A stretch of DNA of 64,000 nt from Pedococcus bigeumensis (GTDB lineage Bacteria > Actinomycetota > Actinomycetes > Actinomycetales > Dermatophilaceae). Made by a program: the position numbers and the translations under genes. The DNA lies in NCBI RefSeq assembly GCF_006438965.1, contig NZ_RCZM01000009.1, positions 1-64,000 on the forward strand, written 5' to 3'. Below, in pieces: positions 1 through 64,000 of the stretch. The number at the start of each line of letters is the position of its first letter. Position 1 is the stretch's first letter. The notes under the pieces are model-generated. The model made no database searches and had not been told where the DNA came from. It saw only the letters and a list, made by a program, of their open reading frames with translations.

Positions 1-2
1 GG

Positions 3-959
3 CACGCCGGACAGGTGATGCGCCCGGACCGGTTGGTCGAGCACGACGCCGACCTCCGACGGGCGCACCGGTCACTGGTCAAAGGCCCGGGCCCGCTCGG
101 GCTGAGCCGCTACACCCTGATCCTGGACGAAGAGGGCGCCGCGATCCTCGACACCGCCGTCGACGCACTGGCCAAACCGCGACCCGACGCCAACACCGGC
201 GCCGACACCGGCGCGCACGACCCGCGCACCGCCCAAGCACGTCGGGCGGACGCCCTGCTGGACCTGGTCAGCCGGGCGGTGGGCGCCCCAGAAGGTGTGC
301 CGCGACAGGCCAAGACCAGCCTGGTCGTGACCATCGGGCTGGAGGTGTTGCAGGGACGCTGCCGCGGGGCTGGCCTCACCATGGCCGGAGACATCCTGAC
401 CACCGACACCGTCCGCCGGCTGGCGTGCGACGCCCAGCTCATCCCGGTCGTACTGGGCAGCAACGCGGAACTCCTCGACCAAGGCATGGGCCGGCGGCTC
501 TTCGACCGAGCCCAGATCCGCCACCTGTGGCTACGCGACGGGCACTGCACCTTCCCCGGCTGCTCCAAACCAGCCGCCTGGACCGACGCCCACCACCTGG
601 TCCACTGGCTCGACGGCGGACCCACCGACATCAACAACGCCGCCCTGCTCTGCCGCGCCCACCACACCGTCGTGCACCGCGAGCGCTACACCGGAGCCGT
701 CATCGAAGGCCCCCACGGCCCACAGGTGCACTGGGACCTCACCTACGGCTCCTACGACACCCACCTCGCCCAGCTCCGCCCCACCAGCCCGCCCATCCGA
801 ACCGGCCCAGCAACCACCTCTCGAACAGCGGCACCGGCCCGCACTGGGATCGGCGCATCGAGCGAGCCGAGCCTGGGCAAAGGCCGTCCAGAACGGCGCG
901 CTGCCAACCACAGCTCGACCGATCGTGGGGACGCCAACTCAAGACCACCCCGACCATGA
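3..959 (+). CDS. DUF222 / HNH endonuclease-domain protein, 5' truncated by window
   Basis: The frame is open from base 3, so the true start lies upstream of the window. The first part (to about residue 150 of what is visible) resembles the DUF222 ('13E12 repeat') domain. It is followed by an HNH nuclease domain with the zinc-type pattern HCTFPGC, then AHHLVHW, then LLCRAHHTVVH. The last 60 or so residues are Pro/Thr/Arg-rich and look disordered. This family is highly multicopy in actinobacterial genomes and its biological role is not established; nuclease activity is inferred from the HNH residues only. It is transcribed towards the next gene, which runs the opposite way. The 251 bases after it (960-1210) contain nothing I can recognise. 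Confidence 0.85.
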   Translation, partial: HAGQVMRPDRLVEHDADLRRAHRSLVKGPGPLGLSRYTLILDEEGAAILDTAVDALAKPRPDANTGADTGAHDPRTAQARRADALLDLVSRAVGAPEGVPRQAKTSLVVTIGLEVLQGRCRGAGLTMAGDILTTDTVRRLACDAQLIPVVLGSNAELLDQGMGRRLFDRAQIRHLWLRDGHCTFPGCSKPAAWTDAHHLVHWLDGGPTDINNAALLCRAHHTVVHRERYTGAVIEGPHGPQVHWDLTYGSYDTHLAQLRPTSPPIRTGPATTSRTAAPARTGIGASSEPSLGKGRPERRAANHSSTDRGDANSRPPRP

Positions 960-1210
960 CCGCGCCCCACACCCCGCCACCACCGACGGGGCCGAAGCCC
1001 TGCCGTTCCGTCGCATCGTGGCGCAGTGACATCCCTCGAGTGCTGGTGTCACGGCTCTCTGGGTCGAACGGACGGGGCGGCGACGAATGGACAGCCGCTC
1101 ATTCCTTGGCCCGTTTGCCGGGCGAAGGCATGTTCCGGTCGACGCCTGCGGTGCTGGCCGAGAGGTCGGCACTGGGACGGCCGTGCGAGGGAGCGCAGCG
1201 TCGAAGGAAG

Positions 1211-2572
1211 TCAGCTGCGGGGGAGGAGCGACGGGCGGACGACGCGCACCGAGAAGGCGGTCAGGCCGATCCGGAGGGACGCCGCGTGGGCGAGGTGGCG
1301 GCAGACGAGGATCGTCACCACTGCCGGCACGACGCCCGACACGAGCAGACCGATGCGGGGGCCGAAGTGTTCGGCGAGCAGGCCCACCACCGGGCCGCCC
1401 AGGGCACCACTGCCGATGAACACCAACATGTAGAGGCCTACGATCCTGCCGCGGAGGTGGTCGGCGGTCGCGAGCTGGACGAGCGACTGGGCCGAGGTGA
1501 GGAAGCCGAGGTTCGCGGCACCGACCAGGACGAGCAGGAGAGTGAACGAGATCTGGTTGGGCGCTGCGGCCGCGAGGAGCATCGCGGAGGCCAGCGCCCA
1601 GGCGGCCAGACCCACGGTCCGCAGCCGCAGCGGCTTGCTCCGCCGAGCGGTGGTCAGGGCGCCGGCGAGGGCGCCGACGGCCACGACACCGTTGAGCAGA
1701 CCGAGGCCGCTCGCGCCGGAGTGGAACTCGTCCTTGGCGAACGCCGCCAGGGTGACGGGCAGGCTGATCGTGAAGAAGCCGAACGCGCCGACCATGACCA
1801 CCGGCCACAGGACCGTTGGCGTGCGGAGCGCGTAGTGCAGGCCCTCGCGGATACCCGGCGTGGCGGGCTCCGCGCCCAGGGTCTCGGCGGCATCGGCCGC
1901 GGGCTTGCTCCGCACTGGGGCCGAGCGAGCGCGCTGCGTGCCTCGCATGAGCAGGAGCGCAGTGACCGGTGCAACAAAAGTGAGGGCGTTGACCGCGAAC
2001 GCGTAGCCCGCCCCGACGGTGCTCATCAGCACACCGCCGATGACCGGACCCGCCATCGCGCCGATCTGGAACGTGCAGGACACGAGGCTGATCGCGTTGG
2101 GCAGCTGCGGCCCTTCGACGACCTCGGAGACGAACGACTGGCGCACGGGGTTGTCGACCGCGGTCACGACGCCGAGGACGCCGGCGAGCAGGAAGACGTG
2201 CCACACCTCGATCCGCCCACTCAGGGTGAGCAGTGCCAGCACCCCTGCGGTCAAGGACATCGCCACCTGGGTGGTGAGGAGGATGGCCCGTTTCGGGAAC
2301 CGGTCGGCGAGCAGGCCGCTGTGAAGGCCAAATGCCAGCGTCGGCAGGAACTGGCAGGCCGTCGTGATGCCGACTGCGGTGGGGCTGTCGGTCAGCGTCA
2401 GGACCAGCCAGTCCTGGGCGATGCGCTGGATCCAGCCACCGGTCCCCGAGATCAGCAGGCCGGACAGCAGCAACCGGAAGTTGCGGTTGGCGAGGGAGGG
2501 AAAGGTGCGTGAAACATGTTGGGGGAGTGCGGGATCAGAGAGGTGGACAGTGTTGGCAGCGGTGGAGCTCAT
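1211..2572 (-). CDS. MFS transporter (EntS/MFS_3-like exporter)
   Basis: This is a 453-residue membrane protein with about twelve hydrophobic segments and a short hydrophilic central loop (about residues 215-245), the usual layout of major facilitator proteins. The segment GLLADRFPKR matches the MFS loop 2-3 signature (G-x-x-x-D-R-x-x-R-R). It resembles MFS_3 exporters of siderophores or drugs; the substrate cannot be told from sequence. It is divergent from the LysR-type gene at 2740 and the 167-base space between them holds two palindromes. Control by that regulator is therefore likely but inferred. Confidence 0.85.
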   Translation of the reverse strand: MSSTAANTVHLSDPALPQHVSRTFPSLANRNFRLLLSGLLISGTGGWIQRIAQDWLVLTLTDSPTAVGITTACQFLPTLAFGLHSGLLADRFPKRAILLTTQVAMSLTAGVLALLTLSGRIEVWHVFLLAGVLGVVTAVDNPVRQSFVSEVVEGPQLPNAISLVSCTFQIGAMAGPVIGGVLMSTVGAGYAFAVNALTFVAPVTALLLMRGTQRARSAPVRSKPAADAAETLGAEPATPGIREGLHYALRTPTVLWPVVMVGAFGFFTISLPVTLAAFAKDEFHSGASGLGLLNGVVAVGALAGALTTARRSKPLRLRTVGLAAWALASAMLLAAAAPNQISFTLLLVLVGAANLGFLTSAQSLVQLATADHLRGRIVGLYMLVFIGSGALGGPVVGLLAEHFGPRIGLLVSGVVPAVVTILVCRHLAHAASLRIGLTAFSVRVVRPSLLPRS

Positions 2573-2651
2573 GAATCGTCCTGGACAGTTTCGCGTATGG
2601 GTTGGTTGCGTTCACGTCCAGTGTGGGCGCAACACCCGGTCGATCGCGATA

Positions 2652-2666
2652 TTCTGGGACAGAATG
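2652..2666. promoter_or_regulatory. LysR-type box 1 (T-N11-A palindrome)
   Basis: The 15-base sequence ATTCTGGGACAGAAT is a perfect inverted repeat (arms ATTCTG/CAGAAT, 3-base spacer) and satisfies the T-N11-A rule for LysR-family operators. It lies in the intergenic space of the divergent MFS and lysR-type genes. Its centre is 31 bp, about three helical turns, from the second box. Confidence 0.6.
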
Positions 2667-2681
2667 AGTAATATAAGTGTC

Positions 2682-2698
2682 ATTGCGATGCGCAATGA
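2682..2698. promoter_or_regulatory. LysR-type box 2 (T-N11-A palindrome)
   Basis: CATTGCGATGCGCAATG is a perfect inverted repeat with 7-base arms and a 3-base spacer, and it contains T-N11-A. It is 41 bases upstream of the regulator's GTG start. With box 1 it gives two sites on the same helical face, as expected for a LysR-type tetramer bridging a divergent promoter. Confidence 0.6.
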
Positions 2699-2739
2699 CT
2701 GCTCGCGAGTGACACCAGTCGCCACCCAGAGGACCTGTC

Positions 2740-3615
2740 GTGTACGAACCGGAGCTGCTGCGCACCTTCCTCGCCGTGACCCAGTCGCTGAGCTTCACCC
2801 GGGCCGCCGAGGCCCTCGGGATCCGCCAGCCCACCGTCAGCCAGCACGTGCGCCGGCTAGAGGAGGCGGTCGGGCGACCCTTGTTCGTCCGTGACACCCG
2901 CAGCGTCGCGCTGACCTCCGACGGCGAGGCGATGGCCGGGTTCGCCCGCGAGATCCTGGCGGCGCAGGAGCGCGCGGTCGGCTACTTCACCGGCTCGCAC
3001 CTCGCCGGGCGGCTCCGCTTCGGGGTGACCGACGACCTGGCGCTGACACCGCTGCCGCGGATCCTGCGCGACTTCCGCCAGCTCTACCCGCGGATCGACC
3101 TCGAGCTCGCCGTCCTGCAGAACGACGGGCTGCTGCGGCGCATCGAGTCGGGCCACCTCGACGTCGCCTTCGTCAAGCGCAACGCCGGCACCTCGACCCT
3201 GGCCCGGGGGCAGCTCGTCCGCCGCGACCAGCTGGTGTGGGCGGGAGTGGACGGTGCCCGGGTGGACCCCGACCAGCCGGTCCCGCTCGTCGTCTACCAG
3301 GCTCCGAGCCTCAGCCGGGCCGTCAGCGTGCAGGCCCTCGAACGGGTCGGCCGCCGCAGCCGGATCACCTGCACGGTCCGTGGCGTCAACGGCGTCCTGG
3401 CCGCGGTGCGCGCGGGCCTGGGCATCGCCGCCATGGCGCGCACGCTCATGCCGCCGGACCTGGTCGAGGTGCCTGCCTCCAGCGGCCTGCCGAAGCTGCC
3501 GCACCTCGACCTCATGCTGTTGACGAACCGCCAGGCTCCGGCCGAACCGGCCAAGGCGCTCACCTCAGCGATCCTGGCGAGCGGCGCACCGCGCGGCCCC
3601 GTCACCAGTGGCTGA
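2740..3615 (+). CDS. LysR-family transcriptional regulator
   Basis: A 291-residue protein of the usual LysR length. Residues 1-60 form the winged helix-turn-helix, with the typical pattern LRTFLAV, FTRAAEALG, QPTVSQHVRRLEE and PLFVRDTR. Residues of about 90-285 form the effector-binding domain. The GTG start is supported by AGAGGA about seven bases upstream. It probably regulates the divergent MFS exporter and itself through the two T-N11-A boxes between them. The inducer is unknown. Confidence 0.9.
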   Translation: MYEPELLRTFLAVTQSLSFTRAAEALGIRQPTVSQHVRRLEEAVGRPLFVRDTRSVALTSDGEAMAGFAREILAAQERAVGYFTGSHLAGRLRFGVTDDLALTPLPRILRDFRQLYPRIDLELAVLQNDGLLRRIESGHLDVAFVKRNAGTSTLARGQLVRRDQLVWAGVDGARVDPDQPVPLVVYQAPSLSRAVSVQALERVGRRSRITCTVRGVNGVLAAVRAGLGIAAMARTLMPPDLVEVPASSGLPKLPHLDLMLLTNRQAPAEPAKALTSAILASGAPRGPVTSG

Positions 3616-3662
3616 CGCCTGTTCCGTCACGTAGTGAGGTGGGTGGCGGGGTGGCCCGTCGT

Positions 3663-3902
3663 TCAGCGCAGCGGGGTGGCAGACAGGGGTCGGAGCGCGC
3701 CGTTCATCGTCCCCATCAGCTGGATGGCGCGCATCCGGCTGAGCAGCAGGTCGGCACGGGCCTCGACGCGAGCACTGTGGAGGACTGCGGAGTCACCGGC
3801 GCACATCCGGTGCTCGCCATCGGCGAGCGGGGTCCCGCACTGGCACCACGCGGCATACGGGTCAGTGGTGCCCTGACCGGAGGTAACGGGCGAGTTCTTC
3901 AC
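3663..3902 (-). CDS. small Cys-containing hypothetical protein
   Basis: A 79-codon frame with strongly GC-biased third positions and a CQC...C cluster near residues 20-34 that could bind a metal. The C-terminal half is predicted helical. I do not recognise the family. No good ribosome-binding site precedes the ATG, so the start, or the gene itself, may be wrong. It is the best coding candidate in the 430-base space between the LysR gene and the gene ending at 4049; the rest of that space shows nothing clear. Confidence 0.4.
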   Translation of the reverse strand: MKNSPVTSGQGTTDPYAAWCQCGTPLADGEHRMCAGDSAVLHSARVEARADLLLSRMRAIQLMGTMNGALRPLSATPLR

Positions 3903-4048
3903 GAGGACGAACGTAGGAGGACGCTGTCGTGACCACGGACGCCTTGGCGCCGACCTGGTCCGTTCGTCTGAGGCGAAGCTGACCGAACGTGGTGCCCGTG
4001 ACGTGGGAAAACGCGTGAGCGCGGCCGCTGCGGCGGACGACCTGCGCC

Positions 4049-4348
4049 TCAGCGGCGCTGGGCAGCCCAGGCCAGCCGGATCGCCTCACGGATGGCGTCG
4101 TCGTCGCCGTCGAGGTCGGCCTGCACCTTCCTGTGCGCCTCCCAGCGAGGAGGCACACCAAAGGTGTCGGGATGCGCGTCGAGGAGGCGTTCGCGGTCCT
4201 CGAAACCGACCCGGACCAGCACCGTGCCCGGCTCGTCCTGACGCACCACGAGCCGGTCGTCGACGTACCACGCGACCCGTCCCGGGTGGCCCTTGCGCTT
4301 GCAGCCGGGCAGTGACGTGGCGAACTGGTCGATGTCGTCGAGCGTCAC
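4049..4348 (-). CDS. MmcQ/YjbR family protein
   Basis: A 99-residue protein with the MmcQ/YjbR-like fold signature: a pattern like VAWYVDDRLVVR, then a basic/aromatic stretch FEDRERLLDAHPDTFGVPP. The family consists of small double-wing DNA-binding-like proteins of unknown function. The frame is open further upstream, but the GTG at 4348 gives the family's usual length and a normal N terminus (VTLDDIDQFA). It stands alone, convergent with nothing obvious. Confidence 0.7.
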   Translation of the reverse strand: MTLDDIDQFATSLPGCKRKGHPGRVAWYVDDRLVVRQDEPGTVLVRVGFEDRERLLDAHPDTFGVPPRWEAHRKVQADLDGDDDAIREAIRLAWAAQRR

Positions 4349-4469
4349 GCCAACCACGCTAGCCCGCGTCGCGTCCGGCCGCGGTGCGGCACTGGCCCGG
4401 GTATGCCGTGGGGTTGCCGGATCTGCCCGGTTGGCCCGCAGAAGGGGCGTACTGTGAGGGCTGACGACG

Positions 4470-4811
4470 GTGGCCGAACCCAGCCGGGTGGCGCATGGTC
4501 CGTCGCGATGGGGCGATGACACGGTGCTGACGCAAGCAGGTGCGACGAGTGCTCCGCTGGTCCCGGAGCGGCGGTTGTCCCTCTCTGGCCGGGCACTGCT
4601 GGCCGAGCTCCATGAGGCGATGGCCACGGCCCAGGCCGAGGTCGCTGCCCAGCGGCGTCCCCCGTCGGACGCCAACCTGCTCGCGATCGCGCGCAGCCAC
4701 CACGTGCTGGCGATGATCGCCTACGAAGAGGCGCTGAAGTCCCTCCACCTGCCGGTACCTCCGCGGCTCCGGGACGACCTGCGACTGTTGCGCCGCGTCG
4801 TCCGCAACTGA
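4470..4811 (+). CDS. hypothetical protein
   Basis: A 113-residue, mostly helical protein that I do not recognise. The first 35 or so residues look disordered; the rest (from ALLAELHEAM) forms two or three amphipathic helices. A GTG at 4524 is an alternative start that would remove part of the disordered region. Codon use is normal for this genome. It is followed 70 bases later by another uncharacterised gene on the same strand. Confidence 0.55.
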   Translation: MAEPSRVAHGPSRWGDDTVLTQAGATSAPLVPERRLSLSGRALLAELHEAMATAQAEVAAQRRPPSDANLLAIARSHHVLAMIAYEEALKSLHLPVPPRLRDDLRLLRRVVRN

Positions 4812-4881
4812 CCCGGCTCGCACCGTGCCGGGCTGGGGATAACTCCGGGGCGCGGGCGCGCGTTCGGGCAGCATTCAGGGC

Positions 4882-5310
4882 ATGAGCTACGAAGACCTTC
4901 CCCCGGACCTGCGCACGATTCCGTTGACGGACAACACCGTCCAAGCCGATGTGGTCGATCTGATCCTCGGCATCGACGAGCGTCGCAGCGGTGCACTTGC
5001 CCTCATGTTGTGCGACGAAGGCGATCGGGGAGTGCAGCCGATCGTGCTGTCCGACCTGCCGCCCGAAGCGCCGGCCGTCGAGGTCCGGAGCCTGCTGGAC
5101 CTCCTGCTGCCGATGGTCGGTGAGGCCAATGGCGCGATCCTGCTCGGCCGGGGACGACGTCGCGGGCTGATGCCGACCGACAACGACCGCGCCTGGCACC
5201 AGGCAACCATCGAGGCCTGCTCGCGACACAAGGTCCGCCTGCTTGGCTTCTATCTCGCGTCGCCCGATGGTGTCGAGGCCCTGCCCGACCCGCTCAGCCA
5301 GGCGTCCTGA
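4882..5310 (+). CDS. conserved hypothetical protein (about 142 residues)
   Basis: Normal codon use, an ATG start and a compact alpha/beta composition (ADVVDLILGID, GALALMLCDEG, GAILLGRGRR, VRLLGFYLAS). The alternation of hydrophobic strands with a conserved-looking D-N-D-R-A-W-H stretch resembles the RadC/JAB-type fold only loosely; the H-x-H...D metalloprotease motif is not present. I do not assign a function. It is followed by the DUF4177 gene 47 bases later, possibly in one transcript. Confidence 0.6.
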   Translation: MSYEDLPPDLRTIPLTDNTVQADVVDLILGIDERRSGALALMLCDEGDRGVQPIVLSDLPPEAPAVEVRSLLDLLLPMVGEANGAILLGRGRRRGLMPTDNDRAWHQATIEACSRHKVRLLGFYLASPDGVEALPDPLSQAS

Positions 5311-5357
5311 CCGCCGAACGCAGGATGACGCCGGGCGGGACGTCCTAGGCTGCCGCC

Positions 5358-5561
5358 ATGTACGAGTACAAGGTGGTCCAGGTCCGCGAAGGCTTGATCG
5401 GCGGCAAGATGTCCGCCGACAAGCTGGAGAAGGTGCTCAACGAGTGGGCCGAGAAGGGCTGGCAGGCCAAGTCCGTGACGGCGGTCGAGGTCAAGGGGCG
5501 GATCGGGCCGGGTGGCACCGAAGGGGTCCTCGTCACCTTCGAACGCCAGCGCCCCTCCTGA
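5358..5561 (+). CDS. DUF4177 domain protein
   Basis: The 67 residues consist almost entirely of a DUF4177 domain: N-terminal MYEYKVVQV strand, a helix around KLEKVLNEWAEKGW, and a final strand VLVTFER. The domain is small, cytosolic and of unknown function. The ATG is the only sensible start. It converges with the TetR gene, with three copies of a 13-base repeat between and overlapping the two gene ends. Confidence 0.8.
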   Translation: MYEYKVVQVREGLIGGKMSADKLEKVLNEWAEKGWQAKSVTAVEVKGRIGPGGTEGVLVTFERQRPS

Positions 5562-5562
5562 G

Positions 5563-5601
5563 GCTGCTCAGGACGGCTGCTCAGGACGGCTGCTCAGGAC
5601 G
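5563..5601. repeat. 13-bp tandem repeat, three perfect copies
   Basis: GCTGCTCAGGACG is repeated three times without mismatch. The array starts one base after the DUF4177 stop codon and covers the last codons and stop (5581-5583) of the convergent TetR gene. Because 13 is not a multiple of three, copy number changes would alter the TetR C terminus. Confidence 0.9.
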
Positions 5602-6417
5602 TGGTGGCGTGCGCTCCGCCTCGGCCCTGGCAACGACCTGCAGCCGCGGCCACTCGTCGGTGATGTTGAGGTCGGCGCCGATGTCGAGCATGGTCGCGGT
5701 GAACAACGCGCCGGTGCTGATCATCCCGGGGTGAACGTGCCCGAACACCTCGAGCGTCACCGTGCCGTAGAGCCGGGCCCAGGCGCGTTCGAACATCCAC
5801 ACCATCCCGGGGGTGGGGGAGCCGAGGCCGTCGGTCACCTCGGTCGGCTTGATCTCGCTGCGCAGGATCTCGAGCAGCTCAGGGTCCAGCTCGTCGTCGG
5901 TGGGGATGTCGAACTGGTAGCGCAACCACAGCCGTCCGAAGATCTCGCTGAAGAAGGCGGCGAACAGGTGGACGCCTGAGTCGGGCGGAAGGCAGTCTGC
6001 GAGCGAGGTGATCTGCACCGGCGTCTGCGCCGCCTTGGCGCGCGCCGCCTCGTCCATCTCCATCGAAGCCCCCGACGCGAACACCATCTGGAACTCGATG
6101 CGGTTGCGCAGGGCCCACGCGCGAAAGGCTGCCGAGGCCGCCACGACCTGGGCGGCGGGGTCGTCGGGGGCCTGCTCGTCCCTGGCGACGGTCATCGCTG
6201 CGACGACGTCTTCGAAGATCGAGCGGGCGACGAGCATCATCAGCTCGGCGTGGCTGTCGACGTAGCGGTAGAGCGCCGGGGGAGTCAGGCCCATCTCCTG
6301 GGCGACTGCCCGCACGGAGACGTCCTCGCCGTTGCGCAACAGCAGGCGGGAGACGTCGACGATCTCGTCGAAGGTCGCCTGCCGCTGCCGTTCCCGCCGG
6401 GTCGGAACCGCCGTCAT
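5581..6417 (-). CDS. TetR/AcrR-family transcriptional regulator (WHG-type C-terminal domain)
   Basis: A 278-residue protein. The N-terminal TetR helix-turn-helix spans about residues 10-60 (RQRQATFDEIVDVSRLLL, then VSVRAVAQEMGLTPPALYRYVDSHAELM). The C-terminal ligand domain is long and resembles the WHG type. The gene is divergent from the MMPL transporter, and the 150-base space between them has interlocked palindromes, so repression of that transporter is the likely role (inference). The C terminus lies in a 13-base tandem repeat. Confidence 0.85.
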   Translation of the reverse strand: MTAVPTRRERQRQATFDEIVDVSRLLLRNGEDVSVRAVAQEMGLTPPALYRYVDSHAELMMLVARSIFEDVVAAMTVARDEQAPDDPAAQVVAASAAFRAWALRNRIEFQMVFASGASMEMDEAARAKAAQTPVQITSLADCLPPDSGVHLFAAFFSEIFGRLWLRYQFDIPTDDELDPELLEILRSEIKPTEVTDGLGSPTPGMVWMFERAWARLYGTVTLEVFGHVHPGMISTGALFTATMLDIGADLNITDEWPRLQVVARAEAERTPPRPEQPS

Positions 6418-6516
6418 CTGATGCCCTTCTCCCTCGTGTCCTGCGCTGGGTGTCCTGCGCTGTGTCCGGTCTGTCCTACCGTCATGCAGAGTTAACCATG
6501 AACCCTTGACAACTTA

Positions 6517-6559
6517 GTTTACACCCATCACTGTTACTGCTGTAAACATTGGTGATGGG
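6517..6559. promoter_or_regulatory. candidate TetR operator: two interlocked inverted repeats
   Basis: GTTTACA (6517-6523) pairs with TGTAAAC (6541-6547), and CCCATCAC (6524-6531) pairs with GTGATGGG (6552-6559); all four arms are perfect and interleaved. The site lies between the divergent TetR and MMPL genes in an unusually AT-rich stretch, just downstream of a TTGACA hexamer at 6506-6511 that could be a -35 element for the transporter. Confidence 0.5.
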
Positions 6560-6580
6560 GTAGCAAGGGAAGTGGTTCGG

Positions 6581-8815
6581 ATGCAGCGTTGGGGTCAGTT
6601 CGTCGCTCAGCGGTCCTGGATGGTCCTGCTCGGCGGCATCGCCGTGGTGCTGGCCGCCGCGGCATACGGCATCGGGGTGTTTGGCAACCTCTCCAACGGC
6701 GGGTTCGACGACCCGGCCACCGACTCGGCCAAGGAGCTCGTCCTCGAGCAGGCGACCTTCCCCGGTCGGGAGACCGACCTGGTGGTGGTCTACTCCAGCC
6801 CCACGCTGCGGGTCGAGGACCCCGCCTTTCGGAGCGCGGTGACCGACACGCTTGCCGCGCTGCCGAAGTCGGATGTCGCGGGCGCGCAGACCTACTACGA
6901 CACCAAGTCGCCAGGGCTGGTCAGCAGCGACGGCCACGCCACCCGGGTCATCGTCACGCTGGCCGGCGCCAGCCAGGACGCCAAGAGCGAAAACTGGGAC
7001 GCCGTCAAGGACCACCTCGGCGCCACTGGGCTTAGCACCAGCATCGGTGGGCGCTGGGCCGTCTTCGGCGACGTCAACACGCAGGTCTCCAAGGACATCG
7101 CGCGGGCCGAGTCGATCTCGCTGCCCATCGTGTTCCTCCTCAGCCTGTTCATCTTCGGCAGCCTCGTCTCGGCACTGACGCCCACCCTCGTCGGCGGGAT
7201 CGCCGTGATGGGAGCCTTCGCCGTCGTCCGCCTCATCACCGGGGTCACGGACGTGTCGATCTTCTCGATCAACGTGATCACCCTGCTCGGCATGGGGCTG
7301 GCGATCGACTACGCGTTGTTCGTCGTCAGCCGCTTCCGGGAGGAGCTGGCGAACCAACCAGACACCTCCAAGGCCAGCGTCCGTGCTGCCGTCGTACGCA
7401 CCATGACCACCGCCGGGCGCACCGTGCTCTTCTCCGGGCTGATCGTGGCCGCCTCCCTCGCCTCGCTGCTGCTGTTCCCGCAGAACTTCCTGCGCTCCAT
7501 GGGCTACGGCGGGATGGCCGCCGTGCTGGTGGCCATGCTGGCGGCGCTCACCGTGCTGCCCGCCCTGCTGGGTGTGCTCGGCCCACGCATCGAGTTCGGC
7601 CGTATGCCGTGGCGCCGCGGCGCCCGCGCGCACGTCGCCGACGCGCGCACCCCCGACGAGGTGCACGGTTCCGAGCACGAGGTGGTGCACGGCGCCTGGG
7701 CTCGGGTCGCGCACAGCGTGATGCGGCGTCCGGTCACCTACCTCGTGGTCATCGTCGTGGGCATGCTCGCCCTCGGCAGCCCGTTCCTCGGGGCGAAGTG
7801 GGGCAGTGTCGACGAGCGCGTCCTGCCGATCAGCTCGCCCAGCAGGCAGGCGGCGGACCTGCAGGCGGACCTCTTCGGCGGCGAGACCTCGACCGCCTCG
7901 ATCATGCTGCGCGGCGCGGACGAGACCGCTGCGGCGACCTACCTGACCAGCCTCAAGTCGGTTGCCGGCGTCACCCAGGCGCAGGCCGTGGCGACGAAAT
8001 CCATTGACGGGCAACAGCTCACGCTGGTCCAGGCCACCTGGTTCGGCAACTCGCAGACCAGCGCGAGCCAGGACGTCGTCAAGGAGATCCGCGCCGTCGA
8101 GCCGCCCTCCGGAGCCACCGCCCTGGTCGGGGGACCGACTGCCGACGCCGTCGACCTGATCGACTCGATCGGCAACACCCTTCCGTGGATGGCCCTTACC
8201 GTCGCCGCCGTCATGCTCGTCCTGCTGTTCGTCGCGTTCGGCTCGGTCGTGCTGCCGCTCAAGGCGATCGTGATGAACGCGGTGTCCATCGCGGCGTCGT
8301 TCGGCGTGGTCACCTGGATCTTCCAGGAGGGCCACCTGGCCGGACTGTTCGGCTTCACCTCGCCCGGGTACCTCGACGTGACCCAGCCGATCCTCATGCT
8401 CGCCATCCTGTTCGGGCTCTCGATGGACTACGAGGTGTTCCTCCTCAGTCGGGTGCGCGAGGAGTGGGACCGCACCGGCGACAACACCAGGGCCGTCGCC
8501 GCCGGGGTGCAGCGGTCCGGGCGGATCATCACCAGCGCGGCGCTGCTGCTGGCCGTAGTCATCGGTGGCTTCGCCACCAGCGGGATCGTCTTTCTCAAGA
8601 TGATCGGCGTGGGCATGCTCGTCGCGGTCCTGCTCGACGCCACCGTGGTGCGGGCCCTCCTGGTGCCGGCCACGATGCGCTTGCTGGGCAGGGCGAACTG
8701 GTACGCCCCCGGCCCGCTCGCCCGGTGGTGGGAGCGGCACGGCCACCGTGAGGAGCCGGCTCGTCCGGCGGTGTCTGTTGCGGTGCCCACGCACGAGCTG
8801 GCGTCGGCGCCCTGA
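6581..8815 (+). CDS. MMPL-family (RND superfamily) transporter
   Basis: A protein of 744 residues with the MMPL architecture: one N-terminal membrane helix, a periplasmic domain (about 40-170), five helices, a hydrophilic linker (about 340-380), a second periplasmic domain and five more helices. The segments MGLAIDYALFVVSRFREE and FGLSMDYEVFLLSRVREEW are the paired MMPL/RND membrane motifs with the conserved Asp-Tyr. A GTG at 6572 is possible, but AAGGGA at 6565-6570 fits the ATG at 6581. It probably exports a lipid or hydrophobic compound under control of the divergent TetR protein; the substrate is unknown. Confidence 0.9.
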   Translation: MQRWGQFVAQRSWMVLLGGIAVVLAAAAYGIGVFGNLSNGGFDDPATDSAKELVLEQATFPGRETDLVVVYSSPTLRVEDPAFRSAVTDTLAALPKSDVAGAQTYYDTKSPGLVSSDGHATRVIVTLAGASQDAKSENWDAVKDHLGATGLSTSIGGRWAVFGDVNTQVSKDIARAESISLPIVFLLSLFIFGSLVSALTPTLVGGIAVMGAFAVVRLITGVTDVSIFSINVITLLGMGLAIDYALFVVSRFREELANQPDTSKASVRAAVVRTMTTAGRTVLFSGLIVAASLASLLLFPQNFLRSMGYGGMAAVLVAMLAALTVLPALLGVLGPRIEFGRMPWRRGARAHVADARTPDEVHGSEHEVVHGAWARVAHSVMRRPVTYLVVIVVGMLALGSPFLGAKWGSVDERVLPISSPSRQAADLQADLFGGETSTASIMLRGADETAAATYLTSLKSVAGVTQAQAVATKSIDGQQLTLVQATWFGNSQTSASQDVVKEIRAVEPPSGATALVGGPTADAVDLIDSIGNTLPWMALTVAAVMLVLLFVAFGSVVLPLKAIVMNAVSIAASFGVVTWIFQEGHLAGLFGFTSPGYLDVTQPILMLAILFGLSMDYEVFLLSRVREEWDRTGDNTRAVAAGVQRSGRIITSAALLLAVVIGGFATSGIVFLKMIGVGMLVAVLLDATVVRALLVPATMRLLGRANWYAPGPLARWWERHGHREEPARPAVSVAVPTHELASAP

Positions 8816-8820
8816 CCAGC

Positions 8821-8862
8821 GTGGGGGCGGCATACCGGGCTCCTGGTCGTGCCGCCCCCCAC
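8821..8862 (+). terminator. intrinsic terminator after MMPL gene
   Basis: A stem of GTGGGGGCGGCA (8821-8832) and TGCCGCCCCCCAC (8850-8862) with one bulged C, five bases after the MMPL stop codon and followed by GTTT. This is a typical high-GC hairpin terminator. Confidence 0.7.
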
Positions 8863-8932
8863 GTTTGCCCGAACGGGGACTTGGGCCAAACGGATGAGGG
8901 GATGGCGCGACCCGGGCCGCGATACTGGTTTC

Positions 8933-10546
8933 GTGCTGGGAACTGACTTCGCGCGCACCCTGCGCGCCGCCCAAGCCGGCGAAGAGGATGCCTTCGTCCG
9001 GCTCTGGCGTGATGCCAACCCGGCGATGATCCGATACCTGCGGGTGGTCGGGCACGACGATCCCTATGACGAGGCGTGCGAGGGCTGGATCACGGTGGTT
9101 CGCGGTCTGCCCGGGTTCTCCGGCGACGAGCTGGCCTGGCGGGTGTGGTTGCTTGCGTGCGCGCGCCAGCGGGCCGAGGAGAGCACGTTGCGGCGGGCGT
9201 GGGGTTCGGTCACGGTGCTGCCGGGACTCCAGGTCCAGGGTGACGGCGAGATCGACATCGACGAGCTGCTCGAAGGTGACGAGGCCGTCGACCCGACGCA
9301 TCGCGGGATCAACGACACCCTGACGGCGCTGCGAGCGCTGCCTCTCGGGCAGGGCGAGGTGGTCGTGCTCCACCTCGGCGCGGGCCTGCCGACCAGTGCG
9401 GTGGCCGATGTCGTCGGGGTGGACGAGCTGAACATCGCACGCGCGGAGACGCGGGCCCTGGAGCGGCTCGGCACCGACGTCGAGCTGCTCGCCTGGTCGC
9501 TGGCCGCGCCGCCCACCCTTGCGGAGCTCGCCGACGAACCGGTGGCGCTGAGTGCCTTCCGCAAGGTGCTGGCTCGCCGGCCTCGGTCGGACCGGACCAA
9601 GGTCATCGCCATCGGCCTGGGCGCTGGCGTGACCTCGGGCACCGGCTCCTGGGGAGCCTCCAGGGCTGACTCCGGCCAGGGCTCCGCGATGGGTTCCAGC
9701 CTGGGCTCAGGCAGGTTCGCGGTGGGCCACTCGTCCAGCCCCCTCCCCGGGGAGCGCTCGCGACGGAGCGACCACATCCGCGGGGGTCAGGTCGGGCGGC
9801 GCACCGACGTGCCGGTGCTCCGCAGCGCGACCGTGGGCACCGCGGCCAGGCGGTCGCGTACCGCGATCCTCACCGTCACGGCGCTGTCGGTGTCGGCGAT
9901 CTCGCTGGGCGGACTCGGCGCAGCGGCCTACGTCGGGGTCCTGCCGGACCAGGTGCAGCAGGCCCTGCACGAGGCGGTCGGCGCGCCCGCGCCCAAGGTG
10001 CGGGACAACGGCACGGCCGAGAACCCGGGCAGCCACCCGGTGACCCCGCCGACGGCAGCAGTGGGCCCCAACACGGCGGCGAGTCCCGCTGCGGGCCTGT
10101 GCCGCGCGTGGGCTGTCGACAAGGCCAAGGGCACCTCGCGCGACCACTCGCTCGCCTTCCGCAACCTGTCCGGTACAGCGGGTGGGGCGGACAAGGTCGA
10201 GGCGTACTGCGCCGGGGTCCTGGTGTCCAAGCCCACCAAGGGCTCCGAGTCGCCGACCACCGATGGCTCCACGACACCCAAGACGCCCAACCCCCACTCG
10301 ACCACCACCAGGACCCCCAACCCGCACTCGCCCACGACGACGGCACCCAACCCCAACTCCCCGACGAAGACGGCGAAGACCTCGAACCCCAACTCGCCCA
10401 CGCAGACCACCCCTCCGGGCAAGGGCAAGTCCGCCAAGACCAGCACGTCGACGACCCCCCCGGGATCTGCAGGCACGAGCACCGACAGCCACTCGCCGAA
10501 CCCGCGGTCGACGAGCAAGGCCCCCAAGGCCACCAGCACGTCCTGA
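8933..10546 (+). CDS. ECF sigma-like protein fused to a transmembrane segment and Thr/Pro/Ser-rich tail
   Basis: The protein has 537 residues from the GTG at 8933 (the frame opens earlier, but this gives a natural ECF start, LGTDFARTLRAAQAGEEDAF). Residues 10-90 resemble sigma region 2 and about 110-180 region 4 (LRALPLGQGEVVVLHLGAGLPTSAVADVVGV). A Gly/Ser/Arg-rich linker leads to a single hydrophobic helix near residues 307-330. The remainder is an extracellular-looking tail of Thr, Pro, Ser and Asn, with repeats such as TPNPHS and NPNSPT. A cytoplasmic sigma-like domain tied to the membrane with an outer tail suggests signal-linked transcription, but whether it still binds RNA polymerase is unknown. 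No separate anti-sigma gene is adjacent. Confidence 0.7.
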   Translation: MLGTDFARTLRAAQAGEEDAFVRLWRDANPAMIRYLRVVGHDDPYDEACEGWITVVRGLPGFSGDELAWRVWLLACARQRAEESTLRRAWGSVTVLPGLQVQGDGEIDIDELLEGDEAVDPTHRGINDTLTALRALPLGQGEVVVLHLGAGLPTSAVADVVGVDELNIARAETRALERLGTDVELLAWSLAAPPTLAELADEPVALSAFRKVLARRPRSDRTKVIAIGLGAGVTSGTGSWGASRADSGQGSAMGSSLGSGRFAVGHSSSPLPGERSRRSDHIRGGQVGRRTDVPVLRSATVGTAARRSRTAILTVTALSVSAISLGGLGAAAYVGVLPDQVQQALHEAVGAPAPKVRDNGTAENPGSHPVTPPTAAVGPNTAASPAAGLCRAWAVDKAKGTSRDHSLAFRNLSGTAGGADKVEAYCAGVLVSKPTKGSESPTTDGSTTPKTPNPHSTTTRTPNPHSPTTTAPNPNSPTKTAKTSNPNSPTQTTPPGKGKSAKTSTSTTPPGSAGTSTDSHSPNPRSTSKAPKATSTS

Positions 10547-10730
10547 GCGCAGCTGGACCGAGCTCGGCTGGAACTGGCCGCAACCGGGCCAGCCGGACCA
10601 CGTACTGGCGCGTCGGGCACCGGTTTACGCAGAACCACTGATGCCGCGGCGGTCGTGGTGCGTCCACACTGGGACGTGGGCGGCTGCACGGGTCGTCCAG
10701 GGGTGCAGGGGGGACACGTGGGGTAGAGCC

Positions 10731-11129
10731 ATGAGCAGCGTCGACTTCGTGCCGATGTTGAGAGCGCCCGAGGGCTGGCCGGGGGCGCTGGTCGCGACCA
10801 TCGCGATGGTCGCCCTCGCCGGGCTCGACCTGTTGGGGGCGTTTGCCGCGAAGGAGTGGGCCGAGCACCGCTCACCCGTGCCGATGCTGGTCGGGCTGGC
10901 CGCGTTCGGCGTGCTCTTCTGGGTCTACGCCTCGTCGCTGCAGTACGCCGAGCTCGCGCTGGTGACGACGGGGTGGATCGTCATGCTTCAGGTCGGGCTG
11001 GTCGTCCTGGACCGCGTCCGCTACGGGGTCGAGCTGCCGCCCGGCAAGTGGGTGGCGATCGTCGTCCTGCTCGCAGCCCAGTCCTACCTGTTGCTGGCGC
11101 CATCCACGGCCCCCTCTGCGGTGGCCTGA
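10731..11129 (+). CDS. small integral membrane protein
   Basis: A protein of 132 residues with four hydrophobic helices (about 20-42, 53-70, 75-95 and 108-125) and short loops, starting at ATG 10731. I do not recognise the family. It is the first of three consecutive small membrane-protein genes on the same strand (10731-11975), separated from the next by 35 bases. Their close packing suggests joint expression. The 184 bases before it show no gene. Confidence 0.65.
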   Translation: MSSVDFVPMLRAPEGWPGALVATIAMVALAGLDLLGAFAAKEWAEHRSPVPMLVGLAAFGVLFWVYASSLQYAELALVTTGWIVMLQVGLVVLDRVRYGVELPPGKWVAIVVLLAAQSYLLLAPSTAPSAVA

Positions 11130-11164
11130 CCGGGAGCGCTGGGGCCTCGCGTAGGCTTCCCGCC

Positions 11165-11530
11165 GTGCTCTTCCCGCTGACCGTCGTAGTGCTCGTCGCG
11201 GCGGTGTGCCTGATGGCCGTCGCCGGCTGGTATGCCGCGCGCAGCCTCGTCGTCGACGACCGCCTGCTGCTCGTGGCTGGGGTGACCGAGCTGGGGCTGC
11301 TGGTCCAGCTCGTGGTCTGCCTCGTCCACCTCGGGCGGGTGCCCGGCGGCGGCGCCGAGCAGGCGACGTTCGCGGCATACGCCATCACGCTGCCGTTCGT
11401 GCCTCCCGCCGCGTTGTTCCTGGCGCTCAAGGAGAAGACCCGCTGGTCCATGGGGGTCGTCGCCGTCGGGGCGTTCGCCGTCGCCGTGATGACCGCTCGC
11501 CTCCAACAGATCTGGAACCTTCGTGGCTGA
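11165..11530 (+). CDS. small integral membrane protein
   Basis: A protein of 121 residues with four hydrophobic segments, beginning at GTG 11165 (LFPLTVVVLVAAVCLMAVAG is the first helix). Charged residues are confined to short loops and the C terminus (EKTRWSMG, LQQIWNLRG). Its last codons overlap the next gene by eight bases, so the two are probably translated together. The layout resembles small uncharacterised actinobacterial membrane proteins; the function is unknown. Confidence 0.65.
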   Translation: MLFPLTVVVLVAAVCLMAVAGWYAARSLVVDDRLLLVAGVTELGLLVQLVVCLVHLGRVPGGGAEQATFAAYAITLPFVPPAALFLALKEKTRWSMGVVAVGAFAVAVMTARLQQIWNLRG

Positions 11531-11975
11531 GAACCCCTCCGGACCGCCGGCTCCCGGCATGCCGCCCCCTGCGACGACCGACGGCCCGAGGTCGACCCGG
11601 TCCGGCCCGGGCGTCGTGCTCGTCGCCGTGTACGGGCTGCTCGCCCTGGCGGCCACTGGCCGCTCGGTCCTGCAGATCACCGAGTACTTCTCCCGGGCGC
11701 CGCTCGCGTACGTCCTGTCGGCGCTCGCAGCGCTGATCTACCTCGTCGCAACCGTGGCGCTGGCCCGCGGCGACCGCACCTCGCGCGCCGTGGCGCTGGT
11801 CGCGATCAGCGTCGAGCTCGTGGGAGTGCTGGTCGTGGGACTTGCGTCCTACCTCGCCAAGGACGCCTTCCCCGACAAGACGGTGTGGTCGCACTTCGGG
11901 TCCGGTTACGGCTTCGTCCCGCTCGTGTTGCCGGTGCTCGGCCTGCTCTGGCTGCGGCGCACCCGCTCCAGCTGA
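11523..11975 (+). CDS. small integral membrane protein with proline-rich N terminus
   Basis: A protein of 150 residues. The first 28 or so are Pro/Gly/Ser-rich and cytoplasmic-looking, followed by four hydrophobic helices (VVLVAVYGLLALAATG, YVLSALAALIYLVATVAL, AVALVAISVELVGVLVVG, FVPLVLPVLGLLWL). The GTG start overlaps the previous gene by eight bases. It ends six bases before the convergent nitroreductase-family gene and no terminator is visible between them. The function is not known. Confidence 0.7.
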   Translation: MAENPSGPPAPGMPPPATTDGPRSTRSGPGVVLVAVYGLLALAATGRSVLQITEYFSRAPLAYVLSALAALIYLVATVALARGDRTSRAVALVAISVELVGVLVVGLASYLAKDAFPDKTVWSHFGSGYGFVPLVLPVLGLLWLRRTRSS

Positions 11976-11981
11976 CGTCCG

Positions 11982-12428
11982 CTACTCGGCGGGCTGGTCG
12001 ACCGGTTCGAGGACGAACACGGGGATCAGCCGGTCCGTCTTGACCTGGTACTCGGCGTAGGGCGGGAAGGCCTCGACGCAGCGCGGCCACCACTCGTCCC
12101 GCTCGGCGCCCTCGAGCTCGCGGGCCCGGACGGTCCAGGTGCGGTCGTCGTCCTGGAGGTCGAGGACGGGGTTCTTCCGGACGTTGGCGTACCACTTGGG
12201 ATGCTCGGTGGCCCCGCCCTGGCTGGCGACCGCGGCATACACACCGTCGTGCTCGACGCGCATCAGCGGCACCTTGCGCACCTTGCCGGACACCCCGAGC
12301 ATCGTGAGCAACACGACGCGACGCCCCTGGATGGCCACCGAACGCGTCGTGCCGGTCGACTCGATGGTGTCGACCTGCTTGCGGACCCATCCCGTGGGAC
12401 TGGCGACGTACTCACCCGTAATGGTCAT
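11982..12428 (-). CDS. deazaflavin (F420)-dependent nitroreductase-family protein
   Basis: A protein of 148 residues with the Ddn/DUF385 split-barrel pattern: a strand pair around RVVLLTMLGVSGKVRKVPLMRVEHDG, then YAAVASQGGATEHPKWYANVRKNP, in which the GG...P-x-W-Y-x-N motif is the family hallmark. These proteins bind F420 or menaquinone-like cofactors; the physiological substrate here is unknown. The ATG at 12428 gives the normal family length. It is divergent from the gene at 12545. Confidence 0.85.
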   Translation of the reverse strand: MTITGEYVASPTGWVRKQVDTIESTGTTRSVAIQGRRVVLLTMLGVSGKVRKVPLMRVEHDGVYAAVASQGGATEHPKWYANVRKNPVLDLQDDDRTWTVRARELEGAERDEWWPRCVEAFPPYAEYQVKTDRLIPVFVLEPVDQPAE

Positions 12429-12544
12429 GGACCCATCACAACACGAACCACCGTGAACGCGGCCACCAACCCCTCGGAAAGCAGCGGTCCGGGTGGCTGT
12501 GGATAACCGCGCGGGGCGACTGCTGGGCCCTCCTACCTCGACCC

Positions 12545-12835
12545 ATGACTCGCATCGAGGTGAGCGCTGAGACCGTCGAGGCGCTGGGGGCTGCGCTCGC
12601 GCAGGTCGCCGACGACCTTGCGTGGCAGGCGGTGCGCACCTCCGAACAGGCCTGGGCCCTGGGCCCCGGTGACAGTGCCGGGGCGCTGGCTTCGGTGCTC
12701 GGCGACTTCGAGCACCAGCGACAGGTGCTGGGTCGTGAGCTCGGCGACCTGGCCACCCTGACGACACGAGCCGGTCGGCTCTACGCGCGGGTGGAGTCCG
12801 GCGTGGCTGTCTCCCTCGACGGCGACGCGGGATAA
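12545..12835 (+). CDS. small helical protein, possibly type VII secretion-associated
   Basis: A protein of 96 residues, predicted as two long helices, of WXG100-like length. A clear W-x-G turn is missing; AWALGPGD is the nearest candidate. Its stop overlaps the start of the next gene (TAATG), so they are translationally coupled. The pairing of a small helical protein with a larger helical protein resembles type VII secretion partners, but this is inference only. Confidence 0.6.
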   Translation: MTRIEVSAETVEALGAALAQVADDLAWQAVRTSEQAWALGPGDSAGALASVLGDFEHQRQVLGRELGDLATLTTRAGRLYARVESGVAVSLDGDAG

Positions 12836-13662
12836 TGGTCCTGCGTCCGCTGCCGGGCGACGCGGTGACGATGCACGCGCTCGCCGACCGGTTGGCCGGG
12901 CAGGGAGAGCTCCTCCTGGCCTTGGCCAGCACCCTGCGCGGGCTCGCCGACCCGAGCACCGCCACCTGGGTCAGTCCCGCCGGGGCAGCGTTCGCATCCC
13001 GGTCCCGCACTGCGGCATCGCTGCTGGCGTCGGTGGGGCGACGCTACGCGGTGTGCGCCGTTGCCCTGCGACCGCTCGCCGCCGCCCTGACCGAGGCCCA
13101 GCACGAGGTCGCGTCAGCGGTGGCCGAGCGTGACGACGCGTGGGTGCGGGCCGTCGACCTCGGCAACCGTCGCGTGGTGGCCGAACAGGGCGCCGACCCG
13201 GTGCAGCGAGCCGCGGCTGAGCCGTTGCACCGGCTGGAGGTCGAGCAGCTCGAGCGGGTCGAAGGGGCCGAGCGCCGACACGCGTCCGGCTGGGCCCGCT
13301 ACACCGAGGCGGACCGCCGCTGCGCCGCCGTGCTGCACCGGCTGGTGCAGGACGGGCTCGACGACTCGCGGGCGTACGACGCGCTGACCGGACTCAGCCG
13401 TGCGGCCGGCGACGTGGGGGGAGTGGCGGGGACGCTCGCGCTCGTGCCGGTGCTCAAGCCGCTGGGCGTCGTCGCGGGAGCCTGCGACGGCCTCCAGGTC
13501 GCCGCGGACACAGTGATCAGGGTCGGCTACGGCGACGGTGACTGGAGCCGCATCGCCCTGTCGGCCGGAACGTCGGCCGCCGGCCCCCTCGCCGCGGTGC
13601 TCAAGCGAGGTGCGCTCGCGACCAACACGGCGGCGCTCGCCACCGGGACCCGGACGGGGTGA
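12835..13662 (+). CDS. helical protein, putative type VII-secretion-like / toxin N-terminal region, probably shortened
   Basis: The first 150 or so of 275 residues are almost entirely helical with many Ala, Glu and Arg residues, resembling WXG/LXG-type N-terminal domains. Residues of about 190-270 are hydrophobic, Gly/Ala-rich (VAGTLALVPVLKPLGVVAGACDGLQVAADT), as in the pre-toxin region of polymorphic secreted proteins. The reading frame stops at TGA 13660-13662, yet the same frame stays open and coding-like to 14079, so the protein may once have been longer. The start overlaps the preceding stop codon. Confidence 0.55.
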   Translation: MVLRPLPGDAVTMHALADRLAGQGELLLALASTLRGLADPSTATWVSPAGAAFASRSRTAASLLASVGRRYAVCAVALRPLAAALTEAQHEVASAVAERDDAWVRAVDLGNRRVVAEQGADPVQRAAAEPLHRLEVEQLERVEGAERRHASGWARYTEADRRCAAVLHRLVQDGLDDSRAYDALTGLSRAAGDVGGVAGTLALVPVLKPLGVVAGACDGLQVAADTVIRVGYGDGDWSRIALSAGTSAAGPLAAVLKRGALATNTAALATGTRTG

Positions 13663-14079
13663 CGGCTGCTCCGCCTCGACACCGGGCAGCGGCTCCGGCT
13701 CGGGGTGGGCGGTGGGGTTCGCGGGGCCGGGCGCGCCCACCCCCAGGCCAGACCTCGGACCTTCCGGGCCACCCGGTCACCGGGCTCGCCCGCAGCGACG
13801 GCGCACTGGGCAGCGGAGCAGGTCGTCGGCCGTGGCGAGGTGCTGCTCCGCAACAAGTGGCTCGACGACCTGGCCCTCGTCACCGCGGACCCCGCCAGGT
13901 CGCGGACGATGTTCCTGGCCGGGATCGGGGTGGAGTCGACCGCCGCCGGAGTCGGGGTGGTCGGCGCCGGGCGCGACGCACACGTCGGGCACGAGGCGGG
14001 GGCGGCGACCCGGGCCCGCGACGAGGCGGCTGCGCGCGGTCCCGCCGCGGACCCCGGCGCGCGTCCGGGTGGCCGCTGA
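13663..14079 (+). pseudogene. in-frame continuation of the 12835 gene after a stop codon (probable decayed C-terminal part)
   Basis: Directly after the TGA the same frame runs on for 138 codons with high GC at third positions. It includes a segment that looks like real protein (HWAAEQVVGRGEVLLRNKW, LDDLALVTADPARSRTMFLAG). No ribosome-binding site precedes possible starts near 13705. Either the stop is a recent nonsense change, or a pair of frameshifts separates the two parts: another frame reads a Gly/Ser/Pro linker across 13660-13780. A separate small gene is less likely. No toxin domain is recognisable. Confidence 0.4.
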
Positions 14080-14166
14080 CCTGGTGGCAGGACGGAGCCG
14101 CGCGCCCCCCGTCCGCCATGAGAGATGGGTATGCCGTTCGCTCACCCTCGCGGCGTAGCCTGCGAG

Positions 14167-14278
14167 CAGGTCATGAGTGCCAGCGACAAGCCCCGGCTCG
14201 CTGGCCGGCAACCCTCCTCCGCGGTGGGGTGCCCCGGGTGAAGACCTGGCGAACGGCACCGTTGCCGTCCGCAAGCGC
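14167..14278 (+). ncRNA. SAM-IV-type riboswitch upstream of metY
   Basis: The S-box core is clear: P1 AGGTC (14168-14172) pairs with GACCT (14243-14247), ATGAG follows P1, P2 is GCCAGCG/CGCTGGC (14179-14185/14199-14205), then GGCAACCCT and GGTGCC. A further hairpin (CGGCA...TGCCG) lies after P1, as in the actinobacterial SAM-IV class rather than SAM-I. It binds S-adenosylmethionine and should lower metY expression when SAM is high. The expression platform in 14279-14395 is not obvious; one possible hairpin pairs CCACC with GGTGG. Confidence 0.88.
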
Positions 14279-14401
14279 GGGAGACCCACCACGTGTCCCG
14301 CACCGTTCCGTCGGTGGCGTCAGTGATCCCAGGCTTGGCCTCCCCCGGTGACGGGCCCCGACGAGCCGCCCACGCGGCATACGAGAGTGAAGGACACCGA
14401 G

Positions 14402-15721
14402 ATGAGCTCCACCAACTGGTCGTTCGAGACCCGCCAGGTGCACGTCGGCCAGGAGCCGGACGCCGCCACTGGCGCCCGCGCCCTGCCGATCTACCAGACG
14501 ACGTCATACGTCTTCAAGGACACCGAGCACGCGGCAAACCTGTTTGCCCTCAAGGAGTTCGGCAACATCTACACCCGCATCATGAACCCGACGCAGGACG
14601 CGGTGGAGCAGCGCGTCGCGTCGCTGGAGGGTGGCGTCGGTGCGCTGCTCGTGGCCTCCGGCCAGGCGGCCGAGACGTTGAGCATCCTCAACATCGCCGA
14701 GGCCGGTGACCACGTCGTCGCGAGCCCCAGCCTCTACGGCGGCACCTTCAACCTGCTGAAGCACACCCTCCCGAAGTTCGGGATCGAGGTGTCCTTCGTC
14801 GAGGACCCGAACGACCTGGAGTCGTGGAAGGCGGCGGTCCGGCCCAACACCAAGCTGTTCTTCGGCGAGACCATCTCGAACCCGAAGTCGGAGGTGCTCG
14901 ACATCGAGGGCGTCGCTGCCGTCGCCCACGAAGCCGGGGTGCCGCTCGTCGTGGACAACACGATCGCCACCCCCTACCTCATCCGTCCGCTGGAGTGGGG
15001 CGCCGACATCGTGGTCCACTCGGCGACGAAATACCTTGGTGGCCACGGCACCTCGATCGCGGGCGTGATCGTCGACGGGGGGAAGTTCGACTTCGGCGCC
15101 GACCCGGAGAAGTTCCCCAACTACAACACGCCGGAGGAGAGCTATCACGGCCTGGTGTTCGCGCGGGACCTCGGTGTGGGCAGTCCGCTCGGCGCGAACC
15201 TGGCGTTCATCCTCAAGGCACGCGTGCAGCTGCTGCGCGACCTGGGACCGGCCATCTCACCGTTCAACGCCTTCCTCATCGCGCAGGGCATCGAGACGCT
15301 GAGCCTGCGCATCGAGCGGCACCTCGAGAACACCCACAAGGTGGCGGCGTTCCTGCAGGCCCACGAGCAGGTCGAGTCGGTCGTCTGGGCCTCGCTGCCC
15401 GACCACGAGTCCTACGAGAAGGCCACCAAGTACACGCCGCGGGGGGCCGGCGCGGTGCTGGCGTTCGAGATCGCCGGCGGGGTCGAAGCCGGTCGCCGGT
15501 TCGTCGAGTCGCTCGTCCTGCACAGCCACGTCGCGAACATCGGGGACGTGCGGTCGCTGGCGATCCACCCCGCCTCGACGACCCACTCGCAGGGACCGGA
15601 CGGCGACCGTCTCAAGGCCGGCGTGACTCCGGGGCTGGTGCGTCTGGCCGTCGGCATCGAGCACATCGACGACATCCTCGCGGACCTCGAGCAGGGGTTC
15701 ATCGCCGCCAAGGGGGCCTGA
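14402..15721 (+). CDS. metY: O-acetylhomoserine sulfhydrylase (O-acetylhomoserine aminocarboxypropyltransferase)
   Basis: A 439-residue PLP enzyme of the Cys/Met metabolism family. The signature VVHSATKYLGGHG contains the Schiff-base lysine at residue 210, and the N-terminal FETRQVHVGQ...YQTTSYVF pattern is that of MetY/OAH sulfhydrylase. It makes homocysteine from O-acetylhomoserine and sulfide in the direct sulfhydrylation route. AAGGA at 14390-14394 supports the ATG. It is controlled by the SAM-IV riboswitch in its leader. Its usual partner metX is not adjacent but 17 kb away behind a second copy of the same riboswitch class. Confidence 0.93.
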   Translation: MSSTNWSFETRQVHVGQEPDAATGARALPIYQTTSYVFKDTEHAANLFALKEFGNIYTRIMNPTQDAVEQRVASLEGGVGALLVASGQAAETLSILNIAEAGDHVVASPSLYGGTFNLLKHTLPKFGIEVSFVEDPNDLESWKAAVRPNTKLFFGETISNPKSEVLDIEGVAAVAHEAGVPLVVDNTIATPYLIRPLEWGADIVVHSATKYLGGHGTSIAGVIVDGGKFDFGADPEKFPNYNTPEESYHGLVFARDLGVGSPLGANLAFILKARVQLLRDLGPAISPFNAFLIAQGIETLSLRIERHLENTHKVAAFLQAHEQVESVVWASLPDHESYEKATKYTPRGAGAVLAFEIAGGVEAGRRFVESLVLHSHVANIGDVRSLAIHPASTTHSQGPDGDRLKAGVTPGLVRLAVGIEHIDDILADLEQGFIAAKGA

Positions 15722-15813
15722 GCCACACACTCGCGGTCCAGAGGCACGCGCGTCGGTCGCCACCGCGCTTGACGCACGTGCGTCTGGACCCCGGCTGGGG
15801 GCACAATGGAGGC

Positions 15814-16017
15814 ATGGCTACGCACCCGTCGCCGACGACTCTTCACCTCCATCTCCACCCGGTCCACGCGCCCCACAGCGGTCCGTGGACCGCAGTCGTC
15901 ATGACCATCGTGGCCCTCGCCTTCGTCATCGCCGTGGTGGCGTTGTCGGGGGGCGGGGAGGGGCTCTCGCCGGACCAGCTCCCGCAGCCGCGGAACCTGA
16001 CGACCTTCGCGCCCTGA
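15814..16017 (+). CDS. small single-pass membrane protein
   Basis: A protein of 67 residues. The N-terminal 22 are rich in His (LHLHLHPVHAPH), followed by one membrane helix (WTAVVMTIVALAFVIAVVAL) and a short polar tail. GGAGG lies two bases before the ATG, closer than usual. The histidines could bind a metal, but this is only a composition-based remark. It stands alone between metY and hrpA. Confidence 0.5.
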   Translation: MATHPSPTTLHLHLHPVHAPHSGPWTAVVMTIVALAFVIAVVALSGGGEGLSPDQLPQPRNLTTFAP

Positions 16018-16081
16018 GCCGCCCGAACCACGAGCTCGGCGGCACTCAAGGGGGCAAGGAGCGCGCCCGTATGCTGCCGCC

Positions 16082-19000
16082 ATGCCGTCCGAAGAGTCCC
16101 CGCAGCCTGTCGCTGCCCGGAAGACGCGGGGGCACCGGAGGTCGGACCGATCCGCACGCAGACCTCGCCGCGACGTGTCAGCCGTCCCGGTCCCCGAGCT
16201 CAAGTACCCACCGGAGCTGCCGGTCGTCGCGCGCAAGGACGACATCGCGGCGGCCATCCGGGACCACCAGGTCGTCATCGTGGCGGGGGAGACCGGCTCG
16301 GGCAAGACGACCCAGCTGCCCAAGATCTGCCTCGAGGTCGGGCGTGGCCAGGCCGGCCTGATCGGGCACACCCAGCCGCGGCGCATCGCCGCCCGGTCGG
16401 TGGCCGAGCGGATCGCCGAGGAGCTCGAGGTCGAGCTCGGTGGCGTGATCGGCTACCAGGTGCGCTTCACCGACCAGAGCAGCGACAACACCCTGGTCAA
16501 GGTGATGACCGACGGCATCCTGCTCAACGAGATGCAGCGCGACCGGCTGCTCCGCAAGTACGACACGATCATCATCGACGAGGCGCACGAGCGGTCGCTC
16601 AACATCGACTTCATCCTGGGCTACCTCAAGCAGCTCCTCCCGAGACGGCCCGACCTCAAGGTCATTATCACGTCGGCGACCATCGACCCGCAGCGCTTCG
16701 CCGAGCACTTCGCCGACGTGCGCACAGGAGAGCCGGCGCCGATCATCGAGGTCTCCGGGCGCACCTACCCGGTCGAGGTCCGCTACCGCCCGCTCGTCGA
16801 CCCGGAGCGACCAGACGGTGACGAGCGTGACCAGGTCACCGGCGTGTGCGAGGCGGTCGAGGAGCTCTGGACCGAGCGCGCGGCGGACGGCACCGGCCAC
16901 GACATCCTCGTGTTCCTCTCGGGGGAGCGCGAGATCCGGGACACCGCCGACGCGCTCGGAGGGATGAAGCTGCCGCAGACCGAGGTGCTGCCGCTCTATG
17001 CGCGGCTGTCCGGAGCGGAGCAGCACAAGGTCTTCGGCCGGGCCACCGGACGACGAATCGTGCTGGCCACCAACGTCGCCGAGACCTCGCTCACCGTGCC
17101 GGGCATCCGCTACGTGGTCGACGCCGGCACCGCCCGCATCTCGCGTTACTCCCAGCGGACCAAGGTGCAGCGGCTGCCGATCGAGGGCATCTCGCAGGCC
17201 AGCGCCAACCAGCGCGCCGGCCGGTGCGGGCGGCTCGCCGACGGCATCTGCATCCGGCTCTACTCCGAGGACGACTACGACGCACGCCCCGAGTTCACCG
17301 AGCCCGAGATCCAGCGCACCAGCCTGGCCTCGGTCATCCTCCAGATGACCTCGCTGGGCCTCGGGGACATCGCGGCCTTCCCGTTCGTGGATGCCCCTGA
17401 CCCGCGGCAGGTGGCCGACGGCGTCCGGCTGCTGGAGGAGCTGCAAGCCTTCGACACGGTCATCGACGACGATGCCGACACCGACGCCGCCCCGACCGGA
17501 CGGCACCGTGGTCGGGGGCGCAAGCTCACGGCATACGGGACGTCGTTGGCCCGGCTGCCCGTGGACCCGCGGCTCGGACGGATGCTCATCGAAGCCGGCA
17601 CGCTGGGCTGCGCCCGCGAGGTGCTCATCATCGTCTCCGCGCTGTCGATGCAGGATCCCCGCGAGCGTCCGGCCGACAAGCAGACCCAGGCCGACCAGTC
17701 GCATGCCCGGTTCCGGGACGAGCACTCGGACTTCATCTCGCTGCTGAACCTGTGGGCCTACCTCAAGGAGCAGCAGAAGGCTTTGTCCCACAGCGCTTTC
17801 CGGCGGATGTGCCGGTCGGAGTACCTGCACTACCTGCGGGTGCGGGAGTGGCAGGACCTGCACAGCCAGCTGCGCAAGGCCTGCCAGGACGTCGGTATCG
17901 ACACCAAGGCGGCCACCGCAGCCCCCGGCGAGGCGCCCAACGCCGACCTCATCCACCAAGCCTTGCTGGCCGGGCTGCTGTCCCACATCGGGCTGCGCGA
18001 CGAGGCCAAGCGCGACTACCTGGGGGCTCGCGGCGCCCGGTTCGGGATCTCGCCGGGCTCGACGCTGTTCCGCAGGCAGCCGTCCTGGGTGATGTCCGCC
18101 GAGCTGGTCGAGACGACCCGGCTCTGGGCACGCAGCAACGCGCGGTTCGACCCGATCTGGGCCGAGCGGCTCGCTCCCCACCTCGTGAAGCGCACCTACT
18201 CCGAGCCGCGCTGGTCCCGCAAGCAGGGGGCGGTCGTCGCGACCGAGCGGGTCACGCTCTACGGCGTTCCCCTGGTGGCCGCCCGCACCATCCAGTACTC
18301 CCGCATCAACCCGGAGGAGTCGCGCGACCTGTTCATCCGGCACGCGCTGGTCGAGGGCGACTGGGACACCCACCACGAGTTCTTCAAGGCGAACCAGGCT
18401 CTGCTGCAACGGCTTTCCGAGCTCGAGGAGCGTGCTCGGAGGCGCGACATCGTCGTCGACGAGGAGGACCTGATCGCCTTCTACGAGGCGCGGGTGCCCG
18501 CGGAGGTGGTGTCGCAGCGCCACTTCGACCGCTGGTGGAAGGACGCCCGGAGGCAGACCCCGCAGCTGCTGACCTTCACCGAGGAGCTGCTCACCCGCGA
18601 CAGCGCAGAGGGTGTCTCGGCGCAGGACTACCCGCGGACCTGGACGCAGCGCGGCATCGAGCTGCCCGTGAGCTACCAGTTCGAGCCGGGTGCCGCGGCC
18701 GACGGCGTGACGGTCCACATCCCCGTCCAGGTGCTCAACCAGGTCACCGACGACGGTTTCGACTGGCAGGTGCCGGGGCTGCGCGAGGAGCTGGCGACGG
18801 CGCTGCTGCGGTCGCTGCCGAAGGCCACCCGCGTGCACTTCGTCCCCGCGCCGGACCACGCGGTGGCGGCCCTCGCGCAGGCCCAGTCCGGGGGGGACCG
18901 GCGGTTGGCAGACGAGCTGTCGCGGGTGCTGCGCGCCCGCACCGGCATCCAGGTGCCGCCCGAACAGTTCGCACCCGACCGTGTCCCGGACCACCTGCGG

Positions 19001-20041
19001 ATCACGTTCAGTGTCGAGGACGGCGGTGGCAAGGTGCTCGGCACCGGCAAGGACCTGACCGTCCTGCAGGAACAGCTGGCCGGCCAGGTGCAGCGGCGGA
19101 TGTCGCGCGCCGGAGCCGCTGTCGAACGAAAAGGTTTGCGGCAGTGGGACTTCGGTGTCCTGCCGGAGACCTTCGAGTCGACGGCTGGTGGCCAGACGGT
19201 GCAGGGCTTCCCGGCGCTGGTCGATCGCGGCGACTCGGTCGACCTCGTCGTCATGCCGGGCGCACGGGAGGCCGATGCGGCCACTGCCTTGGGGGTGCGG
19301 AGGCTTCTCCTGCTCAACACGACGGCCCCCTGGAAGCGCGTCCTGGCCACCCTCAGCAACGCCCAGAAGCTCGCGTTGGGCGACAACCCGCACGGTTCGG
19401 TGCCCGCCCTGCTCGACGACGCCTTGGCCTGCGCCGTCGACGCGATCGTCCTCGAACGCGGTGGCCCGAGCACGGGCGCCCCGCCGGGAGGCGACTTACT
19501 GAGCGGTGGCGGCGTTCGTGACGCTGCCTCGTTCGAGGTGGTGCTCGCGGCTGTTCGCACCCACATCGCGACGCGGGTGCTGACCGTCGTGGCCGAGGTG
19601 GAACCAGTGCTGTCCGCCGCCAGGGAGGTGCGGGTTCGCCTCGCCGAGCTGTCTTCGCCGGTCACCTCGGCACTGGTGGCCGACGTCCGAGCCCAGCTCG
19701 ACAGCCTCGTGTACGGCGGGTTCATCGCCGACACCGGGTTGGGGCACCTGCCGCACCTGCGCCGTTACCTGCGGGCGATGCTGCAGCGGCTCGAGAAGGC
19801 GCCGTCCTCACCGGCATTGCTCGCCCGCGATGCGGCGAACCAGGAGGTGGTGGACCGCGTCGAGATCGCGTATGCCGACCTGCTCGACTCCCTGCCGCCG
19901 GTCGAGCGCCGCTCTGCCCCCGTCCGCGAGGTGGGGTGGATGGTCGAGGAGCTGAGGGTGAGCCTGTTCGCGAACGGGCTGGGCACGGCATACCCGGTGT
20001 CGGAGAAGCGGATCCGCGCTGCGATCGCCGCCCTCGACTGA
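16082..20041 (+). CDS. hrpA: ATP-dependent RNA helicase HrpA (DEAH family)
   Basis: A protein of 1319 residues, the normal HrpA length. After a basic N terminus comes Walker A (GETGSGKTTQLPK, near residue 70), then IIIDEAHERSLNIDF (motif II, DEAH), SAT (motif III), TNVAETSLTVPGIRYVVD (motif V) and QRAGRCGR (motif VI). HA2 and OB-fold regions follow, then a long DUF3418-type C-terminal region. HrpA-type helicases act on structured mRNA and ribosome-associated RNA. The gene stands alone and ends in a bidirectional terminator. Confidence 0.95.
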   Translation: MPSEESPQPVAARKTRGHRRSDRSARRPRRDVSAVPVPELKYPPELPVVARKDDIAAAIRDHQVVIVAGETGSGKTTQLPKICLEVGRGQAGLIGHTQPRRIAARSVAERIAEELEVELGGVIGYQVRFTDQSSDNTLVKVMTDGILLNEMQRDRLLRKYDTIIIDEAHERSLNIDFILGYLKQLLPRRPDLKVIITSATIDPQRFAEHFADVRTGEPAPIIEVSGRTYPVEVRYRPLVDPERPDGDERDQVTGVCEAVEELWTERAADGTGHDILVFLSGEREIRDTADALGGMKLPQTEVLPLYARLSGAEQHKVFGRATGRRIVLATNVAETSLTVPGIRYVVDAGTARISRYSQRTKVQRLPIEGISQASANQRAGRCGRLADGICIRLYSEDDYDARPEFTEPEIQRTSLASVILQMTSLGLGDIAAFPFVDAPDPRQVADGVRLLEELQAFDTVIDDDADTDAAPTGRHRGRGRKLTAYGTSLARLPVDPRLGRMLIEAGTLGCAREVLIIVSALSMQDPRERPADKQTQADQSHARFRDEHSDFISLLNLWAYLKEQQKALSHSAFRRMCRSEYLHYLRVREWQDLHSQLRKACQDVGIDTKAATAAPGEAPNADLIHQALLAGLLSHIGLRDEAKRDYLGARGARFGISPGSTLFRRQPSWVMSAELVETTRLWARSNARFDPIWAERLAPHLVKRTYSEPRWSRKQGAVVATERVTLYGVPLVAARTIQYSRINPEESRDLFIRHALVEGDWDTHHEFFKANQALLQRLSELEERARRRDIVVDEEDLIAFYEARVPAEVVSQRHFDRWWKDARRQTPQLLTFTEELLTRDSAEGVSAQDYPRTWTQRGIELPVSYQFEPGAAADGVTVHIPVQVLNQVTDDGFDWQVPGLREELATALLRSLPKATRVHFVPAPDHAVAALAQAQSGGDRRLADELSRVLRARTGIQVPPEQFAPDRVPDHLRITFSVEDGGGKVLGTGKDLTVLQEQLAGQVQRRMSRAGAAVERKGLRQWDFGVLPETFESTAGGQTVQGFPALVDRGDSVDLVVMPGAREADAATALGVRRLLLLNTTAPWKRVLATLSNAQKLALGDNPHGSVPALLDDALACAVDAIVLERGGPSTGAPPGGDLLSGGGVRDAASFEVVLAAVRTHIATRVLTVVAEVEPVLSAAREVRVRLAELSSPVTSALVADVRAQLDSLVYGGFIADTGLGHLPHLRRYLRAMLQRLEKAPSSPALLARDAANQEVVDRVEIAYADLLDSLPPVERRSAPVREVGWMVEELRVSLFANGLGTAYPVSEKRIRAAIAALD

Positions 20042-20070
20042 GCGGAGCGACGCACTCCCAGGCAGTGTTG

Positions 20071-20101
20071 AAGGCCCCGACCACTGGGTGGTCGGGGCCT
20101 T
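20071..20101. terminator. bidirectional terminator between hrpA and MFS exporter
   Basis: A perfect 13-bp stem, AAGGCCCCGACCA (20071-20083) with TGGTCGGGGCCTT (20089-20101), and a 5-base loop. The A and T ends allow function on both strands for the convergent genes. Confidence 0.85.
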
Positions 20102-20117
20102 CGTCGGTGGGGGAAGA

Positions 20118-21671
20118 TCAGGCGAGGTGGACGTTCTCGTGTCCCTCGGACGACAGCGACTCGTGCTTGACGTTGAGGAAGCCGAACGTGATGAGCGAGC
20201 CGACGATGATCATGACCCCTGCCACCAGGTAGGCGTGGCTGGATCCGAAGGTCTGGGCCTGCAGCGCGATCTGGTGCTGCGCGGCCCGGATCTGCTCGGG
20301 GGAGAGCGCACCGGACGCGGCCTTGGCCTGCAGCGCTGCGCCGAGCTCGGCGCCACGGTCCTTGGCACCGTTCGCGAACACCGTGCTGAGGGTCGCCAGA
20401 CCGAGGGCGCCACCGACCTGCTGCATGGTGTTGAGCACCGCAGAGGCGACACCGGAGTCCTCGGAGGCCACTCCCGCAGTTGCGGTGAGGGTCATCGGCA
20501 CGAAGACCAGACCCAGGCCGAACGCGAGGACGGTGATCCAGGGCAGCAGGCCCGTGGCGTAGGAGCTGTCGACGTCGAGCTGGGCGAAGCCGAACATGCC
20601 CGTCGCGGCGAGCAGGGTGCCCACGCCGGAGATCCACCGCGGGTCGACCCTGGTCATCAGGGCCGAGGCGATCTGCGCGGCGACGACGATGCCGAACGAG
20701 AACGGCAGGAACGCGAAGCCGGACTTCAGCGGCGAGTAGCCCAGCACCTGCTGGATGTAGAGGCCGAGGAAGTAGAACATCGCGAACATCGCCGCACCGA
20801 CGATGAGCATCACCGCGAACGACGTCCCGCGGGTGCGGTCGGCCAGGACGCGGATCGGCATGAGGGCGTGGGTGGAACGCATCTCGACGACGACGAACGC
20901 GACGAGCATCGCGACACCGGCGATGAGGGTGGTGAGGGTGGTCGCCGAGGTCCAGGAGTCGCTGGCGGCGTTGGTGAGGCCGTAGACGAGGGAGACCAGG
21001 CCGCCGGTGCCGAGGATGGCTCCGGGGACGTCGATCCGGCCCGTGCCGCGCGCGGACTCGGGGAGGAAGCGCGGGGCGAGGAAGGCGACGACGAGGCCGA
21101 TGGGCACGTTGATGAACATCGTCCAGCGCCAGTCGATCTCGGTCAGGGCGCCACCGAGGATGAGACCGACAGCCGCGCCGGCACCGGACATCGCGGCATA
21201 CACGCCCATCGCGCGGTTGCGCGCGGGGCCGGCCGGGAAGGTGGTGGTGATCAGGGCCAGGGCAGTGGGTGAGGCGAGAGCGGCACCAATGCCCTGCAGC
21301 GCGCGGGCGCCGAGCAGCATGCCCTCGGTCTGGGCCAGGCCGCCGAGGAGGGACGCACCGGCGAAGACGAGCACGCCGGTCATGAAGACCTTGCGGCGAC
21401 CGAACAGGTCACCGAGGCGGCCACCGAGGAGCAGCAGGCCACCGAAGGCGAGGGTGTAGGCGGTGACGACCCAGGACAGGTTCTCCTGGGTGAAGCCGAG
21501 GTCGGTCATGATGTGCGGCATCGCGATGTTCACGATGGTGCCGTCGAGCACGACCATGAGCTGGGCCGCAGTAATGACGGTGAGGGCGATGCCCAGGTGC
21601 CGGCCCTTGCCGCTTGGCGCGGTATCTGGATCCGGGGTCGAGACGGACTCGACGACAGCAGTCGAAGACAT
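20118..21671 (-). CDS. MFS drug exporter, DHA2 (EmrB/QacA) family
   Basis: A 517-residue membrane protein with fourteen predicted helices. GGRLGDLFGRRKVF is the MFS motif A in loop 2-3, and PTALALITTTFPAGPARNRAMGVYAAMSGAGAAVGLILGG contains motif C (the antiporter signature). An N-terminal VVLDGTIVNIAMPHI matches the D1 motif of 14-helix exporters. It likely exports cationic or hydrophobic toxic compounds by proton antiport. The gene lies 141 bases downstream of the TetR gene on the same strand, probably under its control. Confidence 0.93.
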   Translation of the reverse strand: MSSTAVVESVSTPDPDTAPSGKGRHLGIALTVITAAQLMVVLDGTIVNIAMPHIMTDLGFTQENLSWVVTAYTLAFGGLLLLGGRLGDLFGRRKVFMTGVLVFAGASLLGGLAQTEGMLLGARALQGIGAALASPTALALITTTFPAGPARNRAMGVYAAMSGAGAAVGLILGGALTEIDWRWTMFINVPIGLVVAFLAPRFLPESARGTGRIDVPGAILGTGGLVSLVYGLTNAASDSWTSATTLTTLIAGVAMLVAFVVVEMRSTHALMPIRVLADRTRGTSFAVMLIVGAAMFAMFYFLGLYIQQVLGYSPLKSGFAFLPFSFGIVVAAQIASALMTRVDPRWISGVGTLLAATGMFGFAQLDVDSSYATGLLPWITVLAFGLGLVFVPMTLTATAGVASEDSGVASAVLNTMQQVGGALGLATLSTVFANGAKDRGAELGAALQAKAASGALSPEQIRAAQHQIALQAQTFGSSHAYLVAGVMIIVGSLITFGFLNVKHESLSSEGHENVHLA

Positions 21672-21812
21672 GGTGGGTTCCTAGTGGTGGGAGGTGCAGT
21701 GGTGAGTGAGGACGTGGTGCCGACGAGCGAGGTGGTTTCGGGTGCCGTGTTTTCGGGCGCAGTCGGATGAACCGATGTCTGCGGAGGGGTGAAGTGGAGC
21801 TGGCGCGTGCGG

Positions 21813-22460
21813 TCAGTCGCGCTGCAGCGTTGCGGCGCAGGCGGGGAGGACGACGCTGTCCACCATGGAGATGAGGCGCTCCTGTGACGGGTTGGTGCCC
21901 GTCAACATCGCCTCGTGGATGCAGATGGCCGGCAACAGCGTTGCCAGCATCTCCAGATCGGCGTCCTTGCCGATCTCCCCGCGCTGCTGTGCAGCGCGGA
22001 AGGTCTTGAGCGTGACCGCCATCTTCGGCGCCATCAGGCGCGTCATGATGGCCTCACGCAGCTCGGCGTCGCGGTGCAGCGACCCCAGCAGGGCGGCGAA
22101 CACCTGGACCGGGAGGTCCTCGCCGAGCCCGCCCTTGGCGCAGGCCTGGGCGATGAGGTCGCCACGCAGGCTCCCGGTGTCGGGGTAGCGGTCGGCCTCG
22201 ACCCCGATCATCAGCTGGAGCGCGTCGACCACCAGGTCGACCTTGCCCGGCCAGCGGCGGTAGAGGGTGGCCTTCGACGCCTTGGCCGCACTGGCGACCG
22301 CGTCGAAGTTGAGCCGGTCATAGCCCACGTCCGCCAGCGTCTCGAGGGCTGCCTCGAGGATCTCCCGTTCGCGCTCGCCCTCGACGCGGGGCCGGGTGCG
22401 CACGGGTTCGGACGCCTCCTGGGTTCCCTGGGTCGTGGTGGCGGTGCTGGTGGGAGTCAC
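21813..22460 (-). CDS. TetR-family regulator of the adjacent exporter
   Basis: A protein of 215 residues from GTG 22460. The helix-turn-helix spans about residues 25-70 (REILEAALETLADVGYDRLNFDAVASAAKASKATLYRRWPGKVDLV). The frame is open back to 22544, but a perfect palindromic operator (22522-22536) would then fall inside the coding region, and GAAGG precedes the GTG at 22460, so that start is preferred. It probably represses itself and the DHA2 exporter. Its ligand is unknown. Confidence 0.85.
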   Translation of the reverse strand: MTPTSTATTTQGTQEASEPVRTRPRVEGEREREILEAALETLADVGYDRLNFDAVASAAKASKATLYRRWPGKVDLVVDALQLMIGVEADRYPDTGSLRGDLIAQACAKGGLGEDLPVQVFAALLGSLHRDAELREAIMTRLMAPKMAVTLKTFRAAQQRGEIGKDADLEMLATLLPAICIHEAMLTGTNPSQERLISMVDSVVLPACAATLQRD

Positions 22461-22521
22461 GATCTGCCTTCGCTGGGTGAGGGTGGTTGGTGGTGGGGGT
22501 GACGCTGGTCCGGCGGATGGT

Positions 22522-22536
22522 ACGAAACTGTTTCGT
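22522..22536. promoter_or_regulatory. palindromic operator upstream of tetR-type gene
   Basis: ACGAAACTGTTTCGT has perfect 7-base arms around a single T, in an AT-rich stretch about 60 bases upstream of the regulator's GTG start. GAAAC/GTTTC palindromes of this kind are common TetR-family operators. A repressor binding here would control its own gene and the downstream exporter. Confidence 0.6.
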
Positions 22537-22582
22537 TTCATCAAACTGTAGATCTGCCGCGTCCATTCCGCAACTGTGGGAA

Positions 22583-22598
22583 TGTGACCGGCATCACA
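22583..22598. promoter_or_regulatory. CRP/FNR-family binding site (TGTGA-N6-TCACA)
   Basis: TGTGACCGGCATCACA matches the consensus of cAMP receptor proteins (Crp/GlxR) in every defined position; one further pair of bases on each side (A...T) extends the symmetry. It lies 166 bases before the PAC2 gene and 122 bases before the start of the divergent TetR gene, so either could be the target. Confidence 0.6.
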
Positions 22599-22764
22599 TT
22601 CGGGCGCGCCGAGATCTCAGGGGCGTGGTGGAGGTGGGACGTGGAATCCCCTGCCATGCTGAAGCGTTGGCACTGTCGACCGGGCTGCACAGAGCAACCC
22701 GGCAAGGACGCAGAGATCCCAAGAGAACCCAGGAAAGCACTGGGGACCAACCGCTGGAGTAGCC

Positions 22765-23700
22765 GTGCTGAACCCATCCGAGCTCTACCACTTCGAGACC
22801 GACACCGACCCGCAGGAGCTGCGTGCCTCGGTCATGGTCGTCGCGCTCGGCGGCTTCATGGATGCCGGCCACACGCAGCGGATCCTCACCGACCACCTGC
22901 TCGGGGCCGGAGAGTCCACGGTCGTGGTGTCCTTCGACATCGACCAGATGGTCGACTACCGCAGCCGCCGGCCGGCAATGGTCTTCGACTCCAACCGCTG
23001 GCTCAGCTATGACGACCCGTGCCTGGCCCTGCACCGCCTCACCGACCGCGACGGCACGCCCTACCTGCTCCTGACCGGCCCCGAGCCGGACTTCCAGTGG
23101 GAGCGGATGACCGAGGCGGTCCGTCAGCTCGTCGTGCTCCTCGGTGTCGACCTCGTCGTCAGTGCCCACGGCATCCCGATGGCGGTCCCTCACACGCGCC
23201 CGATCGGGCTGACCTCGCACGCCACCGACCCGCGGCTGATTCCCTTGCAGGACAACCCGTTCGGTCGAGTCGAGGTGCCGGCCAGCCTGTCCTCTCTGCT
23301 CGAGCTGCGGCTGGGGGAGTCCGGCCACGACGCCCTCGGTTTCGCGGTGCACGTCCCGCACTACCTCGCCCAGGCGGAGTTCGCCGACGGCGCGGTGACC
23401 GCGCTCAACGCGATCACCGCCGCGACCGGTCTCAACCTGCCCATCGACGATCTCATCGCGCAGGCGGGCCTCAACCGGGCGGAGATCGCCCGCGAGATCG
23501 AGGGGTCGGACGAGGTCTCCCAGGTGATCGCCGCGCTCGAGCGTCAGTACGACACGTTCAGCGAGGGGCGCCAGAAGCCCAGCCTGCTCGCCACCGACGT
23601 CAGCGAGCTGCCGTCGGCGGACGAGATCGGCGCGGAGTTCGAGCAGTTCCTGCGCGACGTCGCCGACGACGAGTCGGCCGGCGAGGGCAACCCGACCTGA
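22765..23700 (+). CDS. PAC2 family protein (proteasome-assembly-chaperone-like)
   Basis: A 311-residue protein of the actinobacterial PAC2 family: N-terminal strand-rich core (SVMVVALGGFMDAGHTQRILTDHLL), then DFQWERMTEAVRQLV and the conserved GIPMAVPHTRP stretch. The C-terminal third is acidic and helical. Bacterial members are named after eukaryotic proteasome assembly chaperones, but their role is not established. GGAG precedes the GTG start at a good distance. It converges with the DUF1206 gene with only 16 bases between stops. A CRP-type site is upstream. Confidence 0.88.
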   Translation: MLNPSELYHFETDTDPQELRASVMVVALGGFMDAGHTQRILTDHLLGAGESTVVVSFDIDQMVDYRSRRPAMVFDSNRWLSYDDPCLALHRLTDRDGTPYLLLTGPEPDFQWERMTEAVRQLVVLLGVDLVVSAHGIPMAVPHTRPIGLTSHATDPRLIPLQDNPFGRVEVPASLSSLLELRLGESGHDALGFAVHVPHYLAQAEFADGAVTALNAITAATGLNLPIDDLIAQAGLNRAEIAREIEGSDEVSQVIAALERQYDTFSEGRQKPSLLATDVSELPSADEIGAEFEQFLRDVADDESAGEGNPT

Positions 23701-23716
23701 TCCTCCTGCCCGGCGG

Positions 23717-24523
23717 TCAGACCTTCGCGTGCTTGGCGCGCGAGAAGCTGTAGAGCCCGAACGCGGCGAAGCCGATCGCCATCACGACGAGCAGGGCCGG
23801 GCCAAAGGGCTGGTCGCGCAGCGACTTGAGCGCACCGTCCAGACCGCTCGCCTCCTTGGCCTGCTTGTGCACCCCTGCGGCGCAGAACAGGAAGCCGACG
23901 ATGACGAGGGCGACGCCCTTGGCGATGTAGCCGACTTGGCCGGCGCGGGTCGCCCAGGTCCCGGGGTGGTCCTGGAGGTCCTGGAGGAACTTCTTCTTGG
24001 CGCCCTTGTAGACGTGGTAGACGCCGATGCCGACGATCGCGAGCCCGATCACCACGACGAGCGCGCGCCCACCCGGCTTGTCCAGCAGCTTGGCGGTGAA
24101 GTCGACGCTCTGGCTGCGGCTGTTGCTGGACTTGCCACGCGCGAACTGGAAGGCCGACCAGGCGAGGGCGAGGTAGACGACCGCCTTGCCGCCGGCCTTG
24201 GCGCGTCCGCCCCAGGCGTCCTTGTCGTCCCCGGGGTGTCCCACGACCGCATCGGCTACCTGCCAGATGGCCAGCCCGAGGAAGCCGACGACACCCACCC
24301 AGAGGGCGGCCTTGCCCGCCCCGTTGCCCGCCAGCGATGCGAGGGCACCGCTCTGGTCGGCGTTCTTGCCGCCGCCGCCGCCGCCGAACGCGACCTGGAG
24401 GGTGATCCAGCCGATCAGCAGGTGCAACAGGCCACTGGTGGCGTAGCCCACGCGGGCGGCCGCCTCGAGAGCGGGGTGGTCGGAGGCGTTGGAGGCTGCT
24501 TGCTTGACGTCCTGGTGGTCCAT
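23717..24523 (-). CDS. DUF1206 membrane protein
   Basis: A protein of 268 residues with six membrane helices arranged as three repeated pairs, the DUF1206 pattern. Each pair begins with a G-Y/V-x-x-x-G-x-x-x-L/V motif (VGYATSGLLHLLIGW, GGKAVVYLALAWSAF, VGYIAKGVALVIVGF). A run of six glycines follows helix two. Function unknown; the family is common in actinobacteria and cyanobacteria. It is separated from the polymerase gene by 84 bases. Confidence 0.88.
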   Translation of the reverse strand: MDHQDVKQAASNASDHPALEAAARVGYATSGLLHLLIGWITLQVAFGGGGGGKNADQSGALASLAGNGAGKAALWVGVVGFLGLAIWQVADAVVGHPGDDKDAWGGRAKAGGKAVVYLALAWSAFQFARGKSSNSRSQSVDFTAKLLDKPGGRALVVVIGLAIVGIGVYHVYKGAKKKFLQDLQDHPGTWATRAGQVGYIAKGVALVIVGFLFCAAGVHKQAKEASGLDGALKSLRDQPFGPALLVVMAIGFAAFGLYSFSRAKHAKV

Positions 24524-24590
24524 GACCCCACCTAACCACGCATCGCCGCAGGTCAGGGATTATTGCCGCTCAGTCCTTGCGCGCGTCCTC

Positions 24591-24616
24591 GGCTCTAGTC
24601 CTTGGCTCTAGTCCTT
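24591..24616. repeat. 13-bp tandem duplication at polymerase gene end
   Basis: Two perfect copies of GGCTCTAGTCCTT, with a partial third copy (GGC), overlap the stop codon (24608-24610) of the minus-strand polymerase gene. The CTA of each unit reads as TAG on the minus strand, so the copy outside the gene duplicates the stop codon. Confidence 0.85.
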
Positions 24617-26332
24617 GGCCTCGGACCAGCGGTGAATGACCGAGGCGTCGGCGACGAACCGGACCTGTGTCGACCCGGTCCACCGGCGGGCGCTGTCGGT
24701 CAGCGCCTGCTCGAGCCGGGCCATCGTCTCGACGGCGTTCTCCTCCGGGACGTGGACGAGCAGCTCGTCGTGCAGGCAGAGCACGATCTGGGCACCGAGG
24801 TCGCGCGTGGTGGCCCGGACCGTGGCCGCCCAGGCCTTGAACAGCTCGGCCGCGCTGCCCTGGATCACGGCGTTGCGGGCGAACCGGCCTCGTGCGGCGT
24901 CGTAGGCGGCGGTGCCGTCTGCCGGCACGTCGGCGAGGACAGCGTCCAGCCTGATCAGCCGACCGCCGAAGGTGCGCAGGGGCTGGCGTCTCAGCCCCGC
25001 GGCATACGCGGCGTCGAGGTAGCCCATGGCGACGGGGTAGGTGCGCTCGAGGTCCTTGAGGGCCTCGCCGGCGGCTCCGCTGCGCTGGCCGTACATAGCC
25101 GCGAGGACGGCGATCTTGGCCACCGGCCGGTCGACGCCGAGCGCAGTCGCGACGGGGGCGTAGAGGTCGTCGGCGCGCGTCGCCGCGGCGAAGGCCTCGT
25201 CGCCCGAGACAGCGGCCAGCACCCGCGGCTCGATCTGGCCGAGGTCTGCCCGGACGAAGACGTGACCAGGGTGGGCAGCCACCGCCGGGCGCAGGGCCGT
25301 GGGCAGGTTGTGCAGGCCGTTCTGTGCGGTCATCCGGCCGGCAGCGCCGTCGCAGGCAGTCCACCCGCCGCGCAGCCGGTCGTCGGCACCCACGTGGGCG
25401 TCGAGCCAGGGGTAGCCGTAGGTCGTCGCGATGCGTTCGGCCTTGCGCCACTCGAGGAGCGCGCCGACGACAGCATGGGTGTCACGGAACGGCTCGAGGA
25501 CCCACTTGCGGGTGTTGGGCACGACCACGCCGACTGACGCGAGCAGCTCCTTGACCTGCAACGGGTTTCGCAGGTCCGTGGACTCCCGGCCGGGCGTGTG
25601 GGCGAGCACCTGGAGGTCGCGTTCGGTGCGGATCCGACGGGCGTCGGCGTCGTTCTCGGGGCGGGGCCCGGCGGCCTCCGCGATCATCCGCTCGGCGGTC
25701 GCCCGGTCGACGGGCAGCCCGTCGCGGGTGAGCTCGACACACAGGAAGGCGGCGGCCGACTCGGAGTGGGCCGCCGCCACCGACCTCGACCCGACCTCGG
25801 CCAGCGCTGCCTCCTGCGCGATGGCGCAGGCCAGTGCGGCCCGGCCCCACGCGGCGAGGGTCTCGTCATCAGGTCGCCAGTCGACGGTGCCGGCATCGGG
25901 GTCGAGGTAGCCGTCGGCGCGGACCACGGACGCGGCGGTGCCGACAGCGGTGTGCGCCGTGCCGCCCGGCGCGGCCGAGGACGCGACCGCGTCGAAGTCG
26001 AAGAGGTCACCGCGCGTCGCCGCCGGCAGCCCGGAGCGATCCAGCCGGTATGCCGCGGCCCACGCCACCTGGGGCGTCGCCTCCCAGCCGCCCGCGAGCA
26101 GTCGGTGGGCTTCGGCGACGTCCCAGCAGCGCCCCACCGGGAGGCCGGCCCGCACCAGCGCGGCGGCGTCGTGGCCGGCCGACCACCAGACCCAGCGCAC
26201 GTCGCCGGACGCTTCGAGCTCGGCCGCCCGGGGCGCCATCCGGTCCAGCGGGCCGACGAGCTGGAGGTCGTCGCCGACGATCGCAGCGCGACCGTCCGCA
26301 GCGGCGACGAACGCGACGAGGGCAGTTGGCAT
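24608..26332 (-). CDS. DNA polymerase I-like protein (bifunctional 3'-5' exonuclease/DNA polymerase family, no 5' nuclease)
   Basis: A protein of 574 residues. The C-terminal half has family A polymerase motifs: A as RADLGQIEPRVLAA, B as KIAVLAAMYGQRSG and C as LCLHDELLVHVPEE, with the catalytic HDE. The N-terminal 180 or so residues resemble a divergent 3'-5' exonuclease domain; its metal-binding Asp/Glu set is not obvious. No 5' nuclease domain is present, unlike PolA, so this is the second, actinobacterial pol I-like type whose role is unclear. The ATG at 26332 (MPTALVAFVAAADG) is chosen over an earlier open frame. Its stop codon lies in a 13-base duplication. Confidence 0.88.
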   Translation of the reverse strand: MPTALVAFVAAADGRAAIVGDDLQLVGPLDRMAPRAAELEASGDVRWVWWSAGHDAAALVRAGLPVGRCWDVAEAHRLLAGGWEATPQVAWAAAYRLDRSGLPAATRGDLFDFDAVASSAAPGGTAHTAVGTAASVVRADGYLDPDAGTVDWRPDDETLAAWGRAALACAIAQEAALAEVGSRSVAAAHSESAAAFLCVELTRDGLPVDRATAERMIAEAAGPRPENDADARRIRTERDLQVLAHTPGRESTDLRNPLQVKELLASVGVVVPNTRKWVLEPFRDTHAVVGALLEWRKAERIATTYGYPWLDAHVGADDRLRGGWTACDGAAGRMTAQNGLHNLPTALRPAVAAHPGHVFVRADLGQIEPRVLAAVSGDEAFAAATRADDLYAPVATALGVDRPVAKIAVLAAMYGQRSGAAGEALKDLERTYPVAMGYLDAAYAAGLRRQPLRTFGGRLIRLDAVLADVPADGTAAYDAARGRFARNAVIQGSAAELFKAWAATVRATTRDLGAQIVLCLHDELLVHVPEENAVETMARLEQALTDSARRWTGSTQVRFVADASVIHRWSEAKD

Positions 26333-26565
26333 GGCGGGCACATCCTCGCACCCGAGACCGACGTCCCGGGCCGGCACCCGCGGTGGACGGGCAGGCCGCG
26401 CGGCCGCGGACCCGACGACTGTGACGGGTGCGGACGCCAGCGCGGGGCCTCGCGATGCGGGGTACCGCAAACCCCCACGAGGTCACAAAATGGGGCACAG
26501 TGCAGGGAACTGGAGGCTCCTACCGGACCCCGGTTGAACCACACCCCCCACCCAGGAGGAAACCC

Positions 26566-28125
26566 ATGCCCCACCGTTCCCCGCACGGACGCGGTCTCGC
26601 CCTCGTGGCGGCAGGCGGCCTGTTCGCCGCCTCGTTGCTCGCCGGCGGCAGCGCCACGGCGTCGCCCACCGACGGCACTGACGCGGCCACCGCGTCCACG
26701 ACGACCACCGGCACGGCGCAGGACGCCTCGACGCCGGTACCCGTCCTCACCCCCGACGGCAAGCTCATGAGCTACGTCGTCAACGCCAAGGTGGCCAACC
26801 CCGGGCAGACGCGCCTGGTCGAGCGCGCCGTGGTCGCAGCCGGCGGTGTCGTCGTGCAGTCCTGGCCCCAGATCGGCGTCGTCATCGCGCACTCCGACCG
26901 CGCCGCGTTCCGCGCCGACGTCGTCCGCCACGGCGGCAACGCCGTGAGCTCGGTGGGTGCGTCCCGCACCGCGGCGGTGAGCGAAGGCACCCCGGCAGAC
27001 CTGTCCCCGTCGTGGGGCAAGGGAGCCTCGGGCTACCAGAAGGGCCACTCGAAGCCCGCCAACGGCGACCTGTCCGACGCCATGACCAGTGACGCAGCCC
27101 CGGCCACGGACCCCCGTGAGGCCGAACAGTGGGACATGGTCCAGATCAAGGCCGACCAAGCCCACAAGATCACCGACGGCGACCGCTCGGTGGTCGTCGG
27201 CGTGCTGGACAGCGGTATCGACCCCGACCACCCTGACCTCGCCGCCAACATCGACGTCGCCGACTCGGTGAGCTGCATCGGTGCCGGTCGTCCGGACCAG
27301 AGCGCCGGCGCGTGGTACCCGACGACGTCCGACCACGGCACCCACGTGGCAGGCACGATCGGTGCCGCCCGCAACGGAACCGGCATCGTCGGTGTGGCGC
27401 CGAACGTGCGGATGGCCGCCGTCAAGGTGGTCAACGACGACGGGTTCATCTACCCCGAGTACGCCATCTGCGGCTTCGTCTGGGCCGGCCTGCACAAGAT
27501 GGACGTCACGAACAACAGCTACTACATCGACCCGATGGAGTACTGGTGTGACGACCAGCCCGACCAGGCTGCCGTTCGCACGGCCGTCGAGCGGGCCCTG
27601 TCCTGGTCCACCGAGCAGGATGTCGTGCACGCCGCCGCCGCTGGCAACTCCGCCAAGGACCTCGCGAACAAGACGACCGACAGTGCGAGCCCGAACGACA
27701 CCACCCCGATCACCCGGCAGATCAACAACGAGTGCAAGGACATCCCGACCGAGCTCCCCGGGGTCGTGACGGTCTCGTCGACGACCCGCACCGAGGGGCT
27801 GTCGAGCTTCAGCAACCGTGGTCAGTCGGTCATCGACGTCGCCGCACCGGGCAGCAGCATCCTGTCGACGATCGTCAACAACAACGGCTACGGCCTCAAG
27901 AGCGGCACCTCGATGGCGTCACCGCACGTCGCCGGAGTGCTGGCCCTGATGAAGTCCGCCCACCCCGACTGGACCCCGACGCAGATGGTCGCCAAGCTGC
28001 GCGCCCAGGCCGACGACCGGGCCTGCCCGGCGACCAGCCCCGGTGGGCCGGCATGCACCGGGCCGGCTGCCGACAACAGCTACTACGGAGAGGGCATCGT
28101 CGACGCCCTTGACGCTGTCAGCTGA
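26566..28125 (+). CDS. secreted S8 family (subtilisin-like) serine protease
   Basis: A 519-residue preproprotein. A signal peptide (residues 1 to about 35: positive start, LALVAAGGLFAASLLAGG, ending near TASP) is followed by a propeptide-like region (about 45-190) and the peptidase domain. The catalytic triad is visible: Asp215 in VVVGVLDSGID, His260 in DHGTHVAGT and Ser449 in GTSMASPHVAG. GGAGGAAA precedes the ATG at ideal distance. It should cleave proteins outside the cell. It is followed by a strong terminator and stands alone. Confidence 0.95.
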   Translation: MPHRSPHGRGLALVAAGGLFAASLLAGGSATASPTDGTDAATASTTTTGTAQDASTPVPVLTPDGKLMSYVVNAKVANPGQTRLVERAVVAAGGVVVQSWPQIGVVIAHSDRAAFRADVVRHGGNAVSSVGASRTAAVSEGTPADLSPSWGKGASGYQKGHSKPANGDLSDAMTSDAAPATDPREAEQWDMVQIKADQAHKITDGDRSVVVGVLDSGIDPDHPDLAANIDVADSVSCIGAGRPDQSAGAWYPTTSDHGTHVAGTIGAARNGTGIVGVAPNVRMAAVKVVNDDGFIYPEYAICGFVWAGLHKMDVTNNSYYIDPMEYWCDDQPDQAAVRTAVERALSWSTEQDVVHAAAAGNSAKDLANKTTDSASPNDTTPITRQINNECKDIPTELPGVVTVSSTTRTEGLSSFSNRGQSVIDVAAPGSSILSTIVNNNGYGLKSGTSMASPHVAGVLALMKSAHPDWTPTQMVAKLRAQADDRACPATSPGGPACTGPAADNSYYGEGIVDALDAVS

Positions 28126-28140
28126 TCCCACCCATAAGGC

Positions 28141-28172
28141 GAGGCCGCGACCCGATCCAGGGTCGCGGCCTC
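28141..28172. terminator. bidirectional terminator between protease gene and sufE-like gene
   Basis: A perfect 13-bp stem: GAGGCCGCGACCC (28141-28153) with GGGTCGCGGCCTC (28160-28172) and a 6-base loop, located between two convergent genes. Confidence 0.85.
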
Positions 28173-28189
28173 GTCCGCGTGATCTGTTG

Positions 28190-28669
28190 CTAGGAGCGGG
28201 TTTTCAGCGCGACCTGCCGCTTGATCCGACTCAGCATGCCGACCATGCCGCGCAGCCTCAGCGGCGATACCGCCTCGCCCAGCGAGAACCGGTAGGGCGC
28301 GTCCTCCGGCACCGCAAGCACCTCGGCGACGGTCAGCCCGTCGAGTCCCTCGCTGAGGATCCCCGCGAAACCGCGGGTGGTCGGCGCCTCCGGGGGCGCC
28401 GAGAAGAACAGGTGCACCGCGCGGTCGTCCGGCTGGTCGGCGGGCTCGTCAGCCACCTCGACCACGAGGAAGATCGGTGACTGGCACTCGTGGACCTGTT
28501 CCATGGTGTCCAGCGACCCGGCATACCTCGCGGGCAGCTCGGGCAGACCCTCGCTGAACTCCAGCAGCAGCTCCAAGCGTTGCGGCGCAGCAAGATCCGC
28601 GAAGTCGTCGGCGATCTCCTGCATCGCCGCCGGCAGCGGCACGGGTTGGGCCACAGCGGTGTCGGTCAC
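28190..28669 (-). CDS. SufE family cysteine-desulfurase-associated protein
   Basis: A protein of 159 residues of the SufE/YgdK type, starting at GTG 28669. The conserved sulfur-accepting cysteine lies in QVHECQSP; the surrounding [12 protein letters not shown] and [23 protein letters not shown] are typical of the family. SufE proteins take persulfide sulfur from a desulfurase and pass it on for Fe-S cluster assembly. Here the start overlaps the end of a sulfurtransferase gene (GTGA), a common actinobacterial pair, suggesting sulfur relay between the two. Confidence 0.88.
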
Positions 28670-29637
28670 TTCGGCGCGCCCTGTTCGACCGGGACGCGCA
28701 CGGCGTTGCCCCACTCGGTCCACGAGCCGTCGTAGTTGCGGACGGCGTCGAACCCGAGCAGGTGGGTGAGCACGAACCAGGTGTGCGACGAGCGCTCACC
28801 GATGCGGCAGTAGGCGATCGTGGCGTCGGCGGGGGACAGACCCTGCTCCTGCAGGTAGATCGCCTCAAGGTCCTCGCGGGACTTGAAGGTGCCGTCCTCG
28901 TTGGCCGCGCGGGCCCACGGGACCGACTTCGCGCCGGGGATGTGGCCCCCACGCATCGCGCCTTCCTGCGGGTAGTCCGGCATGTGCAGCAGCTCGCCGC
29001 TGTACTCGCCGGGGGAGCGCACGTCGACCAGCGGCCCGCCGAGATGGGCGAGCACGTCGTCCTTGAACGCGCGGATCGGCGCGTCGTCCCGCTCCACCAC
29101 CGGGTATGCCGAGTCGCCGGCCAGCGGAGCGACCTGCGGCACGTCCCTGGTCAGCTCGCGGCCCTCGGCCGACCACTTGGCCCGGCCGCCGTCGAGCAGC
29201 CGCACGTCCTCGTGGCCGAACAGGCTCATCACCCACAGCGCGTAGGCGGCCCACCAGTTGTTCTTGTCGCCGTAGATGACGACGGTGCTGTCGCGGCCGA
29301 CGCCGCGGGCCGACATGACGGCCGCGAACTGCTCGGCGTCGACGTAGTCGCGCAGCACCGGGTCGTTGAGGTCCTGGTGCCAGTCCAGCTTGAGCGAACC
29401 CGGGATGTGGCCGGTGTCGTACAGCAGCACGTCCTCGTCGGACTCCAGGACGACGATGCCGTCGGGCCCGCCGACCCCACCGGCTTCGATCTGGTCGGCG
29501 AGCCACTGGGTGCTGACCAGCCGTTCGGGGTGGGCGTAGGCAGCGAACGCGGAATCGGTGGACGCGGGTTCGGTGGGCGCGGAACCGGTCGACGCGGAAC
29601 CGGTGGACGGAGCGGAAAGGTCAGGAGACTCGGGCAT
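28666..29637 (-). CDS. thiosulfate/3-mercaptopyruvate sulfurtransferase (two-rhodanese)
   Basis: A protein of 323 residues with two rhodanese domains. The C-terminal domain carries the active-site loop [11 protein letters not shown] with the catalytic cysteine; the first domain keeps [13 protein letters not shown] but no cysteine loop, as usual. The N-terminal 30 residues are a Ser/Thr/Ala-rich tail encoded by a 15-base repeat, likely disordered. It transfers sulfur from thiosulfate or mercaptopyruvate. It is the first gene of a two-gene operon with the sufE-like gene. Confidence 0.92.
29549..29608. repeat. 15-bp imperfect tandem repeat in sulfurtransferase N terminus
   Basis: Four copies of a unit like GCGGAACCGGTGGAC (29549-29563, 29564-29578, 29579-29593, 29594-29608). 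On the minus strand each unit encodes five residues such as STGSA or STDSA. Because the unit is in phase, copy number changes would only lengthen or shorten the tail. Confidence 0.85.
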
Positions 29638-29732
29638 GCTCCAAGGCTAATCCCGCTGGTCACGGGCCCGCGTGGCAGGATGGCGGCGACCGATCGACAC
29701 CAGGACCGATTCGAACCTTTAGGGGTGCTGAC

Positions 29733-30449
29733 GTGGGCTTTCTCGGAATGGGCAAGGACGAGGCGCAGGCCAAGCCGACCTCGGCGCTCGAACGGGCCAA
29801 GGCCCCCCGGGAGGAGTCGGGCATGTTGTCCGGAGCGGTGACCGGCCTCATCGAGAGCCTGCTCGACGTCGGCATCGACGGCAAGGGGCCGTTCGACTCC
29901 GCGCAGAAGGTGGCCGACATCAAGCGGGCCGAGAAGCCCGGCGCCGACGACGCCGTCGACGCCGTGGTCCGTGGCCACCTCAAGCTCGCTGCCGCCGGTG
30001 GCTTCGTGACCGGGCTCGGTGGCTTCGTCACGCTGCCCGTTGCGCTGCCGGTCAACGTCGTCGAGTTCTACATCGTGGCGACCCGGATGGTGGCCTCGAT
30101 CGCGTCGCTGCGCGGCTACGACATCAAGCAGCCGGAGATCCGCTCGGCCGTGCTGCTCACCCTCGTGGGGGCCGACGCCGACGACCTGCTCAAGAAGGCC
30201 GGCGTGACCTCGACCGGACGGCTCGCCAACCTCGCCGCCCAACGGCTGCCCGGGCCGGCGATGATGGTGGTCAACAAGGCAGTCGGCTTCCGGCTGCTGT
30301 CGACCGCGGGCAAGAAGACCCTCACCCGGTTCGGCAAGGGCGTGCCCGTCATCGGTGGGGTCGTGGGTGCCGGACTCGACAGCTACCTGCTGAAGAAGAT
30401 CGCCGATCACGCACGGCACGAGTTCCCGCCCAAGGGGAAGGGTTTCTGA
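29733..30449 (+). CDS. EcsC family protein
   Basis: A protein of 238 residues with EcsC-domain features: hydrophobic helical core (GGFVTGLGGFVTLPVALPVNVVEFYIVATRMVASIASLRGYD) and the C-terminal GGVVGAGLDSYLLKKIADHARHEF. The name comes from Bacillus ecsC; the molecular role of the family is not established. The GTG start at 29733 is preceded by an AT-containing leader with TTTAGGGG. It runs in the same direction as the DUF1232 gene 140 bases downstream. Confidence 0.85.
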   Translation: MGFLGMGKDEAQAKPTSALERAKAPREESGMLSGAVTGLIESLLDVGIDGKGPFDSAQKVADIKRAEKPGADDAVDAVVRGHLKLAAAGGFVTGLGGFVTLPVALPVNVVEFYIVATRMVASIASLRGYDIKQPEIRSAVLLTLVGADADDLLKKAGVTSTGRLANLAAQRLPGPAMMVVNKAVGFRLLSTAGKKTLTRFGKGVPVIGGVVGAGLDSYLLKKIADHARHEFPPKGKGF

Positions 30450-30588
30450 GTGATCGGGCCTCGGCGGAACCGCGCCTGCGCGTCACCCGTCGGACCAGTC
30501 CGTGGGACCACCCCGGGAATCACCGGGATACCCAGGTCGTTTGAACCGTGTCCGGGCCAGCTGGTGCCCGGGAGCTAGGAGTCTGACC

Positions 30589-30972
30589 ATGGCCATGAAC
30601 CGATTCGGTGCCCTGCGCACCATTGCCACCGCGGTGCGCACCGCGACCCGTCCGGGGTCGCCCGGCATGGGCGAACGGCTGATGAGCGTGCCCCGCCTGT
30701 TCCGGGCCACCTTCCAGGGTGAGTATGCCGGGACCTCCCGTGGGCGGCTGCTGATGGTTCTCGGGGCGGTGGCCTACGTCGTGTCACCCATCGACCTCAT
30801 CCCCGAGCTGGCGCTGTCCGTGTTCGGCCTCGCCGACGACGCCGTGGTGGTGTCGTGGATCGCGGCGACCGTCGTGAACGAGACCGAGTCGTTCCTGGCC
30901 TGGGAGCGCACCAAGCCGTCGGCCGGCGCGACCGCCGCATCCGAGACCGTGAGCGGGCACGTCGTCCCTTAG
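30589..30972 (+). CDS. YkvA/DUF1232 family membrane-associated protein
   Basis: A protein of 127 residues. The segment LLMVLGAVAYVVSPIDLIPE is the DUF1232 hallmark (Y-x-x-S-P-I-D-L-I-P) within a membrane-associated helical pair; FGLADDAVVVSWIAATV completes the domain. CTAGGAG is seven bases before the ATG at 30589, which decides the start. Function of the family is unknown. A strong terminator follows. Confidence 0.88.
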   Translation: MAMNRFGALRTIATAVRTATRPGSPGMGERLMSVPRLFRATFQGEYAGTSRGRLLMVLGAVAYVVSPIDLIPELALSVFGLADDAVVVSWIAATVVNETESFLAWERTKPSAGATAASETVSGHVVP

Positions 30973-30999
30973 CTCCGGTCCCACCAGTCCAGGGATGTT

Positions 31000-31042
31000 G
31001 ATGGGGCGGTACGACGCGGATATCGCGCCGTACCGCCCCATC
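31000..31042 (+). terminator. terminator after DUF1232 gene
   Basis: A perfect 14-bp stem, GATGGGGCGGTACG (31000-31013) with CGTACCGCCCCATC (31029-31042). The loop contains a second short palindrome around GATATC. It lies 28 bases after the stop codon and before the DUF4192 gene. Confidence 0.75.
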
Positions 31043-31133
31043 GTCGTCACAGGTCGAAGACCCGATGCGCGCCCGTCCACAGGGACGAATGCCCGGCGCG
31101 GACGGGACCACCGGGGAGCGCCACGGTTGCTCC

Positions 31134-32243
31134 ATGACCCAGATCAGACTGCGCGGGCCGGCAGACGTCGTCGCCGTCCTGCCCTACCAGCTCGGCTACC
31201 ACCCGCGGGACTCGATCGTCGTGGTCGCCCTGCACGACCGCGCCGTCGGGCTCATCGAGCGGCTCGACCTACCGGCTCCGGAACACGCCGAGGAGGCGGG
31301 CCGCGTGCTGGTGGGGCCGCTGCTGCGTGAGCGCCCAGAGGCAGTGCTGCTCGTCGGGTACGAGACGGCAGAGGGCTCGAGCAGCCCGGCGCTGGATGCC
31401 GTGCGTGGACAGCTCATGGAGGCCGACCTCGACGTGCTGGACAGGCTCGTCGTCCGCGACGGACGCTGGTACTCCATCGACTGTGCGGACACCTGCTGCC
31501 CACCCGAGGGCATCCCGGTCCAGGCCGCCGACACCCCGGCCGTCGCCGAGTTCGTCGGGCTCGAGGTCTCGCCCCTCACCGGTCGGTCGGCGATCACCGA
31601 CCTCGTGGCTGCGGACCCGACCCTTGCCGCGGCGGTGGGGGCCGCGCTGGGCGAGCGGGGGGCGGCCGACCCGGGTCTCACCGCCACGGGGCCGACCGAC
31701 GCGAGTCTCTCCGATGCAGCCCGCCGACTCCGGGCACTGTCGGGCTGGGCCGTCGTCTGCGACGTTACGGCTGGCGCGGCCGAGGTCGAGGACCTCGCTC
31801 CGGCGCAGCTCGCCCTGCTCGTGCACAGCCTGGAGGACCTGGCGCTGCGCGACGGCCTGGTGGCCTGGCTCTGTCCCGGCTCGCTGCCCCTCGCCTGCCT
31901 GCCGCCCGACCTGTTCGACGCCTTGCGCTGCACGTTGCCCACCCCGACCTGGCACCGGACCTCACCGGACGGGTCCGGTGCCATCGCGGGTCGGCGACTG
32001 GTCGCGCGGCTGCAGTCCCTGGTCAGGTCGGTGCCGGACGAGCATGCGACCCCGGCGCTCACGGTGCTCGCCAACCTCGCCTGGTGGCAGGGCGACGGCG
32101 CCTTGGCCAGGACCTGCCTGGATCGCGCGCTCGAGGCGTTGCCCGGCTACCGCCTGGCACTGCTGCTCGAACGCATGCTGGATCTCGGGGTGCGCCCCGG
32201 GGGCCACGGCGAAGAGCTGGGCGAGGGGGTGCGCGCAGGCTGA
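31134..32243 (+). CDS. DUF4192 domain protein
   Basis: A protein of 369 residues of the DUF4192 family, widespread in actinobacteria and without known function. The N terminus (IRLRGPADVVAVLPYQLGYHPRDSIVVVALHD) and the cysteine-containing segment GRWYSIDCADTCCPPEGIPV are the family hallmarks. The C-terminal third has a TPR-like helical character (ALTVLANLAWWQGDGALARTCLDRAL). The ATG at 31134 fits the family start. The leader of metX begins shortly after its stop codon. Confidence 0.88.
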   Translation: MTQIRLRGPADVVAVLPYQLGYHPRDSIVVVALHDRAVGLIERLDLPAPEHAEEAGRVLVGPLLRERPEAVLLVGYETAEGSSSPALDAVRGQLMEADLDVLDRLVVRDGRWYSIDCADTCCPPEGIPVQAADTPAVAEFVGLEVSPLTGRSAITDLVAADPTLAAAVGAALGERGAADPGLTATGPTDASLSDAARRLRALSGWAVVCDVTAGAAEVEDLAPAQLALLVHSLEDLALRDGLVAWLCPGSLPLACLPPDLFDALRCTLPTPTWHRTSPDGSGAIAGRRLVARLQSLVRSVPDEHATPALTVLANLAWWQGDGALARTCLDRALEALPGYRLALLLERMLDLGVRPGGHGEELGEGVRAG

Positions 32244-32268
32244 GCCGCGCGGTGGCGATCCCGGTGGC

Positions 32269-32312
32269 GTTCCGGGCGCGTCCCGGGCCCGTCCCGGGCC
32301 TGTCCCGGGCTC
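32269..32312. repeat. 11-bp tandem repeat upstream of the metX riboswitch
   Basis: Four units close to GTCCCGGGCCC: 32269-32279 (GTTCCGGGCGC), 32280-32290, 32291-32301 and 32302-32312, with differences in the last bases. Each contains the palindrome CCCGGG except the first (TCCGGG). It lies between the DUF4192 stop codon and the riboswitch, where the metX promoter should be. Confidence 0.8.
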
Positions 32313-32379
32313 TGGCCGAGGTGGCGTCCATCGTGCGGACGCGCCGGACACGCAGCCGCGGTGCTCGTATGATGGTCGG

Positions 32380-32490
32380 CAGGTCATGAGTCCCAGCACC
32401 AAGCCCCGGCTTGCTGGGCGGCAACCCTCCTCGCGGTGGGGTGCCCCGGGTGAGGACCCGGCCGACCCTGACCTGGGCGGCAAGCGCGAG
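32380..32490 (+). ncRNA. SAM-IV-type riboswitch upstream of metX
   Basis: It has the same core as the metY leader: GGTC (32382-32385) pairs with GACC (32455-32458), then ATGAG, P2 CCCAGCA/TGCTGGG, GGCAACCCT and GGTGCC, plus a GC-rich downstream hairpin. More than 80 percent of the first 75 bases are identical to the copy at 14167. It should repress metX when S-adenosylmethionine is abundant. Only about 20 bases separate it from the ATG, so control of ribosome access is likely. Confidence 0.88.
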
Positions 32491-32509
32491 CGCCACAGGA
32501 GCAGTTTCG

Positions 32510-33646
32510 ATGACCACGACCTCCCCTCCACGAGCAACGTCCGGGGCCTGGCGGGACGGCGGTCCGGTCGGCCGGCGCAGGTTCGTGGACCTCGGCGCGG
32601 TGGAGCTCGAGCGCGGCGGTGTCCTGCCTGCGGTGCGGGTGGCCTACGAGACGTGGGGTGAGCTCAACGCCGCCGGCGACAACGCCGTCCTGGTCGAGCA
32701 TGCCCTGACTGGCGACAGCCACGTCGAGGGCCCGTCCGGGCCAGGCCACCCGACACCGGGCTGGTGGGACGGGCTGATCGGCCCGGGTCGCCCCCTCGAC
32801 ACCGACCGCTTCTTCGTGGTCGCTGCCAACGTCCTCGGTGGGTGTCAGGGCAGCACCGGTCCCTCGACGCCGGCCGGCGACGGCGCCCCGTGGGGGAGTC
32901 GCTTCCCGTTCGTCACCGTCCGCGACCAGGTGCAGACCGAGGCCCTCCTGGCGGATCTGCTCGGCATCGACCGCTGGCGTGCCATCCTCGGCGGCTCCAT
33001 GGGAGGAATGCGCGTGCTCGAGTGGGCCGTCACCCATCCGGACCGGGTGGCGACGGCCATCGTGCTGGCCAGCACGGCATACGCCACTGCTGAGCAGATC
33101 GGCTGGTGCCAGGCGCAGCTGCTGGCGATCCGTGCCGACCCGCACTTCCACGGCGGCGACTACTACGAGCACGGTGCCGGGCCGGAGACGGGGCTGGGGA
33201 TCGCGCGACGGATCGCACACGTCACCTACCGCAGCGAGCTCGAGCTGCACGAACGGTTCGGTCGTGACCCGCAGCAGGCCGAGGACCCGCTGGGCGGACA
33301 CGGGCGGTACGCCGTCGAGTCCTACCTCGACCACCACGCCGGCAAGCTGGCCGGACGTTTCGACGCCAACTCCTACGTCGTGCTCACCGAGGCGATGAAC
33401 TCCCATGACGTGGGCCGAGGCCGTGGGGGAGTCGCCGAGGCGCTCTCCCGGATCACCGCCGAGCTGGCTGTCGTCGCGGTGGACTCGGACCGGCTCTACC
33501 CGCCGCGGCTGTCCCACGAGATCGCCGATGCGGTCCCGGCTGCCGCGGTGCACACGGTGCATTCCGACTACGGGCACGACGGGTTCCTCATCGAGATCGA
33601 GCAGGTCGGGCGGATCGTGGCGAACGTGCTGTCCGGCCCTGCCTGA
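32510..33646 (+). CDS. metX: homoserine O-acetyltransferase
   Basis: A 378-residue alpha/beta-hydrolase-fold enzyme. The nucleophile Ser163 lies in GGSMGGMRVLEW, the catalytic Asp in DSDRLYPPRLS and the His in HSDYGHDGFL. NVLGGCQGSTGPSTP and TYRSELELHERFGR are MetX signatures. It acetylates homoserine with acetyl-CoA, giving the substrate of MetY. AGGAG at 32497-32501 fixes the start. It is controlled by the SAM-IV riboswitch just upstream. The universal stress gene follows 80 bases later. Confidence 0.93.
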   Translation: MTTTSPPRATSGAWRDGGPVGRRRFVDLGAVELERGGVLPAVRVAYETWGELNAAGDNAVLVEHALTGDSHVEGPSGPGHPTPGWWDGLIGPGRPLDTDRFFVVAANVLGGCQGSTGPSTPAGDGAPWGSRFPFVTVRDQVQTEALLADLLGIDRWRAILGGSMGGMRVLEWAVTHPDRVATAIVLASTAYATAEQIGWCQAQLLAIRADPHFHGGDYYEHGAGPETGLGIARRIAHVTYRSELELHERFGRDPQQAEDPLGGHGRYAVESYLDHHAGKLAGRFDANSYVVLTEAMNSHDVGRGRGGVAEALSRITAELAVVAVDSDRLYPPRLSHEIADAVPAAAVHTVHSDYGHDGFLIEIEQVGRIVANVLSGPA

Positions 33647-33726
33647 CCGGGGGATTTCCGGTACGGTCGGCCCAACGGCAGCTGCCGTCCGGTCATCGCC
33701 GTCCGGTCAACCCTTTAGGAGCTCCT

Positions 33727-34128
33727 GTGTCCATCGTTGTGGGATATGTACCGACGAAGGAAGGGCGCGCCGCACTGCGCCGAGCCGCGGACGAGGCGCT
33801 GCTGCGCAAGTCCAAGCTGATCGTCATCAACTCCCAGCGCGGTGGCCGCGACTTCGACGGCGACGAGGCGAACCGGTTCGAGAGCGAGCTCTCCCGCATC
33901 CAGGGTGAGCTCGACGAAGAGGGTCTGGAGCACGAGGTGCGCCAGCTGGTCCGCGGCAACGAACCGGCCGAGGACCTCATCGCCGTGGCCGAAGAGGAGA
34001 ACGCCGAGTTCATCGTCATCGGGCTTCGGCGCCGCACCCCGGTCGGCAAGCTGATCCTGGGCTCGAACGCCCAGCGCATCCTGCTCGACGCGTCGTGCCC
34101 CGTCCTGGCGGTGAAGGCAGACGCCTGA
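33727..34128 (+). CDS. universal stress protein (UspA family)
   Basis: A protein of 133 residues, a single Usp domain. The N-terminal strand is SIVVGYVPTKEGRAALRRA and the C-terminal G-x2-G-x9-G-(S/N)-x-A-Q-R nucleotide-binding pattern appears as GLRRRTPVGKLILGSNAQRILLDASCPVLAV; the first positions (GLRRR) are less typical, so ATP binding is plausible but not certain. TAGGAG precedes the GTG start. It lies between metX and sigA. Confidence 0.9.
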   Translation: MSIVVGYVPTKEGRAALRRAADEALLRKSKLIVINSQRGGRDFDGDEANRFESELSRIQGELDEEGLEHEVRQLVRGNEPAEDLIAVAEEENAEFIVIGLRRRTPVGKLILGSNAQRILLDASCPVLAVKADA

Positions 34129-34230
34129 GGCGGCTGGTCCGGCGGCCCACGGGTTGCCCGTCCCGGCAACGTTCCGGTCCCGTTCAGACGTCTCGACCGC
34201 GCCGATGCGGGATCTGCGGGCAAGTCGTTT

Positions 34231-34236
34231 TACAAT
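34231..34236 (+). promoter_or_regulatory. candidate -10 element upstream of sigA
   Basis: TACAAT lies about 140 bases before the sigA start in an otherwise GC-rich intergenic region, preceded by a T-run (GTTTT). No good -35 hexamer sits at the standard distance, so this is tentative. Confidence 0.3.
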
Positions 34237-34378
34237 GTATGCAACGAGGTCTCGTCAGGGTCCAGCCCAGCCGGTCTCGGCAATACTTCCACTCCCGCTG
34301 TTGTTGTCACAGGCATCCCCTCAAAGCATGGCTGTGATGACGTGCGCCGTGCCGCGAGTCCGCGACGAAAGGTAGTCC

Positions 34379-36043
34379 GTGTCGCCTGTGTCCAAGAAGG
34401 CTGCGAGCCCCGCACCGTCTCTTCCCCCAGAGTTCTCCCACCCCGCACTGCAGAAGCTGCTCAAGCAGGGCCGCACCAACGGCTCGGTTGACAGCGGTCA
34501 GCTGCGTGACGCCCTGGAGGGGGCCGAGATCGCACCCAAGCGGATGAAGGCCGTGCTGCGGTCCCTGGACGAGCAGGGCATCCACGTGACCCTCGACCCG
34601 GCGACCGCCACGCGTGCGGTGGCTGCGACCAGCACCCGGAAGAAGACTGCGACGGCACCGGCCAAGAAGGCTGCCGCCAAGACGGCTTCGCCTGCGGCCA
34701 AGCCCGCCGCAAAGGCTGCGGCACCCAAGGCCGAAGCCCCGAAGGCCGACGACAAGCCGGCGGCGAAGACGGCCACCAAGGCAGCCGCGACCAAGCCTGT
34801 GGCCACCAAGGCCGCGCCCGCCAAGGCGACCACGACCAAGAAGGCCGCAGCGGCAGCCGCGGGCGAGGCAGCGCCGGCCACCAAGAAGGCCGCGACCACG
34901 AAGAAGGCCGCTGCCAAGACGGCCGCCAACGGTGCCGCAGCCGATGGTGACGCCGCCGACAGCGACGCCCCCGCGGCAGAGCCCACCGACGTCGTGGTGG
35001 GGGAGCTCGAGGACGTCGTCATCGACGACGAGGACACGGACGACAAGAAGGACGAGGAGTCCGAGGGCGCGGGCTTCGTCCTGCGCGACGATGACGAGGA
35101 CGACGCCCCGGTCCAGCAGGTCGTCACCGCCGGTGCCACGGCTGACCCGGTCAAGGACTACCTCAAGCAGATCGGCAAGGTCGCCCTGCTCAACGCCGAG
35201 CAGGAGGTCGAGCTCGCGAAGCGCATCGAGGCCGGCCTGTTCGCCGAGGAGCGGCTGAACTCCGGCGACAAGATCGAGATGAAGCTCAAGCGCGAGCTGT
35301 GGTGGATCGCCCAGGACGGCAAGAAGGCCAAGAACCACTTGCTCGAGGCCAACCTGCGCCTCGTGGTCTCGCTGGCCAAGCGCTACACCGGTCGCGGCAT
35401 GTTGTTCCTGGACCTGATCCAGGAGGGCAACCTCGGTCTGATCCGTGCGGTCGAGAAGTTCGACTACACCAAGGGCTACAAGTTCTCGACGTACGCGACG
35501 TGGTGGATCCGCCAGGCGATCACCCGCGCCATGGCCGACCAGGCCCGCACCATCCGGATCCCGGTGCACATGGTCGAGGTCATCAACAAGCTGGCCCGCG
35601 TGCAGCGCCAGATGCTCCAGGACCTCGGGCGCGAGCCCACCCCGGAGGAGCTCGCCAAGGAGCTCGACATGACCCCTGAGAAGGTCGTCGAGGTCCAGAA
35701 GTACGGTCGCGAGCCCATCTCCCTGCACACGCCCCTCGGCGAGGACGGCGACAGCGAGTTCGGTGACCTCATCGAGGACTCCGAGGCAGTCGTGCCGGCC
35801 GACGCGGTCAGCTTCACGCTCCTGCAGGAGCAGCTGCACTCGGTCCTCGACACGCTCTCCGAGCGCGAGGCCGGTGTGGTCTCGATGCGGTTCGGCCTCA
35901 CCGACGGCCAGCCGAAGACGCTCGACGAGATCGGCAAGGTCTACGGCGTGACCCGCGAGCGGATCCGCCAGATCGAGTCCAAGACGATGAGCAAGCTGCG
36001 CCACCCGAGTCGGTCCCAGGTGCTGCGCGACTATCTCGACTGA
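34379..36043 (+). CDS. sigA: primary RNA polymerase sigma factor (RpoD/HrdB type)
   Basis: A protein of 554 residues. About residues 80-200 are an Ala/Lys-rich extension, followed by an acidic stretch (about 205-245), as in HrdB-type factors. Region 1.2 starts near 255 ([12 protein letters not shown]), region 2 covers 318-392 ([40 protein letters not shown]), and region 4.2 covers 514-544 ([20 protein letters not shown]). It recognises housekeeping promoters. The gene has a tyrosine-integrase element inserted at its 3' end: its last seven codons (LRDYLD plus stop) lie in the left attachment site, with the protein unchanged. No terminator follows its stop codon; the likely original one is at 46508. 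Confidence 0.95.
36024..36043 (+). other. attL: left attachment site within the sigA 3' end
   Basis: TGCGCGACTATCTCGACTGA is repeated at 46453-46472 with two differences, TAT/TAC and CTC/CTG, both silent third-codon changes. The first ten bases (TGCGCGACTA) are identical. The copy ends exactly at the sigA stop codon, so the element replaces the end of the gene with an equivalent coding sequence. Confidence 0.85.
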
Positions 36044-36118
36044 GACTCAGACGGTCAGGTCGGCGTTTCCGCAGGTCATTGCCCTGTAGAGGCTCTGACA
36101 GGCGACACGCTACACCCG

Positions 36119-36130
36119 CACAGCGCTCTT
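36119..36130 (+). other. candidate integrase arm-type site, left
   Basis: CACAGCGCTCTT is found here and at 46392-46403 in the same orientation, and again in part at 46431 (CACAGCGTTC). Each copy lies near an end of the element, outside the core repeats, as arm-type sites of tyrosine integrases do. AGTCCAG(G)ATAT also occurs next to both copies. Confidence 0.45.
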
Positions 36131-36147
36131 AGTCCAGATATCAGGCT

Positions 36148-37083
36148 ATGCTGCGTGTCGTGGCGAAGAAACCTGCTCAGCCGGACCTGCGGATGCTGCT
36201 GCCCTCGTGGCTCTTGTCGTTGCGCGCCGACCGCAAGAGTGAGCAGACCATCAAGACGTACTCCGAGGGCGTGCGGTTCTACCTCACATGGTGCCAGGAC
36301 AACGACGCGCCACCGCTCGAGCGCGCTAGCATCCGCGGATGGATCGCGGCGCTGCTCGACGGCGGCAACCAACCCGCGACGGCACGCGCCCGCCAGTTGG
36401 CGGTGCGACGGTTCACGTCATGGCTGGCCGAGGAGGGCGAGATCCCGGCTGACCCATTCGTGGGCATCAAGGCGCCCAAGCTCGACACGAAGGTGATCGA
36501 GCCCCTGACGGAGGACGAGCTGAAGGCCTTGCTCAAGGCGTGTGTGCCACCCAAGGGCGCGACGCCGGCCGAGGCCATGCGCCACCGCAGGGACGAGGCC
36601 ATGCTGCGGCTGATGCTCGAAACCGGCGCGAGAGCCGGTGAGGTGGTCGCCATCGAGCGCGACGACATCGACGCCACTGCCGGTACGGCCATCATCCGCA
36701 AAGGCAAGGGCGGCAAAGGCCGCGTGGTCCCGTTCGGACCACACACCGCCCTGGCGCTGGACCGCTACATGCGGCTGCGCACCCACCATCGCCTCGCAGA
36801 CAGCCCCGCACTGTGGCTAGGGGATCGTGGCAAGGGATTCAGCTACGACGCACTGCACAAGGCGCTGGGGGAGCGCGCCGCCGCCGCCGGGATCGTTGGC
36901 TTCCACCCGCACAAGATGCGCCACACCGCGGCTCACCGTTGGCTCGCCGCTGGCGGTTCCGAAGGTGGGCTGATGGCCGTAGCGGGCTGGACCCGACCCG
37001 ACATGCTGATGCGCTACACCAAGGCCCAGGCGTCCGCCCGTGCTGCGGAGGAAGCCCGAGGGCTCAACCTAGGCGAGATCTAA
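36148..37083 (+). CDS. int: tyrosine recombinase / integrase
   Basis: A protein of 311 residues. The N-terminal SAM-like core-binding domain covers about residues 10-100 (SWLLSLRADRKSEQTIKTYSEGVRFYLTWC). The catalytic domain has Arg162 (GARAGEV), His255-x-x-Arg258 (HPHKMRHT), Trp281 and the nucleophile Tyr290 (MRYTKAQ). It carries out integration at the sigA 3' end and, with a directionality factor, excision. It lies 104 bases downstream of sigA on the same strand without an intervening terminator, so read-through from sigA may help express it. The ATG gives the family's normal N terminus. Confidence 0.93.
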   Translation: MLRVVAKKPAQPDLRMLLPSWLLSLRADRKSEQTIKTYSEGVRFYLTWCQDNDAPPLERASIRGWIAALLDGGNQPATARARQLAVRRFTSWLAEEGEIPADPFVGIKAPKLDTKVIEPLTEDELKALLKACVPPKGATPAEAMRHRRDEAMLRLMLETGARAGEVVAIERDDIDATAGTAIIRKGKGGKGRVVPFGPHTALALDRYMRLRTHHRLADSPALWLGDRGKGFSYDALHKALGERAAAAGIVGFHPHKMRHTAAHRWLAAGGSEGGLMAVAGWTRPDMLMRYTKAQASARAAEEARGLNLGEI

Positions 37084-37403
37084 TAGTTATCTCAATATGT
37101 GAGATTGCTATTGACTTCGGCGTAAACGGGTTGCGCTGTGCTTCGGACCATGGCAGAGTCGCAACCAACACCCGCAGAGTTCCATGGGTGAGATTTAACT
37201 CGCTAGGCGCGAGGTGTGACTCAGGCCCAGGTGGCCGTTGGAAGCGCTCGATGCCGAACGACTGTGGGAGTTCGCCCAGGCGGTGAGTCCCTAGCCCGGC
37301 CCAGGAGGCCGTGAGGGCAAGTCGAGCGTGATCCGTAGGCCACTCGCCTCCGGTCACAGGCTCCTTGCCCGGATGACCAGAGGTCAATGAACCCGAGGTC
37401 ACC
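37084..37403 (+). other. 320-base intergenic region between int and the replication operon
   Basis: No convincing gene. It contains a short inverted repeat, ATCTCA-N5-TGAGAT (37089-37105), with a related TGAGATTT near 37190, and a TTGACT hexamer at 37111. This is the expected place for the promoter and operator of the operon beginning at 37404, but no complete promoter can be defined by eye. Confidence 0.4.
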
Positions 37404-37697
37404 ATGACTGAATCTGAGCGCAAGCTCCGTTCGCAGATCGCCGCCCACGAGTCTTGGGCACAGACCCCCAACCGCACCGCGCGCACCGCCAACGCGCGTG
37501 CCGGCCTTGACGCCAAGTTCCTCGCTCAGGCAGACGGCGACCCCATCGCCGCTGAACACCTGCGCAAGGCGCACTACCAGAGGCTCGCCCTGAAGAGCGC
37601 CATCTCGCGCCGCAAGTCCCGCGAGCTGACCGAGACCGCCGAGGCTGCCGAGGCAGAGCTGGACGAGCTCGGGGAGGCTGCGAATGATGCTGCCTGA
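37404..37697 (+). CDS. conserved small protein of actinobacterial mobile elements
   Basis: A protein of 97 residues, highly charged and helical: TESERKLRSQIAAHESWAQ, then RTARTANARAGLDAKFLAQA, then a Lys/Arg-rich helix and an acidic C terminus. Proteins of this type are often seen near primase genes in actinobacterial prophage-like elements (from memory, not searched); function unknown. GAGG lies seven bases before the ATG. The end overlaps the next gene by 14 bases. Confidence 0.75.
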   Translation: MTESERKLRSQIAAHESWAQTPNRTARTANARAGLDAKFLAQADGDPIAAEHLRKAHYQRLALKSAISRRKSRELTETAEAAEAELDELGEAANDAA

Positions 37698-37992
37698 CAG
37701 GTCCACCTGCTCGTTGGGCAACGAAATCCGCCCCAACCCGAAGGCTGAGGCGGACCCAAAGACGTTTGGCGGCGTCGATCCCATTCTAGCCGAGGATCAC
37801 CGTCTCTGGATTGGCGGCTATGACGCGGGTTATGCCGCGGGCCGTCAGGACGCCTCCGTGGATCTCGCGTGCGGGTGGTTGCACGCCGAGGCCCGACGCT
37901 GGACCGATCAGGCTGTGACGCTGGCCGAGGCGAACCACGGTAAGGGCTGGTCGGACGAGATCCGCGCCCAGGCAGAGGGGGTGGCCGCGTGA
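37684..37992 (+). CDS. hypothetical protein of mobile element
   Basis: A protein of 102 residues. The middle has a Gly/Tyr/Ala-rich segment (LWIGGYDAGYAAGRQDASV), followed by a Trp-containing helical part (DLACGWLHAEARRW) and an Ala-rich C terminus. I do not recognise it. It overlaps the gene before by 14 bases and the primase start by four, which supports it as a real member of the operon. Confidence 0.65.
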   Translation: MMLPDRSTCSLGNEIRPNPKAEADPKTFGGVDPILAEDHRLWIGGYDAGYAAGRQDASVDLACGWLHAEARRWTDQAVTLAEANHGKGWSDEIRAQAEGVAA

Positions 37993-39446
37993 GCGACGAC
38001 CTGCACCCGGAGTTCAAACGGATGCTCGGCATAGACGAGCCCACACCCGAGTACGCGCCCGCCGACGACCTCGAGCCGATGGCCGACTACGGCGACTCCC
38101 ACGCACACGAAGGCGAGCAGCACCGCGGGCAACTGCGCATGGCCTACCGACTGGCGGCCTGCTACACCGACCGACTCTTGCACGTTGCCAATGTCGGGTG
38201 GCACGTCTGGGATGGACATCGCTGGACCGTGGACGAACGCGGCGAGGCAGCCAAGGCCGTGTTCGACACCCTGCGTCAAGCGCTCGCTGAGGCCGTCGAC
38301 CTTCCCGGCAAGGAACGCGACCACCTCTATAGCGACGTGCGCAGGTGCGAGACAGCCGCAGGCGTTGACGGGGTGCTCAGGCTCGCCTCAGCCCTTGACG
38401 CATTCGCCGCCATCGTTGGCGACCTGGACGCAGATCCGTACCTGTTGAACACCCTCAGCGGCACGCTCGACCTGCGCACGCTCGACCTGCGCCCACATCG
38501 GCCGGCCGACCGGCTCACGAAGGTGTGCGGCACCGGATACGACGCAGGTGCAGAGGCGCCCACATGGGAGACGTTCCTCGCAGACGCGCTGCCAGACGCG
38601 GAGGTGCGCGACTTCCTCCGTCGCATGGTGGGGCTCTCGCTGGTTGGCAAGGTGGTCGAGCATGTTCTGCCGATCCTCACCGGCACCGGCCGCAACGGCA
38701 AGGGGACGATGGTTCGCACCCTCGCGGCTGCCATCGGGGACTACGCCATCGAGGCCGAGCCGGAGCTCTTCCTGGCCCGTGACCGAGCCCACCCGACTGG
38801 ACAGCTCGACCTTCGAGGCGTCCGACTGGCGACCTGTCAGGAGACCGACGAGGGCAAGCGGCTGGCCGTGGCGACCGTGAAGCGGCTCACCGGAGGCGAC
38901 ACGATCCGAGCGCGAGCGATGCGTCAGGACTTCGTGGAATTCGAGCCCTCCCATCTTCCCGTGATGATCACGAACCACCTTCCACGGGTGCCCGCGGACG
39001 ATCCCGCCCTGTGGGCGCGTCTACTGGTCGTGCCCTTCGACGTGTCATTCATCGGACGCGAGGACACCGGACTAGGCGACAGGCTCGCTCTTGAGCTGCC
39101 CGGAATCCTTGCGTGGGCCGTGCGCGGCTATGGCGAGTACGTCGAGCGCCGGCTCGACCCGCCGCAGGCCGTGAAGGTGGCAACCGAGCAGTACCAGGTG
39201 AGCGCCGACGCGCTGGCCCAGTTCATCGAGGAAGTCTGCTACGTCAACCCCTACGTGTTCGCCCGAGCCTCCGAGTTGTTCGCCGAATGGCAGGCGTGGT
39301 GCCGCGTCAACAGCGAGGAACCGGGCAACACGCGCCGATTCAAGGAGTCGATGGAAACGCGCGGCCATCAGTCACGGAAGACCAACAGCGGCAACGTCTT
39401 CCAAGGGCTCGAGGTCGTCAAGGAGGCCGTCGATGAGCGCTACTGA
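37989..39446 (+). CDS. phage/plasmid primase-helicase (P4/D5 family, SF3 helicase)
   Basis: A protein of 485 residues. After an N-terminal region typical of D5-type proteins (YRLAACYTDRLLHVANVGWHVWDG) comes a SF3 ATPase: Walker A GTGRNGKGTM with Lys238, then RLATCQETDEGKRL (Walker B-like), VMITNHLPRVPADDPALWARLLVVPF (motif C and arginine finger), then a winged-helix C terminus. No zinc-finger primase domain is visible, so it may be a helicase only. It would open the origin and drive autonomous replication of the excised element. GTG start overlapping the previous stop codon. Confidence 0.9.
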   Translation: MSDDLHPEFKRMLGIDEPTPEYAPADDLEPMADYGDSHAHEGEQHRGQLRMAYRLAACYTDRLLHVANVGWHVWDGHRWTVDERGEAAKAVFDTLRQALAEAVDLPGKERDHLYSDVRRCETAAGVDGVLRLASALDAFAAIVGDLDADPYLLNTLSGTLDLRTLDLRPHRPADRLTKVCGTGYDAGAEAPTWETFLADALPDAEVRDFLRRMVGLSLVGKVVEHVLPILTGTGRNGKGTMVRTLAAAIGDYAIEAEPELFLARDRAHPTGQLDLRGVRLATCQETDEGKRLAVATVKRLTGGDTIRARAMRQDFVEFEPSHLPVMITNHLPRVPADDPALWARLLVVPFDVSFIGREDTGLGDRLALELPGILAWAVRGYGEYVERRLDPPQAVKVATEQYQVSADALAQFIEEVCYVNPYVFARASELFAEWQAWCRVNSEEPGNTRRFKESMETRGHQSRKTNSGNVFQGLEVVKEAVDERY

Positions 39447-39454
39447 GCACAGAA

Positions 39455-39535
39455 GTGGAGGAAGTGGAGGGTTACTGCATTCATCCCGAACACATACACA
39501 TAGGGAGTTTGCCGAGAACCCTCCACCGCCTCCAC
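39455..39535. repeat. 19-bp inverted repeat with paired GTGGAGG motifs (candidate origin)
   Basis: GTGGAGGAAGTGGAGGGTT (39455-39473) pairs with AACCCTCCACCGCCTCCAC (39517-39535) with two mismatches and a 43-base loop. Each arm contains two copies of GTGGAGG spaced nine bases apart. The array starts nine bases after the primase-helicase stop codon; P4-like elements often have origin repeats near this gene. It could also be a transcription-attenuating hairpin. Confidence 0.5.
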
Positions 39536-39557
39536 TCACACGCCGTGAGGTGTCCCG

Positions 39558-39737
39558 ATGAGCCCCCGACTGGACCGCTACGGCGATCCCATCGAGGACG
39601 ACGACGAGCAGCCGGTGGCCGCTGACCTGTGCCGCGAGGCTCTCGCCAGGGCTAATGAGGCACGGAGATGCCCAGTCTGCTCAGGGCACCTCAAGCCCGG
39701 TTGGCTCGTCCACCCGAGCTGCAGGAGTGCCGCGTGA
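39558..39737 (+). CDS. small zinc-knuckle-like protein
   Basis: A protein of 59 residues. The N-terminal half is acidic (GDPIEDDDEQPVAADL). The C-terminal half has CPVCSGHLKPGWLVHPSCR, whose Cys/His arrangement suits one zinc site. The stop overlaps the next gene's GTG (GTGA), as throughout this operon. The function is unknown; small zinc proteins next to WhiB-like genes are frequent in actinophages. Confidence 0.6.
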   Translation: MSPRLDRYGDPIEDDDEQPVAADLCREALARANEARRCPVCSGHLKPGWLVHPSCRSAA

Positions 39738-39991
39738 ACGCCGCCGCCGCCGCCGAACGTCTGACAGCAGCCCTGGCAGACCTCGAAGACAAGGGCATCC
39801 GCTGGCCATGCAAAGGCCGACCGGAGTGGACGAGTGAGTCCGCCGAGGACCGCGAGTACGCCGCGGCCGGTTGCCGATTCTGTCCCGTGTTCGACCTGTG
39901 CGCCGCGATGGCAGACGAGACCAAGCCCACCGCCTGCGTTTACGCCGGCGTCGACCGAACCCCCAAAACCCGTACCAAGAAAGCGAGCTGA
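39734..39991 (+). CDS. WhiB-like iron-sulfur regulator of the element
   Basis: A protein of 85 residues with four cysteines spaced as in WhiB proteins: Cys26, Cys47, Cys50 and Cys56 (C-x20-C-x2-C-x5-C, in GCRFCPVFDLC). The part after the last Cys (ACVYAGVD) replaces the usual G-V-W-G-G turn only loosely. The family binds a 4Fe-4S cluster and interacts with region 4 of the primary sigma factor, notable here because the element sits in that gene. AGGAG before the GTG decides the start; an earlier ATG at 39668 lies inside the previous gene. Confidence 0.65.
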   Translation: MNAAAAAERLTAALADLEDKGIRWPCKGRPEWTSESAEDREYAAAGCRFCPVFDLCAAMADETKPTACVYAGVDRTPKTRTKKAS

Positions 39992-39993
39992 AC

Positions 39994-40185
39994 ATGATCA
40001 CCAAGAGCGAACGCCGCAGAGTGAGCAAGGCTGCAGATTGCCTCCTCGCACTCGCCATCCGCGACGCCGAGAATCTGAACCGGCGCAAGATGGCCGGCGA
40101 GGACGTAGCTGCCGAAGCCGTCGACCTGCTGCCCATTCTGGCGATTGTCGGGCGGATGCAGGACATTGCCGAGGGAGGCGCCTGA
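39994..40185 (+). CDS. small helical hypothetical protein
   Basis: A protein of 63 residues, basic at the N terminus (MITKSERRRVSKAADCLLALAIRDAENLNRRKMAGED) and hydrophobic-helical at the C terminus (VDLLPILAIVGRMQDIAEGG). The start is only two bases after the previous stop codon, and the stop overlaps the start of the next gene by one base. No recognisable domain; possibly a small regulator or scaffold protein. Confidence 0.55.
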   Translation: MITKSERRRVSKAADCLLALAIRDAENLNRRKMAGEDVAAEAVDLLPILAIVGRMQDIAEGGA

Positions 40186-40874
40186 TGGCCGCGCTGCCAG
40201 AGCCGTACAGAACCCTCTCGGCGACGATCGAGGAGATAAGGCGCGTTCAGAAAGGGCTCATCAACCGCTCGCCGTTCGCCTTCACCGGCATGCACACGAC
40301 CGGCCACAACGGAATGGAATCTGACGACTTCGACGGCGACCTTGATGCCGGCGACGCCGGCACCAAGGGCTGGTCGTTGAACAGCGCCCGCGCTGCCATC
40401 GGTGAGCTGTTCCTGCGCCCAGGGAGCATCACAAACGATTCGCTGTTGCAGCCGGTCGTGCCCGGTGTCGTCAATGCCGTCGACACTGCGTTTGCCCTCG
40501 TGGCTGCATCGTGGACGACCTTGGCAACGCAGAACGTCACCGTTCCGGCCGGCTGCACTCAACTGCTGGCGCACGTCACCGGAATGGTCTTCGTGGTCGA
40601 CCCGAACACCACGGGTGGATCCAACGGGGCCGGGGCCGACGTCGTACAAGCCCGCGTCTGCGTGGGCGCCACCAACGGCCTCACGGCGGGCGTGTCTATC
40701 AGCGGCTCCAACGGTCAGACGTCCGTGTCCTGCTCGGTCGCCGCACTGCTCACGGGCCTAACTCCTGGCGGCACGGTGACCGTGAAGACGCAGGGCGCCA
40801 CTGGATACCAGAACTTCGCCAGCAACGGTGCCAACCAAGCAAACGCCAGCGCCACGTTGGTGTGGCTGCGATGA
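40185..40874 (+). CDS. phage-like structural protein (tail/adhesin-like), function uncertain
   Basis: A protein of 229 residues. The first 60 are helical and acidic, the rest is beta-rich with many Gly, Ser, Thr and Asn residues (VTVPAGCTQLLAHVTGMVFVVDPNTTGGSNGAG, VSISGSNGQTSVSCSVAALL), as in phage minor tail or receptor-binding proteins. No enzyme motif. With the gene at 41209 it is the only structural-looking protein of the element. The start overlaps the previous stop and the end overlaps the next start by four bases. Confidence 0.6.
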   Translation: MAALPEPYRTLSATIEEIRRVQKGLINRSPFAFTGMHTTGHNGMESDDFDGDLDAGDAGTKGWSLNSARAAIGELFLRPGSITNDSLLQPVVPGVVNAVDTAFALVAASWTTLATQNVTVPAGCTQLLAHVTGMVFVVDPNTTGGSNGAGADVVQARVCVGATNGLTAGVSISGSNGQTSVSCSVAALLTGLTPGGTVTVKTQGATGYQNFASNGANQANASATLVWLR

Positions 40875-41212
40875 ACGGAGAACCCATGAACACCGACCCG
40901 ATTCAACTGCTAGGCGCCGACGATCTCGGACCTACTGGCTACTTCGGCCCAGACAGCGGCATCAAGCCCACGGAGCCCCGCAACGGCGCACAGGACCGCG
41001 TCAAGGCCGTCAAGGTTACCGACATACCCCAGCGCGATGCCGAGCCCGCTACGGTCGTTTCTGGGCTCACGCTCATGGCGTCCCCACCGATAAGCCTCGG
41101 GTGCGCGCGCCAGCCCTGCGGAGGCAGCCTCGAGAACGTCGACCCGCGCCACGTAGACAACCTCAAAGGCGTTTGGGTGTGCGACGAGCACCGCGGAGGC
41201 GATGCCGCATGA
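40871..41212 (+). CDS. hypothetical protein with Cys pairs
   Basis: A protein of 113 residues (ATG 40871; the ATG at 40886, with GGAG before it, is an alternative). The N-terminal half is acidic. The C-terminal half contains LGCARQPCGGSLENVDPRHV followed by WVCDEHRGG: Cys/His spacing that could form a zinc finger. It sits between two structural-looking genes, with four-base overlaps on both sides. Function unknown. Confidence 0.6.
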   Translation: MNGEPMNTDPIQLLGADDLGPTGYFGPDSGIKPTEPRNGAQDRVKAVKVTDIPQRDAEPATVVSGLTLMASPPISLGCARQPCGGSLENVDPRHVDNLKGVWVCDEHRGGDAA

Positions 41213-41982
41213 GCAGCAACTCATTCCTAGACACGGTGTTTGCCAGCAGCCGACGCCGAGTCCCCCGCGTTGGCCAAGTGATCTCCGTCAGTGACGGAAT
41301 CGCCCTCGTGAACGCCAACGGCGGCGAGGTGCCCGCGTTCGTCACCGACCACACCGGCCTCGTGGCAGTCGGCAACATCGTCACCATCAGCCCGCTGGGC
41401 GAGACGTACGAGCTGACGTCGATCCGCTCCGGAGGCACGCCGGCCGGCCTCGTGCTGGGATCCAACCTGCTGCCCAACCCAGGGTTCGAGTACGGCCCCG
41501 CGGGCGCGCCGCCTGACAACTGGACCGAATACACCACGACCGCGAACGCAGTCCTCGTGTGGGACAACACCGCAGGCGAGTCCCTGGCCGGCTCAGCGCG
41601 CGCCCTCGTGACCATGACACCCGACGTCGTTCCGGTTGACCACACCACCGCCTCACGACCCGTCATGGTCGACGACGGCATCGACTACCAAGGCTCTGTG
41701 TGGCTCAAAGCAGTCGGCACCGCCACCGCGTGGGCGTGCGTGCTCAAGGTGCTCACAGCCCCGGACGCAGCCAAATGTGAACCCGGTGACCCCGCAGCGA
41801 CAGAGACCACGCTCGCCACCGTCACTAGTCCCGGTGGCGCGTACCAGCTAGCCCTAGGCCCCATCACGGTCCCCGCCACCCACGGTTACGCCCGCCTGCT
41901 CCTGCAGACCACCGCAGACGCTGGCGCCGTCATGGTCGTGTCGTGGGACGAGGCCGCGCTACAGCAGAAGGTGACCCCGTGA
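41209..41982 (+). CDS. phage-like tail/carbohydrate-binding-like protein
   Basis: A protein of 257 residues. Residues 15-75 form a small beta domain (VGQVISVSDGIALVNANGGEVPAFVTDHTGLVAVGNIVTISPLGETYELTSI), resembling the OB-like N-terminal domain of minor tail proteins. Residues of about 85-250 look like a carbohydrate-binding jelly roll (NLLPNPGFEYGPAGAPPDNWTEYT opens CBM4/9-type domains). It may be a receptor-binding tail part, which would be surprising in an element without capsid genes. ATG overlaps the previous stop codon. Confidence 0.65.
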   Translation: MSSNSFLDTVFASSRRRVPRVGQVISVSDGIALVNANGGEVPAFVTDHTGLVAVGNIVTISPLGETYELTSIRSGGTPAGLVLGSNLLPNPGFEYGPAGAPPDNWTEYTTTANAVLVWDNTAGESLAGSARALVTMTPDVVPVDHTTASRPVMVDDGIDYQGSVWLKAVGTATAWACVLKVLTAPDAAKCEPGDPAATETTLATVTSPGGAYQLALGPITVPATHGYARLLLQTTADAGAVMVVSWDEAALQQKVTP

Positions 41983-42272
41983 GCAGCAGAGCCACCCACG
42001 CGCAAGTCACCTGCCGCGACTGCGACAAAACCGGTTGGGCGCACGTCGGGTTCACGGGTTGGCGTTGCTCTCTTCATAGGGACCGGACACCCGACGAACA
42101 GCCCCGGAAGCGCCCACAGGCCAACGATGACGGACCCCACGCAGGTAGCCCGTATAGGTGCCGAGCCCACCACGAAGTGCGTGTGGACCAGCGCGGCAGA
42201 GGGTGCGGGCTGTGCGCTCTCGAGCGCAACGCCCGCAAGGAACCCGAGCCTGATCGGTTGGAGATCCGATGA
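41979..42272 (+). CDS. Cys/His-rich hypothetical protein
   Basis: A protein of 97 residues with two zinc-ribbon-like parts: CRDCDKTGWAHVGFTGWRCSLH and RCRAHHEVRVDQRGRGCGLC. The linker is basic and Pro-rich. Nucleic-acid binding is possible but not shown. It starts at GTG overlapping the previous stop and ends overlapping the next ATG. Confidence 0.6.
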   Translation: MSSRATHAQVTCRDCDKTGWAHVGFTGWRCSLHRDRTPDEQPRKRPQANDDGPHAGSPYRCRAHHEVRVDQRGRGCGLCALERNARKEPEPDRLEIR

Positions 42273-42487
42273 CCGTCCTCATCATCGGGTGGTCCGGACG
42301 CCCCACCCCCGGTGGAGGCCGCAGCGCGGTCGCCGCCGTCGACGGGGTCAGAGTCCGCGTCCGCCGCAGCCTCTACAAGGTCCGTTGGCTGTGCGATGAC
42401 CACGGAGCCGAGAACTACCCGCATTGCCCCCACCTGCGCGCGCTCGCAGACGAGCCCGCCGACCCCACGAAAAGGAACCACTCATGA
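42269..42487 (+). CDS. small basic hypothetical protein
   Basis: A protein of 72 residues beginning MTVLIIGWSGRPTPGGG, with a basic central strand (VRVRVRRSLYKVRWLCDDHG) and a Cys/His pair at the end (YPHCPHLRAL). Together with the preceding protein it may bind a metal. ATGA overlaps on both sides make it a firm part of the operon, but I know no family. Confidence 0.55.
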   Translation: MTVLIIGWSGRPTPGGGRSAVAAVDGVRVRVRRSLYKVRWLCDDHGAENYPHCPHLRALADEPADPTKRNHS

Positions 42488-43281
42488 CCACCACCCAGGA
42501 CGCCATCGCCCACGCCAAGGCCCAGACCAACGCCGCCGTCGCCATCGGCGAATCCCGCGGCTGGGAACGCCCCGCCGACTTCGCCCGCCTGACCACCCTC
42601 GGCGCCGCAGCCAAGGCCGCCATCCGCGACGCAGACCCGGTGCCCGTGCCCTTGCCGACCACCGCTGCCCAGGTCGACGACTGGCTCGACCAGACCGCCG
42701 CCGCCCGCGTGCACGCCGCAGCCCGACGTAGCGCCGCCGAAGAACTCGCCCTCGACGCAGACCGCCAAGTCGCGCGACTTGGCCAGCACATCGCCGCCGA
42801 GTACGTGCCCAAGCTCGTCGAGGAGTTCGCCACGGAGCTCAAGGCCTACGCCGCCCTCGCCAACGCGCCGCGCACCATCACCGGCCACGAGACCGCCAAG
42901 GACTTGACGGCCCACGCGACGCTGCTGCGGTGCGCCGCCGACCTGGCTAGCACGCTCAACGCCCGCGCCACCCTCGCCCTCATCACAGGAGAGGCCGACG
43001 ACTTCGGCCAGGACGCAGTCTGGCTCGCCCTGGCCGTCAAGCCCAGCGCCGGCCTCGACGCCGTAACCCAGGCCGTCGCCACCTTCCACCAAGGCACGCC
43101 GTCGACCGTGGCCGACTGGGACAGCCTCGCCCCGCTCGGCCTCACACTGGCCCAGCACGGCGGGGCGCGTACCCGCATCGAACGCCACGCCGCAGCCAAC
43201 TTCACTCGCGGCACGACCACGCCAGATGGTGGCCTTGTGGAGCGGAGCTACGGCGAGGTTGAGGCAGGCGCGCTCCGGTGA
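42484..43281 (+). CDS. alanine-rich helical hypothetical protein
   Basis: A protein of 265 residues, almost wholly helical and Ala/Asp/Arg-rich, with many regularly spaced alanines suggesting coiled-coil or helical-bundle structure. One Trp-containing segment (AQVDDWLDQTAAARVHAAARR) recurs as a motif-like start. No catalytic signature. Possibly a scaffolding or structural protein, but this is guesswork. Four-base overlaps at both ends. Confidence 0.6.
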   Translation: MTTTQDAIAHAKAQTNAAVAIGESRGWERPADFARLTTLGAAAKAAIRDADPVPVPLPTTAAQVDDWLDQTAAARVHAAARRSAAEELALDADRQVARLGQHIAAEYVPKLVEEFATELKAYAALANAPRTITGHETAKDLTAHATLLRCAADLASTLNARATLALITGEADDFGQDAVWLALAVKPSAGLDAVTQAVATFHQGTPSTVADWDSLAPLGLTLAQHGGARTRIERHAAANFTRGTTTPDGGLVERSYGEVEAGALR

Positions 43282-43505
43282 GCAGCGCCGCCGACGAGTT
43301 CGCAGCCATCCTCGGTGTCACCGCACCGACCTCCGAGCCCGAGCCGGTCGAACCCGTCCGGCGCCGACCACGCCCCGACCCTAGCCAAGCGTCAGGTGCC
43401 AACGGCCCGACCGCCGTCAACCCCTCTGCCCGGTTCGCCGAGTGGATGGAAGACAACAACCGACGCGGTGACGGCAAGGGCAACTGGCGGCAGGTAGGCC
43501 CGTGA
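43278..43505 (+). CDS. small proline/acidic hypothetical protein, last gene of the overlapping operon
   Basis: A protein of 75 residues from GTG 43278: an acidic N terminus (SSAADEFAAILGV), a Pro/Arg-rich disordered middle, and a C-terminal RFAEWMEDNNRRGDGKGNW segment. It has no known domain. It closes the run of overlapping genes that began at 37404; after it come 78 bases without overlap. Confidence 0.5.
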   Translation: MSSAADEFAAILGVTAPTSEPEPVEPVRRRPRPDPSQASGANGPTAVNPSARFAEWMEDNNRRGDGKGNWRQVGP

Positions 43506-43583
43506 CAGGTAGACCAGACCACACCATGGGCTGAGTGGACACGCACCGACATCAGCGTGCACGACATCAGCAACCTAGCCCCC

Positions 43584-43733
43584 ATGCATGGCCACCCCTG
43601 CCCCACCTGTGGACGTACGTGCCACGAGGACAAGAGCAAGGCTGAGGCTGCACGAGGCAGAGCACGAGCACACACAAAGCGCAAAGCACAAGGCGTGAGG
43701 CCCGTCGAGAAGCACCCAGGTTCAATCACCTGA
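43584..43733 (+). CDS. short zinc-finger-like protein (49 residues)
   Basis: This very short frame, starting at ATG 43584 (or GTG 43557), encodes MHGHPCPTCGRTCHEDKSK, a tight cluster of Cys and His suited to one zinc ion, followed by a strongly basic tail. Such short proteins occur in actinophages, sometimes as HNH remnants, but no HNH core is present here. Evidence is limited to composition and the clean frame. Confidence 0.4.
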   Translation: MHGHPCPTCGRTCHEDKSKAEAARGRARAHTKRKAQGVRPVEKHPGSIT

Positions 43734-43856
43734 GCTCACGCACGTGAGGGGTGGGGCATAGACCCCCTCGGCAGGGGTTCCTGCGCGATGCGGGGTGGCA
43801 CCTCACCAACTGCGTGGGCCCAACGTCCATTTTTCTGAAAAGCGTGGAGAAACCCT

Positions 43857-44186
43857 ATGACATGTCCTGAGTGCTCTGGGCCGATGCCGAAGACCAAGGC
43901 GACTGGCCGGCCCGCCGTCTACTGCACCCCTGCGTGCCGACGATCTGCTGAGTACGCCATCCGTCGCGCCCAGATCCTGCTCACAAGGGCTCAGCGTGCG
44001 CAGCAAGACGCAGCCTTGCGCGTGGCGATGTCCACGTCGGCATGGGACATCAAGGATGCCGAGCCGCGGGCGGCGTTCTGGGAGGGCGAGGTGGAGCGCC
44101 TGCGCACGTCCCTACGCGAGCTGCTCGAGCAGGTCGGCACCCAGGACGACGAGTCCACACCGGGCACCACAGACCCTCGTCCGTGA
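43857..44186 (+). CDS. zinc-ribbon/coiled-coil hypothetical protein
   Basis: A protein of 109 residues. The first 30 contain CPECSGPMPKTKATGRPAVYCTPACR, a four-Cys zinc site of FCS/MYM-like type. Residues 35-95 are an amphipathic helix pair rich in Arg, Ala and Glu, probably a coiled coil. The C terminus is disordered. The ATG is preceded by GGAGAAACCCT. It may be a DNA-binding regulator; not assignable. Confidence 0.6.
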   Translation: MTCPECSGPMPKTKATGRPAVYCTPACRRSAEYAIRRAQILLTRAQRAQQDAALRVAMSTSAWDIKDAEPRAAFWEGEVERLRTSLRELLEQVGTQDDESTPGTTDPRP

Positions 44187-44349
44187 CTTTCTCCACGGTT
44201 TCGCTCAGATCCCCCAGACCCGTACTAACAGGCAGAGGCTAACCGAGTCGCGCTAGCACCTTGGCCGGGAGGGGGGTGGGTGGGCAGGGGCCTGAGATGG
44301 GGGAACGAACACGACGGAAGCACCGAGTTGAGAGGAATGTCGGACCCAA

Positions 44350-44574
44350 ATGAGACCGTATGAAACACTGAACTCAGAGGAGGACGAGATGGCATCTGCA
44401 GGACTGGCGGGGACGACGGCCACCAAGGCGGAGTTAGAGGAGTCCGTTCGGCGCGCCGTGCGTCGCGCCAACGTAACGCGTGCGCAGTTGCATGAGCAGG
44501 CAGAGGTCGGACGATTCAGCTCCGGCCGCGCTCGTATCGCTTGGGCTCTCGTCTCCGAACTTGAGAAGTCTTGA
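44350..44574 (+). CDS. small helical protein, first gene of an unknown two-gene cassette
   Basis: A protein of up to 74 residues; the ATG at 44389 (MASAGLAGTT) is an alternative start. It is helical and charged (KAELEESVRRAVRRANVTRAQLHEQAEVG), then SSGRARIAWALVSELEKS. Its end overlaps the next gene. Small first gene plus larger second gene resembles toxin-antitoxin or defence pairs, but no known family is recognised. It lies at the cargo end of the element, where satellites often carry defence genes. Confidence 0.5.
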   Translation: MRPYETLNSEEDEMASAGLAGTTATKAELEESVRRAVRRANVTRAQLHEQAEVGRFSSGRARIAWALVSELEKS

Positions 44575-45226
44575 TGTAGCTCGGGAGGGCCGAGAGTTCG
44601 CGGATCGGCTGTCGAGTCTGCTCAACCGTACGGTTACGGATGGGATCCGCCTGAGCTGGGCAACCCAGGGCGACTTCATTCACGTCGGTTACGGAGTGAC
44701 GCCCTCAGACCTTGGAGCTTCGAGTCCGTTTGCCGTCAATCCAGGCAAGGCGGGTCAAGGTCTCGCGCTATCGGTGTGGTTCCTTCTGGGGCCGGACGCC
44801 GAGGATGAATATGTTCAGGTGCAAACATCGGTGTTCGAGGTTTACGCCGACATCGCCGACGAAGGCTCGAGCCTCTTGCACGTCGACTATCAGCGAGACA
44901 AGGACGACTACCCCGAATCGCATCTGCAGGTCTACGCATCGAGTGAGCATTGGGAGCGCGCATCTACCCGCTCCTTGGATCGTCTTCATCTGCCCGTAGG
45001 CGGCCGACGCTTCAGGCCGTCGCTCGAGGATGTTCTGGAATTTCTGCTTGGGGAGGGGCTTTCGACCGGGCGCGCCGGCTGGGAGACGGCGATTGGCGAG
45101 CATCGTGACGCGTTCCGGCGCACACAACTGAAAGCGGCAGTGCGTCGCGATCCCGAAACAGCCCGCTCTGCCTTGGCCGACTATGACCAGCGCGCGAAAG
45201 CGACGGCCGCGCGGCGTAAGCGCTAG
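44561..45226 (+). CDS. hypothetical protein, second gene of the unknown cassette
   Basis: About 221 residues from a TTG at 44561; an ATG at 44480 in the same frame is the alternative, but it would overlap the upstream gene by 95 bases. The middle is beta-rich (FIHVGYGV, ALSVWFLLGPD, VQVQTSVFEVYADIA) and includes LLHVDYQRDKDDYPESHLQVYASS. It ends in RFRPSLEDVLEFLLGEGLS and a basic tail (QRAKATAARRKR). The His residues in HVDY and SHLQV could be catalytic, but I know no matching enzyme. A strong terminator follows. Confidence 0.55.
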   Translation: MRSLDVAREGREFADRLSSLLNRTVTDGIRLSWATQGDFIHVGYGVTPSDLGASSPFAVNPGKAGQGLALSVWFLLGPDAEDEYVQVQTSVFEVYADIADEGSSLLHVDYQRDKDDYPESHLQVYASSEHWERASTRSLDRLHLPVGGRRFRPSLEDVLEFLLGEGLSTGRAGWETAIGEHRDAFRRTQLKAAVRRDPETARSALADYDQRAKATAARRKR

Positions 45227-45310
45227 TTCTCACGGCGGCTCGTATCTAACAGAATCGGGCTCGTCTAACGGGGCGAGGTCAGGCGATCGTGAGCCGATGA
45301 TCTCGTTAGC

Positions 45311-45343
45311 AGCGGCACCCTGTCGGAATGACAGGGTGCCGCT
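45311..45343. terminator. bidirectional terminator inside the element
   Basis: A perfect 14-bp stem AGCGGCACCCTGTC (45311-45324) with GACAGGGTGCCGCT (45330-45343) and a 5-base loop. It lies between the plus-strand cassette and the convergent minus-strand control genes. Confidence 0.85.
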
Positions 45344-45360
45344 GTGTTGGGCGGGGTTGG

Positions 45361-45624
45361 TCAGGCGTTGGCCCCTGCGATGTCGGCAGCCTCGAGGATG
45401 TCAGCTGCCATCGTGCGCGCCTCCTGTGGCGTGAGGGCATTGCCGTCGCCCCACACTGCGACGTACGGCGGTGCCCCGTCCTCGCCCTCCTCGACGTTGA
45501 CGAAGTGACCAGCTGCGAGCGCCCGCTCCCACGAGCACGCCCCTCGGTCACCTGTGCTGTCGGGGGTGTGGTCGTTGCACCAGGGCTGATGCTGCGCGAC
45601 GGCCCGCGTCTCGGCGGTCATCAT
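45361..45624 (-). CDS. hypothetical protein of the element's control module
   Basis: A protein of 87 residues with an N-terminal Cys (QPWCNDHTPD), then GACSWERALAAGHFVNVEEGEDGAPPYVAVWGDGNALTPQEARTMAADILEAADIAG. The PPYVAVWGD...LTPQEAR stretch looks like a small beta-alpha domain; proteins of this kind are frequent in actinophages, without function. It starts at the end of the excisionase-like gene (ATGA overlap). Confidence 0.6.
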   Translation of the reverse strand: MMTAETRAVAQHQPWCNDHTPDSTGDRGACSWERALAAGHFVNVEEGEDGAPPYVAVWGDGNALTPQEARTMAADILEAADIAGANA

Positions 45625-46001
45625 GCCGTCACCGCCTGTGCTGCGAACTTCGGCCCGAACATCTGGACCATCTTGTCGTCGGTGGGCGCCGTTCCTGTGG
45701 CGTCCTCGATGAGGCGTGCGAACTCCTGTCGCTGGTGGGCAGTCGTTTCCGCCTCGAGGTCGGTCGCGTCGATCACGAGCGTGTGCCATGCGTCCAACTC
45801 TCCCGATTCGATGCGGCGACGGAGCTCGAGGATGGAGATGCCTGATTGCCGGGATGCCTCCTGGAGGGTGATGGCTTCCCCGCGACGTGGCGTGGTGCGG
45901 TACTTCTTGAGGTTGCTGCTCAGGCGGTCCGCGATAGTCATTCTGGGCCGCGTAGTTTCGCTGATGCCCACTACCTCGGTTGCGCTGGATGATGTGTTCA
46001 C
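45621..46001 (-). CDS. excisionase/MerR-like helix-turn-helix protein
   Basis: A protein of 126 residues. The central part EAITLQEASRQSGISILELRRRIESGELDAWHTLVIDATDLEAE follows the order of excisionase-type winged helices: recognition helix preceded by the L-x-E-A-A motif, then a wing and the L-x-D-L-E-A end. It is a good candidate for the recombination directionality factor or the element's repressor. It is the first gene of a minus-strand operon near the right end. Confidence 0.6.
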   Translation of the reverse strand: MNTSSSATEVVGISETTRPRMTIADRLSSNLKKYRTTPRRGEAITLQEASRQSGISILELRRRIESGELDAWHTLVIDATDLEAETTAHQRQEFARLIEDATGTAPTDDKMVQMFGPKFAAQAVTA

Positions 46002-46114
46002 GGTGGTTCTCCAATCGGGTTTGGTTGAACTGTCTAGGCCTCGCTGGGTGCTTGCTTCATCCGGCGGGGCCGTTCTGCATCCTGCCGCCGTGTGGTGACA
46101 GGGGCTCTGTGTTG

Positions 46115-46360
46115 TCAGGGCCGCGGGTACGACAGGCAGACCTTCGACCGCACGAGGTAGGCGTCATAGAGAGTTGCCCGCTCGGTCTGGTCGGTCGTGG
46201 CGTTGTAGTCGTGGCTGATCTGCACCGCCTGCTGGCACTCTGGCGCGACGTAGGGCGCTGCCGGTCCTGCGGTGGCTGAGCTGATGCCCAGGACCATCCC
46301 CGCGCCGATGATGGTCCCGGCGACCAGCGCGCCTACGGTGATGTTGAATGACTTGCTCAT
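46115..46360 (-). CDS. small secreted or membrane-anchored protein
   Basis: A protein of 81 residues starting at ATG 46360. An N-terminal signal sequence (SFNITVGALVAGTIIGAGMVLGISSATAG) is followed by a short domain with two cysteines (ECQQAVQISHDYN...SKVCLSYPRP), probably joined outside the cell. It may act at the surface, for example in exclusion of other phages; this is speculation. It lies close to the right attachment site. Confidence 0.6.
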   Translation of the reverse strand: MSKSFNITVGALVAGTIIGAGMVLGISSATAGPAAPYVAPECQQAVQISHDYNATTDQTERATLYDAYLVRSKVCLSYPRP

Positions 46361-46391
46361 GGGGTGATCCTCAGTCCAGGATATTTCGCCC

Positions 46392-46403
46392 CACAGCGCT
46401 CTT
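46392..46403 (+). other. candidate integrase arm-type site, right
   Basis: CACAGCGCTCTT, identical to the copy at 36119-36130. A related CACAGCGTTCAA follows at 46431-46442. Both lie within 65 bases of the right core repeat. Confidence 0.45.
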
Positions 46404-46452
46404 GACCTGCACGTTTGCAACGCTCACTTGCACAGCGTTCAAGCGTCTCTAG

Positions 46453-46472
46453 TGCGCGACTACCTGGACTGA
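46453..46472 (+). other. attR: right attachment site, copy of the sigA 3' end
   Basis: TGCGCGACTACCTGGACTGA encodes the sigA C terminus (R-D-Y-L-D-stop) in the same frame and orientation as attL, with two silent differences. The bases after it, leading to a strong terminator, are probably what originally followed sigA. Confidence 0.85.
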
Positions 46473-46507
46473 TGCGCGGTGCCGGGCGACCGGCATACCA
46501 AGGCGAT

Positions 46508-46542
46508 GACGAAGGCCCCCCGAGACTCGGGGGGCCTTCGTC
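46508..46542. terminator. strong terminator, probably the original sigA terminator
   Basis: A perfect 17-bp stem, 46508-46524 with 46526-46542 (core GGCCCCCCGAG/CTCGGGGGGCC). It lies 36 bases after the displaced sigA stop codon in attR and converges on the transglutaminase gene, so it serves both strands. In the uninterrupted chromosome it would directly follow sigA. Confidence 0.8.
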
Positions 46543-46563
46543 GTCTCGTATGCCGCCCGACGG

Positions 46564-48951
46564 CTACGCGCGGAAGTCGCGACGCGCCTCGCGCCAGTCC
46601 TGGAAGCGGACCACCGGCCTGCGCAGGATCCGCCCGACCGAGGCACGGCGTTCGCGCCATTCGATGAGGCCTTCGGTGGGCCACCAGGCGGCGCGCATCC
46701 GGTCCTTGCGCCGGCGCGCCCCGGAGACCGCCTTGACCACCGTCTGGGTGTCGGTGCGAATGTCGGCAATCGTGGCTCCGGGAGGGGCGTAGCGAGAGCG
46801 TTCCACGCCGGCGACGACGCGGTGCAGCGCCTCGGTCTGGTCCCCCTCGAGATAGGCCTCCCGCTGGTAGAAGCGGCCCGCCTGCCGGGGCGTGCTGCCA
46901 CGTGGGGGGATCACGCCGAGGTCACCGATCCGTTCGATCATGGCCTGCCACTCGATCTCGACCCGGGTGGACTCGTCCGGTGCGTGTCGCAGCCGACGGC
47001 GCAGCCGCCTGCGCGCGGCCAGCGGGACGGCGAGCGAGCCCAGGATCCCGATGAGGAGTCCGAGCACGATCCACAGGACCGTCGTCCTGGTGCGCGGCCC
47101 GAACCAGTTCCCGAAGGTCGAGCCGCTGCCCGTGGTGCTGACCGGGTCGGTGGCGCCGGGGTCGTTGCGACCGTCGGTCCGCGGGGCGGACGTCGTGGCG
47201 CCGCCGGTCGCGGTGTTGGTCGCGGAGCTGCCACCGCCGGGGGTCGTCGGGGCGAGCGAGTAGGGCGGTGCGACCGTGTTCTGGGTGCCGGACGGGGTGG
47301 GCTCGAACCGCAGCCAGCCGATGCCCTGGAAGTAGAGCTCCGGCCAGGCGTGCGCGTCCGAGGACCGCACGGTGTAGGTGCCCTTGTCGGCGGTGCCCGG
47401 GAGGAAGCCGATCGCCATCCGCGCGGGGATCCCGGCCTGGCGGGCCATCATCACCATGGCGGTGGCGAACTGCACGCAGTAGCCGGTCTTGGACCGCAGG
47501 AAGAGCGAGATCGCGTCGGGCCGCTCGTCCTGGCCGAACTGGTTCTTGACCGTCTCGGGCAGCTTCAGCGAGTAGGTGAAACCGCCGTCGGTGCGCAGGT
47601 ACTTCTGGATCGCGCGGGCGGCCTCGATCCGTGAGGCGTTCTGCGGCACCACGTCGTCGACCAGCCTGCTGAGGATGTCCTGTGAGGCAGGGTCGACCTG
47701 GAGGTCTTCCTGAAGGATGCCGCCGGTGGCGCCCTGGCGGTCCTGCGCGAGGGAGTCCTGGGTGGGGTTGAGCGCGAGGTAGGAGAAGCTGTACGACCGC
47801 GCGGCCCGCCGCACCGTGGCGACCGACGTGTTGCGGTCCAGGCCCCAGGTCACGCGGCCGAGGTCGGCGGACACCAGGGGGGTGGGCGCGGCGATCTGGG
47901 GCGCCTCGATGCGGGAGTCCTCCACGGAGATCCGGTAGGTCTCGCGTGGCACGTCCGCGGCGAGGTCGGGTGGCGGGTTGACGGTGGTGCGACGGCCGTA
48001 GTCCACGTCGTCGGGGTCCTCGCGCCAGGTGTCCGCGAGGTAGGTGTTGAGCACGCCCACACGCAACGGCGTCAGGATCGCGGCGTTGGTCGTGTAGCTC
48101 AGGACTGGGGCCTTGGACGGGTTGTTGAGGCTCTTGGTGAGGTCGAGGGTCGACTTGAGCCCGATCTGTCCGTCGCTGAAACCGGTCGAGTTGCCGGACC
48201 GGCCGAGACCGTCGATGAGGTAGCGCGTCGGGAAGTGGGGGATGACCACCGGCACCACGACCGCTGCGACCAACCCGGCGACGGCGAGGGTGCGGCCGAC
48301 CGCGGCATACCCGTAGGCGCCGTCGTGGTCGTCGGTGTTGCGCCGGCCGGTGGTGCTCATCGGCACGGTGGTGCTCCACCGCCGCAGCGAGGCGATGCCC
48401 TGCCGTCCGAGCATCAGCAGCCAGAGGCCACCTGCTGCGATGAAGAACATCGGGTGCAGGGACTCCCCGGAGTTCGAGGCCGAGATGAGGAAGGCAGTGA
48501 GCAGCGGCAGACCGGCGAGGGCGGGCGAGCGGCGCATCACGGCCAGGTGGTCGACGATCGTGGCGACAACGCCGATCGCCAGGCCGATGGCCAGGGTGAT
48601 GCCGCGGTTGGTGGGTGCCGGCGCGGCGTAGTTCTGGATCGTCTCGCGTGCGTCGACGAGAAGGTTGTTGAACGCCAGCACCATGTCCGGGGTGGGCAGC
48701 GCGTGCCACAGGTGGCCGCGACCGAAGAGCCAGGAGCCAGCCAGGACGACCCCGACCAGCTGCGCTGCCGCGATGGCGATCCAGGAGGTCGTGAGCATCC
48801 GGGCGAGGATGCCGACGAGCACCACCGCGAACACCATGCCGAGCATGGGGCGGATCCAGGTGTTCGGTGTGAACAGCGTGGTGAGTGGCCACGCGACGAC
48901 AGCAGACGCCGCTCCGGCGATGAGCGAGTCGGCAATACGTCCGCGGCTCAT
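46564..48951 (-). CDS. transglutaminase-like membrane protein (TgpA type)
   Basis: A protein of 795 residues. About six N-terminal membrane helices (residues 10-260, DUF3488-like) precede a periplasmic transglutaminase-like domain with Cys492 (SKTGYCVQFATAMVMMARQAGIPAR), then the catalytic His (SDAHAWPELYFQGIGW) and Asp/Glu partner. A final membrane helix (about 620-645) and a basic cytoplasmic tail follow. Members act with DUF58 and MoxR proteins in cell-envelope maturation. It overlaps the DUF58 gene by four bases, as in the common moxR operon. Confidence 0.92.
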   Translation of the reverse strand: MSRGRIADSLIAGAASAVVAWPLTTLFTPNTWIRPMLGMVFAVVLVGILARMLTTSWIAIAAAQLVGVVLAGSWLFGRGHLWHALPTPDMVLAFNNLLVDARETIQNYAAPAPTNRGITLAIGLAIGVVATIVDHLAVMRRSPALAGLPLLTAFLISASNSGESLHPMFFIAAGGLWLLMLGRQGIASLRRWSTTVPMSTTGRRNTDDHDGAYGYAAVGRTLAVAGLVAAVVVPVVIPHFPTRYLIDGLGRSGNSTGFSDGQIGLKSTLDLTKSLNNPSKAPVLSYTTNAAILTPLRVGVLNTYLADTWREDPDDVDYGRRTTVNPPPDLAADVPRETYRISVEDSRIEAPQIAAPTPLVSADLGRVTWGLDRNTSVATVRRAARSYSFSYLALNPTQDSLAQDRQGATGGILQEDLQVDPASQDILSRLVDDVVPQNASRIEAARAIQKYLRTDGGFTYSLKLPETVKNQFGQDERPDAISLFLRSKTGYCVQFATAMVMMARQAGIPARMAIGFLPGTADKGTYTVRSSDAHAWPELYFQGIGWLRFEPTPSGTQNTVAPPYSLAPTTPGGGSSATNTATGGATTSAPRTDGRNDPGATDPVSTTGSGSTFGNWFGPRTRTTVLWIVLGLLIGILGSLAVPLAARRRLRRRLRHAPDESTRVEIEWQAMIERIGDLGVIPPRGSTPRQAGRFYQREAYLEGDQTEALHRVVAGVERSRYAPPGATIADIRTDTQTVVKAVSGARRRKDRMRAAWWPTEGLIEWRERRASVGRILRRPVVRFQDWREARRDFRA

Positions 48952-50210
48952 GCCACACCGATCCGGCTCGTGGTGCGGGACAGGACGCCCCAGACCGAGG
49001 GGAGGTCGTCACCGACGCCCACGACGGCGACGGTCCACCCGGCCCCGCGGAGCACCGGGACGCAGGCGAGCTCGTCGCTGGCGCCGGGCCGGTGCCGCCT
49101 GGTCGCCGTGAAGCCGTCGGGGTCCAGCACGATAGCCAGCGCCGTCCCACCGGGCTGGCGCAACGAGGCGACCCGACGGGCCAGCTCCTCGTCGAGGTCG
49201 GTCACGACAGCGAGGATCAGGCCACCGGACGCCGTCACGGGGTGGGCGGACTGCAGCACGTCGCCGAACTGGTCGTCCGACCCCGTCTCGGCCATGGCCA
49301 GCACGTCCAGCAGGGGATCGACCTCCATGGCGCTCGCGGCCCGGCTGTCCTCGGCCGTCTCATCGCTGATGAGGTGCACGGCATACCCCTGGTCGAGGAG
49401 GTGCGCGGAGACGGAGGCGCACGCGGTCACCGCCCACTCGAAGGAGCCGGAGGTGCCCGAGCCGTGGTGACCACGGGCCCGGGAGTCGAGGACGATCGCG
49501 GCGCGACGGCGCGCGGGGCGGTCCTCCTGGCGGACCATCAGCTCGCCAGTCTTGGCGGTTGCCGGCCAGTGGATGCGACGCAGGTCGTCACCGTCACGGT
49601 AGGAGCGAATCGAGACGTCGTCCTCGCCGTGGAGGGCGACCATGTGCGGGATCGCGCCCTCGGCGCCGACGCCGCTCCCAGGTGGCTGGCCGCCGCCGAG
49701 CGGGATGATCTTGGGCAGCACGAGGATGTCGCTGGACCCGGAGATCGCGGCCACCCGGGTGCTCAGCCCGAACGGGTCCCTCAGCCGGACGCCGAGCGGG
49801 CCCAGCCGATGCCGCCCGCGGACGTGCGAGCGCACCGAGTAGTGCACCTCCTGGCGGTCACCACGGCGAAGCCTCGGCACGACGAACCGCGGCCGGTCAC
49901 CGAGGGCGTAGTCGAGCTGCTCCTCGGCCATCAGCAACGGGCTGGCCGCGCCACCGGCGTTCTCGATGCCGAGTGTGACTAGCGACTGCTCGTCGACCTG
50001 GATCCGTCCCGGCAGGGCGGTGCGCTCGAGGGCGAACCGCAGGTCGTGGCGCCGCATGAGCAGCCCGCTCAGCAGCGGCAGCGCGACGAGCAGCACGCCG
50101 ATGCGGGTGAGGTCGGTGAAGCCGAGCCCAATTCCACACAGCACCAACGTGATTCCCGCAGCGACGAACGCCCGCCCGCGGGTGGTGAGCAGGTCGCGAA
50201 GTCGACGCAC
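48948..50210 (-). CDS. DUF58 domain protein
   Basis: A 420-residue protein with two N-terminal membrane helices (AFVAAGITLVLCGIGLGFTDLTRIGVLLVALPLL) and the DUF58 signature SIRSYRDGDDLRRIHWPATAKTGELMVRQED near residue 190-220, followed by a von Willebrand-A-like fold. DUF58 proteins work with MoxR-type ATPases, probably as adaptors for metal- or client-protein maturation. The GTG start is nine bases after the moxR gene. The stop overlaps the transglutaminase start. Confidence 0.9.
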   Translation of the reverse strand: MRRLRDLLTTRGRAFVAAGITLVLCGIGLGFTDLTRIGVLLVALPLLSGLLMRRHDLRFALERTALPGRIQVDEQSLVTLGIENAGGAASPLLMAEEQLDYALGDRPRFVVPRLRRGDRQEVHYSVRSHVRGRHRLGPLGVRLRDPFGLSTRVAAISGSSDILVLPKIIPLGGGQPPGSGVGAEGAIPHMVALHGEDDVSIRSYRDGDDLRRIHWPATAKTGELMVRQEDRPARRRAAIVLDSRARGHHGSGTSGSFEWAVTACASVSAHLLDQGYAVHLISDETAEDSRAASAMEVDPLLDVLAMAETGSDDQFGDVLQSAHPVTASGGLILAVVTDLDEELARRVASLRQPGGTALAIVLDPDGFTATRRHRPGASDELACVPVLRGAGWTVAVVGVGDDLPSVWGVLSRTTSRIGVA

Positions 50211-50219
50211 GCTGACGCC

Positions 50220-51296
50220 TCAGCGGCCGGAAGCCGGGACCGGCACCCGCCGCATGAGGTCCTGCAGCACCTCGCCGGTGCTGCGGCGGGCCAGCTGCGT
50301 CTCGCCGGTCGGGATGATGCGGTGCGCCAGGACCGGCAGCACGATGGCCTGGACGTCGTCAGGCAGCACGTGGTCACGACCGTCGAGCGCCGCGTGGGCG
50401 CGGGAGGCACGAAGCATGTGCAGGCTGGCGCGCGGGGAGGCACCGAGCCGCAGCGCGGAGCTGGACCGGGTGGCTGCCGAGAGGTCGACGACGTACTGCT
50501 TGATGGCGTCGCTGGTGAAGACCGACCGGACCGCCCGCACCATGGCCGAGACCGTGGCGGCGTCGGTGACCGGGCTGAGCGTCTCCAGCGGCGAGACCTG
50601 TCCGTGGCTGTCCAGCATCGCCACCTCGGCGCGGGCCGACGGGTAGCCGAGGGAGATGCGCGCCATGAAGCGGTCGCGCTGGGCTTCGGGGAGGGGGTAG
50701 GTGCCCTCCATCTCGATGGGGTTCTGGGTGGCCATCACGATGAACGGCTTCGGGAGGTCGTAGGTCTGGCCGTCGACGGTGACCTGTCCCTCCTCCATCG
50801 ACTCGAGCAGGGCCGACTGCGTCTTGGGTGAGGCGCGGTTGATCTCGTCGCCCACGACGACGTTGGCGAAGATCGCGCCGGGGCGGAACTCGAAGTCACG
50901 CACGTCCTGGTTGAACACGCTGACGCCGGTGATGTCGCTCGGCAGCAGGTCGGGGGTGAACTGCACGCGGCGGACCGAGCAGTCGATCGACCGGGCGAGC
51001 GTCTTGGCCAGCATCGTCTTGCCGACGCCGGGGACGTCCTCGAGGAGCAGGTGTCCTTCGGCGAGCAGCACGGTGATGGCGGTGTGCACGACGTCCGGCT
51101 TGCCCTCGATCACCGAGTTGATGGCGCGGGCGAGCCGTCCGGCGACCTCGGTCACCTGGCCCAGGGAGGCGGGGGAGCCCGCGGGGAGGGAGAGCAGGGT
51201 CTCCGGGTTGGTCGTCCCCACAGGGGTGGGCCTTGCCTGCTTGATGGCGTCGTCCTCGTGCCTGCCTTGCACCGGCTGTCCTTCCGTCATCCCCAT
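50220..51296 (-). CDS. MoxR-type AAA+ ATPase
   Basis: A protein of 358 residues: Walker A VPGVGKTMLAK, Walker B VVGDEINRA, the MoxR signature ATQNPIEMEGTYPLPEAQRDRFM, and a C-terminal helical lid. The DNA between Walker motifs (AIDCSVRRVQFTPDLLPSDITGVSVFNQ) is standard. The start is either ATG 51296 or 51290, as neither has a clear ribosome-binding site. It leads the moxR-DUF58-transglutaminase operon and acts as a chaperone-like ATPase. It is divergent from mraZ. Confidence 0.93.
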   Translation of the reverse strand: MGMTEGQPVQGRHEDDAIKQARPTPVGTTNPETLLSLPAGSPASLGQVTEVAGRLARAINSVIEGKPDVVHTAITVLLAEGHLLLEDVPGVGKTMLAKTLARSIDCSVRRVQFTPDLLPSDITGVSVFNQDVRDFEFRPGAIFANVVVGDEINRASPKTQSALLESMEEGQVTVDGQTYDLPKPFIVMATQNPIEMEGTYPLPEAQRDRFMARISLGYPSARAEVAMLDSHGQVSPLETLSPVTDAATVSAMVRAVRSVFTSDAIKQYVVDLSAATRSSSALRLGASPRASLHMLRASRAHAALDGRDHVLPDDVQAIVLPVLAHRIIPTGETQLARRSTGEVLQDLMRRVPVPASGR

Positions 51297-51681
51297 GGCC
51301 GCCACGCTGCGCCCCCCGGGTGGTCGATCGATCTTCCCCCACAACGCACCACCAAGACAGGGGGTATGCCGTCTCGTGACCTGACGACGGCCGTCACGGG
51401 GTCATTTCGCTCAGCGTCATTCGTTGCCGCGGCGGTTCCGGACCGGCTCTGGACGGGGTTTGGTGTCCAGCTCGGTCCCGACGGGCTGGTTCGCGACCCG
51501 CCGTGGCCCGGTGGTGGTCGACCGTCCACCACTTTTCACCACCGGTTTGACCTGCACAAATAGCTTCTTTGAGGCGAGATTTATGGTGAAAGTGCAGTGA
51601 TGACGGGTCGTGGTGGAGTAAAGTGGGGGAAACCAGAGGGCCGTGGGGTCCTTGGACGGGTCGGCAGGGGAGGTGGGCACG
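51297..51681. promoter_or_regulatory. divergent promoter region between moxR and mraZ
   Basis: A stretch of 385 bases without a gene. A relatively AT-rich part (51535-51600) should contain the mraZ promoter, but no clean pair of hexamers is visible (TTGACC at 51547 lacks a good -10). An inverted repeat GTGGTGG/CCACCAC occurs at 51511-51532. MraZ boxes are listed separately. Confidence 0.5.
51613..51646 (+). promoter_or_regulatory. MraZ boxes upstream of mraZ
   Basis: GTGG occurs at 51613, 51623 and 51643, i.e. at 10-bp and 20-bp spacing, with the AAAGTGGGG form typical of MraZ sites in the middle copy. MraZ is known to bind such helically phased direct repeats at its own promoter and to repress the cluster. 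Confidence 0.55.
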
Positions 51682-52113
51682 ATGTTTCTCGGTACACACA
51701 GCCCCCGACTCGACGACAAGGGCCGCCTCTTCCTCCCCGCGAAGTTCCGCGAGCGGATGTCGGACGGCCTCGTCGTGACCCGTGGCCAGGAGCGCTGCCT
51801 CTACGTCTTCCCGATGGACGAGTTCCTCAAGGTGACCCAGCAGATGCAGGCCGCGCCGACGACGAGCAAGGCGGTCCGCGACTTCACCCGTGTCTTCCTG
51901 TCCGGCGCCTCGGACGAGGTGCCTGACAAGCAGGGCCGCGTCACGATCCCTGCCAACCTGCGCGCCTACGCGGGTCTGACCCGCGAGTGCACCGTCATCG
52001 GTGCCGGCGCCCGCGTCGAGGTCTGGGACACCGACGCGTGGACCGCCTACCTCGAGTCCACCGAGCAGGGCTTCTCCGACCAGTCCGAGGAGGTCATCCC
52101 CGGACTCCTCTGA
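51682..52113 (+). CDS. mraZ: transcriptional regulator MraZ
   Basis: A protein of 143 residues made of two SpoVT/AbrB-like MraZ domains: [26 protein letters not shown] at the start and [23 protein letters not shown] from about residue 75. It forms a ring that binds GTGG-type repeats upstream of the division and cell-wall cluster. A clear GGGGAGG lies before the ATG at 51682; an earlier in-frame GTG is ignored because of that and of the conserved N terminus. First gene of the cluster. Confidence 0.95.
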
Positions 52114-52131
52114 GCCAGTGCCCCTGGAGCC

Positions 52132-52206
52132 AGGTCTCCAGCCGCTTCGCATCCCGGGACGACTTCCCCCGCCCCGGGCCGCATCCCTTGAAGCGGATGG
52201 AGACCT
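52132..52206. repeat. 17-bp inverted repeat between mraZ and rsmH
   Basis: AGGTCTCCAGCCGCTTC (52132-52148) pairs with GAAGCGGATGGAGACCT (52190-52206) with one mismatch; the 41-base loop holds CCCGGG twice and GCATCCC twice. It lies in the 208-base space between mraZ and rsmH. It could be an attenuator or mRNA processing site that separates mraZ from the later genes; there is no U-run for a simple terminator. Confidence 0.7.
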
Positions 52207-52321
52207 GACCGCAGGGCCACCAGGACCTCAGCGCCACTCGACCGCACCGCACGAACCGCTCGACCAGCACCACCAGCTCGACCGCCACCGCAGCACCAGC
52301 ACCGTCCCGCAGGAGATGTCG

Positions 52322-53314
52322 ATGAACGCACGAGGAATGGCCGCCGACCGGCACATTCCGGTGCTCCGCGACCGCATCGTCGACCTGCTGGCCCCGGCCC
52401 TGAGCGCGCCCGGCGCGGTCTACCTCGACGGCACCCTCGGGATGGGTGGGCATGCCGAGGCGGTCCTCGAGCGCTGTCCCGCCGCGCACGTCGTGGGCAT
52501 CGACCGCGACCAGGAGGCGCTCGCGCTCGCTGCCGAGCGCCTCGCTCCGTATGCCGCGCAGGTCACCTTCGTGCACGCCGTCTACGACGAGGTGCCGCAG
52601 GCCCTTGCCGAGGCGGGCGTCGACCATGTCGACGCGGCGCTCTACGACCTGGGCGTGTCCTCGCTCCAGCTCGACGAGGCCGACCGCGGGTTCTCCTACA
52701 GCCAGGACGCCCCGCTCGACATGCGGATGGACCAGTCCGCGGGCCTGACCGCCGCCGAGGTGCTGAACACCTACGAGGCGGCCGACCTCGAGGCGATCCT
52801 GCGCGAGTTCGGCGAGGAGCGCTTCGCCAAGAAGATCGCCGGCGCCATCGTCCGCGAACGCGACGACGAGCCGTTCACCACCTCGGGCCGCCTCGTCGAG
52901 CTGCTCAAGAAGGTCGTCCCGGCCACCTCGCAGAAGAGCGGCGGGCACCCGGGCAAGCGCACCTTCCAGGCCCTGCGCATCGAGGTCAACGCCGAGCTGT
53001 CGGTGTGGGCTGCGGCGCTGCCGCGCGTGGTCGACGCCCTCCCCGTGGGCGGACGGGTCGCCGTCCTGTCCTACCACTCGCTCGAGGACCGCATCACCAA
53101 GCAGGTGCTCTCGACGGGCGCCAAGGGCAGCAGCCCGCAAGGCCTGCCGGTCGAGCTGCCCGAGCACGCGGCATACCTGCGGCTGCTCACCCGGGGCGCC
53201 GAGGAGGCAAGCCCCGAGGAGCAGGCCACCAACCCCAGATCTGCCTCGGTGCGCCTGCGCGCTGCCGAGCGCACCCGACTCACTGTCAGCACCACGAAGG
53301 GAACGCACCGATGA
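52322..53314 (+). CDS. rsmH: 16S rRNA (cytosine-1402-N4)-methyltransferase
   Basis: A protein of 330 residues (MraW family): [17 protein letters not shown] start motif, SAM-binding [16 protein letters not shown], then [29 protein letters not shown], then [12 protein letters not shown] and [13 protein letters not shown]. It methylates C1402 of 16S rRNA in the decoding centre. AGGAG six bases before ATG 52322 fixes the start; ATG 52316 would be too close. The stop overlaps the ftsL start. Confidence 0.95.
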
Positions 53315-53982
53315 GCCAGCAGACTGCGACGGCGAGGGTCGCATCTCGGGCACCTGCCCGGAAGGTCTCGTCCCCGCAACCCCTGAGGGTGGTTCCTGCG
53401 GCCGTCGGACACCCGGGCAACGGTGTCTTCGCTGCCCTGTGCATGACCCTGCTGTGCGCCGGGCTGTTCGGGCTGCTCATGCTCAACACGGCCATGGCCG
53501 AGGGGTCCTTCACCCTGCACAACCTGCAGTCCACGTCGGGCGAGCTCACCGACACCCAGGACGCCCTGACCCAGGCCATCGACGCCCAGCGCAGCCCGGC
53601 CAACCTCGCCGCGCGGGCGACCAAGCTCGGCATGGTGCCCGCCGACTCCGCAGCGTTCCTGCGGCTGTCGGACGGCAAGGTGCTCGGCGTGGCGAAGCCG
53701 GCGAAGAAGGAGAGCGGCTTTACCGTGGTGACGGCTCCACAGGTGCCTTCGGCGAAGACCGGTCCGGACAAGAAGGCCGACCCAGCGACGACCGTCACGA
53801 AGAAGGGGGATGTGACGACGACGACCGAGGTCGTCACCCAGCCCGACGGCTCGGTGGTGACCACCGTGACCAGCGTCAACGCCAAGACCAAGACCACGAC
53901 CAGCACCACGACGACCAAGCCGCCGGCGAAGAAGCCGGCCACCAAGCCGACCACCCCGCAGATCGCCACGCCGACGCAGTAG
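53311..53982 (+). CDS. ftsL: FtsL-like cell-division protein with long Thr/Lys-rich tail
   Basis: A protein of 223 residues. A basic cytoplasmic part (1-40), one membrane helix ([20 protein letters not shown]), then a coiled-coil-like segment with [25 protein letters not shown], typical of FtsL/DivIC-type proteins. About 90 further residues are rich in Thr, Lys and Pro, longer than in most FtsL proteins. It bridges FtsQ and FtsW-FtsI at the septum. Identity rests mainly on position in the cluster and topology. ATGA overlap with rsmH; a minisatellite follows. Confidence 0.85.
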
Positions 53983-54033
53983 CCGGCGGGCGCACCGGGG
54001 ACCGACAGCCGGCCGACCAGCCGCAGCACGTCC

Positions 54034-54121
54034 CAGCAGACCATCCCAGCAGACCATCCCAGCAGACCATCCCAGCAGACCATCCCAGCAGACCATCCCA
54101 GCAGACCATCCCAGCAGACCA
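54034..54121. repeat. 13-bp minisatellite between ftsL and ftsI, 6.8 copies
   Basis: Six perfect copies of CAGCAGACCATCC (54034-54111) and ten bases of a seventh. It fills most of the 154-base space between the ftsL stop and the ftsI start, ending 15 bases before the GTG. Perfect copies suggest recent expansion. It does not belong to any likely coding frame. Confidence 0.95.
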
Positions 54122-54136
54122 GGACCGAGGTACCCA

Positions 54137-56320
54137 GTGACGCAGAGCCGAGGCAGCCGCCCCGGAACCCCGCGCCCGCCTGCGTCCTCGGATCCGCGTG
54201 CCGCCGCTGGTCGAGGGTCGGGCGCCGGCCCGAAGCGGCCCGGTGGGGCTCGCAACGGCACCGGTGCGCCGCACCCCAAGGCCGGGCAGCCGCACACCAC
54301 CGGCTCGAGGGGCACGGCCAAGCCCGCGCCGAAGGCCACCTCGAAGACAACGTCCAGGACGGCCAGGCAGCCCACCTCGGCTCCGCGACAGGCGCCCGCC
54401 CCACGCGCCGCCAAGGCAGCCAAGTCCGCGGCTCGCCCGACGAGGCGGCCTCCCGCACCCCCCGGGCCGCCGCCTCCGCCCGGCCGCCGCAAGGTCACCC
54501 TGGGCAGCTCGAGCCCGCGGCGACGGATGCGCACGATGACCATCGCGGTGCTCTTCATCTTCAGCGTGTTCGGTGCGCAGCTGTTGCGGTTGCAGGGTTT
54601 TGACGCCTCTGCCGTGTCCAAGGACGCCCAGAGCTCCAGGACCGCCACCATCGCGCTGCCCGCCATGCGCGGCTCCATCACCGACCGCAACGGCACGATC
54701 CTCGCGTCGAGCATCGAGCGCCGCACGGTGACCGTCGACCAGACTGCGGTGCCGCAGTACGTCAAGACGGTCGACGGGGTGCGCAGCCGGGTCGGGGTGG
54801 CCGGAGCGGCCCAGGACCTCTCGCCGCTGCTCGGCATCCCGGTCGACACCCTCACGGCAGAGCTCACCGGCAAGGCCAAGTACCGCGTGCTGCAGAAGAA
54901 CATCACCCCCCTCAACTGGCGCAAGATCTCCGCCCTCGGCATCAACGGCATCTACTCCGAGGCGACCTCCGACCGCGTCTATCCCACGACGACGGCCGCG
55001 TCGGCGCTGGTCGGGTTCGTCCAGTCGGACGGGACAGCCGGTGCCGGTCTCGAGGTCCTCATGGACAAGGTCCTCAAGGGCAAGTCCGGCAAGACGATCT
55101 TCGAGCAGTCGCAGGACGGCCGCCCGATCCCGAACGCGCGCCAGGAGACGATCACCCCCGTCCCGGGCCGCGAGGTCCAGCTCACGATCGACTCCGACCT
55201 GCAGTGGTTTGCCCAGAACGCGGTGGCCCAGAAGGTCATCGAGACCCAGGCGCTCTCGGGCACGGTCGTCGTGGAGAACGTCAAGACGGGGGAGCTGCTG
55301 GCTGTCGCGTCCTACCCGACCTTCAACCCCACCCAGCCCGGCCAGTCCAGCGAGAACTGGACCAACAAGGCCTTCAGCGACGTCTACGAGCCCGGCTCCA
55401 CGGGCAAGGTGATGACGGCCGCGGCCGCCCTCGAGGAGGGCGTCGTGACCCCCTCCGACGTGGTCGAGGTCCCCAACCGGATCCACCGCGCCGGCACGGA
55501 GTTCAAGGACAGCCACGACCACCCGACCGAGTACCTCACCTTTGCCGGCGTCCTGGCCCAGTCCAGCAACATCGGCACCATCCTCGCCGGCGAGAAGGTC
55601 AAGCCGTCGACGATGTACAGCTACTTCACCAAGTTCGGCCTGGGCCAGACGTCGGGGATGGGCTTCCCCGGTGAGGGCCCGGGCCTGCTGACCAACGTCA
55701 AGGACTGGAACGGTTCGCAGCGCTACACGGTGCTGTTCGGCCAGGGGCTGTCGGTCAATGCCCTCCAAGCCGCTGGCGTCTTCCAGACCATCGCCAACAA
55801 CGGCGTGCGGATCCCGCCACGGATCGTCGCCGCGACCGGCGACGGCAAGGGCGGCTTCACGCCGGCTGACAAGCCCGACCCGGTCAAGGTCGTCTCGCCC
55901 GACACCGCCAAGCAGGTCCGCGACATGCTCGAAGGTGTCGTCAGCAAGGAGGGCACCGCGCCGGAGGCCAAGATCCCCGGCTACCGCGTGGCCGGCAAGA
56001 CGGGCACCGCAGACCGCTACGACGCACGCGTCGGCGGCTACTCCGGCAAGACGGCGAGCTTCATCGGCTTCGCCCCGGCAGACGACCCGGAGATCGTCGT
56101 CGCGGTCACGCTGCAGCGGCCGATCAAGGGCTACTTCGGCGGGGTGGTCGCCGGCCCGGTCTTCCACGACGTCATGACCTACGCGCTGCAGGAGCTGCAG
56201 ATCCCGCCGACCGGCACCAAGTCCCCGGTGACCACGATCCGCCCGGAGAAGAACCCGCCGGCCAGCGACACGAGCGTCATCCGGGACCGCAGGTCGGGCG
56301 CATCCGGCGCCTCCCGCTGA
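54137..56320 (+). CDS. ftsI: peptidoglycan D,D-transpeptidase FtsI (PBP3)
   Basis: A protein of 727 residues. Residues 1-125 are an unusually long cytoplasmic extension rich in Pro, Ala, Lys, Arg. A membrane helix (about 132-155, MTIAVLFIFSVFGAQLL) precedes the PBP dimer domain (from about 180, MRGSITDRNGTILA) and the transpeptidase: Ser421-Thr-Gly-Lys424 (nucleophile), Ser476-Ser-Asn478, Lys621-Thr-Gly623. It cross-links septal peptidoglycan together with FtsW. GAGG lies six bases before the GTG start. Follows ftsL after a minisatellite. Confidence 0.95.
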   Translation: MTQSRGSRPGTPRPPASSDPRAAAGRGSGAGPKRPGGARNGTGAPHPKAGQPHTTGSRGTAKPAPKATSKTTSRTARQPTSAPRQAPAPRAAKAAKSAARPTRRPPAPPGPPPPPGRRKVTLGSSSPRRRMRTMTIAVLFIFSVFGAQLLRLQGFDASAVSKDAQSSRTATIALPAMRGSITDRNGTILASSIERRTVTVDQTAVPQYVKTVDGVRSRVGVAGAAQDLSPLLGIPVDTLTAELTGKAKYRVLQKNITPLNWRKISALGINGIYSEATSDRVYPTTTAASALVGFVQSDGTAGAGLEVLMDKVLKGKSGKTIFEQSQDGRPIPNARQETITPVPGREVQLTIDSDLQWFAQNAVAQKVIETQALSGTVVVENVKTGELLAVASYPTFNPTQPGQSSENWTNKAFSDVYEPGSTGKVMTAAAALEEGVVTPSDVVEVPNRIHRAGTEFKDSHDHPTEYLTFAGVLAQSSNIGTILAGEKVKPSTMYSYFTKFGLGQTSGMGFPGEGPGLLTNVKDWNGSQRYTVLFGQGLSVNALQAAGVFQTIANNGVRIPPRIVAATGDGKGGFTPADKPDPVKVVSPDTAKQVRDMLEGVVSKEGTAPEAKIPGYRVAGKTGTADRYDARVGGYSGKTASFIGFAPADDPEIVVAVTLQRPIKGYFGGVVAGPVFHDVMTYALQELQIPPTGTKSPVTTIRPEKNPPASDTSVIRDRRSGASGASR

Positions 56321-56337
56321 CGGTAGGCTCGCTGTCC

Positions 56338-57933
56338 GTGCCTTCCCCCCGTCCGTCGTCCCCGCAGGCGACCTCGCTCACCGCCGTGGCCGACCTCGTC
56401 GGTGGCCTGCTGGTCGGTGCGGACCGCGAGGTCACAGGGGTCAGCCTGTCCTCCCAGGACGTCGTTCCGGGAGACCTCTACGCGGCGCTTCCCGGCGCCA
56501 ACGCCCACGGCGCACGGTATGCCGCCGGGGCCCGCGAGGCGGGCGCGGTTGCCGTCCTCACGGACGCGGCCGGGGGCGAGGTCCTCGACGCCGACGGGGT
56601 GGACCTGCCACGCGTCGTCGTGGAGCACCCGCGCAGCCTGGTGGGTCTGGCTGCTGCACGGGTCTACGGGACCGTCGACCTCCCCATGCGCATGTACGGG
56701 GTGACGGGGACGAACGGGAAGACCACGACGGCATACCTCATCAACTCGGCGCTCACGGCGCTCGGCCACACGACCGGGCTGATCGGCACGGTCGAGACCC
56801 GCATCGGTGCCGAGCGGGTGAAGAGCGTCCGCACGACGCCGGAGGCGACGGTGGTCCACGCCCTGCTGGCGGTGATGACCGAGCGGGCCATCGACTCCTG
56901 CGTCATGGAGGTCTCCAGCCACGCCCTGGCCCAGCACCGCGTGGACGGGGTGGTCTACGACGTGGCGCTGTTCACCAACCTGTCGCAGGACCACCTCGAC
57001 TTCCACCCCACGATGCGTGACTACTTCCTGGCCAAGGCGGCGCTGTTCACCCGCGAGCGCGCGCGTCGCGGGATCGTCTGTGTCGACGACGAGTGGGGTC
57101 GCGAACTGTCAACCCTGGCAACGATTCCCGTCACCACGCTGACCTCGCTGGACGATGTCGACGCCGACTGGAGAGTGGTTGCGGGGGAGGACGACCCCGC
57201 GGAGTTCACCCTTTCCGACGGGGTGACGACGCTGCACCTGCGTTCGGCCCTGCCTGGCGACTTCAACCGGGTCAACACGGCGATGGCGGCACTTGCCCTG
57301 ATGGCCGGCGGGGTGGACCCGCAGGACGCCGAGCGGGCGCTGCTGGTCGACCCGCACGTCCCCGGCCGGATGGAGCGGGTCGTGGTGGGTGACTACGAGA
57401 GCTTCCGTGAGCGCGACGCCGACACCCTGGCGGACCTCGGGCTGCCGATGGTCGTCGTCGACTACGCCCACACGCCCGACGCCGTCGCCGCGGCGCTCAA
57501 GGCGCTGCGTCCCGCGACGACCGGCACCCTGGTGGTCGTGCTCGGCGCCGGTGGGGACCGGGACCGCGGCAAGCGGGCTGCCATGGGAGGAGCCGCCGCG
57601 GAAGGAGCCGATGTCGTCGTCGTCACGGACGACAACCCCCGGTCGGAGCCGCCGGAGGCCATCCGCGCCGCCATCCTCGAAGGTGCGCGGGCTGCCGGCA
57701 CCTCCGCTCGGCTGCACGACGTGGCCGGGCGGGCCGCGGCCATCGCCGAGGCCATCCGAGCGGCCCACGCTGCGGGGCCGGGAAGCGTTGTCGCCGTCGT
57801 CGGCAAGGGGCACGAGACCGGGCAGGAGATCGCGGGCACGGTGCACCCGTTCGACGACCGAGCCGAGGCACGTCAGGCACTGGAGGTACTGGTCGCCGAG
57901 GCCGCGCGTGCGCAGGGGGGATTGCGACGATGA
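56338..57933 (+). CDS. murE: UDP-MurNAc-L-Ala-D-Glu--meso-DAP ligase
   Basis: A protein of 531 residues with the Mur ligase pattern: ATP loop [15 protein letters not shown], then VMEVSSHALAQHRVDG, NLSQDHLDFHPTM, VDYAHTPDAVAAAL, and the specificity motif DNPR (432-435), which selects meso-diaminopimelate rather than lysine. It adds the third residue of the peptide stem in the cytosol. GTG start 17 bases after ftsI. It overlaps murF by four bases. Confidence 0.95.
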   Translation: MPSPRPSSPQATSLTAVADLVGGLLVGADREVTGVSLSSQDVVPGDLYAALPGANAHGARYAAGAREAGAVAVLTDAAGGEVLDADGVDLPRVVVEHPRSLVGLAAARVYGTVDLPMRMYGVTGTNGKTTTAYLINSALTALGHTTGLIGTVETRIGAERVKSVRTTPEATVVHALLAVMTERAIDSCVMEVSSHALAQHRVDGVVYDVALFTNLSQDHLDFHPTMRDYFLAKAALFTRERARRGIVCVDDEWGRELSTLATIPVTTLTSLDDVDADWRVVAGEDDPAEFTLSDGVTTLHLRSALPGDFNRVNTAMAALALMAGGVDPQDAERALLVDPHVPGRMERVVVGDYESFRERDADTLADLGLPMVVVDYAHTPDAVAAALKALRPATTGTLVVVLGAGGDRDRGKRAAMGGAAAEGADVVVVTDDNPRSEPPEAIRAAILEGARAAGTSARLHDVAGRAAAIAEAIRAAHAAGPGSVVAVVGKGHETGQEIAGTVHPFDDRAEARQALEVLVAEAARAQGGLRR

Positions 57934-59378
57934 TCCCGTTGTCGCTCAAGGACATTGCCGAGGTCACCGGCGGACGGCTGCACGGTGTTGACGAAGCTGC
58001 TGCCGCCGCGCTGGTCATCGACGGCCCCGTCGTCACGGACTCGCGCGAGGCAGGTCCGGGTGGGCTCTACATCGCCCGGGTCGGTGAACAGATGGACGGT
58101 CACCAGTTCGTCGCGTCCGCCGCCGCGCTCGGCGCCGTGGCCGCCATGACCACCCGCGAGGTTGACGACCTCCCGTGCGTGGTCGTCGAGGACATCCAGG
58201 GCGGCCTGGCCTCGTTGGCGCGAGCCGTCGTGGACCGGCACCCCGAGCTGACCGTCATCGGCATCACCGGGTCGTCCGGCAAGACGTCCACCAAGGACCT
58301 GCTCGCCAGCGTCCTGTCGAGCGCGGCGCCGACCGTCGCACCCGTGGGATCGCTGAACTCCGAGGTCGGGGTGCCCCTGACCGTCTTCCGTGTCATGCCC
58401 CAGACGCGCTTCCTCATCGTCGAGATGGGGGCCCGCGGCGTCGGCCACATCGACTACCTCACCCGGATCGCCCCGCCCAGCATCGGCATCGAGCTCAATG
58501 TCGGCACTGCCCACGTGGGGGAGTTCGGTTCTCGCGAGGCGATCGCCGTCGCCAAGGCCGAGCTCGTCCAGGCGCTGCCGCCCACGGGCCTGGCCATCAT
58601 CAACGCCGACGACGCGGTGGTGCGTGGCATGGCCGCGCTGACCACCGCGCGTGTCCAGCTCGTGGGGACCGGGAGCGAGGCATCGGTCCGCGCCACCGAC
58701 ATCACCCTGGACGAGCGGGGCCGGCCGTCCTTCCACGTGACCACGCCTGCGGGCGACGCGGAGGTCACCCTCCCGCTGCACGGCGAGCACCACGTCGGCA
58801 ACGCCCTGGCCGTGGTGGCGGCGGCGCTGGAGTGCGGGGTGGCCCTGCCTGACGTCGTGGCTGCGCTGGCCACCGCCGTCCCGGCCTCACGCTGGCGGAT
58901 GGAGGTCACCGAGCGTCCCGACGGGGTGACCGTCGTCAACGACGCCTACAACGCCAACCCCGACTCGATGCGCGCGGCCCTCAAGGCACTCGTGGCGATG
59001 GGTGGTGGCGGCGGCCGCGAGGATGTCGGATCGCAGCGACGCACCTGGGCGGTGCTGGGCTCGATGCTGGAGCTCGGCGAGGACTCGACCACCGAGCACG
59101 ATGCCATCGGCCGACTCGCGGTGCGGCTCAACATCTCCCGGCTCGTCGTGGTGGGGGACACCGCCCGCCCGATGGCCAGCGGGGCACAGCACGAGGGGTC
59201 GTGGGGTGACGAGGCCGTGTGGGTGCCCGACGCCGACGCCGCCTACGATCTGCTCGCCGAAGAACTTCGGCCCGGAGACGTCGTGTTGTTCAAGTCCAGC
59301 CGTGATGCCGGACTACGGTGGCTCGGAGACAGACTGGCCGGCAGGGGCGCAGCCAACAGCGAGGAGGGCACGACGTGA
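57930..59378 (+). CDS. murF: UDP-MurNAc-tripeptide--D-Ala-D-Ala ligase
   Basis: A protein of 482 residues: N-terminal MurF domain ([43 protein letters not shown]), ATP loop [46 protein letters not shown], and [18 protein letters not shown]. It joins D-Ala-D-Ala to the tripeptide, completing the cytosolic precursor. The Gly-rich insert MGGGGGRED lies in the C-terminal domain. ATGA overlaps murE; the stop overlaps mraY. Confidence 0.95.
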
Positions 59379-60457
59379 AGGCGGTGCTGCTCGCGGCCGT
59401 CATCTCCCTCGTGGGCGCGCTCTTCGGTACCCCGATGTACATCAAGTTCCTCGTCCGACGCGGCTACGGCCAGTTCATCCGCGACGACGGCCCGACCTCG
59501 CACCACACCAAGCGCGGGACGCCCACGATGGGTGGCGCGGTCATCATCGGCTCCAGCCTCGCGGCATACGGCCTGGCCCATGCGCTCACCGGCACCCCGC
59601 TCACGTGGAGCGGCGTCCTGGTCCTGTTCCTCATGTCCGGGCTGGGACTGGTCGGGTTCCTCGACGACTACATCAAGATCTCCAAGCAGCGCAGCCTCGG
59701 CCTGCGGTCCCGCGAAAAGCTAGCCGGCCAGACCCTGGTCGCGGTCGTCTTCGCGGTGCTGGTGCTGCAGTTCCCCAACAGCAAGAACCGCACCCCCGGC
59801 TCGACCCACATCTCGTTCGTCCGGGACACCGGGATCGACCTGGCGTTCGCCGGCACGCTGCTGGGCCTGATCCTGTTCATCATCTGGGCCAATATCATGA
59901 TCGCCGGCACGTCCAACGGGGTGAACCTCACCGACGGCCTCGACGGCCTGGCGACCGGTGCCTCCGTGATGGTCTTCGCCGCCTACGTCCTGATCGGCAT
60001 CTGGCAGGGCAACCAGAACTGCCAGAACACCCCCGGCCTGAAGTGCTACGAGGTGCGTGACTCGCGAGACCTCGCCGTGGTGGCCGCCGCGGCCATGGGC
60101 GCGTGCTTCGGGTTCCTCTGGTGGAACGCCTCACCCGCCAAGATCTTCATGGGGGACACCGGATCCCTCGCCCTGGGTGGGGCGCTGGCCGGACTGGCGA
60201 TCACCACCCGCACCGAGCTGCTCATCGTCATCCTGGGCGGCCTGTTCGTGGCCATCACGCTCTCGGTCATCATCCAGGTCGGCGGGTTCAAGCTGACCGG
60301 CAAACGCGTCTTCCGGATGGCGCCGCTGCAGCACCACTTCGAGCTGCTGGGCTGGAACGAGGTCACCATCGTCATCCGGTTCTGGATCATCGCGGGGCTG
60401 TTCGTCGCCCTCGGGCTGGGACTGTTCTACGCAGAGTGGGTCGTGGGCGCGGCGTGA
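59375..60457 (+). CDS. mraY: phospho-MurNAc-pentapeptide transferase
   Basis: A 360-residue integral membrane protein with about ten helices. Signature parts: [13 protein letters not shown] (first loop), [19 protein letters not shown] with the catalytic Asp pair, [12 protein letters not shown], and [16 protein letters not shown], then [12 protein letters not shown] (His-His motif). It moves phospho-MurNAc-pentapeptide onto undecaprenyl phosphate, producing lipid I at the inner face of the membrane. GTG start overlapping the murF stop. Confidence 0.96.
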
Positions 60458-61938
60458 GCGGGCGGCTCGACGGTCTGACCAGCGGCACGGCCGACTGGAG
60501 CGGCATCCGCGTGGTGGTGGCAGGGCTGGGTGTCAGCGGCTTCGCCGCGGCCGACGCGCTGCACGAGCGCGGTGCGCGGGTGGTGGCCGTGGACGGCGCC
60601 GACCCCGACACCAACACGGCGCTGGGGGAGCGGGCCCGCATCCTCGACATCCTCGGCGTGGACGTGCGCCTGGGTCCCGAGCACGTCGCCGGTATGCCGG
60701 CCGGTGCGCTCCCCGACCTCGTCGTCACGTCTCCCGGGTGGCGCCCGGACCAGCCGCTGCTGCTCGCCGCCGCGCAGGCCGGGATACCCGTGTGGGGAGA
60801 GGTGGAGCTCGCCTGGCGGATGCGCGCGGAGGTCGGCCCCGCGCCGTGGCTGACCATCACCGGCACGAACGGCAAGACCACCACCGTCGAGATGCTGGCC
60901 TCGATGCTGCGCGCAGCCGGGCTGCGCGCCACGGCCGCCGGCAACGTCGGCACCCCGATCCTCGAGGCGGTGCTGCACCCTGAGCCGTACGACGTGATTG
61001 CCGTCGAGCTGTCCAGCTTCCAGCTGCACTGGTCGGACTCGATCGAGCCCTACGCCTCGGCCTGCCTCAACGTCGCGCCGGACCACGTCGACTGGCACGG
61101 CTCGATGGAGGAGTACCAGCGCGCCAAGGGCAAGGTCTACGCGCGCACCAAGGTCGCCTGCGTCTACAACGTGCAGGACCCGGTCACCGAACGACTGGTG
61201 ATGGATGCCGACGTGCAGGACGGTTGCCGCGCGATCGGGTTCACCCTCGGCATGCCCGCCCTGTCGATGGTCGGGGTGGTCGACGACATCCTCGCCGACC
61301 GGGCGTTCGTCGAGCAGCGCAAGACCTCCGCCGCCGAGCTGGCCACCCTCGACGACGTCCGTGGCAGTGCCGCGACCCTTGCACCGCACAACCTGGCCAA
61401 CGCCCTCGCAGCAGCGACCCTGGCGCGGGCCTACGGCGTCGCACCGCTGGCCGTCCGCGACGGGCTGCGAGCCTTCACCCCGGACCCGCACCGGATCGCC
61501 GACTGCGGTGCGGTCGACGGGGTGCGCTACGTGGATGACTCGAAGGCGACCAACCCGCACGCGGCGGCCGCCTCGCTGCACGCGTTCGAGCACGTGGTCT
61601 GGGTCGCGGGCGGGCTGCTCAAGGGCGCCGACGTGGACGACCTCGTGCGCGACGCCGCCGACCGGCTGCGCGGGGTCGTCCTCATCGGGGCGGACCGCGC
61701 ACGGCTGGCCGAGGCGTTGGCCCGACACGCGCCGGATGTCCCGGTCGTCGAGGTGTCGAGCACGGACACTGGGGTCATGGAGACCGTCGTCGCGCGCGCG
61801 GCCGAGCTTGCCCAACCGGGCGACGTCGTGCTGCTCGCGCCCGCAGCGGCCTCCATGGACATGTTCCCCAACTACGGTGCCCGAGGCGACGCCTTCGCGG
61901 CGGCGGTCGCCCGCCGCGCCGGGTCCGCAGGAGACTAG
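60454..61938 (+). CDS. murD: UDP-N-acetylmuramoyl-L-alanine--D-glutamate ligase
   Basis: A protein of 494 residues. Nucleotide-binding N-terminal part ([29 protein letters not shown]), ATP loop [19 protein letters not shown], then [34 protein letters not shown] and the C-terminal [16 protein letters not shown], with the MurD-typical D-S-K-A-T-N. It adds D-Glu to the muropeptide precursor in the cytosol. GTG start overlapping the mraY stop by four bases. Confidence 0.95.
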
Positions 61939-61940
61939 CC

Positions 61941-63233
61941 GTGAGCAGTGCCACCACCGCGCCCCCACGGGCGCGGACCGCGTCGCACGCCGCGCCGAAC
62001 CGCGACTCCTCGACCAAGGAGCCCACCCGGTTCGGTGGGTGGCTGCAGCGGCTCGACTCGCCCGTCACCAGCTACTACGTCCTGCTCAGCGTGACCGTGG
62101 TGCTGGTCGTCATCGGCCTGATCATGGTGCTGTCGGCGTCGTCGGTGAAGTCGCTCGTCCAGACCGACAACGCCACGCCCTACGTCTTCTTCCGCAAGCA
62201 GCTCCAGTTCGCCGCCATGGGCGCCATCGCCATGGTGATCGGGGTGCGGGTGCCTCCGCGGGTGTGGAAGGCCCTGGCGGTGCCGATCCTGGTCGGTTCG
62301 CTGCTGCTCCAGCTCCTCGTCTTCACCCCGCTCGGCGTGTCCGTCAACGGCAACCGGAACTGGCTGGCGCTGGGCCCGGTGACCCTGCAGCCCGCGGAGT
62401 TCGCCAAGATCGGGCTCATCCTGGTGGGTGCCACGGTGCTCACCGCCAAGCGCAAGCTGCTCGGCCAGCTGCGGCACGTGATCATCCCGTTCCTCTTCCC
62501 GGTCGCGGCCGTGACGATCGGCCTCGTCCTGCTCGGGCACGACCTCGGCACCGTCATGGTGATGGGCGGGATCGTCGCGGCCGTGCTGTTCGCCGCCGGG
62601 GTGCCTCGCCGCATGTTCATCTACGGGGGTGCGCTGTTCGGCGCCCTCGCCGTGACCATGGTCGTGACGAGTCCCAACCGGCTGCAGCGGTTCGACGTGT
62701 GGCTCGGCAAGGACACCAACCAGTACGGCGCCTACCGCCAGCCGCTGCACGGTCGGTACGCCCTTGCCGACGGTGGCTGGTGGGGCCTCGGTCTCGGCGC
62801 CAGCCGCGAGAAGTGGCAGTGGCTTCCCGAGGCCCACAACGACTTCATCTTCGCGATCCTCGGCGAGGAGCTCGGCCTGCCCGGCACCCTGGTGCTGCTC
62901 GGCCTGTTCTGCGCGCTGGCGCTGGTCTGCTACCGGATCGTGCTGCGCAGCAACGACACCTTCGTACGGGTCGCGACGGCCGGCGTGATGGCGTGGATCG
63001 TCGTCCAGGCCATCATCAACATCGGTGCCGTGATCGGCCTGCTCCCGGTGATCGGGGTGCCGCTGCCGCTCGTGTCGTACGGCGGGTCGTCGCTCATGAC
63101 GACGATGTTCGCGCTGGGGATGCTGTTGTCCTTTGCCCGCAAGGAACCCGGCTGCTCCGAGGCGCTGTCGGCCAAACCGTCGGTGGTCCGTCGCTCGCTG
63201 GCGGTCCTGCCGGGACGTCGGGGACGTCGCTGA
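61941..63233 (+). CDS. ftsW: peptidoglycan glycosyltransferase FtsW (SEDS family)
   Basis: A 430-residue protein with ten membrane helices. SEDS motifs: LIMVLSASSVKS in helix one, GVSVNGNRNWLALGPVTLQPAEFAKIGLIL, LLGHDLGTVMVMGGIV, PEAHNDFIFAILGEELGLPGTLVLLGLF, and GLLPVIGVPLPLVSYGGSSL near the end. It polymerises septal glycan strands with FtsI. The N-terminal 40 residues and the Arg-rich C terminus are cytoplasmic. GTG start two bases after murD; the stop overlaps murG. Confidence 0.95.
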   Translation: MSSATTAPPRARTASHAAPNRDSSTKEPTRFGGWLQRLDSPVTSYYVLLSVTVVLVVIGLIMVLSASSVKSLVQTDNATPYVFFRKQLQFAAMGAIAMVIGVRVPPRVWKALAVPILVGSLLLQLLVFTPLGVSVNGNRNWLALGPVTLQPAEFAKIGLILVGATVLTAKRKLLGQLRHVIIPFLFPVAAVTIGLVLLGHDLGTVMVMGGIVAAVLFAAGVPRRMFIYGGALFGALAVTMVVTSPNRLQRFDVWLGKDTNQYGAYRQPLHGRYALADGGWWGLGLGASREKWQWLPEAHNDFIFAILGEELGLPGTLVLLGLFCALALVCYRIVLRSNDTFVRVATAGVMAWIVVQAIINIGAVIGLLPVIGVPLPLVSYGGSSLMTTMFALGMLLSFARKEPGCSEALSAKPSVVRRSLAVLPGRRGRR

Positions 63234-64000
63234 TGGCTGCTGACACCACTCCCTCGTCGGTCCTGCTGGCCGGTGGTGGGACGGCTGGTCACGTCTCGCC
63301 GCTGCTGTCGCTGGCCGACTGCCTGCGCCGGCGCGACCCCGAGGTAGTCATCACCGCCCTCGGCACCGAGACCGGGCTCGAGGCCAGGCTGGTCCCCGAA
63401 CGCGGGTACCCGCTGATGACCGTCCCCAAGGTGCCGCTGCCGCGCAGGCCGTCCGGTGACCTGTTGCGGCTCCCCGGGAGCCTGCGCGCGGCGGTGGCCG
63501 CCGCCGAACGGGCCATCGAGGAGTCCGGGGCCCAGGTGGTCGTCGGTTTCGGCGGCTACGTCTCGACCCCTGCCTACCTCGCTGCGCGTCGCCGCCACGT
63601 CCCGATCGTCGTGCACGAGCAGAACGCCCGGGCAGGCGTGGCCAACCGCGTCGGGGCGAGGATGACCCGGTTCGTGGCGACCACCTTCGCGAGCACCAAG
63701 CTGGCCCACGCCACCACCATCGGCATGCCGCTGCGGCGCGAGATCGCCCAGCTCGACCGGGTCGCCGTCCGCCCGGAGGCGGTGGCCCACTTCGGCCTCG
63801 AACCGCACTGGCCGACCGTCCTCGTCACCGGGGGGTCGCTCGGTGCGCAGCGGCTCAACTCGACCTTCGAGGCCAGGGTCGCGGCGCTGCGCGCGTCGGG
63901 TGTGCAGGTCCTGCACCTCACCGGAGCCGGCAAGGAGTTCGTCGCGGACAACAGTGGTCCCGGTGCGCCCTACGTCGTCGCCCCCTACGCCGACCGGATG
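63233..64000 (+). CDS. murG: UDP-GlcNAc transferase MurG, 3' truncated by window
   Basis: The first 256 codons. The N-terminal GT-B domain starts with SVLLAGGGTAGHVSPLLSLAD (glycine-rich loop), followed by VVVGFGGYVSTPAYLAA, VVHEQNARAGVANR and VLVTGGSLGAQRLN at the start of the C-terminal domain; all are MurG signatures. The enzyme turns lipid I into lipid II on the cytoplasmic face. ATG overlaps the ftsW stop (TGATG). The rest of the gene lies beyond the window, presumably followed by murC and ftsQ. Confidence 0.95.
   Translation, partial: MAADTTPSSVLLAGGGTAGHVSPLLSLADCLRRRDPEVVITALGTETGLEARLVPERGYPLMTVPKVPLPRRPSGDLLRLPGSLRAAVAAAERAIEESGAQVVVGFGGYVSTPAYLAARRRHVPIVVHEQNARAGVANRVGARMTRFVATTFASTKLAHATTIGMPLRREIAQLDRVAVRPEAVAHFGLEPHWPTVLVTGGSLGAQRLNSTFEARVAALRASGVQVLHLTGAGKEFVADNSGPGAPYVVAPYADRM

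Follow-up and report, generated by a model that had tools for sequence, protein, structure and literature searches.

Tyrosine integrases of actinobacteria usually target tRNA genes (PMC3218068, PMC9262239), as the preliminary description of the locus studied here had also stated. Elements are known to integrate at the ends of protein genes and to restore the coding sequence. Seven of 23 Int-Y sites in M. abscessus lie outside tRNA and tmRNA genes (PMC10654092). In the M. abscessus attB-8 prophages, Int-Y integrates within the protein-coding gene MAB_2979, at its 3' end, as at sigA here; seven C-terminal residues are replaced there by eight prophage-derived ones, whereas the sigA tail is restored exactly (PMC8092301). 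The dusA-associated islands likewise tie a tyrosine integrase family to one conserved protein gene, and dusA integrases are carried by prophages and by diverse islands of which the integrase is the sole universal feature (PMC4482086). The proteobacterial system targets dusA at its 5' end, whereas the actinobacterial elements described below enter sigA at its 3' end and bring a spare stop codon and often a terminator (PMC4482086). Candidate PICIs of Mycobacterium combine an integrase with capsid genes, and some have helicase, terminase or scaffold genes (PMC10654092). Many sigA elements fit these candidates, including the mycobacterial loci L109, L113, L130, L160 and L164; in that study, however, the Int-Y examples are drawn at tRNA genes, and our own element has no recognised capsid gene (PMC10654092). 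The main text of the same paper has no match to "sigma" or "sigA". Among the literature matches listed, we found no account of sigA or hrdB as an attB and no description of the primary sigma factor gene as a repeatedly used dock, which we report here for 21 named genera.

The window, a 64-kb stretch of Pedococcus bigeumensis DNA, carries the primary sigma factor gene sigA on the + strand (34379..36043; Pfam sigma70 regions 1.1, 1.2, 2, 3 and 4), with a single match in the genome at or below E 1e-80. The last sigA codons had been described as repeated 10.4 kb away with two silent differences, and both the coordinates and the mismatch count bear this out. The attL core TGCGCGACTATCTCGACTGA forms the end of sigA (36024-36043, + strand) and the attR core TGCGCGACTACCTGGACTGA is the former sigA end (46453-46472, + strand); they agree at 18 of 20 positions and differ silently in a Tyr codon (TAT/TAC) and a Leu codon (CTC/CTG). 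No other + strand site in the 64 kb has five or fewer mismatches to the repeat, and one − strand site has five. The integrase gene reported 104 bases downstream of sigA was confirmed at 36148..37083 (+ strand; PF00589, E 5e-25; also PF02899, phrog_1, alignment and tree). Its domains are of lambda type, a PF00589 catalytic and a PF02899 N-terminal SAM-like domain, both above cut-off. R162, K187, H255, R258, W281 and Y290 were invariant in 16/16 aligned integrases, and we take them to be the catalytic residues R, K, H, R, H/W and Y. Since it abuts the sigA 3' end and the tail is restored, we assigned this integrase to the sigA-targeting group.

Relatives with an empty site revealed which copy belongs to the host. 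The DNA after sigA in two genomes of the same genus, G003 and G008, aligned with the right flank of the window (scores of 112 and 128 against shuffle maxima of 28 and 25), the aligned part starting 32 and 38 bases past the sigA stop, respectively. The expectation that an uninterrupted sigA would be followed directly by this flank thus held in both genomes, except for the first 15 and 36 flank bases, which were unaligned. A transglutaminase-like host gene (named by eye; 46564..48951, − strand) is the natural sigA neighbour: it closely follows sigA in G003 and G008 (82% and 81% identity) and starts 97 bases past the stop in G006 (71%), and it was not found in the 1.5 kb after sigA in 4/8 same-genus empty sites. 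Occupancy within the genus was patchy, with whole integrases in G000 and G004, a partial one in G009 and 8/11 sites empty; some occupancy counts are lower bounds, as five or six candidates were scored per genome. The attR codons are those of the genus (TAC in 8/8 and CTG in 6/8 same-genus empty sites). The attL combination (TAT CTC) occurs in 0/8 of these sites and equals the attP copy of Streptomyces phage Kromp. The last codons and stop of the present sigA are thus supplied by the element, and the codon pattern places the crossover most likely in the first 10 core bases.

A search for such integrases beside sigA in other actinobacteria had been proposed earlier; integrases abut sigA in 58/80 kept relatives of the named genome collection, spread over 21 named genera. 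Bearers of such elements include Knoellia sp. Soil729 and isolates of Nocardioides and Janibacter. The view that a protein gene such as sigA is an unusual target holds in so far as tRNA genes are commoner, but sigA is a recurrent site. The 79 sigA loci represent 74 distinct integrases. At two of them (L139 and L186) the sigma genes are 70% and 77% identical to that of the window over the last 200 residues and may be non-primary. The sigA tail was intact in 79/79 loci. Together with the empty sites and the phage attP copies described below, this substantiates the earlier proposal that the element enters the primary sigma factor gene at its 3' end and restores the coding sequence; sigA stays whole because the element carries a spare copy of the gene end. 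A far core (up to four mismatches) was found in 35 of the 68 loci searched among the 79; the other 33 had none in the downstream DNA examined. The two copies are non-identical in 19 of the 35 core pairs, with 39 differing positions in total, and 18 of these pairs encode the same residues, although attL/attR pairs were picked by similarity and this selection favours agreement. We set aside a set of 33/33 agreeing attL/attR translations, because the pattern used to select them nearly forces synonymy, and replaced it with this unforced search.

The same arrangement is found in phages. In Kromp (MH744420) and in phage contigs, a sigA tail precedes the integrase gene and is followed by a hairpin. 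The Kromp integrase is 55% identical to that of the window, with the sigA/hrdB tail and a strong hairpin just before int, but Kromp is a 58-kb phage genome and the element here spans 10 kb. Ten of the 61 viral-contig loci carry the core ahead of int but lack sigA, and five abut sigA. The exact attP-type 22-mer occurs on eight viral contigs, six of which show an integrase in the stretch examined; on a seventh (L265) the integrase was found by protein search of its contig, and on the eighth (L258) none was seen in the stretch examined. In these sequences, attP is a spare gene end comprising codons, a stop and often a terminator. Conserved motifs accompany the core. A left-arm motif, CACAGCGCTCTTAGTCCAGATATC, lies just 5' of int (36119..36142, + strand) and recurs in 71/79 loci, mostly 61-66 or 71-76 bases past the sigA stop. 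A right-arm motif, GCACAGCGTT (46430..46439, + strand), is the consensus of 33 right ends and starts 23 bases before the core. With GCACAGCG motifs on both sides of the core, these conserved sites are candidate arm sites for the integrase. In the circular form, attP would then consist of the right arm, the copy of the last sigA codons and stop, the terminator region, the left arm and int. Recombination in the first core bases (TGCGCGACTA) would exchange the host gene end for that of the element, leaving the SigA protein unchanged and pushing the old gene end and terminator to the far side. The window copy may still excise and be mobile, presumably with dependence on a helper phage.

The earlier suggestion that element state is linked to sigA expression is hypothetical. 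Insertion alters the sequence past the stop and not SigA itself. The host terminator-like hairpin (46505..46545, + strand; z −7.3), which lies directly past sigA in G003 and G008, has been displaced 10.4 kb from sigA by the element. The element DNA now right past the sigA stop (36044..36118, + strand) folds weakly (z −1.3); at this position, by contrast, strong hairpins are present in five attP sites of phages (z −3.4 to −6.7). Values of z below −2 past sigA were found in 43/79 occupied loci versus 21/24 empty sites. Transcription of sigA might continue into int. We tentatively suggest a wider reading, to which we give well below even odds: the sigA 3' end would be a class-wide actinobacterial dock contested by full phages and 10-kb satellites with one integrase group, attP supplying codons, stop and terminator as a full replacement for the gene end. 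With a weak replacement terminator, as in the present element, int would receive sigA transcription only in the integrated state, and a growth-linked sigma promoter would thus help to set the level of int and hence the stability of the element. The spare hairpin in phage attP offers a testable idea on how an essential transcript is spared from disturbance.

Downstream of int, the + strand encodes a phrog_2842 protein of unknown function (37404..37697; E 2e-16), present in 32/33 elements with both ends, followed by a small unknown protein without a family (37684..37992), which is common to the 16.6-kb element of G004 and has 48% identity in L046. A D5-type primase/helicase for replication (37989..39446; PF08706, E 6e-31; phrog_6088 DNA primase, E 1e-105) and a weak WhiB-like match (39668..39991; Pfam WhiB 21.6 bits against a cut-off of 23.6; phrog_9926, E 4e-7) come next. 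The 229-aa protein that follows (40185..40874) has no family, also follows WhiB-like genes in further phage-like elements, occurs in five others of 149 family genomes and is next to an HK97 capsid gene in L234; its predicted structure, of middling confidence (pLDDT 69.7, pTM 0.54), combines a single N-terminal helix with a C-terminal half rich in beta structure, and no conclusion here draws on it. Two further unknown proteins, of 257 aa (41209..41982; no match) and 265 aa (42484..43281; no reliable match), share with it the lack of a match in the phage search. Near the right end, the − strand encodes a 126-aa protein, helix-turn-helix-like by eye and without a reliable family match (45621..46001), which might, as a guess, be a directionality factor or regulator. 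Defence cargo was dropped as a reading, since PADLOC gave no match at 1e-3 among 10 window proteins. No capsid, terminase, portal or other packaging gene was recognised in the element with Pfam and phrog profiles.

We conclude that the two repeats bound a 10.4-kb integrated element, small, satellite-like and derived from a phage, whose attachment site is the sigA 3' end (probability roughly 0.93). Like PICIs and other satellites it is small, pairs an integrase with a replication module and has no full phage gene set. It has no recognised packaging-related gene, however, whereas an HK97-type capsid gene resembling those of candidate PICIs is present in 19/33 two-ended sigA elements. The satellite label therefore rests on relatives, and we read the window element as satellite-like and possibly crippled. 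It may instead be what is left of a full-length prophage at sigA that has lost most structural genes and kept int, the primase, the WhiB-like gene and a few others, an origin we find conceivable but doubtful. The same attP type and integrase are present in Kromp and in viral contigs as long as 79 kb, and decay at the sigA site does occur, as seen in the partial integrases of G009 and G035 and in a 4.9-kb element where the phrog_2842 and capsid models match one fused ORF. Repeated prophage decay would hardly be expected to yield the uniform size and common genes seen across genera, where 29/33 two-ended elements measure 8-11 kb and nearly all carry phrog_2842, more than half with a capsid gene; the 10 kb of downstream DNA bounds element lengths in most of this set. 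Only nine loci were searched over at least 18 kb; two lacked a far core, and in the other seven it lay at 6.1-16.6 kb.

A conjugative or mobilisable, AICE-like element of non-phage origin is highly improbable. Actinobacteria commonly harbour AICEs that encode tyrosine integrases (PMC3218068), but we dropped this reading because Pfam recognised no FtsK/SpoIIIE-type translocase or AICE-type Rep among the 19 element ORFs, and the primase of D5 phage type also speaks against it. A plasmid search with the integrase returned 343 records, all below 60% identity, and the 15 matches listed were at 28-34%. The reading of sigA and int as normal neighbours passed on vertically, with a repeat arising by chance, has, in our estimate, a negligible probability. 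Integrase subgroups loosely track host groups in the tree, as inheritance would have it, but the same-genus empty sites contradict an ordinary gene neighbourhood, as do the phage attP copies, and the chance repeat was discarded because shuffling the downstream DNA gave at best a match with five mismatches, versus the two observed.

The satellite-like element occupies a target that is nearly invariant because the end of the SigA protein is nearly invariant, and one attP can consequently suit hosts of many genera. This would explain the spread of such elements, and it puts the sigA end on offer as a broad-host integration site for actinobacterial genetics. A quick integrase tree required 14 target changes, a figure somewhat too high since at least one row labelled "other" (L175) has its attP further upstream, versus 47.9 in shuffles; its starred branches force at least five changes. 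The sigA-site integrases are not confined to one side of a single branch. In this comparison of integrase sequences, the group of the window integrase uses mostly the sigA site, and sigA is a recurrent dock for one integrase group. The natural target switches provide material for studying how integrase specificity changes. Other targets, named by eye, include riboflavin synthase and a gene ending in DYYLD, among others.

The sigA gene of the window (34379-36043) ends in 20 bases that are repeated, two silent differences apart, at 46453-46472; no further site within 5 mismatches of this repeat was found on the + strand of the 64-kb window. The integrase gene starts 104 bases 3' of the sigA stop and, by family searches and alignment, encodes a normal tyrosine recombinase. 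The DNA between the repeats also encodes a phrog_2842 protein, a D5-type primase-helicase, a WhiB-like protein whose match falls under the Pfam cut-off, and a series of small unknown proteins. The phrog_2842 gene (37404-37697) lies downstream of int, and its product, of unknown function, may have a control or excision role common to such elements. A homolog (44%) is encoded near int in the Streptomyces phage Kromp.

The preliminary description proposed that the element had entered the 3' end of sigA, and that in relatives lacking it sigA would be followed directly by the DNA now right of the distal repeat. Two genomes of the same genus bear this out: in G003 and G008, sigA is followed by the window's right-flank DNA, hairpin and neighbour gene included. 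The DNA from 32 bases past the sigA stop in G003 aligns with the window from 46509 on, and that from 38 bases past the stop in G008 aligns from 46488 on (neighbour gene 82% and 81% identical, respectively), leaving the initial 36 and 15 bases of the right flank unaligned. The neighbour gene was also found 97 bases past the sigA stop in G006 (71%) and about 1.2 kb past it in G007 (82% over a part); it was not found within 1.5 kb after sigA at the remaining four same-genus empty sites. Among 11 genomes of the genus, a whole integrase gene lies by sigA in G000 and G004, a partial one in G009 and none in eight. At 4 of 24 empty sites (L005, L019, L022 and L023) a second, partial copy of the sigA end (9–12 bases) occurs within about 85 bases after the stop, each at a frequency of 1% or less in 200 shuffles. 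These copies may be scars left by lost elements or may stem from tandem duplication.

An intact sigA tail and stop were present at all 79 loci where an integrase gene abuts the sigA 3' end (74 distinct integrases), with final residues LRDYLD in 76, LRDYLE in 2 and LREYLE in 1. The far core was searched for without a codon constraint at 68 of these loci, the other 11 having too little DNA. The best match had 0–4 mismatches at 35 loci and 5–8 at the remaining 33, like shuffles (4–7). The paired cores differ in 19 of the 35, at 39 positions, and both copies encode the same residues in 18 of these 19; in the exception (L050) the residue change sits in the discarded copy. Thus, the phage or circular-form site, attP, is kept as coding sequence. 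The window's attR core (46453-46472) has codons of the genus type and its attL core (36024-36043) those of the Kromp attP type, which most likely places the crossover within bases 1–10 of the core. Right ends (n=33) share GCACAgCG, starting 23 bases 5' of the core, and left ends share GCACAGCGCTcctAGTCcAGATATc (71 of 79 loci), mostly 61–66 or 71–76 bases past the stop, two distances that differ by about a helical turn. These motifs are probably integrase arm sites.

In Kromp (MH744420) a sigA/hrdB tail and stop directly precede the gene for an integrase 55% identical to that of the window. The exact attP-type 22-mer is present in 8 viral contigs; the integrase is visible in the fetched stretch of 6, was found in the same contig by protein search for L265, and is absent from the fetched stretch of L258. 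In Kromp, L264, L260, L259 and L261, the 75 bases past the stop have a much stronger fold than shuffles (z −3.4 to −6.7). In the window the host-flank hairpin has a z of −7.3, and the element's own post-stop DNA only −1.3. Values below −2 were obtained at 43 of 79 occupied compared with 21 of 24 empty sites (median −2.5 and −3.8), so hairpins are generally poorer at occupied sites. attP often supplies codons, a stop and a terminator-like hairpin, the last being weak in the window. The SigA protein is unaltered by integration and the post-stop region is altered. Past the window's sigA stop the hairpin is poor, and int follows in the same orientation as sigA; because of this layout, sigA read-through would express int from the sigA promoter only when integrated. 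In L126 (Nocardia) an integrase of the group, with the core upstream and without sigA, lies within what appears by eye to be another integrase gene, perhaps a secondary attachment site.

The spread of the sigA site was followed in overlapping samples, the genome counts being lower bounds. The order-level search gave an integrase at E 1e-40 or better in at least 11 of 396 genomes; matches with at least 60% identity (the window, L035–L040) adjoin sigA and those with 50% or less (L041–L045) do not. At class level one was found in at least 33 of 394 genomes, and 6 of 28 newly fetched loci (L059–L086) adjoin sigA. At least 17 of 346 genomes matched the family profile at phylum level; the sigA-adjoining loci (3 of 21 fetched) are the window, L238 (which shares its genome with L063) and L239, from outside the class, whose sigma gene is 77% identical. 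In the named genome collection, 58 of the best 80 of 192 relatives found adjoin sigA, in Nocardioides, Janibacter, Knoellia, Phycicoccus, Actinotalea, Modestobacter, Geodermatophilus, Nakamurella, Brachybacterium, Micrococcus, Glutamicibacter, Actinomyces, Streptomyces, Wenjunlia, Mycobacterium, Mycolicibacterium, Rhodococcus, Nocardia, Dietzia, Pseudonocardia and Actinomadura, and in MAGs without a genus name. Five of 61 viral loci adjoin sigA, and 10 have the core before int without sigA. Integration restoring a protein gene's end is already known; in the portion of the open-licence literature searched, we found neither sigA nor hrdB described as an attachment site. What is new is the sigA/hrdB target, the spread of this site and the presence of a spare hairpin.

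A quick tree was made of 153 integrases, of which 147 were labelled; the sigA label includes nine that have the core and lack a sigA gene. The target label required 14 changes compared with 47.9 in shuffles, and is thus strongly clustered, although the sigA-labelled integrases are not one clade. The count is somewhat high because L175, labelled 'other', has its attP further upstream. The starred branches force at least five target changes, in a tree for which the tool warned of long branches. ARAGORN found a tRNA gene at 13 of 23 non-sigA relatives scanned. Further relatives lie at the ends of genes that were named by eye, among them those for riboflavin synthase and a LigD-like polymerase; in L241 the gene ends in DYYLD, similar to the sigA end. 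In L068 and L153, relatives lie at the 5' end of an apparent efp gene (by eye), in opposite orientation.

Elements with two cores (n=33) measure 4.9–16.6 kb, 29 of them 8–11 kb, the upper size of most being bounded by the 10 kb fetched on the far-core side. At nine loci searched over at least 18 kb, the far core lay at 6.1–16.6 kb in seven and was not found in two. With models built from these same elements, phrog_2842 was detected in 32 of 33, downstream of int, and an HK97-type capsid gene in 19 (one a fused fragment). When 20 proteins of sigA elements were run against PHROGs, a portal was recognised in L169, a small terminase in L046, tape measures in L046 and L054, and capsids in L047, L054 and L109. 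These elements resemble candidate PICIs, a phage satellite class, of Mycobacterium (PMC10654092). No portal, terminase, tape measure or capsid gene was recognised in the window element, which would accordingly be a satellite, either crippled or with packaging genes of an unknown kind. In the 16.6-kb element of G004 (L046), the small terminase is accompanied by a tape measure of 1354 aa, with no capsid found, and the 8.9 kb of L054 include a capsid as well as a tape measure of 647 aa. In another same-genus genome, a homolog of the window's 229-aa protein is encoded together with a WhiB-like protein and an HK97-type capsid (L234, 10206-13805), in a separate phage-like region with an apparently different integrase (by eye).
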